From Nicotiana tabacum (taxonomy: Eukaryota > Streptophyta > Magnoliopsida > Solanales > Solanaceae), in contig NC_134082.1 in the NCBI RefSeq assembly GCF_000715075.1, forward strand, positions 214,632,948-214,696,947: DNA of 64,000 nt, given 5' to 3'. Numbering within the stretch: position 1 is the first letter of the stretch; each line of letters opens with the position of its first letter. The position numbers and the translations under genes are program-made. Under the pieces are notes generated by a model that saw only the letters and a program-made list of their open reading frames with translations, was not told where the DNA came from and searched no databases. Positions 1 through 64,000 of this stretch are shown here, in pieces.

Positions 1-966
1 TGGTGGTGGGAAGGGCCTGTTTGGTGTAGGGTTTGGTTGCGACAGTAGGGGTGTCGGGGAAGGTGACGGAGTGGTGTTTGGACAGTAGGGAAGGTGACGC
101 AGCAGCAACAGCTGCTACTCGACGGGGCTGGTGGTTGACGTCGGGGGAAGTAGGGTTCCCTTTTTTTCTTTCGTAGGGTTTTATTTCTTTCTTCTTTATG
201 AAGAAGAAAGATGAACAGTAGTTCCCCAGTTGGTTTTTCCAAAAGCCCCTCCCGTTCAAAATTTTCAGTCCGTGTATTTGTGCCCATTTGCCCAGAAAAA
301 TGAGCCCCACGCGTGGTGGGGTTCGAGGCTTGTGTTCCCCATGCGTGGTGGGGTTCCCCGTGTATAGGATTCCGTCCGTGTTCCCCACGTGTGGCGGACT
401 CGGATTATTATGGGCTAGGTCCGAAAATTAGGCCTAAAACCGGGTAGTTTGAACCCGAATATTATTCTTTTGCCCGGATCCGAGAATAAGAAACCGTTGC
501 TTAACTAGTCCTATGTAAGCAAAATAACTACCAAAAATAAGACTAATATTTAAACAAAACTATATCTCTTGTTTTTTAAATATTTTTTTTCAAGATTTAA
601 AATAGCTACAAAATATTAATAAAACTATTTTTTTTGTAATTTTCGTTTTTATATAAAAATAAAATATAAAGTAATATATTTTTATATTTTTCAAAATTAA
701 AATGACTATCAAACATTAATAGAACTATATATTTTTGTAATTTTCGAATTTATATAAAGTACCAAAATAAAGTGCAATTTTTTTTTGTATTTTTTCAAAT
801 TTATGAAGAAATACATAAACTAAAATTTATATGTATTTTTGTGATTTTTCCTTTTTTGCAACGAAATAAAGTAAAATAGTTAAAATGGCTATATTAGACC
901 CAATTTCACATATTCACGCTAAAAATGTGAAAATTCTCGGGGAGGGTCAAAAATCCGGTGTCTACA
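1..966 (-). repeat. Element 1, 3' LTR (partial, cut by window edge)
   Basis: This stretch matches 12006-12975 nearly base for base, in the same orientation, with a few small indels such as 6 bp in a CAGCAA run and changes in T-run length. On the minus strand the LTR begins TGTAGACACCGG at 966. It follows a polypurine tract, so this is the 3' LTR of a minus-strand retrotransposon. Only its first 966 bases are in the window; the full LTR (10054-12975) is 2922 bp. Seen directly: the duplication and the TG start. Inferred: 3' LTR identity from PPT and PBS placement. Confidence 0.93.
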
Positions 967-979
967 GCTGCCCCTCTTT
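967..979 (-). other. Element 1 polypurine tract
   Basis: Read on the minus strand this is AAAGAGGGGCAGC directly before the 3' LTR. The same 13 bases precede the element 3 3' LTR at 36631-36643. A PPT primes plus-strand DNA synthesis in LTR retrotransposons. Confidence 0.9.
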
Positions 980-1079
980 GACTGGAAACACGAAGAGTTT
1001 TCCGACAAAGAACGACTAGACATGTTTTTGACCCGACCATTACTTGGACGGACTACACTAAGGAAAGGAAGGGATGTGA

Positions 1080-1147
1080 CCGAGCCCTGGTATCGGAGCT
1101 GCCTACATATCCTTGGTTATACAGGAATCAGGCCACGTGTAGTTCGG
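1080..1147 (-). repeat. Two-stem module, copy d' (before PPT, element 1)
   Basis: In element sense it reads GAACTACAC, then CCTGATTCC, a short loop, AAGGATATGTAGGCAG and a GGTC end. The outer stem is CTACA with TGTAG and the inner stem TCCT with AGGA. It lies about 100 bp from the PPT, as copy d (36464-36530) does in element 3. Confidence 0.8.
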
Positions 1148-1424
1148 AAATGAGAGATGGTAGAGTGTACCGAGGTGAAGAGCCGATCGAGGTTCCGTTC
1201 CATTGAGGTTCCGGTCCGCGGTCCTGTCACTACAACAAAAATGAAAACTGAAAAAGACTAACTAAGCCTATCAGCTACTAGTTACAAGGATTCCTATCTT
1301 TAAGTCTTCTGAAACTTGGTCTTGAGTCTTGAATGGTGCTTCATACAGACTTCGGATTTGAACCTTGATACTTGCTAGTTGTAGGTGCTAGTTCTTGAGC
1401 AGACCGCATTTGTTCTCCACTTCC

Positions 1425-1735
1425 GTAATTTGGGTTCTTTTTTTTTTCTTTTTTTCTCTTTTTTTTTCTTGTTTTTTTTTGTTTTTGTGACCAGCTTCTG
1501 TTGATCATCCCAGACTATTGATTCGCATTCTTGAGGCGAACTTCTAACTTGGATTGAATGCTGGGGATTTCTGTTGTAATCCTTCTACTTTCCAGTGGGT
1601 TACTGCTTGATCCTGAAAAATGTTCCTCTGTTCTACAGGTGGACTCCTGACTTCTTCGATCTTCGACATGCAACAACCTCCGTTCTACAGGCGGGTCCCT
1701 GACAACCAAAACAAACAAAACAAACAAAATTTCCT
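1425..1735 (-). repeat. T-rich tract plus two M2 repeat units in element 1 3' UTR
   Basis: 1436-1493 is almost pure T with a few C and G (A-rich in element sense). On the minus strand 1610-1710 carries two copies of a unit containing CCTGTAGAAC preceded by GAGTCCAC or GACCCG. It resembles the divergent units at 36130-36230 in element 3 (TCCACCTGTAGAAAAGG). Apparent ORFs here are open only because of repeat composition. Confidence 0.6.
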
Positions 1736-1826
1736 AACCCAGTTTGTACTGGGAAGATTTGTGAGTCGTTAGCAAAATTGTAACTCACTTACCCACCTGA
1801 CACAATGACGAGAGTAAACTAAAGAC

Positions 1827-4789
1827 TAGGCTAGGATGTGCATCTCCTACGAGTAAAACCAAAACTCTTGCTAGCAAATGTGTCTGCTAAAACAACCTCA
1901 ATGACTCAAACTAGAAAGTGCTTCTTCTATGGTTGAGTCGGAATGAGCTAAACTAGGACTTGCGTCTCCTAAGGGTGAAAATTTCAGTGACTAGAACTAG
2001 GAAGTGCGTCTCCTAAAAACTTGAAAGACCTCGATTAGGAAGTGCGTCTCCTATGGGTAGACTTCAAAAAACTAGACTAGGAAGTGCGTCTCCTATGGTC
2101 GAACTTAAAATGAATCAAACTAGGAAGTGCATCTCCTTAGGGTGAAATCTCAATTCCGGAAGTGCGTCTCCTGACATAAAATATAATCTAGAAAGCCAAA
2201 CTAGTAAGTGCGTCTCCTAAAGCAAAAGTATAACCTGAGCGAACCAGACTAGGAAGTGTGTCTCCTAATAATGAAAACTTAATTCAGGAAGTGCGTTTCC
2301 TGTGCATGAAATTAAACTTAGGAAGTGCGTCTCCTAGGGGTAAAATAGTCTTAGGAAGTGCGTCTCCTATGGGTGAAACCTTAATGATTTTGAGCTAGGA
2401 AGTGCGTCTCCTATAAAAATAATTTAGGAAGTGCGTCTCCTATGCGTGAAATCTTAATTTAGGAAGTGCGTCTCCTATGGGATAAAAGTAAACTTAGGAA
2501 GTGTGTCTCCTATGGGCAAAACTAAACTTTAAGGAAGTGCGTCTCCTATTGGGTACAATAAACTTAGGAAGTGCGTCTCCTGTGGATACAATAAACTTAG
2601 GAAGTGCGTATCCTATTAGTAGAGCTGAACTTGGGAAGTGCGTCTCCTATGGTAAAACTGAACTTAGGAAGTGCGTCTCCTATTGGTAGAACTGAACTTA
2701 GGAAGTGCGTCTCCTATGGTAAAACTGAACTTTAGGAAGTGCGTCTCCTATGGTAAAACTGAACTTAGGAAGTGCGTCTCCTATTGGTAGAACTGAACTT
2801 AGGAAGTGCGTCTCCTATGGTAAAACTGAACTTTAGGAAGTGCGTCTCCTATGGTAAAACTGAACTTAGGAAGTGCGTCTCCTATTGGGTACAATAAACT
2901 TAGGAAGTGTGTCTCCTATTGGGAAAAACTAAACTTAGGAAGTGCGTCTCCTATTGGTAAAACTTACTTAGGAAGTGCGTCTCCTATGGGTACAACTATA
3001 CTTAGGAAGTGCGTCTCCTATTGGTGGAATAAACTTAGGAAGTGCGTCTCCTATTGGTGAAATAAACTTAGGAAGTGCGTCTCCTATTGGTGAAACTTTT
3101 CTTAGGAAATGCGTCTCCTATTGGGTAAAACTAACTTAGGAAGTGCGTCTCCTATTGGGTGAAATAACTTAGGATATGCGTCTCCTATTGGGTGAAATAA
3201 CTTAGGAAGTGCGTCTCCTATTGGTACAACTAAACTTAGGAAGTGCGTCTCCTATTGGTGAAACTATTCTTAGGAAGTGCGTCTCCTATTGGTAAAACTT
3301 GGCTTAGGAAGTGCGTCTCCTACTGGTGAAACTATTCTTAGGAAGTGCGTCTCCTATAGGTGAAACTATTCTTAGGAAGTGCGTCTCCTCTTGGTGAAAC
3401 TTATCTTAGGATGTGCGTCTCCAGTTTGTGAAACTAACTTAGGATGTGTGTCTCCTCTTGGTGAAACTATTCTTAGGAAGTGCGTCTCCTTAGGATGTGC
3501 GTCTCCTATTGGTGAAACTTAGCTTAGGAAGTGCATCTCCTATTGGTGAAACTTAGCTTAGGAAGTGCGTCTCCTATTGGTGAAACTATTCTTAGGAAGT
3601 GCGTCTCCTATTGATGAAGCTATTCTTAGGATGTGCGTCTCCTATTGGTGGAACTGACTTAGGATGTGCGTCTCCTCTTGGTGAAACTTACTTTTAGGAA
3701 GTGCGTCTCCTTAGGACGTGCGTCTCCTATTGGTGAAACTTCTTAGGAAGTGCGTCTCCTCTTGGTGAAACTAACTTAGGATGTGCGTCTCCTCTTGGTG
3801 AAACTATTTTTAGGAAGTGCGTCTCCTTAGGACGTGCGTCTCCTATTGGTGAAACTTTTCTTAGGAAGTGCGTCTCCTCTTGGTGAAACTAACTTAGGAT
3901 GTGCGTCTCCTCTTGGTGAAACTATTTTTAGGAAGTGCGTCTCCTTAGGACGTGCGTCTCCTATTGGTGAAACTTTTCTTAGGAAGTGCGTCTCCTCTTG
4001 GTGAAACTAACTTAGGATGTGCGTCTCCTCTTGGTGAAACTATTTTTAGGAAGTGCGTCTCCTTAGGACGTGCGTCTCCTATTGGTGAAACTTTTCTTAG
4101 GAAGTGCGTCTCCTCTTGGTGAAACTAACTTAGGATGTGCGTCTCCTCTTGGTGAAACTATTTTTAGGAAGTGCGTCTCCTATTGGTGAAACTTTTCTTA
4201 GGAAGTGCGTCTCCTCTTGGTGAAACTAACTTAGGATGTGCGTCTCCTCTTGGTGAAACTTACTTAGGATGTGCGTCTCCTATTGGTGAAATTGACTTAG
4301 AAAGTGTGTCTCCTAATGGTGAAACTTATCTTAGGATGTGCGTCTCCTATTGGTGAAACTTAACTTAGGATGTGCGTCTCCTATTGGTAAAATAAACTTT
4401 AGGAGGAAATACATCTCCTATGGGTAAAAAAACAAACTTAGGAGGAAATGCATCTCCTAAGGGTGAAACTAAAACAAACTTAGGAGGAAATGCATCTCCT
4501 ATGGGTGAAACTAAAACAAACTTAGGAGGAAATGCATCTCCTATGGGTAAAAATAAACTTAGGAGGAAATGCATCTCCTATGGGTGAAACTAAAACAAAC
4601 TTAGGAGGAAATGCATCTCCTATGGGTAAAAATAAACTTAGGAGGAAATGCATCTCCTATGGGTGAAATAACTTAGGAAGTGCGTCTCCTATGGGTAAAG
4701 CTTAGGAAGTGCGTCTCCTATTGGCAAAACTAGACTTAGGAAGTGCGTCTCCTATTGGTAAAGGCTAGGCTTAGGAAGTGCGTCTCCTA
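1827..4789 (-). repeat. Minisatellite array of about 30-bp units in element 1
   Basis: Plus-strand units read about CTTAGGAAGTGCGTCTCCTA followed by TTGGTGAAACTAA, with roughly 30-33 bp spacing over nearly 3 kb. Each unit holds an imperfect palindrome, TAGGA-N8-TCCTA. From about 3660 to 4190 four units form a higher-order repeat of about 118 bp (TTAGGACGTG starts at 3711, 3827, 3945 and 4063). 4390-4670 holds a longer variant with GGAGGAAATGCATCTCC. The array lies between the last coding-remnant spacer and the PPT, that is in the 3' UTR, where Ogre/Tat elements are known to carry variable tandem repeats. ORFs encoding LGSASPIG-type repeats here are by-products. Confidence 0.93.
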
Positions 4790-4794
4790 TTGGA

Positions 4795-5000
4795 ACAGAC
4801 GTGGAATGTATTCCCTTGTTATACAGATGGGCGCCTAATCGTAAAGACATGAAATGTATTCCCTTGTTATACAGGTGGGTGCCTGAAATATGAAATGCAC
4901 AGACAAAAAGTATTCCTCTCGTTATTCAGGTGGGCGCCTGTCTATATTAAGACATAAAAGTATTCCTCTCGTTATTCAGGTGGGCGCCTGTCTTCGAGAA
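4795..5000 (-). repeat. M2 repeat block in element 1 (four units)
   Basis: Four units read in element sense about GGCGCCCACCTGNATAAC followed by a GGGAATACATTTCATG-like stretch. They resemble the units of 35463-36130 in element 3 (GAGCCCGCCTGGAGAGCAGG then GAATACATTTCAAG). The two arrays therefore seem to be one repeat family amplified to different degrees. Confidence 0.7.
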
Positions 5001-6060
5001 AATTTTCACAATGAGAAAATTTTCTACCCCGGTTTGATGATTTTCTTTATGGCCTGTCTTTCGGCCATCAATAACGTTCATTTTCCCTGTTTCTAAATCA
5101 AAGAAAAATTTGTTAGTTTAAAAACATGGTAAGCGGTCATGCCACTCTTGTTGGGGATGGTTTCCTCTTTCTCCTTTCCCAGCTTTGTGTTCCATTATGC
5201 TATCAAACTTGCTAGGGATGATATTAATTGCTAACACTGGCCCATCCTTTTTATCAATCTCATCTTGATGGGGATACCCTTCTTGACACGGGTTTTGCGC
5301 CTGTTCCTTGTACCACTTGGATGTACTAGTTGATGGCCTATTTTGAAGTCATTTCCCACTGGTTCCGACCAAACAGATTCTACTAGGGAATTTTCCTATG
5401 AAAGGAAAAAAATAAAAAGAAACATAATAAAAGACAAAGGAAAAGATGACTCTTTAACAAAAGAAACTATAAATAAAAATCTATCAAACGCAGATACCGA
5501 CTCTAATGGCCATGACATGCGTATGTGGCCTATCCTCTGCCGTCAATCGTCTCTCAAGACCTTCCTTTGATGATTCCCCATCTGATTCCCAATCTTATTC
5601 GACTTGTAGTGCCCGAAGGGTTTTCACTATCAAGCCTCTCTCATTTTGGTTTTCTCTCAGCTTTCATCGCCTTATGGTGCCTGTGAAGGTTTTCACCGAT
5701 AAGACTCTCTCATTTGTATCACTTTCCAGCTGGGGATTTGGAGTGTCGCCGGTATGACTCTTTCTGTTGGAGATTAGAGTCCTTTCTGCTGTGGAACAGA
5801 ATGTTATGTTCGCCGGTAAGACTCTCATTTGTCTGACTTGGCATCTTTTGAAGACTGGTCAGAAGGTCTTTCTTTGGACCGTAATGTGGGTTTTGGATAG
5901 GCTAGAAAGAAAGGGTATAAAAGGCTCAAAAAAATACATTAATTTTGGGTTATTAGTTACAACCTTCGGAATTAGATTTATTCACAATAAACGCAACCTT
6001 TGCCCCAGTTTCTTGCTTGGGGATATCCTAACTGATTGTTTTCGTTTTTCAAAACTATGA
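5001..6060 (-). mobile_element. Element 1 3'-UTR spacer with M3 repeats
   Basis: No gene is seen. On the minus strand 5590-5830 contains at least two copies of a unit with GAGAGAGTCTTAT followed by GGTGAAAACC and GGCACCATAAGGCGA. The same unit is found about three times at 34000-34200 in element 3. GGT-GAAA-ACC can form a three-pair hairpin with a GNRA-type loop. Confidence 0.6.
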
Positions 6061-6114
6061 CCGAGCCGTGAAGCGCCTACGTATCCTCTTTGAGGAATCA
6101 GGTCAAACGTAGTT
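6061..6114 (-). repeat. Two-stem module, copy c' (element 1)
   Basis: Element sense reads GAACTACGTTTGACCTGA, then TTCCTCAAAGAGGAT and ACGTAGGCGC, ending near CGGCTCGG. The outer stem is CTACGT with ACGTAG; the inner is TCCTC with GAGGA. It matches copy c after the element 3 integrase, and both have an A-rich tract just upstream in element sense (here 6120-6240). Confidence 0.85.
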
Positions 6115-7364
6115 CCCAATTCCTCTTTTTCATTCTGATTTTCTTTTGTTTTTGTTATCATTTCTCTTTTTCTCTTTTTTTTTGTTTTTTTTTTCTCTTT
6201 TTCGTTTTGTCATTTTCTTTCTTTTTCCTTTTTTTCTTCGTTGCTACTGATTCCGAACGAGGGGTATGAAAGAAAATAAATAAGGCTCAAAAGGGGTAAC
6301 GAAGGATAAAGTGTTTGGGTAGCAGAACAAAATGCCTTCGTCATTCCAGTCTTCAAAATATGTCAAGTGCAAACAACACGATTTAAATTTGTAGTCTCTT
6401 CTGATGGTACTGGACTTGACAATTATATTCAACATTTGTTTGTTCATATGTCACTTCTAACGCACCGTTGGGCGACACTCTAACTCTCATTATCTTGAAC
6501 AGCCCTCATGCCAGTTTGGCGAATCTTGCTTTTAACGGTTTTCTTTGTGCTTAACTTGCCTCAGTTCCACATGACTCGAGCTCTGAATAATCTCAAACCG
6601 TCCTTATTTTCTTTAAATGGTTTGATCGCCTTTCCGGGGTTTTATGATTAACTTTTAAGATTAGGCCCAAACTGGGTGCGCATGTCATGTCCCTAGAATC
6701 GGCATTGAACGAAATGATAAAAGGACTAAACAAAAGACGACTGGAACTAACAAAAAACCGGCTTTGTATTAGACTATCGGCGAAATGGTTTGAATAATAA
6801 AACAAACAAAACAACCAGAATAAAATCCTAAGACAAACTGGACAAAATTTAAACAAACTGCTATGACAAAATGGAAAGATAAGAAGGTTTGACATAGGAC
6901 AAAATCCAAATTACAACCTTAATAATCCGGACAACAGAAATGACAACAAAATAAGCCACCAACTGCTTCTTTCTTGTTAACCAAGGAAGGGAGCGTCCTC
7001 CCATTTTATCAAACTTGGCATCGTAGTCACTGAGCTTTGCATTAGTATTGCAATGACCATTGCCAAACTTCAATATCATTACCCTTAGTCAACAAGTTCC
7101 CAATAGGACTCGAATGCTTCTGTCATCAGGCCTGATCCCCGCAGAGTGTGCATCATGAGGTGCAAGTAAAGGATTACGGGTGTCATTGTCCGGCTTACCA
7201 CAAACCAACCACCTTAACTTATTTGCAAAACAAACAGGTTAGAATGGACTCAGTCGGTCCTCATTATTGACAACATCTTTTTTTCTTTTTTTCTTTTTTT
7301 GCTTTTTCGATTTTTTCATTCTTTTTTTTTCATTCTTTTTTTTTTGTTTCCTTTTTTTTGTTGT
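6115..7364 (-). mobile_element. Element 1 spacer: remnant of the region after integrase, then sequence of unknown origin
   Basis: 6120-6240 is T-rich. 6244-6400 on the minus strand matches 33380-33480 of element 3, just downstream of integrase; both hold GACGAAGGCATTTTGTTCTGC and CACCCCTTTTGAGCC. From about 6450 to 7260 I recognise nothing and see no long ORF. 7262-7362 is again T-rich. The missing gag-pol of the autonomous element would lie inside this stretch. Confidence 0.6.
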
Positions 7365-7430
7365 GGTCGAATCTTATGGAGATTGCCTACGTATCATGAC
7401 CCCGCATGAATCAGACCTTGCGTAGTTCGG
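7365..7430 (-). repeat. Two-stem module, copy b' (element 1)
   Basis: Element sense reads GAACTACGCAAGGTCTGA, TTCATGCGGGGTCATGA, then TACGTAGGCAATCTCC and GATTCGACC. The outer stem is CTACG with CGTAG; the inner is TCATG with CATGA around a CGGGGT loop. It matches copy b between ORF1 and gag of element 3, and both are followed by an A-rich tract. Confidence 0.85.
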
Positions 7431-7937
7431 ACCAATAAAAGATAAACATTAAATAACACATTTATTTTTTTTGGAATTTCCAACTTTCAAAGTAAAACAA
7501 ACTTGATTGCAAAAGTTTAAAAACTAACCAACAGACTTTTGACAAGAGACAACAAATGGCCTCGAAAATCAAACAACTCGCATATTCTAATCAACGAATT
7601 ACAAACTCAAAACAAACGGCCAGTTCCTTTCCCCGTTTGCCAAATGCAGCCAAACGGCTATTTTTGCAAATGTGGCCCCTTCCAAATTTCATATAAATTT
7701 TGAGGTCGGAGAGGATTATTTTATACCACTTTACAAACTTGTCCGTTCTTTTACGAAAATAACCTTTCGACAACTGAAAGATACTCTAAGGCTATTTCGG
7801 CAAGAATGGTTTAAGACGCGGCCGAAGCTGACTCGGCTTATTATGACAAAATTCAAACGGTATGCATAATAAGCCGAAATAGCCTGACCGCTGACTCTTT
7901 GTTTTTTTTTCTTTTCAAATTATAATAAAAACCTGGT

Positions 7938-8338
7938 ATTGCAAACACGACCCTTCAGCGCCTCGGGAACGAAGATTTTTTAAGGCTGTGTGGGTCAATT
8001 GGACCAAATCTAAAACAATGACCCAAAGGTGGCTGTTTATGCAAAGTCAGCCTTCTGGCGTCCCTTTCGGGAACATTCGGCTATTTATGACAAGACAACA
8101 TCACCCTGACTTGTTTATGACTCTTTTATCATTTTTTCAAAAATAGAAAATTCAACATTGCAAACACGGCCCTTCAACGTCTCGGTGACGAAGATTTTTA
8201 AGGCTGTGTGGGTCAACTGGACTAAATCTTAAAAATGACCCAAAGGTGGCTGTTTATGCAAAGTCAGCCTTCCGGCGTCCCTTTCAGGAACATTCGGCTA
8301 TGTCTTGATAAAACAACGTCACCCGACTTCTTTATGAC
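7938..8338 (-). repeat. Duplicated block in element 1 leader
   Basis: 7938-8121 and 8157-8338 are near-identical direct copies starting ATTGCAAACACG and ending GACTTNTTTATGAC, offset by 219 bp. They resemble 23040-23220 of the element 3 leader in reverse complement (shared AAGGCCATATTCGCAA-like and GGACGCCGGAAGG-like strings). Not coding. Confidence 0.75.
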
Positions 8339-8417
8339 AAAACTAAAATTTGACATATATTTTTTTATTATTATTATTATTATTATTTGTTTTTGGCTTT
8401 TTAGCAAAAGGTGGGGT

Positions 8418-8482
8418 TGGACCCGATGAGGGTTGCCTACGTATCTCACATCCGGTGAGAATCAAACCCGTGTAGTTCGGGC
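8418..8482 (-). repeat. Two-stem module, copy a' (element 1)
   Basis: Element sense reads GCCCGAACTACACGGGTT, TGATTCTCAC, CGGAT, GTGAGATACGTAGGCAAC, then CCTCATCGGGTCC. The inner stem TCTCAC with GTGAGA is perfect. The outer stem CTACA with CGTAG has one A-C mismatch. It matches copy a upstream of ORF1 in element 3. Confidence 0.85.
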
Positions 8483-9240
8483 AATCAAGAATAAGTAGAT
8501 AAACTAACTCTTTTTTTTGTGAATTTGTGAAAGAACTACTTTAAGAACTATTTAAAAACTATTTGATTGGTTTTCTTTTTAAAAAAGAAATACTTCTAAG
8601 ATATATTTTTTGAATTTTCATTTGTTTTTTTTTTTATTATTCTAAAGAAGAAGAAGAAAATATTTTTCGGAATTTTACCTTTAATAAAAGAAATGCTTCT
8701 AAAATGTTTTTTTTTTAAAATTTGAATTTTCTTTTCAATTTTTGAAAGAAGAATCAAAATATTTTCGGATTTGTTTTTTTTTTATATTATATTATTTTTT
8801 TTAAAAAAACAATTAGAAAGACTTTCTAAAGAAGTCAATAATGGAAAAACTATTTTTGGATTATTTTAATTTTGTCATTTTCATAAACAAATAAATAAAA
8901 CATATTTTAAAAACAAGACTCTTTTTTTTTATGGCAAAACAATGATGATTTTTTCTGCTTTTCCTTTGCTTTAATAAAACAAACTAATAAGACATTTTTT
9001 ATTTTCTCAAAATTTCGGCAGAGTTTCGACACTACTCGGACATTTGTTTTTTTTTTTCTAACAATAAGTAGTTATATCTCTACACTGTTATTTTCTCCTC
9101 TTTTTCACGATTTTCTAATTTTGTGGATGATGATGAAAACATACACAATACACAATCTTTTTTCGAATTTTCAATGTTTTTTTTATTTTTTATATATATA
9201 CATATATATTTTATTTTTTATATTTATTATATTTTCAAAA
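8483..9240 (-). mobile_element. AT-rich non-coding stretch in element 1
   Basis: This 760-bp stretch is rich in T and A runs and has no plausible gene. It includes a short AT-dinucleotide run at 9195-9215. I see nothing else in it. Confidence 0.5.
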
Positions 9241-9242
9241 AT

Positions 9243-9455
9243 GTGGCATGGGGGACATAGGGAATTTCAAGACTTCTTGGATTCCGCAAATGTTCCCCAT
9301 GTGCTTTTCCCAAAAATGAAGCGTGGGGGACATAGGGGAATTCCAAGGCTTCTTGGATTCCACAAATGTTCCCCATGTGCTTTTCCCAAAAACGAAGCGT
9401 GGGGGACATAGGGGAATTCCAAGGCTTTTTGGATTCCACAAATGTTCCCCATGCT
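9243..9455 (-). repeat. Tandem repeat of about 78 bp, three units
   Basis: Three units each hold GCGTGGGGGACATAGGGGAA, TTCCAAGGCTTCTTGGATTC and AAATGTTCCCCATG. The first unit is the most divergent. Overlapping open frames on the minus strand here arise from the repeat and are not believed to be genes. Confidence 0.85.
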
Positions 9456-10031
9456 TTTGATTAAAATAACACCATGCTGGAAATGACCAAATGACCCATT
9501 CGCCCTTGACTAAAAACAACATGTAGCACATAGGATGCCAAAAGATGGTCTATTATTTTCAGGTTGCTTGTTCTAGACGGACCCAACCCCTATGTTGAGT
9601 CCCCTAAGTCAAATGCACATGATGCAAATAAACGTTCCTACTAGGGATCCGGCATGTGGCTTTGTTATACTAGGTTCAAAAACCTGGGTCGGTGTTCTAG
9701 ACAGTGTATCCGAGCGGACAACTCGAGCTGAGGAAGGAGCTCCTTTCCGGGAACCAAAAGGCCAGCCGGCTTAGAAACTTTCCGAGCCTCTTTTATTCAG
9801 GGTATGACACTAACAGAATAGGGAGTCTCAACCAGTAAGCACATCCCCGGAGGTAAGAAGATAAAGGTTTCGGCATAATTTATATACAGTTAAAATAATA
9901 TCAAAGCGGTAAAAGCAGCATTTAGCACATTAGGCTCAAAACACGTAATAAAATCAGATAATAAATAAAGCCAAATAATAACAATTATTCTAAGCTCAAA
10001 TTCTTAACCCTGAACCAGTGGTTCTGGGTTT
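9456..10031 (-). mobile_element. Element 1 5' leader
   Basis: This region collinearly resembles 22200-22700 of element 3 in reverse complement. Shared strings include CCTGGGTCGGTGTTCTAGAC (here) against its counterpart near 22530, and the CGTTCCTACTAGGGATCCG block. It is the untranslated leader between PBS and the first module. Confidence 0.7.
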
Positions 10032-10049
10032 TCCCCAGCAGAGTCGCCA
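10032..10049 (-). other. Element 1 primer binding site
   Basis: On the minus strand this reads TGGCGACTCTGCTGGGGA, four bases (GCTC) after the LTR end at 10054. It is complementary to a tRNA 3' end finishing in CCA. Element 3 has the same site with one change (22181-22198). I do not assign the tRNA. Confidence 0.88.
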
Positions 10050-10079
10050 GAGCTGTCACACCTCCTTTTTACGCACCCG

Positions 10080-10180
10080 AGGGGGTGCAAGGGAGTTTTT
10101 TCCAATTAAAGGACAATCGAGACGGGATTGGTTTATTTATTTCAGAGTCGCCACTTGGGAGATTTAGGGTGTCCCAAGTC
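10080..10180 (-). promoter_or_regulatory. U5 hairpin with PBS echo in element 1 LTR
   Basis: On the minus strand ACTTGGGA and TCCCAAGT are perfect complements around a short loop (about 10150-10177). Directly after the stem comes GGCGACTCTG, the first bases of the PBS about 95 bp further downstream. The arrangement is kept in both element 3 LTRs. Role unknown. Confidence 0.65.
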
Positions 10181-12299
10181 ACCAATTTTAATCCCGAATC
10201 GAGGAAAAGAATGACTCCATATTACAGTCTGCGCACCAGAAATCCGGATAAGGAATTTTGTTAACCCGGGAGAAGGTGTTAGGCATTCCCGAGTTCCGTG
10301 GTTCTAGCACGGTCGCTCAACTGTTATATTTGGCTTGATTATCTGATTTTGTACATGTTAAACCTATGTGCAAGTTTTAAACTCTTGACCGCTTTTATTA
10401 TTATTTTTTACGAGAATTGCAACGTCGTGAAAATATATCTCGAACCACGTTACATCAATGCACCCGTGGTTATTGACATATCTCGACTTGGTTGAGATTT
10501 GGATTTGAGTCACATAAATGTGCACCCGAATTAAGAAAAATAAATTATTAAGACGCGCCTAAAGCAACTAACGTATTGTTATTTTGGGGAAGACCGTGAA
10601 ATTTGCTAAACGACATGTCCCGAATTCTAAGTATTTTTAATATATATACATTTAGAGGGCACCGCAGCTTCTACATTTTTTGTTTGTCGAGGCTCGTCTC
10701 ATTTATTATTAAAAGGAATTTACAACGTCATGGAAATGCATCTCGGGCCACGCCATAATCAATATACTCATGATTAGAGACACATTTCGATTCCGTTGAG
10801 ATTTAGATTTGGGTCACATAAATGTGCACCCGAGTTTAGGAAAATTAAATTATTAAAGGCGCGCCTAAAGCAACTAGCGCATTATTATTTTGGGTAGGGC
10901 CGTGAAATTTGCTAAAACGGCCCGTCCCAGAATCTAAGTATTTAATATATACATTTAGAGGGCCCCACAGCTTGTATTTTTATTTGGCGAGGCTCGTTTC
11001 ATTTTATTTAAAAAGGATAAACCTACAACGATTATATTTTCTATTAAGTTCGTTTTTAAAAAAAAAGAAATCCTAATTTATTAATCGAACAATGGAAGCT
11101 AGTAGGATACACGGCTAATGAAGAATACCTCAAGCTTGACGAATCACAATTAAACATGAACCTACATTTAGAACTAAACCATATGATGAACAACTGAATA
11201 ATGACTAATAAAATTATAACAGAGCTTATTAAATCAATCCGACTACCCGTTCGGCAAGCTAGTCACGAACATGAAAACTTTTGTACAACTTTCGTCTAGC
11301 ATGCCCATTCGAGATAGCAATAACATAAATACAAAACTAAAACTCGACGGATTTAAACAAAATCTTCAACATAACATGTATTCAAGCTCGGACACGATAG
11401 TAACCGATAGCAACTCAAACAAAGATTAGAAAACGAACCTCTAATGATAAACACTGCTGGGGATTTACAACTCATTCATCAAACCGAAATGGAGCCATAG
11501 TCGGTGAAATGACGCAACGAGACCAACGAACTGGAACCTCACCTCGGCACTCGAACGGACTTCAAACGGGAAACCATGGAAACAGTCATCACAGCTCAAA
11601 CGGAATAGCTCGCGCCAAAACTCGAACACGAACGGGCTGAGCATGAACCATGGTTGCTACTGGTTTTCCCGGTGTGTTACTGGAGGGGTCGTGGTCTGGT
11701 GGTAGTTTGGACGTGGTGTTCAATGGTCGTTTGATCCACTGCTTGGCGTGAGGAAACAACGGGGAGACTGGTGGTGGCGTGAGGTCGAGCTGGAGGTTTG
11801 GTGGTGTACGCCGGTGGTCGACGAGGGGTCAGCTGGATGGAGGTGGGCGATGGAACTGGTGGTTTTGCTGGACGTGAGGAGGAGGGGGTTTGACGGGAGG
11901 TTAGGTTGTTGCTGTTGGTCGTGGTGCTGGGGGAAGATGACAGGCCTGTTTGGTTGTGACAGTAGGTCGACGGAGGGAAGGGAGACTGGTGGTTGACGGT
12001 GGTTTTGGTGGTGGGAAGGGCCTGTTTGGTGTAGGGTTTGGTTGCGACAGTAGGGGTGCCGGGGAAGGTGACGGAGTGGTGTTTGGACAGTAGGGAAGGT
12101 GACGCAGCAGCAACAGCAACAGCTGCTGCTCGACGGGGCTGGTGGTTGACGTCGGGGGAAGTAGGGTTCCCTTTTTTTCTTTCGTATGGTTTTCTTTCTT
12201 TCTTCTTTATGAAGAAGAAAGATGAACAGTAGTTCCCCAGTTGGTTTTTCCAAAAGCCCCTCCCGTTCAAAATTTTCAGTCCGTGTATTTGTGCCCATT

Positions 12300-12420
12300 T
12301 GCCCAGAAAAATGAGCCCCACGCGTGGTGGGGTTCGAGGCTTGTGTTCCCCACGCGTGGTGGGGTTCCCCGTGTATGGGATTCCGTCCGTGTTCCCCACG
12401 TGTGGCGGACTCGGATTATT
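12300..12420 (-). promoter_or_regulatory. Palindrome cluster in element 1 LTR
   Basis: Three neighbouring motifs, CCCCACGCGTGG, CCCCACGCGTGG and CCCCACGTGTGGCGG, resemble CGCG-box and G-box sites. The same cluster is at 295-415 in the 3' LTR, with one site changed to CATGCGTGG. It could be a promoter or enhancer part of U3; this is inference from motif density. Confidence 0.4.
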
Positions 12421-12975
12421 ATGGGCTAGGTCCGAAAATTAGGCCTAAAACCGGGTAGTTTGAACCCGAATATTATTCTTTTGCCCGGATCCGAGAATAA
12501 GAAACCGTTGCTTAACTAGTCCTATGTAAGCAAAATAACTACCAAAAATAAGACTAATATTTAAACAAAACTATATCTCTTGTTTTTTTTAAATATTTTT
12601 TTTCAAGATTTAAAATAGCTACAAAATATTAATAAAACTATTTTTTTGTAATTTTCGTTTTTATATAAAAATAAAATATAAAGTAATATATTTTTATATT
12701 TTTCAAAATTAAAATGACTATCAAACATTAATAGAACTATATATTTTTGTAATTTTTGAATTTATATAAAGTACCAAAATAAAGTGTAATTTTTTTTGTA
12801 TTTTTTCAAATTTATGAGAAATACATAAACTAAAATTTATATGTATTTTTGTGATTTTTCCTTTTTTGTAATGAAATAAAGTAAAATAGTTAAATGGCTA
12901 TATTAGACCCAATTTCACATATTCACGCTAAAAATGTGAAAATTCTCGGGGAGGGTCAAAAATCCGGTGTCTACA

Positions 12976-13707
12976 CATAGGGCCGACAATATCCATCCCC
13001 TATTTTATGAATGGCCACGAGGATATAACTAAATAAAGTTGTTCTTCGGGTTGATGGATCATCGCTGCAAACTTTTGACATTTATCACAATTTTCGAACA
13101 AACTCCTTAGTGTCTTTTTCCATGCTATTCCAGTAGTATCCTACTCTAGTGATTTTGTGAATCAACGATTCGGCGCCGGAATGGTTCCGACAAGTACCTT
13201 CATAGACCTCTCGTAAAACATAATCGGTGTCTCCTGGTCCTAAACATACTGCCAATGGTCCATCGAATGTCCTTCTGTATAATGTTCCATCTTCATCCCA
13301 TGTGAATCGAGCAGTTTTGGTTCATAGGGCCCTCAACTCTTTAGGGTCTAATGGGAGATTTCCATTTTTCAAGAATTCAATATATTTATTTCTCCAATCC
13401 TAGGTCAAGCTTGTAGAGTTTATATCGGCATGACCTTCCTCGATCACAGATCTCGAGAGTTAAACGATAGTCCCCGAGCTGATCTCATCTTCTTCGATCG
13501 ATGACCCCAGATTTTCAAGTGCATCGGCCTCACTATTTTGTTCTCGATGTACATGCTATAAAGTCCATTCCTTGAAACTGTGCAAAGTTGCCTGCAGCTT
13601 GTCCAAATACCTCTGCATTCTATCCTCTCGAACTTCGAAGGTTTTGTTTACTTGGTTCGCCACCAGTAAAGAGTCACACTTGGCTTCAATGACTTCTGCT
13701 CCTAAGC
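12976..13707 (-). pseudogene. Element 2 integrase, truncated by element 1
   Basis: On the minus strand, decayed frames after the second RNase H show zinc-finger region remnants with VGYYWNSMEKDTKEFVRK-like residues, ending in the core start PFIK-stop-GMDIVGP at 12976-13015. The GMDIVGP string is typical of the region of the first catalytic Asp in gypsy integrases. The rest of the core is missing because element 1 begins at 12975. Several stops interrupt it. Confidence 0.7.
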
Positions 13708-14029
13708 TTTAAGCTAGCTTGACACCTGCAATCATGACCTTGTACTCGGCCTCATTGTTAGTCAACATAGAAGTTTTGATAGACTGCCCAATAGTGCTAC
13801 CCGTGGGCGGCTTCAAAACGATGTCTAGCCCGTACCCCTTCACATTCGAAGCACCATGTGTGAAAAGGGTCCATACCCCCGATGATGTGCCTGATTTTAA
13901 CAAAAGTTCTTTTTCAACTTCGGGTACGAGAGTTGGCATGAAATCGGCCACGAAGTCCACCAAAATTTGAGACTTGATGGTCATTCGGGGTTGGTACTCG
14001 ATATCATACCCACTAGTTCGATGACCCAT
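13560..14029 (-). pseudogene. Element 2 second RNase H (aRNH type)
   Basis: The frame shows LFTHGASNVKGYGLDIVL, then NNEAEYKVMIAGVKLA and, after a stop, CDSLLVANQVNKTFEV. Tat-lineage elements carry an extra RNase H near the integrase whose usual first motif is DGASN; here the Asp is His. The Glu of NNEAEY and the Asp of CDSLL are present. The first change would remove a metal ligand, in keeping with a dead copy. Confidence 0.75.
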
Positions 14030-15482
14030 TTGGCCAATCGACCCGACGGTTCGGGCTTGTGAAAAAGATTACAAAGTGGGTACGTGGTTAACACATATAT
14101 GGTGTGACATTGAAAGTATGGTTTTAACTTTCTAGAAGCGCTTATTAGTGCAAGTGCCAATTTCTCTAAGTGTGGATACCTAGTTTCTGCTTCTCCCAAG
14201 GTTCGACTTACATAATAAATGGGAGAAGGCGTACCTTGCTCTTCTCGAACTAGGACACCACCTGCAATTTCTGACACTGCCAAGTATAAGTAAAGTTTCT
14301 CATCTACCTTTGGAGTGTGAAGCAATGGTAGGCTCGATAAGTATCACTTTAGTTCCTCTAATGCATGTTCGCATTCCAGGGTCCAAGTGAAATCGTTCTT
14401 ATTTTTGAGTAGAGAGAAAAATTTGTGGCTCTGATCCGACGACCTCGAGATAAATCGGCCTAATGCAGCTATCCTTCTAGTTAGTCTCTGCACGGCTTTT
14501 ACACTGTCCATGATGGTGATGTCCTTGATGGACTTGATTTTATCGACGTTGATCTCGATCCCCCGATTCGACACCATAAATCCTAGGAATTTGCCCGATC
14601 CAACCCCGAAAGCACATTTCTCGGGGTTGAGCTTCATGTTATATTTCCTCAAAATCTTGAATGTTTCTTGTAAATGAGCCAAATGGTCCTCTACGTGCAA
14701 GGACTTAACTAGCATGTCATCGATATAAACTTTCATTGACTTACCTATTTGTTCTTCGAACATTTTATTTACTAGGCATTGGTAAGTAGCTCCATCATTT
14801 TTTAGCTCGAAGGGCATTACATTATAACAATATGTTCCATACTTGGTGATAAATGAAGTATTTTCCTGGTCTTCCGGGTTTATTTGAATTTGATTGTACC
14901 CGGAGTAGGCATCAAAAGAGGTAAGGATCTCATGGCCAGCTGTAGCATCGATCATGCGATCGATGTTTGGCAGTGGAAAATAGGGGCATGACTTGTTTAA
15001 ATCTTTATAATTTACACGCATTAAGTTTGTTCCTCTTTTTAGGGACTACAACCACATTGGCTAGCCATTCAGGATATTTTTACCTCCCGAATGGACCCTA
15101 TTTTGAGAAGTTTAGTTACTTCTTCCTTTATGAATGCGTGCTTTACCTCGGATTGGGGCCTTCTCTTTTATTTCACCGGTTTGAACCTAGGGTCAAGGCT
15201 TAGCCGATGCGTTGTTATCTCCGGTGGGATCTCTATCATGTCTAAATAGGACCAAGCAAAATAATCTATGTTATCAATAAAAAATTGAATAAGCTTTTTT
15301 TCCTGAGTTCGAGGATTAATCATGTTCCCAGGTATACTTTTCGCTCTAGTAGGTACTCGATCAATATAACCTGTTCCAGCTCTTCGACCGTTGATTTGGT
15401 GGCGTCCGAATCTTCGGGAACAATAAAAGTTCGAGGAGTTAGAAAATCCTCTTCTTCTTCTTCTATCACTTAATTCCCTCAT
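13981..15482 (-). pseudogene. Element 2 reverse transcriptase and first RNase H
   Basis: 15482-15168 gives the conserved entry to RT (FFIDNIDYFAWSYLDM). 15021-14344 gives the palm with MRVNYKDLNK, FDAYSGYNQIQ, and the catalytic YIDD at VYIDDMLVKS. 14325-13990 gives the tethering RNase H-like part (YVSRTLGEAETRYPHLEK). Frames shift between 15168 and 15021 and stops break the reading, so this is a dead copy. Family assignment to Ty3/gypsy, Tat lineage, rests on the RT signature plus the second RNase H next to it. Confidence 0.88.
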
Positions 15483-15521
15483 TCCTTTCGAGGTTGGTGG
15501 CTGTGATTGCTATTTGGCTTC

Positions 15522-15968
15522 CTATTTACCTTTGATGCTCGACTTTTCCGAGGTTGATAGCGTTGATACTGGCGTTACCTCATCGACCGCAAACATTTTG
15601 TTTGTAGCATGCTGCTCCCCGTATACTATTTTTACACCGTCCAACATCGGGAATTTCATCATTTGGTGGAGATTCGAGGGGATTGCCCTCATATTGTGAA
15701 TCCAAGGTCTTCCAAGTAGGGCATTGTACCTTATGTCGCCCTCAATCATGTGGAATTCGGTATCTTGAATGATTCCAGCCACGTTCACTGGCAAAATAAT
15801 CTCCCCTTTAGTTGTATCACTGGCCATATTAAAGCCGTTTAAGACCTGAATTGCGGGCACGATTTGATCTTGTAGGCCGAGCTGCTCCACGACCCTTGAT
15901 CGGATGATATTCGTCGAGCTACCTGGATCCACTAAAACACGCTTAACCTGAACTTTATTTAATAACAT
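15522..15968 (-). pseudogene. Element 2 aspartic protease
   Basis: Residues VLVDPGSSTNII form the active-site region, where D-S/T-G is usual; here Pro follows Asp. The flap and the later ALLGRPWIHNM signature of gypsy proteases are present. It is in the same frame as the gag C-terminus at 15996-16496, which points to a gag-pro-pol polyprotein broken by a stop near 15995. Confidence 0.82.
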
Positions 15969-15995
15969 AGAAATTACCAGTGCATCATTGTGTGG

Positions 15996-17772
15996 CTAAG
16001 AAATGCCTTCTGCTTCTTCGTCGTTGCATGATAAGGAGCCTTCGGGCACATATTCTCGGGTTCGTTTCTCCATGGTGATTGATACCTTAGTGTGTTTGAA
16101 TATGGGTCTATGTGGAATGTCCACCCCACCGATGATCATATGAATGATATGTTGGGGTTCCTCTTGTTCATTTTTCCTGTTGGCGTCCCTTTCTCTAAAA
16201 TGATTCTTGGCTCGATCGCTGAGGAACTCTCGAAGGTGGCCCTCATTGAATAGATGGGCTACCTCCTCTCTTAATTGCCTGCAATCCTTGGTCTTGTGGC
16301 CATGCGTGCCATGATACTTGCACATCAAATTTGGGTTTCTTTGGGAAGGATTGGTCTGTATGGGTCTGGGCCACCTAGTATCTTTGATACTTCCGATTGC
16401 CGATACGATGCCCGATGCGTTAATGCTAAAGTCATATTCCGATAACCGAGGTGCCTCTACAGGATCGGTATGCTTAACAAAACCACTTTTGCTCATAAGT
16501 CCCCGAGAATTTTTTCCTCGATCATTTCGGACGGGATTGAGTCCTCAACTATTGTTCCTTAGATTTATGGTATACGGTTGATATCATTCTCTATTTGATC
16601 TTGGCTCTCTGTCGACGTCCCTCGGGGTTTTAACTGCCAACCTATTTGGATGTACTAAACCATAAAGGGCTCTTAATTGGTCGTTCTCGACCCTGATCTT
16701 CGATTGATATCGGTTGTGCACATCTGCCCAAGTTACAGCTGGATACTCGACCAAATTTTGTTTCATCTGTCGTGACGCTATCGAACTCCGCTCGTTCAAC
16801 CCTTGGGTGAAAGCTTGAACGGCCCAATCATCTGTGACTGGTGGCAACTCCATGCATTCCATTTGAAATCGGGATACAAACTCCCTCATCATTTCGTTAT
16901 CCCTTTGTCTTATCTTGAAAAAGACCGATTTTCTTGTTGCGACCTTTATGTCCCCCGCGTGTGCCTTCACAAAAGAATCTGCGAACATGGAAAATGAGTC
17001 GATAGAATTTGGTGGCAGGTTGTGATACCAAATCATTGCTCCCTTTGATAAAGTTTTCCCAATTTTTTTCAACAGAACGGACTCAATATCATCATCATCT
17101 AAGTCATTTCCCTTTATTCCGCACGTATACGAAGTGATGCATTCATTAGGATCGGTGGTCCCATTATATTTAGGTTTGTCCGGCATACGGAACTTCTTAG
17201 GAATGGGCTTCGGAGCCGCACTTTGAGGAAAAGGATTCTGCACGAACTTTTTCGAATCCAAACCATTTAGGATCGGAGGTGCCCCGGTATCTGATCAACT
17301 CGGGAGTTGTATGTTTCTACCTTTTTATCATTATCTTCTATTTTCTTCTCTCCTAACTCAATTCTTTTGGTGAGCTCCTCGAGCATTTTCATTATTGCAG
17401 GATCAGTCCCTGATGCATAACCATTCGACCTTTTTGGCACTAGCTCGGTACGACGAGTGATTTCTAGATCGACCCCACTTGGAGTCCTATGTTGATTTTG
17501 CAACTGAGCGGACTGTTAAGCCTGTAGCATCTCGAATATCACGTGGAGACTAACTCCTCTGTCTCCTCTGCCCTGTGTATATTCCCTTCGGGGTTCGCGC
17601 CTAGGTCCGCATTTAGAGTAACGTGTGAACTGATATCGGCTGGATCGGTAACCAGTGCTCCTCCGAGATTAGCCGGTGGCGCCTAGGCTCCTGGAGTAAT
17701 TGCATTATCATTTTTCCCATGAAATCCGAGACCATCATTACCGTGTACGGGTGCATTTTGTGAGTTTGACAT
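15996..17772 (-). pseudogene. Element 2 gag
   Basis: The likely start is ATG at 17772 (MSNSQNAPVHG), 95 bp after the PBS. The main retrotransposon-gag domain is at 17261-16584 (DPNECITSY, AMIWYHNLPPNSIDSF, FVSRFQMEC). A zinc knuckle of the variant form C-x2-H-x4-H-x4-C lies at 16281-16322. Stops and at least two frame changes lie between 17772 and 17267. Gag packages the element RNA. Confidence 0.82.
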
Positions 17773-17866
17773 ATTTTATCCTGAGAGAAAAAAACACTTG
17801 ACAAGAACAAGTGTGAAATAACGTGTGTTATCAGAATCAGCACATAAACAATCACTATTATCCTTA

Positions 17867-17884
17867 GCCCTACGGTGGACGCCA
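17867..17884 (-). other. Element 2 primer binding site
   Basis: The minus strand reads TGGCGTCCACCGTAGGGC, three bases after the LTR end. It starts with TGG as expected and differs in sequence from the PBS of elements 1 and 3, so element 2 is a different family. Confidence 0.8.
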
Positions 17885-17887
17885 AAA

Positions 17888-18396
17888 TGTTTACCCTAAA
17901 ATTCGAGTAACAATTAAACTTATATTGTGGTTTTAAGGATATGTGATTTAATCCAATACCAATTAATAAACAAGGAATTAAATAGATAAATTAGAGAATA
18001 AAATAGATCAAACCAATATACAAGCCAAATCTCGACCTCGACCTATGGTAGTCTCGAGGTGTGATAATAGGAATAGCAAATTATAAAGCAACTCTAACAA
18101 ACAATAAGTGAAATATCAGGAAAGTAATGAGCGTATATTTTCTTATCGGTGAACAATGATGGTTACAAATGAGTGGGATCCCCCTTTATATAGTAAGGGA
18201 ATCCTAAATAAGGTACCCTTCTAACTATAGTAGGAAATCATATTAACAACTAATTAACCGCTATAGTCTGATTCGTTCTGAGATTCACGCCACGATCTCC
18301 GGTCTGTTACGGATATCTTGCCCTTTCCATTACTGCCTTATACCGTCATGAGTTCGAAGCATGCTCCTTTCTGAACTCGATTAACGATGTCGACCT
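17888..18396 (-). repeat. Element 2 5' LTR, PBS-proximal part
   Basis: On the minus strand this ends GGGTAAACA at 17888. A TATA box, CTATATAAAGGG, lies at 18182-18193, and the sequence downstream is the expected leader. The LTR is split by element 3; the other piece is at 40434-40544. Together they give about 620 bp. The last five bases, GACCT (18392-18396), are the target duplication of element 3. Confidence 0.85.
18182..18193 (-). promoter_or_regulatory. TATA box of element 2 LTR
   Basis: The minus strand reads CTATATAAAGGG, a near-ideal plant TATA box about 300 bp before the LTR end. Confidence 0.65.
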
Positions 18397-20010
18397 TGTG
18401 AGCACGTGATTTTTGCCCTATATGAATTACTCCCATAAATTCAACACAAAATAATTTCTTTCAGTAGTTGCAATTTTATGGATTTCGTGGCATTTTATGT
18501 TAAATGTTTGCATCTGTCTGTGTATTTTTATTTGTTTAAGGAAAAATACAAAAATATGTGCATTCGCATTTAGGGTCTAATTTAACATTTTAGGATTAAT
18601 CAAGTAATTAAGTTATTTTATAAAAAAGGGGAAAATCACAAAAATGGTCATTTTGCACCTTTTAATTTTAATTTGGATCGTGAGTAGTTTTTCTTTAATT
18701 TGCTAAGATATTTGAGTAGGAATTAATTTAGGTTTATTTGAATTAATTTAGGTTTAGATTGAATTTTAATTTGAATCTAAAAGAAAATTGAGAAATTAGA
18801 ATAAATTGAAACGAAAAAAAGGGTTTTGAATCAGATTTTTTAGGCCTTATTTAAATTCTCAATTTCCAAGCCCAAACCAAACACCTTTGAACTCGCCCAG
18901 TCCAGCCCATAACCCGTCCCTGACTTGGTCCGGTTTCCCCCACTTATCCAAACGACCCCATTTAGGCTAGGTGTTAATCTAGGCCGTCGAGATTAGTTAA
19001 TCAGACGGTCGAGAACTAAGGGGTCTTTTAATACTTATATGTCCGAATCCAGACCCCCTCCTCTTATCGTCTCTCATTCTCACCTCCTCTTAGAGACCAA
19101 TAGGAACCCTAATCCGCCGCCCCTCTTTTCCCCACCTCGAGCCCGGCGGCGCCTACTCTAATCCCACCCAAATTAAAACCAAACAACCATCACACTCTCA
19201 TCTTTCAAAATCCTATACCAGTTTCCCTCGAACATGTCTCGAGCTCGTCGAATCTTAAGTTGAAGATGAGACCTAAAAAATGTCGAGCTCCAGAATCGGT
19301 AGATTTGGTGCCGATTAAGACAAAAACAGGCCTTGTTCAGGTGTTTTCATTTGAGAACACGTGATTGAGACCCTTTTCGATCAAAATCGAGAGTTTGAAA
19401 AAGAACTCCGCGGGTTGTCCAATCTGTTTAGGTATCTTTACATTTTGGTTGGTTCTTTCCTTGTATTTTTCTGTCTTCTAAAGTTATCTTTCTTCATCGC
19501 ATTTCTGTGTTTGTGTTTTCATAGTAAGCTTGTTGTTATTCATGCATGATTTGTCTGATAATCAGCTTAATTATCTTGTTGTTTGTTTAGAATTAGGTAA
19601 ATCATTCTCGATTTCTGTTTTGGTTTTGGGCTTTGGTTTAAAGTTCCCATCTCTTCTTTCTCCTGGCTAATTTTAAGTCAGTTTTGTTAGAATGTTGAAT
19701 CTTTGATTGATCTCAAGTTATGCTAAAAGACCAGCCCATTTGAATTGGGTCTAGTTTAGACCCATTTACTTGGGTCATTTGGACCCGGGTTCTGCTAGGC
19801 TGGGAGGGTAAATAATCAGGGCTCGAGGGGTAGTTTAGGAAATTGGGGAAGGGAATATTTATGTAACTACCTAGGGAAGCTTCTAGGAAGCTGGGGTTGG
19901 GGTTAGTTGTGAATTTTTGGTTTTCAACTAGGGGTATCTAGGCTATAATGAAAATTCTAAAAGGTCTTAATTGCAAAACTGAGACTTGGAAGCTGCCCTA
20001 AAGGTCTTGC

Positions 20011-20019
20011 CTATAAAGG
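20011..20019 (+). promoter_or_regulatory. Candidate TATA box in element 3 5' LTR
   Basis: CTATAAAGG is conserved at 38277-38285 in the 3' LTR. If used, transcription would start near 20045 and R-U5 would be about 2.1 kb. Another start nearer 19040 is possible. Confidence 0.4.
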
Positions 20020-22019
20020 CACTCTACCTTGATATTCAAGGCAGAGGGGGGAAGGGAAATAATCTGAAAAAATCAAAACGACTAAGACTTTGAGAGAAAG
20101 ATACTGTTCCATTACGTTCCCTTCTCTGATTCCTGAAGTCTTCAACTTCTGAAGCAACTTGTGATTCATTTGGAGTTTTAAAAAAATGGTTTGAATTAGA
20201 ACTTGTGGCTGATTTTTTTGGGATTTGAAAAGAATCTGTCATTTTGCTGGTATTGGATTTCAAAAATAGACTGAAATTGTTGTTTTGCTATTAATCATTG
20301 TTGCTAGATTGTTGCTGATCTCACCCTCTTCTCCTGATATTCTGTAGCTATTTTGTTTGCCCCAGGTACACTTTCGAATCACTGCAATGGAACATATGGA
20401 TGTTGAATGAAAAATGGTGTTCATGTCCAGATTTCAGTTTTTTTTCTTTTTTTGTCTGATTTGAGTAATTTTGTTATAGTCTGATGTTCATTGATCAGCT
20501 TATTTGCAGTTTTCAGTAAATGTCATGTAGTGGTCTATAATTGTGAAATTGGACTTTCAGTGAATGTCATGTAGCGGTCTGTAACTATAGAGTTGGACTT
20601 TCATTTTATTTCAGTAGTTTCAAGTGCATTTGAATGAATTTTTAGTTTTGCATTAGAGGTCTAATGGCATGGTGTACTACTGTTGGGTTCACTAGTTGAT
20701 ACACTTGAAGAGTCGATAACTTTGGCTCAAATAATATCAATTTAAGGGCTCTTAAGGTTGTCATCTTTGAGGGTTGATTGAACTATTCTTATATACATCA
20801 GTATATTCAAATAGGTGTATGCATGCTAGTAAAGAATCCGTGTTGTTTAATGTTGAAGGTTTCATGGAATTGGTCTATTAATTGACTTGGACCCAATGTT
20901 TGGAATTGGACAAGGTTGAGTCCACGTTAGCAATGACATTCTTATGAAATCATGTGGACAATGGGCTGGGTCCAAATATCGCGTTCCCTTTTACATTTTG
21001 ATGTTGAATCCATGTTAGGAATTCCATTTTGAAATCACGTTGATACTTTGGTTAGAGGTCATGAATGCTATTATACTTTAATGGTGAAACAAACTATATG
21101 TGAACTTTGTAACGTCATGTGAGGCATCTCTGTTCTAGAATGTGATTTGGTATAAAAAAAGACATTTCATAGCCGTTTAAGTTTCGAAAAAGTTGTCAAT
21201 ACTTATTTAACCTTAAGTTTTTTTTATGAGAAATGTAACTTGTTTCAAACAAAGACCATGAACCCTACAATTGGGCCTTTGTCATTAACCGAGAGACATC
21301 TGAAGCCTCTCAGCTAATCTAGTCTAGTTTTAGGCTTTACGTCGAGCCCAGTTCCTTTTACTTGCTTGGTTATTGTTACCTGTGTTCGGGAGCCGTTCCT
21401 TTTCCAAATTTGGGCCAGTATAATAATTGCGTAAGCTGCTCATAACTATCTAATTTGATTTAAACCTGGACTCATTAGCTTTATTTGTCTTCTTAAATGT
21501 GATCCACTTTAATTGATCGAGGCGAGCCATGTTGTATAATACAAGTAGTTTATGGCTCTTATGGGTTTGTTTAGATACCCTTTAATTAGAAATCGAGGCG
21601 TGTCATTTAGTGAATTATCCGTGGCCCTCACAAAGTCGCAAATGCGTAGTTGCTTTAGGCGCGTTATTTTAATAATTTACCTTCCTAAACTCGGGTATGC
21701 ATTTATGTGACCCAAATCCAAATTCTCAACAATGTTAAAATATGTCAAAGACCACAGGTGCATTTATGTGACGTGGTTCAAGACGTGTTTTAATAACATT
21801 GCAATCTTCCTAAAAATGAATAAAAGCGGTTATAAAGTTAAAATTGCACCATAGGCTAAAACATGTACTAAAATCAAGTAAATAGGCCGATTATAACAGT
21901 TGAGCGACCATGCTAGAACTACGGAATCCGGGAATGCCTAACACCTTCTCCCGGGTTAACAGAATTCCTTACCCAAATTTCTGTGTTCGCGGACTGTAAT
22001 ACAGAGTCAATCTTTTCCT

Positions 22020-22080
22020 CGATTCGGGATTTAAATCGGTGACTTGGGACACCATAAAATTATCCCAAGTGGCGACTCTG
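22020..22080 (+). promoter_or_regulatory. U5 hairpin with PBS echo in element 3 5' LTR
   Basis: ACTTGGGA (about 22042) pairs with TCCCAAGT (about 22063), and TGGCGACTCTG follows at 22070-22080, repeating the start of the PBS consensus found 110 bp further on. The same arrangement is at 40282-40332 in the 3' LTR and in element 1. Confidence 0.65.
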
Positions 22081-22180
22081 AATTTTATTAAAATAAAATA
22101 ATCCTGTTTCGATTGTCACTTAAATTGGAAAAACTCTCTTATACCCTTGCGGGGGTAGGAAAAAGGAGGTGTGACAGCTC

Positions 22181-22198
22181 TGACGACTCTGCTGGGGA
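22181..22198 (+). other. Element 3 primer binding site
   Basis: TGACGACTCTGCTGGGGA, four bases after the LTR end; the third base differs from TGG, probably a G-to-A decay. Complementarity to a tRNA may extend to about 22212: the reverse complement of 22192-22208 forms a full T-arm, CTGGG-TTCGATC-CCCAG. Confidence 0.85.
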
Positions 22199-22941
22199 TC
22201 GAACCCAGAATCTCTAGTTCAGGGTTTAGAATTCGAGCTTAGAATAATTGTTGTGTATGACTTTATTTATTATCTAATTTTGTTACATGTTTGGGCCTTA
22301 TGTGCTAAATGTTGCTTTTATCGCTTTGATATTATCTGAACTGTATATAAACTGCTACGAAACCCTTCTCTTCTCATCTTCGGGGATGTGCTCGCTGGTC
22401 GAGACTCCCTATTCTGTTAGTGTCATACCTTGAAATAAGAAAGAGGCTTGGACAAGTTACTAAGCCGGATGGCCTTTTTGTTCCCAGTACGTAGCCCCCT
22501 CCTCGGCTCGAGTTGTCCGCTCGTGTACACAGTCTAGAACAAATACCCAGGTTTTGAACCTAGAATAACTCAGCCTCATGTCGGATCCCTAGTAGGAACG
22601 TTTGTTTGCATCATGTGCATTTGACTTTGTAGACTCAACACAAGGGTTGGGTCTGTCTAGGACAGGTGTACCCGAAATGTAAAGACCATTAGGATGCATC
22701 TTACTTGCTACTTGCGCATTCATTTGCTTCGGATTTGCATGTTGACCAGCTTACAAGGAAAACTTAGATGGTTGAGAGAGATAAGTGCCTGTTTTGAAAA
22801 ACCAATGTCCCAAACATACCGAAACTCTGCCGAAATTTGAAAAAAAGAAAGATTTTATAGTTTTCAAAGAAAAGAAAAAAAAGGAAAATCTTTGTGTTTT
22901 AGAAAGGAAAAATAGTAGGTTTTATTTTGACAAATTTGCCC
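22199..22941 (+). mobile_element. Element 3 5' leader
   Basis: Untranslated sequence between PBS and the first module. It is collinear with the element 1 leader at 9456-10031. No coding frame of note. 22840-22910 is purine-rich. Confidence 0.7.
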
Positions 22942-23002
22942 GAACTACACCAGTTTGATTTTCACAGGGTGTGAGATATGTAAGCAACCCTCATTGGGTC
23001 CA
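22942..23002 (+). repeat. Two-stem module, copy a (element 3, before ORF1)
   Basis: It reads GAACTACACCAGTTTGA, TTTTCAC, AGGGT, GTGAGATATGTAAGCAAC and CCTCATTGGGTCC. The inner stem TTTCAC with GTGAGA keeps pairing through a G-U pair. The outer stem is TACA with TGTA. It lies about 320 bp before ORF1. Confidence 0.85.
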
Positions 23003-23322
23003 ACTTCCTTTTTGCATAAATAGCCCAAAAAACAAAGATTTTATTTTTATGGTTAAGGTGATGCCATTCTTGTCAAAAATAGCCGATTGTCCCCAAAAGG
23101 ACGCCGGAAGGTTATTTTTGCAAGAACAGCCGCCTTTGGCCTCTTTTTCAAATTTTTAGCCAATTAGCGAGCACAACCTTAAAATCTTTCCCCGGAAGTG
23201 CTGAAAGGCCATATTCGCAAAGCTGGGTTTTTACTTTTGAAATAAAAAAAATCTGAAAAATGTGAGCTTTGTTTTTTTGGGTCAATTGAATCATGATTTT
23301 TTTTGCTTAACCACCCTAATAA

Positions 23323-25374
23323 ATGTGCAGAATGAGCATGAATCAGATTTTGCCAATAACAGTCTTGAACAAGATTCCTATGGAGTTGCATATGTGGTGG
23401 GATGATCTGGGTAAATCGGGACAAGACACGGTCAATCTATACCTGGGAGGCCTCACTGGGTTGCTGAAGATTAATCCTAGGGGAGACATCATAAAGGCGT
23501 TAGTTACATTCTGGGACCCGGCCCACAACGTATTTCATTTCTCAGATTTTGAACTTACCCCAACATTGGAAGAAATAGCTGGATATATTGGGGGTCCCAA
23601 AGTTTCTCTGAGACACCAGTACCTGATTTCTCCAAGTGCCGTAGTCGTACACAGGTTCTTAGACTCTTTGAAAATAAGCAGGGGGGTCCACGACCCAAAC
23701 TTGGCAGCTGGTTTTTGTACTTTGCAGTTTATATACAATAGATATGGTCATATAGGAGGGTTCAACAAGCCGGAAAACAAAATCTGCAGTAAAGGAAACC
23801 GCCTTAAGTGGGAAGAACACAGATGTTTTGCATTTATGGTAGTCTTTTTGGGACTTATGGTGTTTCCTAGAAAAGATGGGAATATTGACATACGAGTAGC
23901 TGAGGTTGTCAGCACTTTGCTCACTCGGGCTAACAACACCCTCGCACCCATGATAGTAGCTGAAATCTTCCGCGCTCTCATAGCCTGCAAAGCCGGATGA
24001 GACTTTTTCGTGGGGTGCAACGTGTTGTTGCAGATGTGGATGATCAAACACTTATTCCATCGTCCCCAATTTATGAGTTATGGGTCGACAAAGAAAACCT
24101 GCATAGATGAATTTTATACGAAGGTTGATGGGATCAGCCTGCCAGAAAGGGTTACAGAGTGGATAGCACGCCTCCGTTCCATCACTGCAAACCAAATAGA
24201 GTGGATATTTGGATGGCTGCCTGTGGATAAGATCATATACATGCCAGCCACTGGGCCTCATTTCCTCCTGATGGGACTCAAGAGTATCCAACCTTATGCC
24301 CCATATCGGGTTTTGAGGCAGCTGGGAAGATGCCAGATAGTTCCGAGAGATGAAGATCTTAGTACCCAATTAGTCGAGATCGGACTTAACGGTCAGTTTC
24401 ATGAAGCAGCAGTCCGCCAAATTTAGAGCGAATGTCAATACTTAACAGCCAATACCTGTGTGCGTGATCAATCCAAAGGTGAGGTTTCACCAGGGTACCT
24501 TGCTTAGTATAGGAGAGAAATTTAGTTTGGGAGGCCGGCCAAAATACCCCATCTTCAGCAATTCGTCAAGGCGTCACAAGAACAATGGGCTTGGTTGGAT
24601 AAGGAGAATGAGTACAGGGCCACAATAGGAAAGTTGGAAAAATAAGTTAAAGAACTTCAATTCGAGAATAGCTTGCAAACAGCGACAGACGAATGTGAAA
24701 AGAAAAATCTAGCCAAAGAAAATGAGGCCCTTCGAGCCCAAATTCAAAAAATGAAAATAGAGGCAAATAACCCCGCCCGAAGAGCCAAAGATGAAAAACT
24801 CATAAATAACCTGAGGCAGAAAGTGAGTGACTATAGTTTTGACTTGAACAAAACAGAAAGTGAACTAGCCAGAGTTCGAAAGCAATTGGCTAAAAACACA
24901 GATCAACGAGCACGCCTGGTTAAGCAGTTGAAATAGAAGTACGACAATGAGGTCGCGGGATTAAAGAAAAGGTTTATCGCCACGGAAAACAAAATGATCA
25001 AACAAGCCAAAGACTTCAAGTTTGAAAGAGAGCATTGTTATACAACATTAGCACAATTAGAAATAGATTTGCAACAACTTCAGGAGCAGAATCAAGTGGC
25101 CGAGCAAACTTTGGAGGCCAGAGCCCAGCAGATCGGGCGTTTGTTACAAGAAAAATGTGTCATAAGAGAGAGAATTAGAAACATCGCCGATTATGTTGTT
25201 ATGAAGTGCCAAGTCTATAAGGATATGACTTGCGCCACCTTCTTCGCAGCAGTGATGACATTTGTTAAGCAGATAATGAGTAACTTGGACCGACTTCAAA
25301 GGGATCTTGCATATAGGCCCACGACGAGATCGAATGATGTCCCGCGGGCACCAAGAGCATTGATGTATTCATGA
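23323..25374 (+). pseudogene. Element 3 ORF1: plant-mobile-domain-like N-terminus plus coiled coil
   Basis: One frame of 684 codons runs from ATG 23323 (or 23332) to TGA 25372, interrupted by six stops at 23998, 24424, 24505, 24523, 24643 and 24934 but with no frameshift. Most stops are explained by one C-to-T or G-to-A change. Residues 60-95 (FWDPAHNVFHFSDFELTPTL and the following EEIAGYIGGP) resemble the plant mobile domain family, known both in hosts and in retroelements. The last 250 residues are charged and heptad-like (EALRAQIQKMK, ARVRKQLAKN), so probably coiled coil. Ogre elements are known for an ORF of unknown function before gag. The function is not established; RNA binding or nuclear or chromatin targeting are guesses. 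Confidence 0.75.
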
Positions 25375-25650
25375 TTTTTCATTTAGTCTGTATTTCCTTT
25401 TCCGATAGAGTCTGTCAGTTGTTTTGAATCTATATTTTCTTCTGCTGGGGTCTGTCAGCTATTGTTGAGTATATATTTTCTTTTGTTGGAGCATGATAGT
25501 TTTGGAGTCTATATTTCGTCTTTTCATCAACGTCTGTTAGTTTCTCTTGGAGTCTGTTAGTTTTGAGTCTTTGTAATCAAAGCATTTGCCTTTATGAAAA
25601 TTGAAAATCCCAAAAAATGTTTTATTATTTACTTTCACACTTATCTTCCA

Positions 25651-25714
25651 AAACTACGCTCGATCTGATTTATGCGGGGTCATGATACGTAGGCAATCTC
25701 CATAGGATTCGACC
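25651..25714 (+). repeat. Two-stem module, copy b (element 3, between ORF1 and gag)
   Basis: It reads AAACTACGCTCGATCTGA, TTTATGCGGGGTCATGA, TACGTAGGCAATCTCC and GATTCGACC. The outer stem is CTACG with CGTAG; the inner stem TTATG with CATGA uses one G-U pair where b' has C-G. Confidence 0.85.
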
Positions 25715-26134
25715 ATAACCAAAAGAAAAAAAAAGAAGAGAAGAAGAAGAAAAACGAAAAGGGAGAGGAAAAACAAGGGAGAAAAGAAAAAAAAAAGATA
25801 AAAATAAGAAAACTACAAAAAAGAAGCAATGGCAAAACCAGAGGGAAATGGGAGGATGAAAACAAAGAAAAGCAAAGGCCAGAATGAAAAAGAGAAAAAA
25901 AGGGAGGAAGTGGAAATAAGGAAAAGCTGGGATGACGCAAGCATCCTATCAAATGCATAATAGAAACGGTTAACTGCTTAGGTGCATTCATTCCCCAAAT
26001 GTGCGGTTACCAATTTTTTAAAGCCCTAATCACTAACAAGGTTGTTGTTGATATATTGAGTCCAGGCAGGTGGTTAGTTGATTGGCATTCTGGCAACTCA
26101 CTCCTACAACATCCGATCAAAATACAAGCTGAAC
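25715..26134 (+). mobile_element. Purine-rich spacer before gag
   Basis: 25719-25930 is nearly all A and G (GAAGAAGAAG-type runs) and corresponds to the T-rich plus-strand tract at 7262-7362 in element 1. 25930-26134 is the gag leader; no gene is seen in it. Confidence 0.7.
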
Positions 26135-28413
26135 ATGGCCAACCAAGAACCGGAAACAAGTATTGTTGATCCGTCAAAAGAGGTGGAAGAATTGGATGTT
26201 AATGCGATGAAGGAAGAGATGTATAAGTTAAAGCAGCAAATGGCTAAAATGTACCGGGCCTGGGTAAAGGGTCATCCACCACCGGTTTATCCCGCCAACC
26301 CAGCTTATATCCCACCATCGGCCCAACCTCAGGAGCCTCCCACTGCGAACTCATCTCCAACCTTTCCCCTCTACCAACAATGCAATGGCACCACTTCCCA
26401 TACTTCCCAAGCTCCACCACCCAAACAAGTCCCATATCCTCCTCCACCAGTCACTCCCGTTTTTGTGGCACCTCCACCTGCTGCATTACACCGATCTTCC
26501 AGTGAACCTCTGTTCCAAACTCACGACAACCAGTATTATCCCCCTGAACCCACCTTCAAAGTCCCGGAACCATGTTCTTACACCCCTCATCTTGATCTCA
26601 CGGCAGAGACCAAGAAGCCACCCCAAAATCCCGAACATGAGGAGATGATCAGAAAGGTCAAAGGCTTAGAACAATCATTCAGAGATATGAGGGGGTTGAG
26701 GGTCAAGTAAGTGTGGCCTATAAAGATTTATGTCTGTTCACAGAGGTTCAATTACCAACAGAGTTCAAAATGCCCAAGTTTGATCTATACGACGGGCATG
26801 GTGACCCAGTAGCACACTTAAGAGGATTTTGTAGCAAGATGAGGGGGCAGGAGGAAGAGATGAATTATTGATGGCATATTTCAGCCAAAGTCTGAGCAGA
26901 TCGGCGTTAGAATGGTATACCAGACAAGATCACAACAGGTGGTACACATGGGACGATTTGGCCCAAGCCTTTGCCTGTCATTTTCAGTACAATCTTGAAA
27001 TTATCCCAGACCGTCTGTCATTGATGAAGATTGAGAAAAAACCTGGTGAGAGTTTCAAGGAATATGGATTCCGTTGGAGGTAGCAAGCAGCGAGGGTTGA
27101 CACTCCGATGAAAGAAAGTGAGATGGTTGATTATTTCTTACAGGCTTTGGAGCCCACTTATTTTGGTCACTTGGTGTCAGCAATGGGCAAGTCCTTTAAT
27201 GAGGTTGTAAAAATGGGAGGAATGGTTGAGGAGGGACTCAATTCCAACAAGATCATGGGTTATTCAGCAATCAAAGCGATCACCCAGGCCATTCAAAATG
27301 GTACCGGAGGTGTACTTGGGAAAAAGAAGAAAGAGGACGTTGCGACAGTTGAGTCAGGAGCTTGGGTCGGATCTAGGGGCCCTTCACGTTACTATAACCA
27401 ACCTCGACCCTATCATCAAACATACCCCCACACTCCATATAGCCCACCACAACACTACTACCCGCCGCCAGATCCCTATTTTTCCGTCCATCATGCACAA
27501 AACTATACCCAACCTCCCGCTCATGCACAATAGCGTGCGCCAACTCCATAAAGTCCATACCCATCTCCACAAAATACCTATCCACCCCCAAGAGCCTATA
27601 GAAATCCCCTTGGAACAGGTTTTCGGCCAAATCAAGCCTTTAAGAATGAGAGGTTGCAGAAGTAGAAGACTTTCACTCCATTGGGAGAGTCATATACTAG
27701 TCTATTCCATATATTGAGACAATTGGGTATGTTGAATCCGATCGAGACTAAACTGCCAAATTCCTCTTCCAGAAATCTTGACCGCTCGGTGAGTTGTGAG
27801 TATTGTTCAGGGGTCCCGGGTCATGACACAAAGAAATGCTAGAAATTGAAAACAGCTATTCAAGAGCTCATTGATACTAATCATATTAAGGTCCAAACCT
27901 CGGAGGCACCCAATATCAACCAGCACCCGTTGCCGGCCCATCATGAGACAAATATGATTGAGATAGTGCATAAGGGAGGGGAGCTTAAGAATCCTTCGCA
28001 AACCGTCATGATGATTCGGGCTAGTAAAGCCAAGCCGTTTGAAAAGTCAACAAGTGAGAAGTCTGTGATCAAGTTGAACGGGGCAAATAATGAACCATCT
28101 GTGGAGGTCAATAAGGGGTCCTCAAGTGACGTTGCAGGAAAACATGAAAGAGCGAAAGTGGTTGTGCCAGGAGTGACAAACAAGCCTGTGGTAATTGTGA
28201 GGGGTGCCCACATAGATCCTGTCATTATCAAACGGTAACTCAATTACCGATAGTCATCAGCAAGGCAGTCCCATGGAATTATGAACGAGTGACAGTGACT
28301 TACAAGGGAAAGAGGTTAAAGAAGAAGTGTGTGAGACCCATGGTTTGACTCAATCGGGGAGATGATTTGCCCCCGAAGAGTTAAGAAAAGCTAAGACCTC
28401 TAGAGATAACCCA
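26135..28413 (+). pseudogene. Element 3 gag
   Basis: Start ATG at 26135 (MANQEPETSIVDPSKEVEEL). An N-terminal coiled-coil stretch is followed by a Pro-rich linker (26270-26600), then the gag core (FDLYDGHGDPVAHLRGF, ALEWYTRQD, FKEYGFRW). A second Pro/Tyr-rich region follows, then a CCHC zinc knuckle C-x2-C-x5-H-x4-C at 27795-27839. One-base changes shift the frame near 26690, 26855 and 28235. Stops include TAG at 27081 and 27531. The product would be the capsid and nucleocapsid of the particle. Confidence 0.85.
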
Positions 28414-29675
28414 GTGTTGGTGAAGAAAGCTGTGACCGAGGAAGAAGCAGAGGAATTTCTGAGAAAGATGAAAGTGCAGGACTATTCCATTGTAGAGCAG
28501 TTAAGGAAGACACTGGCTCAGATCTCGCTATTGTCATTATTGATCCATTCAGACGAGCACTGTCTGGCTTTGATGAAGATCTTGAACGATGCCCACGTTC
28601 CTGACAAAATCTCAGTAAACCACTTGGAAAAGATAGCTAACAAGATATTTGAGGTAAACAGAGTCACTTTTTCTGATGATGAGTTGCCCATAGAGGGTAC
28701 TGAGCATAATAAAGCCCTCTATTTAACGGTGAAATGTGAAGATTCCGTGGTTACTCGGGTACTGGTTGACAATGGTTCCAGTGCAAATATTTGCCCTCTT
28801 TCCACTCTGAACAAGTTGAAGGTAGATGATGAAAGAATTCACAAGAACAGTATCTGCGTTCGGGGATTCAACGGTGGAGGGAAAGATTCAGCCGTGGACA
28901 TAATGCTCGAGCTTACAATAGTGCCGGTTGAATTTACTATGGAATTCCAGGTGCTCGATGTGGCTGTTTCTTACAATCTGTTGTTAGGTCGACCCTGGAT
29001 TCATGCTGCCAAAGCGGTCCCGTCCACTCTGCATCAAATGGTTAAGTTTGAATGGGATAGATAGGAAATTGTTATGCATGGCGAAGATAATTTGTGTGTT
29101 CCTAGTGATGCCATTGTTCCGTTCATAGAGTTTGAAGATGACAAGGGGCCATGTGTTTATCAGGTTTTTGACACGGTATCGGTAGAGAAAATTCCAGAAG
29201 GAAAGTGCGTGCTAACTCCAAGGGTAGCTGTTGCATCAGTCATGGTAGCCGTTGAAATGTTGAAAAATGGTTTTGTACCGGGCAAGGGTTTGGGTGTATC
29301 TCTGCAAGGTATCGTACAACCGGTTTCTCTTCCTAAAAACTTGGATACATTTGGTCTGGGGTTCAAGACCACAGTTGCAGACGTGAGAAGATCCAGAAAA
29401 ATGAAACAGAGAGCATGGGCCCTTCCAAAGCCAGTCCTGCATCTTTCCAGATTATTTGTCAGGCTTGGTACCATAAAGCGCCCAGTGACGACGGTTCCCA
29501 GTTCGGTAGTTGATATGGATGGAGATTTGATGGAAACGTTCGAGAGGATATTGGACGAAGTGAACACGGTGGAAGCTGGAGAGGGTTCTAGCAAGGCGGA
29601 TGTGCAATTTGTTGGGCCTAGTGCAAAGATTAACAATTGGGAAGCTACTCCTCTCCCCACCAGGAAGGAGTTTTG
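28414..29675 (+). pseudogene. Element 3 aspartic protease with C-terminal G-patch-like segment
   Basis: The active site is VLVDNGSSANICP (D-N-G-S in place of D-S/T-G) near 28760. The later LLGRPWIHAAKAV signature is near 28980. A TAG at 29062 splits the frame; reading resumes in the same frame at 29065. The segment MLKNGFVPGKGLGVSLQGI (near 29260) resembles the start of a G-patch, a Gly-rich RNA-binding motif also seen next to protease in some retroviruses. The frame runs into the candidate intron at 29676. Confidence 0.82.
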
Positions 29676-29855
29676 GTAGTTTGCTTTGATTTTCTTTCAG
29701 TTTATCTGTATTATTCTAGGGTTGTAATTCAGATTCTATGTTCCGTCCGTTTGGATGTATAAATCTTGTTGTCTTTAATTTCAATGAAATGCAATTTCTC
29801 TTTTTTCTCCATTTCTAATAGTTTTATTTTTGTTCTTCTTTTCTTCCTTGTACAG
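29676..29855 (+). other. Candidate intron between protease/G-patch and RT
   Basis: Donor GTAGTTTGC at 29676 and acceptor TTCTTCCTTGTACAG ending at 29855 enclose 180 bp. The interior is T-rich and has stops, starting with TAG at 29677. Removing it joins the upstream frame (phase 2) to the downstream RT frame without a shift. An intron at this position is a documented feature of Ogre elements. Splicing here is inferred, not shown. Confidence 0.72.
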
Positions 29856-32800
29856 TTCTTTTTATGCTGGTTTCAATTATATGATATGCATGATGAATCT
29901 CCGGCCCAGTCTCAAAAGCCAATCTAATTCTGAAATAGTAATTCAAGAAATAGAGTGTGAGAATGAATCAAAATATGATGAGGATGAGGCTTTTGAAGAG
30001 ATTAGTAAAGAATTAAGCCATTTTGAAGAAAAATCCAACCCTAACCTGAGTGATACAGAAGCAATCAATTTAGGGGACCAAGATAATGTCCGGAAAACTA
30101 AAATAAGTGTCCATCTTGAACCACAACTCATAGGGGAGATAATTAAAGCACTGTTCAAGTATAAAGATATTTTTGCATGGTCCTATGACGATATGACAGG
30201 TCTAAGAACTGACTTGGTGGTTCACAAATTTCCCACTGACCCGGCATTTCCCCCTGTCAAGCAGAAGCTGAGGAAGTTTAAAACTAATATGAGTGTGAAG
30301 ATTAAGGAAGAGGTCACCAAATAGTTTGAGGCCAAGGTCATTTGGGTCACCCGGCATCCCACCTGGTTAGCCAATGTTGTGCATGTGCCGAAGAAGGATG
30401 GCAATACCAGGGTGTGTGTTGATTATCGAGATCTCAACAAGGCAAGTCCCAAGGATAACTTCCCACTATCGAACATCCATATATTGATCGATAATTGTGC
30501 CAAACATGAGATTGGTTCTTTTGTGGATTGTTATGCAGGTTACTACCAGATCTTAATGGATGAGGAAGACGTAGAAAAGACAACATTCATCACGCCATGG
30601 GGAACGTACTGCTATCGGGTCATGCCATTTGGTTTGAAAAATGCTGGGGCAACTTACATGAGGCCAATAATGACCATATTCCATGACATGATACACAAGG
30701 AGATCGAGGTTTATGTGGATGATGTAATTGTCAAGTCTAGAAAGCAGTCTGACCATGTCAGAGATCTGAGAAAGTTCTTCCAAAGGCTTCGCAGGTACAA
30801 TCTCAAGCTCAATCCTGCAAAATGTGCGTTCGGTGTTCCTTATGGAAAATTGTTGGCATTCATAGTCAGCCGCCGAGGTATTGAATTAGACCCGTCAAAA
30901 ATCAAAGCTATCTAGGAGTTTCCACCCCCAAAGAACAAGACTGAGGTGATGAGTCTGTTGGGGAGATTGAATTACATCAGCCGATTTATCGCTCAGCTCA
31001 CGACAACTTGTGAGCCTATTTTCAAACTGTTAAAGAAAGATGTTGCAGGCAAGTGGACAGACGAATGTCAGGAGGCATTTGATAAGATAAAGGGGTACTT
31101 GTCAAACCCACCTGTGTTGGTCCCGCCGGAACCAGGGAGACCTTTGATTCTGTATTTGACAATCTTGGACAATTCATTTGGATGCGTGCTGGGACAGCAT
31201 GACATCACTGGCAGGAAGGAGCAGGCCATATATTATCTCAGTAAGAAGTTCACATCTTACGAGGTTAAGTACACTCATCTTGAGAGGACATGTTGCGCCC
31301 TAACTTGGGTAGCCCAGAAGCTGAAACATTATTTGTCATCTTATACTACTTACCTCATCTCTCGCTTGGATCCGTTGAAGTATATCTTCCAGAATCCTAT
31401 GCCCATGGGAAGGCTCGCAAAGTGGCAGATCTTGCTCACAAAATTTAACATTGTCTACGTGACCCGGACTGCGATGAAAGCACAAGTGTTGGATGACCAT
31501 TTGGCTGAGAATCCTGTGGATGAAGAATACGAACCTTTGAAGACGTATTTCCCTGATGAAGAGGTAATGCGCATTGAAGAGTTGGAACAGAGTGAAAGGA
31601 CATGATGGAAACTTTACTTTGATGGGGTCGCTAATATGAAAAGTGTTGGGATAGGAGCGGTACTTGTTTCTGAAACAAGGCATCATTACCCTGTTACGGC
31701 TCAGCTTCGGTTCTACTGTACTAACAACATGGATGAGTATGAGGCATGCATTTTGGGTTTGAGGATAGCTGTGGATATGGGTGTCCAGGAAGTCTTGGTC
31801 TTGGGTGACTCGGACCTTCTGGTGCACCAGATTCAAGGAGAGTGGGAAACACGGGATTTAAAACTCATACCGTATCGACAATGTTTACATGATCTCTGTC
31901 AGCGATTCCAATCAATAGAGTTCAGGCATATTCCGAGGATTCATAATAAGGTCGCTGATACTTTGGCTACTCTAGCGTCAATGTTACATCACCCAGATAA
32001 GGCTTATGTGGACCCTTTGCATATTGAAGTCCACGATCAACATGCTTATTGTAATGTGGTGGAAGAAGAGCTCGATGGGGAGCCTTGGTTTCACGACATC
32101 AAGGAGTACATCAGGATGGGAGTGTATCCCGTACAAGCCACAGGTGATCAAAAGAGAACAATTCGACAGTTGGCAAGTGGATTTTTCTTCAGTGGAGGAG
32201 TGTTGTACAAAAGAACTCCAGATCTTGGATTGTTGAGATGCATAGATGCTAGGCAGGCCACAACTATTATGACTGAAGCACATTCTGGAGTTTGTGGACC
32301 GCACATGAGTGGGTATGTGCTGGCAAAGAAGATCCTCCGGGCAGGTTATTATTGGCTCACTATGGAGCAAGATTGTATCAGTTTCGTGCGTAAATGTCAT
32401 CAGTGCCAAGTGCATAGAGATTTGATTCATTCTCCACCATCTGAATTACACACGATGTCTGCACCATGGCCTTTTGTTGCATGGGGCATGGATGTCATTG
32501 GGCCAATTGAGCCATCATTATCGAATGGGCACAGGTTCATTCTGGTGGCCATAGATTATTTCACCAAGTGGGTTAAGGCTAAAACATTCAAGTTTGCAAC
32601 CAAGAAGGCAGTGATCGATTTTGTGCACTCAAATATCATTTACCAGTTCGGGATACCGAAGGTAATCATCATAGATAATGGTGCTAATCTCAATAGTCAT
32701 CTGATGAAAGAGGTGTGTCAATAGTTTAAGATTACACATCACAATTCCACCCCATACCACCCCAAGGAGAATGGAGCAGTCGAGGCAGGCAACAAGAACA

Positions 32801-33332
32801 TAAAGAAGATACTTCGAAAAATGGCGGAGGGTTCTAGGAAGTGGCATGAAAAGTTGCCATTTGTATTGCTGGGTTATCGCACTACTATTTGTACTTCAGT
32901 AGGGGCGACTCTTTATTTGTTGGTATATGGCACCGAAGTAGTGATACCCGCAGAAGTGGAAATTCCGTCCCTTTGAATTGTCGCGGAGGTTGAGATCGAT
33001 GATGATGAGTAGGTCAAAACCCGCTTGGAACAATTGAGTTTGATCGACGAGAAAAGATTGGCAGCAGTGTGTCATGGCCAGTTGTATCAACAGAGAATGA
33101 AAAGAGCATACAATAAGAAGGTGCGTTCACGGAAGTTTGAAGTGGGTCAGTTAGTATTGAAACACGTTCTTCCACATCAGGTTGAAGCAAAAGGAAAGTT
33201 CGCCCCAAATTGGCAAGGGCCGTTGTTGTAACTAGAGTGTTGTCCAATGGTGCATTGTATTTGACAGATGTAGAAGGCAAATGTGTAGAAATGACCATCA
33301 ATTCTGATGCAGTCAAGAGATACTATGTATGA
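29856..33332 (+). pseudogene. Element 3 pol: RT, RNase H, second RNase H, integrase
   Basis: Domains in order: conserved entry (YKDIFAWSYDDMTGLRTDLV, near 30170); RT palm with FITPWGTYCYRVMPFGLKNA and YVDD at 30712-30723; tethering RNase H (YYLSKKFTSYEVKYTHLER); second RNase H (31610-31990, with YFDGVANMKSVGIGAVL, NNMDEYEACILGL, LGDSDLLVHQI and HNKVADTLATLAS, so acidic residues are kept); integrase zinc finger H-x-H-C-x2-C at about 32280-32410; core from WGMDVIGP, with IIDNGANLN and the Glu in HPKENGAVEAGN. Stops: 30322, 30913, 31603, 32722, 32974 and 33010. A one-base deletion near 33225 precedes the last residues. No chromodomain is seen. Confidence 0.93.
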
Positions 33333-33680
33333 CTTTTTTGTTTGATTGTACTTGTTTGTATTTGGCATGTTTTGAATGTTGAAATGACGAAGGCATTTTG
33401 TTCTGCTATCTAAACACTTTATCCCTTGTCACCCCTTTTGAGCCTTATTTATTTTCTTTCATACCTCTCTTTCGGAATCAGTAGCGAATATCAGAAACAC
33501 AAGCGTGAAAGATAAGAAAAGAAAGAAAAGGAAAGAGAAGGAAAAGAATGAAAAAAAAAGAAGAAAAAAAGAAGAAAAAAAAAAGAAGAAGAAAAACAAC
33601 AAAAGAGGAAAAGAAAGCAAAAGAGAAAGAAAACAAAGAGAAAAGAGAAAATCGCAACAACGAAGTAATTTCTATGGCAT
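33333..33680 (+). mobile_element. Spacer after integrase, with purine-rich tract
   Basis: 33380-33480 is shared with element 1 (6244-6400 reversed). 33505-33660 is nearly all A and G. Long open frames over it are low-complexity Lys/Arg/Glu strings. Confidence 0.7.
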
Positions 33681-33738
33681 GAACTACGTTCGACCTGATT
33701 CCTTTTAAGGATACGTAGGCAGCCTCACGGTTAGGTCC
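33681..33738 (+). repeat. Two-stem module, copy c (element 3, after integrase)
   Basis: It reads GAACTACGTTCGACCTGA, TTCCTTTTAAGGATA, CGTAGGCAGCCTCACGG and TTAGGTCC. Outer stem CTACGT (33684-33689) with ACGTAG (33713-33718); inner stem TCCT with AGGA. GACCT (33692) could also pair with AGGTC (33733). Confidence 0.87.
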
Positions 33739-33999
33739 CATTAAAGTAAAAATCCAAAAGTCCCCAAACAAGAAATGGGGTAGAATTTGTGGTTGTTATC
33801 AGAAATCTGATTTTGAAAGTTGTAATTTTGAACCCATTCGAATTGTTTTGAGCTTTTTATACCTTTTCTTTCTAAACTCATCCAAAAGCCACATTACGGT
33901 CCAAAGAAAGACCTTCCAATCAGTCTTCGAGAAATGCCAAGTCAAGCAAGTAGAGGTGATTCATATCAGAGACAACACTCTGGTCCAAATAGGAAAAAA

Positions 34000-34200
34000 A
34001 TCAAAAATGAGAGAGTCTTATTGGTAAAAAACCCCACGAGCACCATAAGGCAACGGGAGCTGAGTGAAATCAAAAAATGAGAGTCTTATTGGTGAAAACC
34101 CTCATGGTCACCGTAAGGCGAAAGGGAGTTGAGAGATGAACGAATGAGAGAGGTCTGTTGGTGAAAACCTTTCAAGGCACCACAGGATGAACAAGGTCAG
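34000..34200 (+). repeat. M3 repeat, three units (element 3 3' UTR)
   Basis: Three imperfect units of about 65 bp contain ATGAGAGAGTCTTATTGGTG, AAAACCC and CACCATAAGGC-like strings. The same unit is in element 1 at 5590-5830 in the reverse direction. GGT-GAAA-ACC could form a GNRA-capped hairpin. Confidence 0.65.
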
Positions 34201-34930
34201 GATTTGGGTGAAGAAATCAGGTAATGGAAATTCCGGAGCAAGTATGGCAACTAAAAGTTGATTGGTTGGATAGATTGGGCCGATTAATCCAAATTGCATG
34301 TCATGATCATTGGCACCAGTTGTTCCACTCAGATAAGTCTCTTTTCTTTTTTCTCTTCAGATAGTCTTCCAGTTTTGGATTTCCTTATCCTTAACTCTGA
34401 AGGTCATTGCATTTTATTTCTTTTGGGTTTATTTCTCTAAGATGTTCCCAATGTCGGTTCTGTTTAAGCAAATAAGAAGGAATTTCAAAGCTCACTACTA
34501 GCTTCAAGATTGCAAAGCACAGTGCGGCCAGAGTACACCAAAGATAGCATGATGTAAAGTGGGATAAAGTGCCAGCAAGAGTTTCATCGGCAAAATGATT
34601 TGGTAATTTAATGGGAGATGCAGAGGTTTCATTAAAGGGGTCGAAGGTGTGAAACAACGGTTGAGGTATAGAACACTCGGGTCATTCAAGGTCATAGGGT
34701 TTTGAAAGTCAGTCGGAAAGTCAAGCGGTTCAGGGCCAGTTCGGGGAAGCCAGTCAAAACAAAACAATGCAACGGAGAGACCTTCAGCAAAGAATGCCAT
34801 CAACTAACCACCACATTTTAAACTGACGAATTTTTCTTTGATTAAACAGGGGCAGGAAATTTCAGTTGTTTTGTAGAAACCCTCCGTGGAGAAAGGCGGT
34901 CACCAAAAAGGTTTGATTTTTGATTTTTCA
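34201..34930 (+). mobile_element. Element 3 3' UTR, unique part
   Basis: No gene or clear repeat is seen here; the minus-strand open frames have no recognisable motif. Confidence 0.5.
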
Positions 34931-35345
34931 GGACCCTCCTAGAAAATGGGACCTAGAGTAAAGTTTAGAAATAGCGTAATCTAGTAGAAATGTATCCCAA
35001 AGGAATATAAGCAGGTTTAGAATTTTTCATGTTCGAGAAAAGATTCAATTAGGAGTTTTCAAGACCCTCCTGAATAATGGGACTTAGCTTTAAGATTTCA
35101 ATTAGATAACAATATTTAGCGTAAAATCTGCTGTAAGATAGTATAATTCAGCCATAAAAGTTATCACTCTTAAGATAAAATTTGACCTTTGAGTTTTAGG
35201 ACCCTCATGGATAATGGGGAGTAGTTTAAAGACCCTCTTATATAACAAGATTTAGCAGAAGTCGCACCTTTAGAAGATATAACTTAGATTTAAAATTGTC
35301 GTTTAGGTAAGAATTGTCGGGACCCCCTGGATAATGAGACCTAGC
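34930..35345 (+). repeat. Degenerate repeat of GACCCTCCTGGATAATGGGA type
   Basis: At least five diverged units, at 34930, 35069, 35201, 35229 and 35319, share GACCCYCYTGGATAATGGGA followed by CYTAG. Spacing is irregular. Confidence 0.6.
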
Positions 35346-35462
35346 TTTCAAATTCTTAGTAATACTTGGTAATATGATTAGTTTTACACTCACATCTGTG
35401 CCCAGCCACCAAACTGGGGCAGAAAATTTTTCTTTGTTTTTGTCTATTTTGTTGAAGTCACG

Positions 35463-36235
35463 AGCCCGCATAGAGAGCAGGGAATACATTTCAAGTCAGC
35501 AGTCAGGAGCCCGCCTGGAGAGAAAGGAATACATTTCAAGTCAGCAGTCAAGAGCTCGCCTGGAGAGCAGGGAATACATTTCAAGTTCAGCAGTTAGGGG
35601 CCTGCCTGAAGAGTAGGAAATACATTCAAGTCAGCAGTCAGGAGCCCGCCTGAAGTGCAGGGAATACATTCAAGTCAGCAGTCAGGAGCCCGCCTAGAGA
35701 GCAGGGAATACATTTCAAGTTCAGCAGTCAGGAGCCCGCCTGGAGAGCAGGGAATACATTTCAAGTCAGTAGTCAGGAGCCCGCTTGGAGAGTAGGGAAT
35801 ACATTCAAGTCAGCAGTCAGGAGCCTGCCTGGAGAGCAGGGAATACATTTCAAGTTCAGCAGTCAGAAGCCCGCCTGGAGAGCAGGGAATACATTTCAAG
35901 TCAACAGTCAGGAGCCCGCCTGGAGAGCAGGGAATACATTTCAAGTTCAGAAGTCAGGAGCCCGCCTGGAGAGCGGGGAATACATTCAAGTTCAGAAGTC
36001 AGGAGCTCGCCTGGAGAGTAGGGAATACATGTCAAGTTAGCAGTTAGGAGCCCGCCTAGAGAGCAGGGAATACTTTCAAGTTCAGCAATCAGAAGCCCGC
36101 CTGGAGAGCAGGGAGTACATTTCAAGTTTAGCAGTCATGTGTCCACCTGGAGAAAGGAAAAGCATCTCAGGTTACAACTCGAGTTCAGCAATCAGGCGTC
36201 CACCTGTAGAAAAGGAAGACATCTCAAATTACAAG
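35463..36235 (+). repeat. M2 tandem array in element 3 3' UTR
   Basis: About 15 units of 44-47 bp read GGAGCCCGCCTGGAGAGCAG, GGAATACATTTCAAGT and CAGCAGTCA, followed by two divergent units with TCCACCTG (36138 and 36200). Open frames encoding ESREYISSQQSGARL-type repeats exist on both strands because the unit length is often a multiple of three; they are not taken as genes. Confidence 0.92.
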
Positions 36236-36463
36236 TCAAGGCGGCAGCAAAGGAATTTCATCGGGAGAATACAAGTCAACAAATCAACAAGAACCACAAG
36301 AGAAAGTTTGAAGATGTAGATAAGATTTTGTAATGCATAGATTATAGTCTAGTCTATCTTCTTTTTATTTTATCACGGTGTAATAAGGGGTTCAGTAAGC
36401 AGTAGCAGCAGCAACAATAGTGAAATCATAACTTCATGGTAGTCCCAGCTACCAAAACTTTCC

Positions 36464-36530
36464 AAACTACACTGACCTGATTCCTTTATAACCAAGGATA
36501 TGTAGGCAACCTCGGAAGCAGGGTGCGGTC
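36464..36530 (+). repeat. Two-stem module, copy d (element 3, before PPT)
   Basis: It reads AAACTACACTGACCTGA, TTCCTTTATAACCAAGGA, TATGTAGGCAACCTCGG and GGGTGCGGTC. The outer stem is CTACA with TGTAG, where copies b and c have CTACG with CGTAG. Confidence 0.85.
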
Positions 36531-36630
36531 AATTCTTTCAAAAAATGCTTCCCACGGAGTATTCAAACGGGCAGAAATCGTCGTACCCGCTCACTTTATC
36601 TTTGCATGAAAACTCTTCGTGTTTCCGGGC

Positions 36631-36643
36631 AAAGAGGGGCAGC
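36631..36643 (+). other. Element 3 polypurine tract
   Basis: AAAGAGGGGCAGC directly before the 3' LTR, identical to the tract of element 1. Confidence 0.9.
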
Positions 36644-39600
36644 TGTGAGCAAGTAATTTTTACCCTATATGAATTACTCCCATAAATTCAACACAAAATA
36701 ATTTCTTTTAGTAGTTGCAATTTTGTGAATTTTCGTGGCATTTTAGGTTAAATGTTTGCATCTGTCTATGTATTTTTTTTTTGTTTAAGGAAAAATACAA
36801 AAATATGTGCATTCGCATTTAGGGTCTAATTTAACATTTTAGGATTAATCAAGTAATTAAGTTATTTTATAAAAAGGTGAAAAAACACAAAAATGGTCAT
36901 TTTGCACCTTTTAATTTTAATTTGAATCTTGAGTAGTTTTTCTTTAGTTTATTAATTGTGGCAATTAATTTGCTAAGACATTTGAGTAGTAATTAATTTA
37001 GGTTTAGATTGAATTTTAGTTTGAATCTAAAAGAAAATTGAGAAATTAGAAAAAATTGAAAAGAAAAGAAAACAAAAGGGGTTTTGAATCAGATTTTTTG
37101 GTCCTTATTTAAATTCTCAATTTCCAAGCCCAAACCAAACACCTTTGAACTCGCCCAGTCCAACTCATAACCCGTCCCTGACTCGGTCCGGTTTCCTCCA
37201 TTTATCCAAACGACCCCGTTTAGGCTAGGTGTTAATCTGGGCCATCGAGATTAGTTAATCAGACGGTCGAGAACTAAGGGGTCTTTTAATACTTATATGT
37301 CCGAATCCAGACCCCCCTCCTCTTATCGTCTCTCATTCTCACCTCCTCTCAGAGACCAATAGGAACCCTAATCCGCCGCCCCTCTTTTCCCCACCTCAAG
37401 CGTGGCGGAGCCTACTCCAATCCCACTCAAATTAACACCAAACAACCATCACACTCTCCTCTTTCCAAATCCCAGACCAGTTTCCCTCGAACATGTCCCG
37501 AGCTCGTCGAATCTTAAGTTGAAGATGAGACCTAAAAAATGTCGAGCTCCAGAATCGGTAGATTTGGTACCGATTAAGACCAAACGGGCCTTGTTCAGGT
37601 GTTTTCATTTGAGAACACGTGATTGGGACCCTTTTCGGTCAAAATTGAGAGTTTGAAGAAGAACTACGCGGCTTGGCCAGTCTGTTTAGGTATCTTTACA
37701 TTTTGGTTGGTTCTTTCCTTGTATTTTTCTGTTTTCTAAAGTCATCTTTCTTCATCGCGTTTCTGTGTTTGTGTTTTCATAGTATGCTTGTTGTTATTCA
37801 TGCATGATTTGTCTGATAATCAGCTTAATTATCTTGTTGTTTGTTTAGAATTAGGTAAATCATTCTCGTTTTCTGTTTTGGTTTTGGGCTTTGGTTTAAA
37901 CTTCCCGTCTCTTCTTTCTCCTAGTTTTTTTTAGGTCAGTTTTGTTTAGAATATTGAATCTTTGATTGATCTAAAGTGATGCTTAAAGACCAGCCCAAGA
38001 AGGATTTGAATTGGGTCTAGTTCAGACCCATTCACTTGGGTCATTTGGACCCGGGTTCTGCTAGGTTGGGAGGGTAAATAATCAGGGCTAGAGGGGTAGT
38101 TTAGGAAATTGAGGAAGGGAATATTTCTGTAACTACCTAGGGAAGCTTCTAGGAAGCTGGGATTGGGGTTAGTTGTGAATTTTTGGTTTTCAACTAGGGG
38201 TATCTAGGCTATAATGAAAATTCTAAAAGGTCTTAATTGCAAAACTGAGACTTGGAAGCTGCCCTAAAGGTCTTGCCTATAAAGGCACTCTACCTTGATA
38301 TTCAAGGCAGAGGGGGGAAGGGAAATAATCTGAAAAAATCAAAACGACTAAGACTTTGAGAGAAAGATACTGTTCCATTACGTTCCCTTCTCTGATTCCT
38401 GAATTCTACAACTTCTGAAGCAACTTGTGATTCATTTGGAGTTTTAAAAAAACGGTTTGAATTAGAACTTGTGGCTGATTTTCTGGGATTTGAAAAGAAT
38501 CTGTCATTTTGCTGGTATTGGATTTCAAAAATGGACTGAAATTGTTATTTTGCTATTAATCGTTGCTGCTAGATTGCTGCTGATCTCACCCTCTTCTCCT
38601 GATATTATGTAGCTATTTTGGTTGCCCCAGGTACACTTTCGAATCACTGCAATGGAACATATGGATGTTGAATGAAAAATGGTGTTCACATGTCCAGATT
38701 TCAGTTTTTTCTTTTTTTGTCTGATTTGAGTAATTTTGTTATGGTCTGATGTTCATTGATCAGCTTATTTATAGTTTTCAGTAAATATCATATAGTGGTC
38801 TGTAATTGTGAAATTGGACTTTCAGTGAATGTCATGTAGCGGTCTGTAATTGTAGAGTTGGACTTTCATTTTATTTCAGTAGTTTCAAGTGCATTTGAAT
38901 GGATTTTTAGTTTTGCATTAGAGGTCTAATGGCATGGTGTACTACTGCTGGGTTCACTAGTTGATACACTTGAAGAGTCGATAACTTTTGCTCAAATAAT
39001 ATCAATTTAAGGGCTCTTAAGGTTGTCATCTTTGAGGGTTGATTGGACTATTCTTATATACATCAGTATATTCAAATAGGTGTATGCATGCTAGTAAAGA
39101 ATCCGTGTTGTTTAATGTTGAAGGTTTCATGGAATTGGTCTATTAATTGACTTGGACCCAATGTTTGGAATTGGACAAGGTTGAGTCCACGTTAGCAATG
39201 GCATTCTTCTGAAATCATGTGGACAATGGGCTGGGTCCAAATATCGCGTTCCCTTTTACATTTTGATGTTGAATCCATGTTAGGAATTCCATTTTGAAAT
39301 CACGTTGATACTTTGTTAGAGGTCATGAATGCTATTATACTTTAATGGTGAAACAAACTGTAGGTGAACTTTGTAACGTCATGTGAGGCATCTCTGTTCT
39401 TGAATGTGATTTGGTATTAAAAAAAAGACATTTCATAGCCGTTTAAGTTTGGCAAAAGTGGTCAATACTTATTTAACCTTAAGCTTTTTTATGAGAAATG
39501 TAACTTGTTTCAAACAAAGACCATGAACCCTGCAGTTGGGCCTTTGTCATTAACCGAGAGACGTCTGAAGCCTCTCAACTGATCTAGTCTAGTTTTAGGC

Positions 39601-40428
39601 TTTACGTCGAGCCCAGTTCCTTTTAATTGCTTGGTTATTATTACCTGTGTTCGGGAGCCGTTCCTTTTCCAAATTTGGTCCAGTATAATAATTGCGTAAG
39701 CTACTCATAACTATCTAATTTGATTTAAACCTCGACTCATTAGCTTTATTTGTCTTCTTAAATGTGATCCACTTTAATTGATCGAGGCGAGCCATATTGT
39801 ATAATACAAGTAATTTATGGCCCTCATGAGTTTGTTTAGAAACCCTTTAATTAGAAATTGAGGCGTGCATTTAGTGAATTATCCGTGGCCCTCACAAAGT
39901 CGCAAACGCGTAGTTGCTTTAGGCGCGTTATTTTAATAATTTACCTTCCTAAACTCGGGTGCTCATTTATGTGACCTAAATCCAAAATCTCAATATTGTT
40001 AAAATATGTCAAAGACCACGGGTGCATTTATGTGACGTGGTTCAAGACATATCTAATAACGTTGCAATCTTCCTAAAAATGAATAAAAGCGGTTATAAAG
40101 TTAAAATTGCACCATAGGCTAAAACATGTACTAAAATCAAGTAAATAGGCCGATTATAACAGTTGAGCGACCACGGAATCCGGGAATGTCTAACACCTTC
40201 TCCCGGGTTAACAAAATTCCTTACCTGAATTTCTGTGTTCGCGGACTGTAATACAGAGTCAATCTTTTCCTCGATTCGGGATTTAAACCGGTGACTTGGG
40301 ACACCATAAAATTATCCCAAGTGGCGACTCTGAATTATTTTAAAATAAAATAATCCCGTTTCGATTGTCACTTAAATTGGAAAAACTCCCTTATACCCTT
40401 GCGGGGGTAGGAAAAAGGAGTTGTGGCA
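36644..40428 (+). repeat. Element 3, 3' LTR (3785 bp)
   Basis: Collinear with the 5' LTR, starting TGTGAGCAAG and ending GGAGTTGTGGCA. The end shows decay of TGTGACA. It is followed by GACCT, the target duplication. The open frame at 37402-37656 lies in the leader-like zone and is interrupted in the other LTR, so it is not called a gene. Confidence 0.95.
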
Positions 40429-40433
40429 GACCT

Positions 40434-40544
40434 CGATTTTGGAAAGAAACCTCGATCCCGAACTCGACATCCTGGCCTTTTGACGTGGTATCTTTTTCTC
40501 CATCGAAGGACGAAATCGTGTAGCCCCAATTTCCGCCGTATACA
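40434..40544 (-). repeat. Element 2 5' LTR, outer part
   Basis: On the minus strand it starts TGTATACGGCGGAAATTGGG at 40544 and runs to the element 3 insertion point. ATCAA after 40544 would be the element 2 target duplication, but its other end is not in the window. Confidence 0.72.
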
Positions 40545-41400
40545 ATCAACTGTGATATCAAATCGGAAATCAATTAATATGAATGTAATCACAAATTTTA
40601 GAGTTAACCTCAAAATATATTCGCTATCAAATGTTTGAATTATAGCAAATCTCCCCATTTTGTTGATTCTCAAGTAATTGACTAAGATAATATTATATGC
40701 ATATACACCTAGCTATTATTTTAAATAAACTAATCAAAATTTTCCTTCTCCAAATTTTAAATTAAATATCAAAATGCACCTAATGTTACCTAAGATAGCA
40801 CGTATATTCATTTAATTATAATATGAAATTTTTCGCTCCATAAGATAGTTTATAGTACCAAATTTGATTAGCACGTTAAAGCACTTTTTGATTAATTTTC
40901 AAAATTAGGTACAACAAAGCATGCGGGGCATTTAATCAAAATAAATATTTATTGCCATAGCTCAATTGTTTAAGTATCACAGTGGCGACATCATCATAAA
41001 ATCAACAATTTAATTTATAATTACTTTTTTTTATTTGTCTGTCGTAAATTCATAAAATGTAAAAAACAAACATACAACACAATAAAACAAATATTTTTAC
41101 TATTCAATCTAATCAAAATGATACGCGATTTTGCCTTCAATCAAGATTAATGGTTTTGGCAATATTACACGAAGACGATATAATTATATTATTTGACAAT
41201 TTGTTTATGAGCTCAACCACAAGTTTCACAAATCTTCACATAGATTCTAGAGAAGTAAAATATACATTTCTATTGTATTTAGTAACTAGTGTTAAATAAA
41301 TTTCTTTTTTTCATGTTTTCATACAACTTTTCTGAATTTTCTAAATATCCAAAGCAGTAAATACATTGAAATTCTAGAAATATGGCTTACTTTCTGACTA
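40545..41400. other. AT-rich intergenic DNA
   Basis: No gene, RNA or clear repeat is seen in this stretch, which appears to be host flank of the retrotransposon nest. Confidence 0.5.
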
Positions 41401-41419
41401 TTTTCTTAGAACTTTCTTT

Positions 41420-41700
41420 CATGTTATAGATAGAGTACTTTTTTTTATTTCAACAGAATGAGTATTTTCTTTTCATGATGTAAAGAAAGTATTTTGTTAC
41501 ATTTCAACAAAAAGAGTATTTTTTTTTTCATGATATAGAAAAAGTATTTTCTTTCATTTCAACAAACTAAGTATTTTCTTCTCATGATGTAGAAAAAGTA
41601 TTTTCTTTAGTTTCAACAAAATAAGTAATTTCTTTTCATGTGTAGAACGAGTACTTTATTTTTTAACAAAAAATGAATATTTTCTTTTTATCTATGGGCT
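41420..41700. repeat. Degenerate tandem repeat of about 55-60 bp
   Basis: Four or five units contain AGTATTTTCTTTTCATGATG, TAGAAAAAGTATTTT and TTTCAACAAAATG. Length and sequence vary between units. Not coding. Confidence 0.7.
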
Positions 41701-41827
41701 CAAATTTCAACGTTGTTCTTGTGTAAAAAAAAGTAAAGCAACACATTAGTTTCTTTGGGTTTATGTGACTTTTTTAAAAGAATAATTAAATTATTGAAGA
41801 AAATAAAATCCTGACAATGTTGGGTAA

Positions 41828-41873
41828 TTTTTTTTTTTTTTTTTGGGGGGGGGGGGGTGGGGGGAGGAGGAAG
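41828..41873. repeat. Poly-T followed by poly-G tract
   Basis: About 15 T, then a run of G with single T and A interruptions. The G-run could form a quadruplex on the plus strand, and it is also a place where assembly errors are likely. Confidence 0.7.
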
Positions 41874-42186
41874 ATGACCACAAGAAACATGGGTATTTCT
41901 GAGAAGGGGGCGGGGGTGAATAGGATAGCATAAGAAATTATTTTCCTAAAAAATATTTTTTTACTCTCTAACCAAATACTAGAAAATATTTGCCGAAAAA
42001 AGTTTTTCTCTCAACCAACCGAATAAGAGAAAATAAGTGATAAAATCACTCATTTTTCAGGAAACTGTTTTCTTTCATACCAAACACGCCCTCAATGTAA
42101 TCTTTTTTTTTTTGCAACAAAAAAGAAAAATCGCAATTCAATTAAAAACACCAAGCTACTCTAGTTTTTAACCTTTAGGTAAAAGT

Positions 42187-42278
42187 ATGTTTGGACCAAA
42201 AAAGAAAATAAATTAAAAAACGTATATGATTAATGTTTGGACCAAAAAAGAAAATAAATTAAAAAACGTATATGATTA
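42187..42278. repeat. Perfect 46-bp tandem duplication
   Basis: 42187-42232 and 42233-42278 carry the same sequence starting ATGTTTGGACCAAAAAAG. It is probably a recent slip or repair duplication. Confidence 0.85.
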
Positions 42279-42330
42279 CAAAGGTGAGTGAAAAGTCGTT
42301 GGGAGCGGCCTTTCAAAGTAATTAATAGCA

Positions 42331-43035
42331 TGTTTGGCCAAGCCGGAGAAATCAACTTATTTTGAGAAGTGCTTTTGAAAAAAATGTTTTTGAAAAAAGT
42401 ACTTTTGGAGAGAATCAGTTTGTGTTTGACTAATCAGTCTGAAAAACACTTTTGAGAAATAATTTGTGTTTGGCCAAGCTTTTTAGAAAGTGCTTTTAAG
42501 TGTCAAATTACGAATAAGGACATGAATAGATTTACTTAATAATTAATATTATAAGTAAATAAATAATATCAAAATTTTGTTATTACATGCAATAATTAAA
42601 AAAAATTATTTTATTTAGGTAAAATATGAAAATAAAATTAAAAAGTACTTAATTCTTTTAATATAAGTTAAATATATTAAAATTCCTTCAACAAATATAA
42701 AAGCATTCACCCCTAAAGTCACTATATATTAGAAAGTTTCCTAAAAATAAGAAGAAATATTTATAAATTAATATCCTAAGTATTAGGTTTAAGGGTTATT
42801 TTGGTATATACTATATTTTGTTAAGGGTATTTTAGGTAAGAAGAAAAGCCAAAACTGCTTCTGCTTCTGCTTTTGGAAAGAAGTTACTTTTTTCTGCTTA
42901 TCTGAAACTGCTTCTGCTTCTTCCCAAAAGCACGTTTTTTTTTTCCAAATAAGCTTGGTCAAACACCTCAAATTAGGAAAAAAGTACTTTTGGGGAAAAA
43001 AACACTTTTTTTGTCTTGAGAAGCTTGGCCAAACA
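42331..43035. mobile_element. MITE-like element with TGTTTGGCCAAGC termini
   Basis: The left end TGTTTGGCCAAGC and right end GCTTGGCCAAACA are perfect inverted repeats over 13 bases. Inner zones are rich in AAAAGTGCTTTT-type strings typical of Solanaceae MITEs. No coding capacity. I could not define a target duplication. Confidence 0.7.
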
Positions 43036-43043
43036 GGCTATAA

Positions 43044-43633
43044 GCCTGGTTGGAGCCAAAAGTGTTTTTTTTTCCTCAAAAAAGTATTTTTTTTCCTCAA
43101 TTTGAGATAATTGTCCACTTTTTGGGGGAGAAAAATTATTTTTGGATAGAAGCAAATATAATTTTTTGAGAAGCAGAAAAGGTAACTTCTCTCCGGAAGT
43201 AGAATCATTTTTGAATATCTTCTTACCAAAAATACTCTTAGCAAAATCTCATATATAAATAACCTTACTTAGCTTAAACTATTAAGTAATATATATTATA
43301 TATTATATAATGACTTTTCGGATGAACTTTCATTGTTAAATGATTTTTTGATTTATTTAAATCATCTCGAAAGAATAAAGTACTTCACAATTTTATTTTC
43401 ATATTTTACTTAAATAAAATATAATAACTTAATTATTATCTGTAGTAATAAATATTTGAGATGATTTATCTAGTTATAAAATATTAACTATTAAATAAAT
43501 CTCTTAGTATCATCATTCATAATTTGATACTTAAATTGCTCAAAAGTACTTTTAAATTTATTAGGCAAATATAAATTGTTTCTTTACAAAAATATTTATT
43601 AAGCTGATTTTTCATTTTTACGGCCAAACATGC
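43044..43633. mobile_element. Second MITE-like element, same family, opposite orientation
   Basis: The left end GCCTGGTTGGAGCC and right end GGCCAAACATGC are diverged inverted repeats. Its left half resembles the reverse complement of the right half of the element at 42331-43035. It ends about 330 bp before the helicase start codon. Confidence 0.6.
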
Positions 43634-43966
43634 TACTCCATTAGTCTTCTCGTATTTGCCCATGTCTCCCGGTGGGATATTTTTTGAAAAAGCGGCTTGG
43701 GCGTCACAAAATACTACTCCTATTTATTTTTTTCTTTTTAAAAAATCTTTTATCTTTTTAAACACTCTAATGTTTTGAGGGAACAGATAATGTGGAAAAC
43801 CCGCCTTCCTCAGCATACGTTACAGCTCCATTGATACGCCTATGGTGGGTAGTTAACTTTTAGGGGTTGGATTTGGTGGGGAGTTGGGGATTTGAAAATT
43901 TTAAGCTAGAAAATTCTTCTCGCTCGTCACTCGGAGCTTTTACAAGTATAGCAGTTTTATCCATCC

Positions 43967-46900
43967 ATGGCCACTGCAGCAAAGGCATCCCTCCTCTTCT
44001 CTCCCTCGCCGGCGCCTGAGGGCTTTCTCACAACTCGTCTCTGCAAACTCTTCCCCACTCAAAAGCCTTCTTTTCCCACTCCCGCTTCCTCCTCCTTCTC
44101 TTCTATTACCTTATCTAAGGTCCTCAGTGCCGATGCTGTATATACCAAATTGCCTCCCCGACTACGGACTGCGAGGCAGGAGCAGGAGCGCGACGCCATT
44201 TCTCTCCTAAATGAGCGAATTCGGCGGGAGCACGCCAAGAGAGATCAATCCCACCCTCTTAGACCGGCCATGGATTCGGAGGAAGCTGATAAGTACATTC
44301 AGCTGGTGAAGGAGCAGCAGCAAAGGGGCCTCCAGAAGCTCAAAGGCGACAGAGCAAGACAAGCTGGTGCAGGTGCAGACGATGCAGCTCAAGCTACTTT
44401 TAGTTACAAGGTGGACCCTTACACTCTCCGTTCCGGCGATTACGTGGTGCACAGGAAGGTCGGAATTGGACGATTTGTCGGCATCAAATTTGACGTTCCC
44501 AAGGATTCCAAGGAGCCTATTGAATACGTCTTTATTGAGTATGCTGACGGCATGGCTAAATTACCCGTTAAGCAGGCTTCTCGTTTGCTCTATCGTTACA
44601 ATCTGTACGTACAACTTACCTTTTTACTTACCACGTAGAAGTTATACATTTATATGTACTAGTAATTCTTTATTCCTTGAAGAACTACTTTGTCAGTTGG
44701 CTACATTGTCCAAGTTCCCAAGCTTATTGAGCTACAACTCATTACACTGCTATTCATTTCCCCCCTTTTTATGGTAACTAAAGTCATGCAATAACTTCTT
44801 TCATTCATTTGGAGAAGATTTTTGCATACTCACTGTCATGGGCGGCTTTCCAGCCATGCCCCATGACCCCTGGATAGACATCTCGTAAAGCAGAATCTCA
44901 TTAAGAATCTCAGGAAGACATTAAGACATCAGTTGCTTAGGCTTACGTCGCCCTTCCAAGGAATCTCAGGAAGGCGCCGCGTAACAATTACTTAGGTCAG
45001 TGCAGTTACTGTCCGCCAACTGAGGTCCCCTCCGTATGCTAGACTAGATTGTCAGTGTCGTACGGGAAAACCAATGTCAAGAGCAATTGAGAGAACAGAA
45101 ATGAAAATTGAGATTGAAAGAAAGCTTGATTGTATTAATGAAAGCTATTACAGAAAAGCAACACGGTGTCGAGGGGGAGAGATACCAGTACAGAGAATTG
45201 TTTGCTTTCTAGAAAGTTTGATTGCTTGATCCCCCCTAATAATGCTTAAAAAAATAAACCAAAGCTACAAGACTAGACTTGACTAAGCTAGAGAAACATA
45301 ATATAAGTACATGAAATAAAACTACTCTATATTTACAATGAAAAGAACTTAGTTTTCTACAAGGCAGAAACAGGTCCGTTGTTAGTAGCATTGTCTTTGG
45401 CATCACGGTCTGCGCGCGGCACTGTTGGCATCTGCCTGCGGCTGTGCGTTGGCGAGGGATATCGGTAGGGCGACAGAGGCACATGCGCGCTTGTCACTTG
45501 GCGCGGCCAAGACCACGGGGCCGTCCGTGGCGTTGGGAGGCTTGCTAGGACGCCACGGGGCGCGCTCAAGGGGTCATGGGGCATGGATGGAAAGACGCCC
45601 ATGACATCACAAATGCATATATTGCTCCAAGCTCCAATACATCTCGAAGGGGCCTTCTCCTTTTGGGTTCCAAGTAGAGGGCATACCTCCAACAAAGAAT
45701 CATGTTCTGTCTAACGGAGTACAGTAGTTTTCTCGAGTGGAGACTTAGATTTGCAGCTCTCAATCCAAGCAGTATCTTGAATAATATTTTTCCCAGTCAC
45801 GAGGACAGCTGCTCACTAGATCGCTTAACATGTCTTTTCAACTCAAGGTAGCTTCATTTTCTTTACAAGCTTATCTGCCTTCCAACCCTTGTTAATCCAG
45901 CATACTTCTTAGTGCCTAGAAAGTAGGCATCTATCACAGTTTAACATCTACAAGACCTACTGGAACATGTTCCTTGTGCATGAATGGTGGAGAATTACAG
46001 TATTTAAGAATATCGTCATTTTTACTGCATAAAACGAATGATGAGTTTTTAGCAAGACCGGCCCCTCTTACCAGCTATATCATCATGGAAAGATAGCCAA
46101 GTAATAAAGGCCTATTTGCTGGTTTCAGCCGATAGCATATATCAAGACGCCGTAGGAGCTTTATATTTTGAACTGTTCTAGCTACTCTTTATATTGCTCT
46201 GGTCCTTTTGATTTGAAGGCCTCTCTTTCAATTACCAAAGGCTGAAAAGAAAAGGAAATGGATCTGCTCTATCTATGATTATCCTTAGCGAAATCACTGC
46301 ATATCACATTTCCGGAGGCGAGATCAGGGTCTGATTCTCGTTTTGGAAAAAATAGTAATTATTAAGACGGAGATACATGCTTTTGCCTTTTATAATCCTT
46401 CATCATCATCCTTGGAATGACTCTCTGAGTTATGAATAACCGTGGGACCAAGGGAAACCTGGAAATGTTCTTTATTATCAATTTCGTGTGTCAGAGAGAT
46501 AGTCTAACTCTGCAATTTGATTGGTGCATTTTTAACTTTTCAGCCCTAATGAAACCAAAAAGCCACGGACTTTGAGCAAGTTAAGTGATACTAGTGCATG
46601 GGAGAGGAGAAGGATGAAGGGAAAAGTTGCAGTTCAGAAAATGGTTGTAGATTTAATGGAGCTATATCTACACAGGCTAAAACAAAAAAGGCCTCCATAC
46701 CCAAAGACCCCAGCCATGGCTGAATTTTCATCTCAGTTCCCTTTTGAGCCCACACCGGATCAGAAACAGGTTTAATTGTCTCTTCTGTATCTTTTAAATT
46801 CTGACGTCAACCTGCAACGTGTTTTCTGCGAAATATCAGCTGTTGTAGGTTCTTGCCATGTGTATACTTTAGCTGCAATTATTGTTTTTCATCCAGCTGG

Positions 46901-49900
46901 TTCAGCAAGACATATATGAAGAAATTTTAACAACAAAGTAAATAATAACAGTGTTATCTCTTGCCACATTCTGGTCAAAATAACTTATTGCTACTCTTGG
47001 TCTGAAAAGTTTAATCATTTTTACTGGTTTACCTGTAATGGGAACCTTTCTTTGTTTCTTACAGTTTGGGTTCCAATGACAGGCTTTCTTAGATGTGGAA
47101 AGGGACTTGACAGAGAGGGAAAATCCGATGGATAGATTAATTTGTGGAGATGTTGGTTTTGGTAAAACTGAAGTTGCACTTCGTGCCATCTTCTGTGTTG
47201 TCTCTACAGGGAAGCAAGCTATGGTTCTAGCACCAACTATAGTTTTAGCTAAACAACATTTTGATGTTATCTCAGAGAGATTCTCAAGATATCCTAACAT
47301 CAGAGTTGGACTTCTTAGCAGGTTTCAGGTGCATAACTCAATCCTTAGCTATACATGGTTGATTCCTAATATGCACTTTCTACTTGAACATCCTTCATCG
47401 TTTGAATAGTTGTTGGTTTGGTAAAAGAATGGTGCTTGCCTTCAGAGCTTCAATGTTTAAATTGCTCTTCATATAGTTTTTGACAAAATCTATCTTCTTG
47501 CATCTCATGATTTCTTAAGATTAGCTTTGACAAAATCTATCTTCTTGCATCTCATGATTTCTTAAGATTAGCTTTCTTGATCAATAGGTCCACGGCATGA
47601 AAAAATTATCTTAAGCTCATTAGAGTGCCTTAAAATAAGGGATTCCGTTAATAAACTGCATGCAAGTCAAACTGACGTAGACACATTAAAAATTATGTCT
47701 GTTGAGGATTTTATACAGTTTGAGGTCGTGTAAGCTGTTTCACAAATCGTGCTTAGTTGATTGTTATTTATTTTAAAATTTTTACATTGTTGAAATGGTT
47801 TAATATTATTTTATATCTGTATACTGCATTTAATTGTTGTCTGCCTGTTTGATTTCATTGAGAAGAAACAAAAAGAATGACTTTTTGAATGCGCAAGGGA
47901 AGTGTACGAAACTAGAAGTGATGTCTTTTTCCTCTTTCTTTTCTGGTGTTTTCCTTCCAAAATCTGAGTGGTAATGGTTTCTCAATGTGAACTCTTTACA
48001 TATATTATTTTTGTTTTAGTTCTTTGGCGTTGACACTGTTGTTTACTTCGTCCAAGTAAACACCATAACCTGTATTCTAAGTCCTAATTTTAGCTTACTT
48101 TGCAACCTACTATTGCTCTATCAAGACCAAGTCAGAGAAAGAGGAGTACTTGAGTATGATTAAAGACGGACGCGTGGATATTATTGTTGGGACGCATTCA
48201 CTACTTGGCGATCGGGTTGAATATAATAATTTGGGTCTACTTGTGGTTGATGAGGAACAGGTATGCCCACATATCTAACTGCGATTGTTTTTTGGATCAT
48301 TTGTTTGTCATTTGCATCTAAAGGCAGTAATATTTCGGATTTAGTCATGGATGAAATAGGTTGGTGACTTGTGCAAGTAAGGCCTTTTAACGAGGGAAAA
48401 GTATGCCTAATCTCCCTTTTTTTAATTTTTAGTTTCCCTTTTAATTTTTAGTCTCCCTTTATAATGAGGCCAACTATGACTACATTTTCTTATTGTCCTA
48501 TGATGATAAAAAGCTCGAAAAGAAACTTTATCCAGAACCCAAAAAAAAAAAAAAAACTTGGATAGAAACACCAAGGCTCAACATTCTTGCATTCTGCACG
48601 TTTTCTAAAATTGCTTCTTTTGATTGTTTCTTATTAGTAAAGAGTGATGTACATTCATATGGCCAACCCAGCTAGCTTGGCATTGAGTCATAGTTATTGT
48701 TGTCATGAGTGATGTACATTGGAGAGAAGCATCAAGGAGGTGGAAATGTTACATGTTCAAAAAGGAATATGAACAAACTAGGAGTGGGCGAGGATCTGCA
48801 GAAGGTTGTACAAAAGAGTAAAAACTAATTGGCATTGGAAGTTGACAAACTGCAGAATTCTTCACACCCACTCACACTCTCTCCAATACCATAGATAAAT
48901 TTGTTCGAGGCAAAGGCAGGGGCGGAGGGATAGCATTAGCTGCGGGTTCGGACGAACCCAATTGCTTTTGCTTAAACCTTGTATTTGTATTAGAAAATTC
49001 ATAAAATATGTATAAATATTTAATTGCAAATCCAGTAACTAAGACAAACTATGGCTATGAATAGTAAGGTGAGGCCTTTTATTTGCCTCAATAGGAATAG
49101 TAAGGTAAGGTTTAGCCCGGTATGTGTTGCCTTGGTCCCATGTCTTTGGAAAAATATCCACACGGCTATGAGATTATATGCCCTCGTGAGACTTTGCCGG
49201 CAGCTACACCATGAATCCTCTACATGAGGCTGCCATCTTAAGGCAATGTGAGGCGCAGAGGAGTGATTATATAGCCAAGGCATATGGGTAACAAAACCGG
49301 TGCTATTGTCCCCCTTATTTGTACTTTTCCTAATTGTTGCATTTTTATTTTCATTTATTAATAAAAAACTAGCCCTAGGCGCTTGCCTAGCGGATTGCCA
49401 AAAAAAAAAAAAAAAAAAAAAAGACAAACTATGGGTTCAGTGATAAATTCAAAACCCATAAACTTCAAATCTTAGCTCTGTCTCTGGGCAAAGGTGTATT
49501 AGCTTGTTAGATTGGGCAAGCTTAGAATGCTATTTCTTTCTTTTGATAGGATCCCTATGACCGATTCTTCATATTTGATCTCCATCTGAATTGCTCTTCG
49601 TCTTTTCAGAGGTTTGGTGTAAAACAGAAGGAGAAGATTGCTTCATTTAAAACCTCAGTGGATGTTCTTACACTTTCAGCAACGCCTATTCCGAGAACTC
49701 TCTATTTAGCATTAACTGGATTTCGTGACGCTAGGTAATACCACCGGGTTTGTTTCAATTTATCAAAGCACTGACTGGCTGTTGATGAAGTATCCACTAT
49801 ACTGTTGGGCACCTCCAGCAGCTGAAATTGGGTATCATTCATTTAGCAGTGTCAATGTTGGCTAGAGTTGACCAATTGTGAAGTTACATTCAACTCTACA

Positions 49901-52900
49901 TTTTGCCTGCTCAATTTTTTGACTGTTTTGCTTTATGGCTTCCCCCATTTTCTTTTCCCACTCAAACAGTTTGATCTCAACACCACCTCCCGAGAGAGTT
50001 CCGATAAGAACACATCTTTCAGCTTACAGCAAGAACAAAGTAATAACAGCTATCAAGCATGAATTGGACCGTGGTGGCCGAGTTTTTTATGTCTTGCCCC
50101 GCATTAAGGGTAATGCATTCTGTGCCTTTTATGCACATTAATTGTGAGTAGCATTATGTAATTTGGTGGCCATGCTGTAGAGGAGTTTGCTGAAGTTCAT
50201 CCATTGTACTCTTTGTAGTTACATGGGTTTGTCTATTATTCGCAGGTCTTGAAGATGTTATGGAATTTTTAGAACAAGCATTCCCACATGTTGAAATAGC
50301 TATTGCTCATGGAAAGGTGATTGTGGGATTAATTGAGTTTGCTTTAAGTTCTGGAATTGATAGAATATTCATGTTTATTCAGTCTTTTGACGTTAAAGAT
50401 ATGAACTCATACTTACATAGCATCTACACTGCATTGTCCAGTTCTAGTGGTCTGACATGCCATTTCATCTTTTTTGGCAGCAATACTCAAAACAGCTTGA
50501 GGAAACTATGGAAAGATTTGCACGGGGAGACATTAGAATTCTTATATGTACAAACATAGTAGAAAGTGGCCTTGATATTCAAAATGCAAACACAATCATC
50601 ATTCAAGATGTTCAGCAATTTGGACTTGCACAATTGTATCAGGTTTTTACATTCTCTTGCCTAAACAAATAGAAAACTTTTTGTTGTCATATTGTCTTCC
50701 AGTCCTATTGGTAGTTCCTTCATGCATTGTATAAGTGACATTGAAACCAGGAGGCAGATCATTTGTTTTTATCTGCTTAGTTTTCTTAGGAATAAGTGAT
50801 GAAAACATAGTTTACTTTGATACAAACTTTTGTTCAATTTTAGATGAAGTAGACATTCTTTGACAGCATGTGTTGTTAGCGCAGCTCTGAATTAATACAG
50901 AGTCTCCCTGTTTCCTTAATGTACATGATTAATTATACAAGATGATTAATGCTGCTAAAAGAGAAAATTTACCTTTTGGGATAAATCATACAAGATGATT
51001 AATGGTGCTAAAAGAGAAAATTTACTTTCTGGGATAACTTAGGTAGCTTGGGGTTTAGTCAGTTCAAACTTTGGTCCTCCAGGTGGACAGCGAGTATTTG
51101 TCACATTCAAAAACTCCTTGTAGTCTTGAGATTACATCGAAGTTCAATAGCATACATAGTGCTATTTTCCTTGTAGTGGCATTTGAGCCAAGCTCATTTT
51201 TATGAGACAAGGGATTGTCGCAGAGAGAGAACAAATGTGGTTGAATCAGTCTTTTGTGGTATTGTAAAGTCTTCTATTGTTTCTTTCAAGAGGAATCTCT
51301 GGGGTTTGGTTCTCTTATTGACCATGGGGAACCACCTGGCCTGCTATTGCAGCTGAGGTGAAGCCAATTGATTTCTTCAACTCAAATAATGTAGTGATTT
51401 CAAACTCCAATGAAGAAGCATCTTTTTTCTCTTTGCCGGTTTCCCTTTCATTGTATTTACTACTAAAGTTGATTGGTCAAAGATTTTCAGCCCTTAATTT
51501 CAAAATTTGGCCCCTTCCACTGCTAGCTAACTGATTAACTTGTCTCTCTTAATAGCTTCTGTTGATACTGTAGTTTTTGCAATTCAGATGTCCTTGAGCG
51601 GAATTTATGAGACTCATATATTTTTACCATGTGCTAATCAGGGCATGATGACGTGCTGCTGACAATTCCATATCTTAACTTTGCAGATTCTTAGCGATTG
51701 TGGTTATTGATCCTTGGAATGCTAGGTGCTGTGACTTTGATATTCCTTCTAATTCCTACTCCCTCTTTGATTACTGTAGTTGCGTGGAAGGGTCGGACGG
51801 GCAGATAAGGAAGCTCATGCACACTTATTTTATCCTGACAAATCACTTCTTTCTGACCATGCACTAGTATGTTCTCTTTCCTCTATATTCTTCTATTAAC
51901 AAGATATGTAGGAGATGATTCTTATATTCTGTCATCTTGCCTTTATTTTGGTAATGTTGCGGTATTTTCCAACAGAACAAGGTTTCTAATTTTATCTTAT
52001 CAAGGACGAATTCTAAGATTTTTCTTTATTATGGCTGTAACATGGCATTCATTTGACTATTTAGGAGAGGCTTGCTGCTCTTGAAGAGTGCTGTGAACTT
52101 GGCCAGGGTTTTCAGCTTGCAGAAAGAGACATGGCTATTAGAGGATTTGGTAATATTTTTGGCGAGCAACAGACAGGCGATGTCGGCAATGTGGGCATTG
52201 ATCTCTTCTTTGAGATGCTATTTGAAAGCTTATCAAAGGTCTGTTTCCGTCATCCTTTTACTCCATTATTTCTAGTTACAAAGATAAAATTGACTGGTTT
52301 GTGCCTAAGCTAGCATTGCTTTCTGCATGCTATCCTCCTCCCTTATTTTGAGATTACTAGTTTCTCGGCACGTGCGTTGCACGTGTATGTCGAGTCATGT
52401 ATTAAAATAAAAGGTTTTAATGAATAATTATACATGAAGACTATAAATTATAAGTTTCATACAAACATGTGATTTCTTTTACTTATTTTGATTTTATGAG
52501 GTACAAACATGTAAAGTTGGTCATGTAACAAACATATTATAATTAAAAATTGTTTGACTCTATGCTTTATTTATCGTTATCGTAAAGTATTATTTGTGGA
52601 CAAATTTGAAAAGATATCCTTGATTTTTAAGGGGATAAAGTTGAATTTTCTTGGGATAAACACGAAAGTTCATTCTAAACAAACACCAATATCTGAAAGT
52701 TTGTTCCAAGCAGACAACAAACTTTGCAAACAAACGATTAACTTTAGGCACAGAGTAACTCTATTACCGAGTAAAACCTCCTCATATACATGATGTTGAC
52801 TAAATGAGCAAAGTTTATGTAAAAGAAACAATGCCAAAAATGTCACGACAAAAAGATCCATCGCCCATGTACTCATAGTAAACAAAATATATTACCTTAT

Positions 52901-54149
52901 TGTAACCTTTTCAATATTGTTTGTCTTTTCAAAAATTAAATAGTCTCTTTTACTTATGAATAATTGACAGACCCTAGGTTAATTGAATCAAATTGCTATT
53001 ATGAATTAAAATATATCAGTCAGCTAAAATTAAATCCAATTAAGTGTTTAAATCATTTAAGCACATGTAGAATAGAAATACAAATCTTAAGTTTCAGTAT
53101 GAATCACTTGATTTGCGTAGGTTATTCTTTACCGTAAGCAACATTGATCCTCAAGTGTTTTTAAATATCTCTAACTCTATCTATACAAAACTACAACTTT
53201 TAACTCCAAAAGGATCTGTAGCTAGATTATTGAAAGATGTTATCCAAGGCATTATTTAAGATAGTACCTGCAATTTCTTTTCTATTCTTCATCCATCTAA
53301 AGAACTTCATCCTAAATATCATATGCCGCAGGGTGGCGGCCGCCATCAAATCATTTCCCCCTTTTTTTTGTCTTCAAAAGTGAGATGTGTATTGGATCTA
53401 TATATACCGAAAGGTTGAAAGAATTTTACTAATTATACTAAGTGGCAACACTTAGTGTTTGTGCAGCCTCTTAAGAAATATTGTGGGTGCCACGAATCTC
53501 GATTTCAGGGGAAATATCTTTGCCTTTCATAATTTTGAATCAAGGAAGCAATTACATGGCTTATACACATGTTTTCAAGTTTCGCACTCTATGCTCTAAA
53601 TATAATTAGAACCTAAATTGTTTATCTCGTCAGTTTCTACTTTATTTAGAATTGTCAAGTACAAGGGAAAACAAAGAAAGTGAAATAGAAAACAAAAAGG
53701 ATTCAAAGGAGTAGCACAATCCTTTATTGAATCAGACCACGATACACATAAATTGAAGAATCACATTGGATCATAACCATCCATCCTAATATTTATATAT
53801 ATTGAATTTCATAAATCACAAAGAATAAATATTAAAGAATGAATAGAGTAAAGAAAGGAGAACCCGATTTTGTTGTCACTTTATTGTTTAGTCACTTTGG
53901 AATTGACTTTGCCTTCCATGAATATTACTTTATTTCCTCAAAATAAACTATGAGAAAGAAGGACGATCCTTTGGATAAATATAGTAGCATTGGCAAGAAT
54001 CATTGCATCCAAAGTTTGCATCCTTTGATCCAAAATGTTGAAACGGCATGAAAATATTTGCACGACAGTTTTGAGAATATGCTTCCTAACCGTGTAAACT
54101 TATTGGCTTCACATAAGGTGTCTCTTTGAAGCGTTGGGTCCATATTGGC

Positions 54150-54218
<69 letters not shown>

Positions 54219-55695
54219 GTTTTTGCGTCCTTTTACTTATTATATTAGGTTAATAAGAGGGGTATTAAAGTATTTAACTTTTCACTTTTGGGGTTCTTGC
54301 TTTTAATATAGATGATACATCTATGGATCAGCAATGTACCTCTCAAAATGAAAGAAAATTGTAATGAGATCTGTTATCTTTATTTGTATTCCAGGTTGAT
54401 GAGCATCGTGTAATATCAGTTCCTTACCATGCAATGAAGGTATTTAATGCTCTCATATTTTCCATAAGTTGATATGTTTTTCAAGTATAAAATCCATTAT
54501 ACGTCTGCGGTTGTGTCTCCACTCCCCAATACCTAATGCTTGCTGCTCTTTTGAGGAACTGTCATTAATCATTAAGAACCAGAGAAATTCAAATCTTAAA
54601 AAATGAATAATTTTACAATAACAAACCCAGTGTAATCCCACAAGTGAGGTCTGGGGAAGGTTGTGTGTATGCAAATAAGTGTAATCCCACAAGTGGGGTC
54701 TGGGGAGGGTAGTGTGTATGTACCTGGTAAAGGTGGAGATATTGTTTCTGATAGACTCGGATAACTACTATAATTAGTACTCCCCCATTTTAATTTGTGT
54801 GAACTTATTTGACCGGCCACCGAGAGGGAGTAACTGTTAAGCCGGGTTTGTTAGCTAAAATGTTGAGTATGATCACGTTGATTTCCTAGGCACGTGGAAA
54901 CAGCTTCATATAGGAACTTTAGACTAGTGGTTCTACAAATAGCTTGTACGAATTTGTGCCTCCTGTTTAAAGTTAATCTGCTTTTGTAACATCGAATTGT
55001 GAAAGATATAGCCTATATTTTAACTGCTACTTTCATTGGCAATTGCAAATAATGTGTATAACCTTTTAAAATTCTCACTTCCTGTCTCAGCTTGATATCA
55101 ATATAAACCCTCATCTTCCTTCCGAGTACATAAATCATTTGGAGAACCCCATGCAAATCATTAATGGCGCTGAAACAGCAGCTGAAAAGGACATTTTCAG
55201 CTTGATGCAATTTACAGAAAATCTGAGGCGTCAGTATGGCAAAGAACCTTACTCTATGGAAATCCTATTGAAGAAGCTTTATGTCAGAAGAATGGCAGCA
55301 GATTTAGGAATTACCAGCATATATTCTTCAGGAAAGATGGTTGGCATGAAAACAAACATGTCAAAAAAGGTTTTCAAATTGATAACTGATTCAGCAACTT
55401 CAGATGTTCATCAGAATTCTCTGATTTTTGAAGATGGCCAAATAAAGGTATGGTTTTGCTGAGTTTTACTACCTTGCTATGCCTATAATAATCCCCTAAG
55501 GTTCCATTTTCTTCATTTGAAAGAATTGGAATTTAATTAATGCGAAAGGCAAGTTTTCCATATCTAAGTGGCTTTGTGTAATGATGTGTTCAGGCTGAAC
55601 TGCTCTTGGAGCTACCTAAAGAACAGTTGCTGAATTGGATCTTCCAATGCCTAGCGGAATTATACTCTTCATTACCGACCTTAATAAAATATTAG
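43967..55695 (+). CDS. Chloroplast Mfd/TRCF-like ATP-dependent DNA helicase (13 exons, 835 aa)
   Basis: Exons: 43967-44604, 46544-46769, 47083-47328, 48126-48260, 49610-49734, 49970-50109, 50246-50316, 50481-50642, 51780-51866, 52065-52238, 54395-54439, 55091-55447, 55594-55695. All introns are GT-AG and the 2508 nt stay in frame. Residues 1-60 are Ser/Thr/Pro-rich, as in chloroplast transit peptides. About 144-215 match the CarD-like polymerase-interaction domain ([17 protein letters not shown]). Helicase motifs: Walker A GDVGFGKT at 310-317, DEEQ at 412-415, [10 protein letters not shown] in exon 5, [14 protein letters not shown] in exon 8, and [10 protein letters not shown] across exons 8-9. 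[14 protein letters not shown] in exon 10 and a TRCF-type C-terminus follow. The UvrB-like N-terminal part of bacterial Mfd is absent, as is usual for the plant protein (Arabidopsis At3g02060 type). The role is probably RNA-polymerase-linked DNA translocation in plastids; this is inference. Confidence 0.93.
44605..46543 (+). other. Helicase intron 1 (1.9 kb)
   Basis: Donor GTACGTAC, acceptor TTAACTTTTCAG. It holds a 771-bp insertion bounded by inverted repeats (listed separately). The rest, 45606-46543, shows no gene. Confidence 0.85.
44835..45605. mobile_element. Insertion bounded by 36-bp inverted repeats in helicase intron 1
   Basis: 44835-44870 and 45570-45605 are inverted copies with two mismatches; each is itself partly palindromic (GTCATGGG with CCCATGAC). 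The interior is non-coding; its right part, 45400-45600, is much more GC-rich than its surroundings. Probably a non-autonomous DNA transposon of unknown family. No clear target duplication was seen. Confidence 0.6.
47329..48125 (+). other. Helicase intron 3, with a 48-bp tandem duplication
   Basis: The block starting TGACAAAATCTATCTTCTTG is present twice in direct contact (about 47480-47575). The acceptor TCTATCAAG is poor in pyrimidines, but the exon that follows keeps the frame and matches the family. Confidence 0.7.
48917..49486. mobile_element. hAT-type MITE in helicase intron 4
   Basis: It starts CAGGGGCGGAG and ends CTCTGTCTCTG, an imperfect inverted repeat. It is flanked by the 8-bp duplication GGCAAAGG (48909-48916 and 49487-49494), as expected of hAT transposition. 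It contains a younger retroposed insertion at 49055-49420, so its original length was about 190 bp. Confidence 0.8.
49055..49420 (+). mobile_element. Retroposed insertion with poly-A tail inside the hAT MITE
   Basis: 366 bp ending in a run of more than 20 A are flanked by a 14-bp duplication, AAGACAAACTATGG (49041-49054 and 49421-49434). This is the signature of LINE-driven retroposition. I see no convincing pol III B box, so it may be a SINE, a 5'-truncated LINE end or a processed transcript. The open frame on the other strand is a poly-A artefact. Confidence 0.8.
50643..51779 (+). other. Helicase intron 8, with a partial tandem duplication
   Basis: A block with AAGATGATTAATGSTGCTAA and AGAGAAAATTTAC occurs twice, 58 bp apart (about 50939-51035). 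Nothing else of note is seen. Confidence 0.6.
52239..54394 (+). other. Helicase intron 10 (2.2 kb) with AT-rich insertion
   Basis: From about 52347 (CTAGTTTCTCGGCACGTGCG, then TTGCACGTG) to about 54300 the sequence is AT-rich and looks inserted. The start resembles ends of unclassified plant repeats carrying a CACGTGCGTTGCACGTG palindrome. No coding frame was recognised. The exons on both sides are intact. Confidence 0.5.
54151..54218. repeat. (TTA)n microsatellite
   Basis: About 22 perfect TTA units in helicase intron 10. Likely polymorphic. Confidence 0.97.
54615..54775 (-). mobile_element. TS-like SINE fragment with internal duplication, helicase intron 11
   Basis: GTAATCCCACAAGTGGGGTC followed by TGGGGAGGGTAGTGTGTATG occurs twice (54632 and 54681). 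It matches the shared part of the SINE at 59800-59930. The orientation is inferred from that copy. Confidence 0.6.
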
Positions 55696-57029
55696 TCCTT
55701 TCAGTGAACTGTGATTCTTTACTTCATCAAGTAGGCAGCCCCATGTCCATCGCTATTATAGGGTCCTGGGCATTTGGTTTTATTAAGAACATTAGAAGCT
55801 TCTCTCTCCGGGGCAGTTGGTTTAATTATGAACATTAGAAGCTTGTCTCTCATAAGCGGCTGTCTCCCCATGTACATACAGTATGAAAAAAAAAGAGATA
55901 GACCTGTATCGGCTATTAAAGCATATATATGAAAATCCAACTGGCACTTTCTCCATTCCTCTTGGGCAATCAATCCATATCAGAAGTAAAAGCCACGGGG
56001 AGTGCATTGTCTTCCTGATACAAGGTACTTAACTTTCGAATTCAATGAGGTTTATCTCTGGTCCGTTCTTTTTATCTTTTCAGTTTCTATTTTTGCCTTT
56101 TTACTTTTTGTCTCCTAATTGTCTGAGATCTGGTTTGTTTTTTACTGTGCAGGACTAGCACCTTTGTTTAAATAAAGGATATAGGATATATTAATGGACT
56201 ATCAAAATGATTTTCTGTTTCTTGTGAAAGATTTGTTTATGTGGCAATTAGGATCCTCATTCACCCAACTTGAATAGGGAAAGAAGACGGGATCATAATT
56301 TGTCTTTCATGTTTTTCCGGATCCATGACTCCTTTCTCTTTATGTTAGAAGATGTCACCTCTTCATGACATTTTCTCTGAATTATGGCGCTTCATGGAAT
56401 TTGTGTTGCATATTTTTTTCATATCATTTTGGCAAAATGTGATTCAAATCTAATTTATGTGTAATTCTTCTTATTAGCTAAAATTACAAAAAGGATCAAG
56501 AGATTAAAAAGCGAACGATCCAATTGAGACCAAATTATTTTTTCTTACGGACAGTACAAAGAAATTTCTTGTCAATTACTGACATTAAATTTCTTGTCAA
56601 TTACTGACATTGATTCTAGCGGTCTAGCCTACGAAATTCCAATCGAAATGAATCCTAAATTACTGTCTATTGTTTATATTATACCATGTAGCCACCTTTA
56701 AAACAACTTATTGTAATATAACCAGCTTTAATATAGTAGTTGAAAAGTAGCCAGTTGTCCAGTTAAATAAGCTTAAAGGACTTTTTCGCCCTTTGCTCAT
56801 CATCGTACCTGAAACCTATTTGCGAAAGAGTGAAACTCAAGTGGAAAATCGATCTCATAGCGGGTACAAACACACTTTTTACAACATTAGGTTCAGAATC
56901 CAAAATGGATATGAGAAATTGAGAATGCGATCAAATAAGAACAACGTTCCTTAAGCTTTCGCTCTTTTCTCACCAAGTGAGAATGGACCTCCTTTTTCTG
57001 TCCAACATGTTTTACTTCAACATGGTCAT

Positions 57030-57190
57030 TTGGTTGGAAAGAAGTTATCTCAAGATTAATTATTCCGGGATTAGATATTCCACCTTTCATGGGATAAAAA
57101 AACACTATAATTCCGGGATAATTAATTCCGCGATTAATTATGCCGCAATTTTCTCCCAACCAAACATGAGATAAATTCTTCTTAAATTTA
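57030..57190. mobile_element. Small MITE-like sequence
   Basis: Repeated ATTAATTATTCCGGGATTA-type strings occur in both orientations, with TTGGTTGGAAAG near the left and CTCCCAACCAA near the right end as inverted termini. No coding capacity. Confidence 0.5.
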
Positions 57191-58221
57191 ATCCCGAGAT
57201 TAGTTATTCCTTATTCCTCCATGTACTGTTTGATCAATCTCCTTCACGAACTGATAAAGATTCAAATTGCATTTACATCAGATCTTATGCTAATTTAGTT
57301 TAGTCCTTCAAGTGCTCTGATTTGGGTGTTCACTTATTCTCAGAAACTTGGGATGATAATTGTGTTATATCGTAGTTGTAATCACGTAATTAAAGAGGCA
57401 ATAAATCATAGTATCAAATTGAACAAACTTGTCCTCATATTCAGTCCTCCATTAAAAGATTATCAACTATGAATTTATTTTTAGTCAAACCGACAATTTG
57501 AAAAGCATGAGGCACTAGTCACGCGCGTTGAGCTGTACACGTCTTTTTTTCTTTCTTTTTCTTCTCAAGATATTAACTACAGTTCTATCAATTTAGCAGA
57601 TTACCTCAATGAGGAAAAATATAAAATTATACGTTCTCACTATCACTGGAATTCAAGTGGAGCTCTATTAGTGCACCCCACGACTTGTTTCTAACTTTGA
57701 TTCTTGCCGTCAACGTAGTCATTATTTCCGTTGGGTGGGTGGGGTGGGGGGTTGTAAGGAACATGTTGGGTGGGTGGGTTTTGCCCGGGGGGGGGGGGGG
57801 TTGTAAGGAACATGTCTCCACAACATGTCCCCCTTCTCCTCCAGCCAATGCCCTATTGTTCTAAAACTAAATGAAGAGAGCCACATAATATCATATGTTA
57901 ATCTTGGACACTTATCTTTCTTTGTTTCTGGTGGAAGTGCATTTCCTCTCTCTCACCCTCTTTGTATTCCGTTGGCAACAAGGGGAAAAAAATAGTGAAG
58001 GGAAAAAAAAAAAAAAGTACTCTTCCATTTTATCAGATAGTTATAGTCCTAACTGAAGGATGACAAGCCGATGTTGAGGTGGCATCCATCTTTCTATGAT
58101 TTCGGAAGGTAACAACATATGTCATCTCAAGTTTTAGCACCGTTATCCAAATTAGATGCAGCGAGCCTTTTCTTGTTTGGTGGTGAAAGTAATTTATAAT
58201 CGAGCAGATTTCCAACCTCAA

Positions 58222-58250
58222 AACAACAACAACAACAACAACAACAACAA
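58222..58250. repeat. (CAA)n tract
   Basis: About nine CAA units; probably the tail of a minus-strand TS-type SINE or a simple repeat. Confidence 0.8.
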
Positions 58251-58635
58251 ACCTATACCAACTGCATTTTAATAACTAAGTCCTGAAATGATGCACAAAT
58301 TAGACGAGCCATGAAATACAACATCAAGAATAAATACGTGTTCGCACAGCAGCAACACCAAATCTCGTGGTTCCAAGACGAACCAAGGAAATCCACCACT
58401 GCTGAAAAAATTAATACCATATTGCCATTTCAAGATGTTGATAGAGGAATTTTAAAACACTCAACAATACCATATAATATAAGAGGAGCAGCGGACAGTG
58501 TGTCCATTCACAGTGCGCCACTATTGTCTATTTCCAACCTCAGAACAACACCTTTGTTGCCCAGCCGGTAACACCATTCCCATTTCAATAACCTAGCTAA
58601 TTCACTTCCTAATCGCCTGAAGAACAGCTCCTCTT

Positions 58636-61600
58636 TCAGGCTTTCAGCCACTGCTGAAAGTACGATTGCATCTTCTCACGATATACAGCATTTCCAACAT
58701 TGACAGTAGGAATTATCTTTTCTGGCCTCAGAAACTGCAAAACCAAATAGTTCCATTATTGGGATATAGCATAATTTTGTAAAATATAAAAAAAAACATC
58801 CACTTGGGAATTTTACCAGTTGGCAAAGATGACATTAACAAAATATTCAAGTAGCCAAAAGAAATATGGAAAAACAACTCAACCTGAACAAATTCCTGCA
58901 GCTCTGTGAAACTAGAATGCTCACTATATGGAACTCCTGCAGGAAATTAATGCAGTAGAGGAGTTGAATCAATACCTCAGCCAAACAGGTCCCACAAAAA
59001 GCAGTTGTAACATACACTAAATGACACAAATTATAGATTAGAAAAATTGTGGGATCTAAACCTCCAAAGAAGCACCAGGTTATCTCACCATAAATAGTGA
59101 TGTTGCCTTTAGAAGTGGGTTTTATTAAGTTTAGATTCTCCCCAATGGTCTCTGAGTAAGTCCAACCTGAAAAAAAGACAACGGTAACGATCCTCTGCAT
59201 GAAAAAAGGGACAGAAATCCAATTAAAAAGACGGGTCACAAGCTATAAGTAACAAATATGAGTTACCTGTTGGTCGGAATGCCAACATTCTAGTGTACTG
59301 TCCGTCTTGTGATGCCAAATAACGCTCCAGCATCTTGAGAAACGTCAACAGGAGAAGTTATAAAGGGAAAACACATCAATCAACTAAAGGATGTACTAAT
59401 GCAAACCTCAAATTTCAAGGATGATATAGGCAATATGTGTAAAGGTGTATCTTTCCTGTTTGTTGACAGATTTTCAGAAATTCCTGCCCAGCCAAAAGAC
59501 TGAAGAATGCGCCTCCTGGAAGCATTTGCATATATTTTTACCTATGAAGTATTTATAAGAAAATCCAGTCAGCTAATATTTCGTACAGAAGTTCACTTTG
59601 TTAAGAAAATAGGCAGCATAAAGTTTAGCTTTGAAGAGGACACTTGAAGCAAACTTGTAGCAAATCGTTACCTTGTCCCAGAAAGACAATGAAATTTCAA
59701 TAGTTTGGTGCCATATGACATGCTATTCATCCATAAAGAGAAGGATTTTAGAAACCTAGTTACACGAGTAAAGCAGTTTCATAGAAAGAATAAGTATACA
59801 ACAACAACAACCCAGTATAATCTTATTTAGTGGGGTCTGGGGAGGTAGTGTGTACGCAGACCTTACCCCTACCCTCTCTTAAGGAGACTCGAACTCACAA
59901 CCTCTTGGTTGAAAGTGGAGTGGAGATAAGGCAACAAGTAGCAAACAATAGTAACAACAATACATTAAGGTAACGTGCACGAATGACACAACATGTAATA
60001 GCAAAGAATCATGAAGAGCAAAGCAGTTTCATCTTCTGTTAAATGGTCAATGATGTATTTTATAGCAATAACTGACAATTGTTCATTGCCTTTGATGCCT
60101 TTATAGGGCTGCTAGATATTCATCAAGTGATAATATGGATTAATATCGTAAAATCGACCAAAAAAAGCATGAAATAGTCAGCAGCTAAGATACCCCGAGT
60201 GCCTTGGAAATTGCAAAATACACATGTTCTTTTCCGATGCTGTATGCACCAACAACCACGATGGTTTTTGGATAATTATTCAAATATGTTCTCGTGACGC
60301 CCACAACAAATTTCAAAACTTCTTCTTTGGAAGGAAACCTGAAATATCTCAAAAAAATTTAATATCCACCACAACTGTGAACAATATATATCCACGACAG
60401 AATACAAAGAGATTTAACACCTGTACTTTGGATTGCAATATGTTGTGTCAAGGTATAGTATATTAATACGTTGGCTTGCAAGAAGTGGATATGATTGCAT
60501 CAGCTTCGAAGCCCTAAAGTCTCCAGTGTGCAAGTAACATTGTCCATTTGGGAGACGGAAGTGAATGAGAGCAGCACCAGGACAGTGATTAGCATCAAGC
60601 ATAGTAACTTTGATTCCTTTAAGGTCGTATTCAGTACCTAGTTCCAGAGGACAGATGAAACTGCAAAAGAATCAACGGGACTTAATATCCTGTACGCTTG
60701 TTTGAGGTGGGAGGGAGTAAAAGAACCCAAAAGAGAAGAAAAGAATATGAAACTTTTATTGTTTTTCGAGTAATACACCTGACAGGGCAAAAAAGAGTCC
60801 TTACGATGGACTAACATTAAGACAGATTCTAACTAGGCGAGCAGTCAGGTTGGTACAGTAGATAGGGCCATGTGACCATACTTTCGTCAAGCCAATATAA
60901 TGATCGGCATGGAAGTGACTAAGGAAATAGGCAGAGCAGCCTTTGACTGGACCATAGCGAAATGCGTCAACAGTGAAGGGCGTTCCTGCATGAATAAAGG
61001 ACTTAAATGCTGAACAACAGGACATTGTGGAGTAGTTGCACTCAATATACATGAGAAAACCATGAAAACCAATTCCCAATTAAGTGTGTGTTAAGAAACA
61101 TTGACTGCCCTAGAGCTGAGCAATACAGGATAAGTTAAGATGCCAGACGGCTAAAAATATGATGCCACAGTAGAAAGCTCAATAGTATTGTATACTTAGC
61201 CAGTGACTGTGCAAGGGCTATCAGGCAAGACAAAGCTTGGACATTCAGATCTTACATTGTTCAAGGATAAGTGATAATCAAAATCCTTCCTGGGACTGAA
61301 ACACATAAAAAATTTCACCTTTTAAGCATCCCCCCCCCCCCCCTTTTTTAATGTTATCTAACTAGAGATTTCAGAATGAGTCATTATTAAGAAGTTGACG
61401 TTCAAAACGAAATTCCCACAAAGCTTATAGGTCCTGTGTTTACTGATCAATCTGCAATGGATGTGTAAAAGATTAGTAGCCTGAAAGAATGCATCTTTTG
61501 CTCAATACGGGGGCACGCTTAATCTAAGAGTGATTTAAAGAAAAGGAAAAGAAAATATCAGCAGAATTTAAGGAGGGTCCAAGAAGAATTAAGGATGAGA

Positions 61601-62043
61601 CAGGAATACAATGGAAAATGGAGGAGGGCTAGGGTTGTGAACAGACCCGGAATCCTCTTATAGAAGGGGCAAACGCGTTGGCTTTTGCAGGAAGCAAGAG
61701 AAGTAGTGGTCTTTTGGACGCTCTTGCTCTTTCCAGGATTCTCAAAGCCCCACAGCTGGAATAGATTCGTCTGCTTGACGTTCTTGCTCTTGCCATGGTC
61801 AGCAGGATTCTTAAGGCCCCACGACTGGAATAGATTCGTCTGCGTCAGTCTTCTCTTCTTAACACTGGAGGAGCATATCTGCTCTGAATATTCCAAATGG
61901 TGCGTTGTTTCATCGTCCTCAAGGTTATCGGGTTGAAAACAGTTCTCGCCGTCGTCGTCGGAATACGAATGGAAATCATCAAAGGTACAATCACTTATTA
62001 CCGTCTCTTTCATCAGCTTTCGCCCCTCCTTGCACTTCTCCAT
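58636..62043 (-). CDS. SNM1: SNM1/DCLRE1-type DNA cross-link repair nuclease (9 exons, 464 aa)
   Basis: Exons in transcript order: 62043-61647, 60985-60805, 60660-60421, 60338-60194, 59541-59407, 59333-59267, 59166-59089, 58936-58884, 58734-58636. All introns are GT-AG and 1395 nt stay in frame. Residues 1-132 are polar and carry TNLFQSWG and TNLFQLWG in two similar blocks. The metallo-beta-lactamase fold follows: HFHADH at 156-161, DANHCPG near 215-221, HTGDFR at 237-242 and [12 protein letters not shown]. The beta-CASP part has [13 protein letters not shown] and ends with [12 protein letters not shown]. The family trims DNA ends at interstrand cross-links and breaks in the nucleus. Length is close to Arabidopsis SNM1. 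The start is the only nearby in-frame ATG I found. The gene converges on the helicase gene. Confidence 0.93.
59800..59930 (-). mobile_element. TS-type SINE in SNM1 intron 4
   Basis: On the minus strand there is a pol III B-box-like GAGTTCGAGTC (59884-59894), then GGTAAGGTCTGCGTACACAC, ACCTCCCCAGACCCCACT and an end in GGGTTGTTGTTGTTG. The TTG-repeat tail is the mark of the tobacco TS SINE family. Target duplications were not resolved. Confidence 0.8.
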
Positions 62044-62214
62044 TTCCGGACACCGGCGGACATCCTAACTCTTAGGCCCCCCCATTCTCATTTCACATTC
62101 TTCCCGGCGGGAAACTATCTTTTACTCGCAAAAAACAAAACATATGTATTATAGAAGTAATAAAGGGAGCTTTCTTTTTCTCTTCCAACAATAAAGAGAG
62201 GTCGAACGTGGACC
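62044..62214 (-). promoter_or_regulatory. SNM1 upstream region
   Basis: The 170 bp before the SNM1 start should contain its 5' UTR and core promoter. No clear TATA box is seen. Confidence 0.35.
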
Positions 62215-62935
62215 TTTGTACTCCTTAGGTATTCCTTTGTTGGACATGAGTAATCGTTCGGTTTGGATCGGTTTTTCCCTAAAAAAGAAATTAAATCAAC
62301 TAAGTCGGTTTTTTAAATATTAGAATCAAACTAAATCAATTAAGTCGATTTTTTCTCGATTCGGTTTATGTCAGTCTTTCGATTTTTCTTGTCGGTTTTT
62401 TCTTAAACATAAGACGTATACTATCAAACACACATTTCGGCGACCACATTTTCAATGTAGCACTATCAAATCAATTGCTCTTTGAGAAATCTATTATTTA
62501 CCAAGATATATTGATGATAATTGAATTCAAATAGTGATGAATAATTTAAGTAATCAATTGAAAATATATTATTTTTAACATGAAATAGATTCTTACACTT
62601 AACAAAAGAAAACTACCAATTAAACTATAATGTAAAGGTAAAGAACTGTACTAAAAGTGCAAATGATTAATATTTACTATAAAAATTTTAAAATTTTGTA
62701 TAAAAGTATACATATATATAAGTGTAATAATAAATTTAAAATAGCTACTCCTATATTCGGTTTGGTTCGGTTTTTTTTAATTAAAACCAAAATCAAACCA
62801 AATTTGATCGGTTTTTAAATTTCAAAACCAATACCAAACCAAACCAAAAAGTATCGAATTTTTTGGTCGGTTTGGTTTGGTTTTCGGTTTAGTTCGGGTT
62901 TTCGGATTTTTATAAACACCCCTAATTGAGACTTA
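62215..62935. mobile_element. CGGTTTGG-rich MITE-like repeat
   Basis: Both ends are rich in TCGGTTTGGWTCGGTTTT-type strings and the right end reads TTTATAAACACCCCTA, a common end of AT-rich plant MITEs. The middle, 62440-62740, is plain AT-rich DNA. The left boundary is uncertain. Confidence 0.5.
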
Positions 62936-63677
62936 GAAAAAAAGTAGGTACTATTACTAGTTGAAATTGCATAAAGAGTATTTGAAAATTTCCTGTGTTT
63001 AAACAGTTGTGAGAGAAAACTTTTAATTCCTTTTTTCAAATTCTATTTTCCACACCAAATTTCATATTATATATTTCAAGTTTAAAGTTAAAAATAATTT
63101 GATAAATAAACACTTATCCTGAAACTCTCCAAATATTATTTCAAATTTCTAAGCCTGAATGTATGATCAAATTAGAACGAAAAATTGGCCATCCGAAACT
63201 ATTTATACGACTTAGAACCACACATAAACTATAGGGTGATTTGCAAAAAAAAAATTACAATTTAAAACTCTCGATTTGAGAATTTTATGTAAAAACGAGC
63301 TAGTGGCTCGTAACTTTCACAAACGATTTATGATGTTATTCAGAAGTTATGCCAGGCGGAAGAATGAGAAATTTTCACATATATTAAGCTCCCGTTTGGC
63401 AATAAATTTTGGAAACTTTTTTCAAATTTTATTTGCAAATATGTTTATTTTGGTAACTATGGACAATTTTATTAATTACCAACGCAAGAAATGCAAAGCC
63501 TAGCTAGACTTACCTAGTCCGGCTGATCTATATCTACATGTTTCTAACCAACCCCTGAAATGATAATCATCTGCTTTGCTAGGGAGATATGGCACACCTC
63601 ATATGGAGGGTTTCCGTTTCTCCATGTAGCTACAGTCCCCCATTACCCCAAACCCCAACCAGACACTGCACCACAAA
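62936..63677. other. Intergenic DNA without recognised features
   Basis: AT-rich sequence with only short open frames; nothing supportable. Confidence 0.5.
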
Positions 63678-63953
63678 TTAGAAAATACAATGTTTCAGCA
63701 TATTGTTGACTGCAGGCTTAGCTCTCACATTGCAAACGCATTCTATTTCTTTGGCTATGAGATCATATGCTTTTTCAGTATTCTCATGGACTCTAGTGTT
63801 TCTTTCCCTCCATATAACAATTACATACTCAGCATATACTTTTTTGAACAAAGATGCTTGCTTGGTCTTCCTTCTCGGTCTTTTCAAATATGTTTGTTTA
63901 TAGATTTTAATCACTTTTTGGAAGATTTTGAAAACACAATCTTCAAATTCCAA
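63678..63953 (-). pseudogene. LINE-derived ORF2 C-terminal fragment
   Basis: The 91-residue frame contains FKKVYAEYVIVIWRERNTRV followed by HENTEKAYDLIAKEIECVCN. This resembles the segment just after the zf-RVT zinc-binding region at the C-terminus of plant LINE ORF2 proteins (usual form: YxxWxERNxRIFE). No RT motif lies nearby. It may be a truncated LINE remnant or a domesticated piece. Confidence 0.6.
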
Positions 63954-64000
63954 AAATAACTCTAGAGTATTATTTTTTTTAAAGTTTTTGAAGTTTTGAG

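Follow-up and report, generated by a model that had tools for sequence, protein, structure and literature searches.

The window analysed, a 64 kb stretch of the Nicotiana tabacum genome, carries on its plus strand an LTR retrotransposon, element 3. Its 5′ LTR (18397..22177) and 3′ LTR (36644..40429) were delimited by their aligned extents (94.4% identity); the former may extend towards 22689 and the latter is apparently cut at its end. The internal region contains, all on the plus strand, an ORF1 piece (23323..24000) matching DUF7745 and the plant mobile domain (PMD; E = 8.4e-13 and 2.9e-9, respectively), an open frame (26078..26710) which gave zero matches in a Pfam search and was taken as the gag region by its place, an open frame with a G-patch domain (29065..29679) and the pol pieces (30325..32724). 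The order of the pol domains is reverse transcriptase (RVT_1), RNase H (RT_RNaseH), a second RNase H-like domain (RVT_3) and integrase. Judged from these sequence features, namely the second RNase H before the integrase, the extra ORF1 (DUF7745/PMD) upstream of gag, an LTR of at least 3.8 kb and tandem repeats (35456-36238) between pol and the 3′ LTR, element 3 is classified as an Ogre/Tat-type Ty3/gypsy element.

Element 1 lies on the minus strand (internal region 967..9545) and is gene-less: none of nine element-3 protein pieces was found in it at E ≤ 0.01. At the DNA level, ten homology blocks at E ≤ 1e-3 connect its internal region with that of element 3. Each of the four strongest contains one copy of a short module of 57-70 nt; the other six contain none.

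Module copies were located with a covariance model (R1) scored at every position of the window. Eight copies were obtained at E = 1.3e-29 to 4.6e-20, four in each element, the ninth-best match having E = 0.029; these are the eight that the first-pass annotation had found by eye. R1 was trained on 47 rows, which included modules a, c and d of element 3 and, through the identical locus L001, module b; the four minus-strand copies were absent from the training rows, with close relatives of them included. A very loose regular expression was not diagnostic, giving 12-47 chance matches per simulated window.

In element 3 (plus strand), module a (22942..23005; E = 3.3e-26) lies in the leader before ORF1, module b (25651..25714; E = 8.4e-27) at the ORF1/gag border before the frame taken as gag, module c (33681..33737; E = 1.5e-20) on the 3′ side of pol and module d (36464..36531; E = 9.3e-24) 112 nt upstream of the 3′ LTR. 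The counterparts in element 1 (minus strand) are a′ (8414..8478; E = 1.6e-29), b′ (7365..7428; E = 1.3e-29), c′ (6058..6115; E = 4.6e-20) and d′ (1076..1145; E = 5.1e-25), the last 109 nt upstream of the 3′ LTR. Order and sense are identical in the two elements, as had been noted pair by pair. At the junctions, identity between elements 1 and 3 is 0.70-0.94 per 33-nt bin in the modules. Most flanking bins score 0.5-0.85 and some reach module values, so that the modules form only a modest island.

In the 4.0 Gb genome a strict pattern gave 65,920 exact matches and the reversed control pattern gave 0. Among the first 100 matches listed, neighbouring copies followed one another from leader to ORF1/gag border, end of pol and pre-PPT in 45 of 47 cases, compared with at most 28 when the labels were shuffled; the positions of these listed copies are thus non-random, in agreement with the earlier expectation. 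Sixteen of 40 listed places, chosen for module b, were examined at 10 kb, and module a was also present in all 16. Modules also occur next to relatives that share just 31-57% identity with element 3 in their ORF1, gag or integrase pieces, and across the families seen each place (a, b, c, d) holds its own version of the module. No copy lay inside the ORF1 or gag-pol read in the 15 examined loci with gag homology (one of them, L018, partial). The placement 'at every gene junction' proposed previously may mean 'in untranslated stretches'.

The predicted fold of the module RNA is a double pseudoknot composed of a stem P1, a pair of hairpins (P2, P4) and a pseudoknot helix PK, in which the nucleotides before TGATT pair with the 3′ end of the module. 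The helix strands follow one another as P1, PK, hairpin, P1′, hairpin, PK′, with the 5′ strand of PK between P1 and P2. The near-invariant core consists of AACUAC, UGAU, GAUA and GUAGGCA, and the helices change by compensation; about ten unpaired positions are invariant, most of them fixed beforehand by the search pattern. Some copies depart from the common letter frame of the first-pass annotation: b and d start with AAACTAC, a has GATATGTAAGCA, and the CCTC and GGTCC ascribed to each copy are missing from some. The outer stem, described as changing in pairs, is complete in six copies and has one A·C mismatch each in a and a′ (4/5 pairs of P1, compared with 5/5 in b). PK is formed by AGUU/AACU in a (with P4 ACCC/GGGU), GAUC/GACC in b (3/4 pairs), GACC/GGUC in c (P4 AGCC/GGUU), UGACC/GGUCA in d, GGGUU/AACCC in a′, GGUC/GACC in b′ (P4 AAUCU/AGAUU), UGACC/GGUCA in c′ and GUGGCC/GGUCAC in d′ (P4 AGCUC/GGGCU).

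Covariation was assessed in alignments in which PK had played no part. In PK, 92.5% of cells pair and changes on both sides were found in four of four pairs. Covariation beyond phylogeny was found for PK and P2 with a home-made R-scape-like test using a pair-specific null: both exceeded all simulations of a tree-based null (0/500). P4 was weaker than these two, and P1, which is nearly invariant, gave 70/500 and is for that reason neither backed nor excluded by covariation. Rows L085-L094 were omitted from the tree-based null, nine of them because P1 changes had been the reason for their selection, and the last because it came from a pattern with one extra base after GATA. With a pooled null (R-scape-like), for which the alignment still included the rows chosen for P1 changes, three of 20 structure pairs reached E < 1 (0.01, 0.1 and 0.52) and the PK pairs lay at E = 3.7 and above; among 2863 column pairs, the five ranked highest were structure pairs without exception. 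When the PK partner was sought at any position the signal was weak (mean run 4.3 versus 4.0 permuted, with a permuted maximum of 4.2), the strong signal being obtained from the fixed-position test only. Single-sequence folding did not show the structure (z-scores of −1.65 to +0.76 for the eight window copies).

G-U cells outnumber A-C cells by 104 to 53 overall and by 75 to 18 in P2 and P4. In P1 and PK the two are about equal (29 versus 35), so the argument for the sense strand rests on P2 and P4. The two-stem module of the first-pass annotation was dropped: RNAalifold run without pseudoknots recovers P1 and P2 only, and the model was replaced by one of four helices including the pseudoknot because PK and P4 covary. 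Also rejected was an outer stem closing the module (CCCGA/UCGGG), which is visible by eye in some a copies, is not general and conflicts with P4.

The possibility that elements 1 and 3 resemble each other at the modules through exchange was considered. The modules would then be hot spots of template switching or cassette exchange with no further function at the RNA level, their likeness being kept by traffic between elements. The junction blocks are indeed the strongest internal likeness of the two elements, and plant pararetroviruses, autonomous and non-autonomous, are described as swapping non-coding regulatory regions with one another (PMC5491270). Exchange would not yield paired changes inside helices, however, and each place keeps its own module version across families; we regard this explanation as very improbable.

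HDV-like ribozymes form a nested double pseudoknot with the order P1-P2-P3-P4, cleave themselves 5′ of P1 and leave the bases before P1 free. The module resembles them in that two helices interleave and each of two loops carries a hairpin, and the HDV-like helix order emerges from its covariation, P1 itself being nearly invariant and thereby unproved. It differs from them in its five-pair P1, preceded by a fixed AA and followed by GGCA, and in the joining strands UGAU and UA. The hammerhead ribozyme core is CUGAUGA and GAAA; the module has UGAUU and GAUA in its stead. Rfam 15 gave no match in the whole window at the gathering score and no family at E ≤ 5 for ten short module loci, so no listed ribozyme matches those ten copies. 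A new self-cleaving ribozyme, cutting at the modules and splitting the element RNA into units, would suit the helix order and an invariant unpaired core (some of whose positions the search pattern had prescribed) among freely changing helices. Retrozymes provide a precedent as non-autonomous plant LTR elements with structured RNA motifs, showing that such elements can carry ribozymes (PMC4918200); their hammerheads lie in the LTRs, whereas the modules sit inside the element and have no hammerhead core. Set against the absence of an Rfam match, the fixed AA and the fact that four cuts per RNA would ruin the genomic RNA that reverse transcription requires, this reading appears unlikely.

An exonuclease block of the xrRNA kind, at which 5′-to-3′ decay would stop and protected RNAs would start, is judged unlikely to the same degree. 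The xrRNAs of plant viruses depend on pseudoknots and many are intergenic (PMC6299227); placement before ORF1, before gag and in the 3′ UTR would be in keeping with this, and decay might stop at P1, which has a fixed AA on its 5′ side. The xrRNA-D (Tombusviridae/Luteoviridae) and coremin structures are likewise compact pseudoknots of intergenic and untranslated regions (PMC6299227 and PMC10520033). The xrRNA-D pseudoknot, however, appears to arise from the P2 loop, with conserved L1 and L2B (PMC6299227), and that of the module has its 5′ strand between P1 and P2. Coremin shares AAACUAC with the module and requires a small hairpin with a YGAD loop and a spacer before a second hairpin (PMC10520033); this small hairpin was not seen in the module copies viewed. 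The lack of Rfam matches weighs here too.

Coremin xrRNAs can also stall scanning ribosomes (PMC10520033), and the modules might control translation by internal entry, re-initiation or a brake on scanning ribosomes before ORF1 and gag, upstream of which a and b, respectively, are placed. Ribosome re-entry or re-initiation had been suggested by the first-pass annotation and fits poorly, because neither the c-d interval nor that from d to the LTR of element 3 holds a plus-strand open frame of at least 150 aa, all four modules are kept in the gene-less element and several ATGs occur in the approximately 300 nt between modules a and b and the start of coding homology. Translation control is accordingly considered decidedly unlikely. 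The more general proposal of a positionally fixed, conserved RNA structure that the gene-less partner also keeps is supported and strengthened.

Such retention, as would be expected of a transport or packaging element, was found in element 1 and in L022, which has ORF1 homology without gag-pol homology and yet contains all four modules. Our tentative preference, held at rather less than even confidence, is that the module is a cis-acting handle by which an element protein would select full-length RNA for nuclear export or packaging. The active form would be the sense RNA; a protein encoded by the element, for which Gag and the ORF1 product (DUF7745/plant mobile domain) are candidates, would bind the module, and several copies per RNA may raise the binding strength. 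The copies would lie at gene borders because untranslated stretches are not unfolded by ribosomes. The gene-less retention, border placement, occurrence beside distant relatives, order in 45 of 47 cases, covariation and sense-strand bias argue for such a handle, as do precedents from other retroelements.

Ty1 genomic RNA has a 5′ pseudoknot tied to packaging, which is single, near the primer site and without a repeated module; the likeness is a pseudoknot in the genomic RNA of an LTR element and the difference is the repetition of the modules. The MPMV CTE is a retroelement RNA transport element. From it, the IAP RTE and the MusD MTE the module differs in that each element has four related copies, placed at fixed borders. 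Like the module, the RTE and MTE are structured non-coding RNAs of retroelements; these two are RNA transport elements, the MTE with a pseudoknot, and Cer1 of C. elegans encodes a protein for export of its unspliced RNA (PMC12786077).

Several points speak against the handle. Folding energies give no support, and the roughly ten invariant unpaired positions look as much like a catalytic or ligand site as like a protein site. Ogre elements have a tRNA-Arg primer site and an intron in the gag-pol part, between protease and reverse transcriptase, and no module was found in that part; the modules alone would therefore not distinguish unspliced from spliced RNA, and a signal on genomic RNA might be expected to mark the unspliced form if it served export. 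A new RNA device with HDV topology and a core of its own, self-cutting or exonuclease-blocking, is a possible though doubtful reading; its four copies per element would divide the long RNA into separate units for the leader, ORF1, gag-pol and the 3′ part. If it were true, the tens of thousands of copies would place the module among the commonest structured RNA motifs in one genome.

No description of the module was found in the portion of the open-licence literature searched, and the letters GATACGTAGGCA occurred in no paper of it. A survey of structured RNAs in 130 plant genomes gave 16 candidates with modest covariation (PMC12218528); the words 'retrotransposon' and 'transposable' were not found in its main text. 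A module of this kind would account for what a gene-less element must retain for its partner to carry it. Being short, with a fold that can be predicted, a core that hardly varies and natural compensatory variants, the RNA is directly testable.

The fourth pair of P1 was followed across the whole genome, where 580 double changes were counted, and 5,531 that affect the 5′ side alone. Many of the changes at this pair look like CpG decay.

The first-pass annotation had placed eight copies of the module in the window, four (a to d) in the gene-bearing element 3 and four (a' to d') in the gene-less element 1. All eight were present and were recovered when every window position was scanned with R1, a covariance model of the module; the best match after them had an E value of 0.029. 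By its sequence, element 3, on the plus strand, is an Ogre/Tat-type Ty3/gypsy element, since it carries LTRs (94.4% identical to each other) and pieces of ORF1 (DUF7745/plant mobile domain), G-patch, RT, two RNase H and integrase. Domain families of this kind suggest a plant host. The LTRs of element 1 start at 12975 and 966 (minus strand; 97.7% identity). Its interior contained no open frame of at least 150 amino acids on its own strand and one of 166 amino acids on the opposite strand, and none of the nine element 3 protein pieces sought in it was found at E ≤ 0.01. Internal DNA homology between the two elements comprised ten blocks at E ≤ 1e-3, the strongest four being those that contain the modules; that the module is an exchange hot spot is considered highly unlikely. 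The PPT region is also common to both elements, and the 3' LTR lies 112 nt from the end of d and 109 nt from the end of d'. GAAAACTCTTCGTGTTTCC and the PPT AAAGAGGGGCAGC were seen between module d and the LTR in both (window 36600-36643 and 1040-967, minus strand). The c-to-d interval of both elements holds tandem arrays (1946-4793 and 35456-36238), with short similar stretches at the array edges.

Genome-wide, a strict pattern gave 33,415 + 32,505 matches in 4.0 Gb and its reversed control none; viral contigs, a set possibly without records close to this genome, gave 0 matches. Order was assessed in the first 100 matches listed, with classes assigned by eye. Among these, 47 same-strand neighbour pairs lay within 9 kb, of which 45 kept the a-b-c-d order, with one same-class pair and one reversed pair as the exceptions (2000 label shuffles: mean 18, maximum 28 pairs); 24 of the 53 groups were single copies. 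Five a-b-c runs had the long, gene-bearing spacing (a-b 2.4-2.7 kb, b-c 7.7-7.8 kb) and two full a-b-c-d runs were as closely spaced as element 1 (1.1-1.2, 1.3-1.4 and 4.5-5.0 kb). Module a probably lies outside the LTR, because d followed by a was not found in these groups.

The predicted double-pseudoknot fold (helices P1, P2 and P4, pseudoknot PK) was evaluated in two alignments. In A1 (47 strict-core matches remaining after removal of near-identical ones, aligned by sequence alone), the four helices were paired in 90.8% of cells, compared with 19-40% when partners were slid by 1-3 columns. A2 (122 model matches, 111 distinct, from the window and 88 of 94 loci, the other six being omitted as overlaps or duplicates) was fitted to P1, P2 and P4; PK, not used in fitting, was paired in 92.5% of cells versus 2.5-44% when slid. 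All four PK pairs occur in both kinds, G-C/C-G and A-U/U-A. The common strands are GGUC/GACC, AGUU/AACU, GGUU/AACC and GACC/GGUC, with GAUC/GAUC rarer; the commonest misfit is GAUC/GACC with an A.C pair, in 10/111 rows from b modules of the element 3 family. Two outer pairs, 29-43 and 59-76, were unpaired in about half of the rows.

To allow for the close kinship of many copies, two home-made renderings of the idea of R-scape simulated columns on a FastTree phylogeny, keeping the number of changes equal to that observed. In the pair-specific null (101 rows, L085-L094 excluded; 18 pairs, two weak outer pairs dropped), helix sums were 276 for PK (null maximum 212; 0/500 simulations), 425 for P2 (294; 0/500), 171 for P4 (225; 7/500) and 41 for P1 (146; 70/500). 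In the pooled null the best five of 2863 column pairs were structure pairs, only three with E < 1. G-U cells exceeded A-C cells (104 to 53, the surplus lying in P2 and P4), which favours the sense strand as the RNA form. Single-sequence folding energies gave no support for the fold.

The double pseudoknot of HDV-like ribozymes has a known helix order. That of the module equals it, but no Rfam family matched, either in the whole window at the gathering score or in ten copies at E ≤ 5; a putative self-cutting RNA is judged unlikely. Plant-virus xrRNAs, as described in PMC6299227, depend on a pseudoknot and many are intergenic; the module, with its predicted pseudoknot, differs from them in construction as far as can be discerned. 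A putative exonuclease block is named as a rival, of similarly low probability. The start of the module, (A)AACUAC (window 36464-36531), is identical to the last letters, on the 3' side, of the spacer in coremin xrRNAs from plant viruses. The match is probably chance, because the hairpin that coremin requires (PMC10520033) was not seen in the module, for all the shared AAACUAC letters. The parts consulted of PMC9289625, PMC6299227, PMC10520033, PMC3305785, PMC11963269, PMC12786077, PMC5491270, PMC12218528 and PMC4918200 contained no description of the module.

Context was examined in 16 loci picked from 40 listed places for likeness to b. Module a was present (R1) in 16/16, and no further modules were found through ORF1, gag and pol within 10 kb reach in the 15 gag-homologous loci (including L018, with partial gag homology). 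Locus L022 has ORF1 homology, no gag-pol homology and four of four modules. Modules also adjoin distant relatives of element 3, with identities of 40% in ORF1 (L028), 31-42% in gag (L029, L031, L033, L041, L047) and mostly 57% in integrase (L027). Within-class mean identity of chosen copies was 78-88% for the module, a figure inflated by the search pattern, versus 48-71% for the flanks.

Because an element without detected genes retains four of four modules, the function is likely one needed by the RNA itself while using borrowed proteins; it would be export, packaging or protection. The position of the copies in untranslated regions suits a handle that has to remain folded. Putative translation control is regarded as quite unlikely. 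On retention without detected genes and untranslated placement, recognition of the module by an element protein is the reading tentatively favoured.

An ATG pair recurs shortly 3' of module a, upstream of the ORF1 homology (L009-L024), with a distance between the two ATGs of 26 nt in 12/16 loci and 12 nt in 2/16. One family has three modules in 1.5 kb (L052, 1496-3015), with an extra a-like copy upstream of a and b whose PK is GGGUC/GACCC, and a version with a longer hairpin occurs in L030 and L056. Outside both elements, the window holds a long imperfect inverted repeat (42432-43609; 68% identity).
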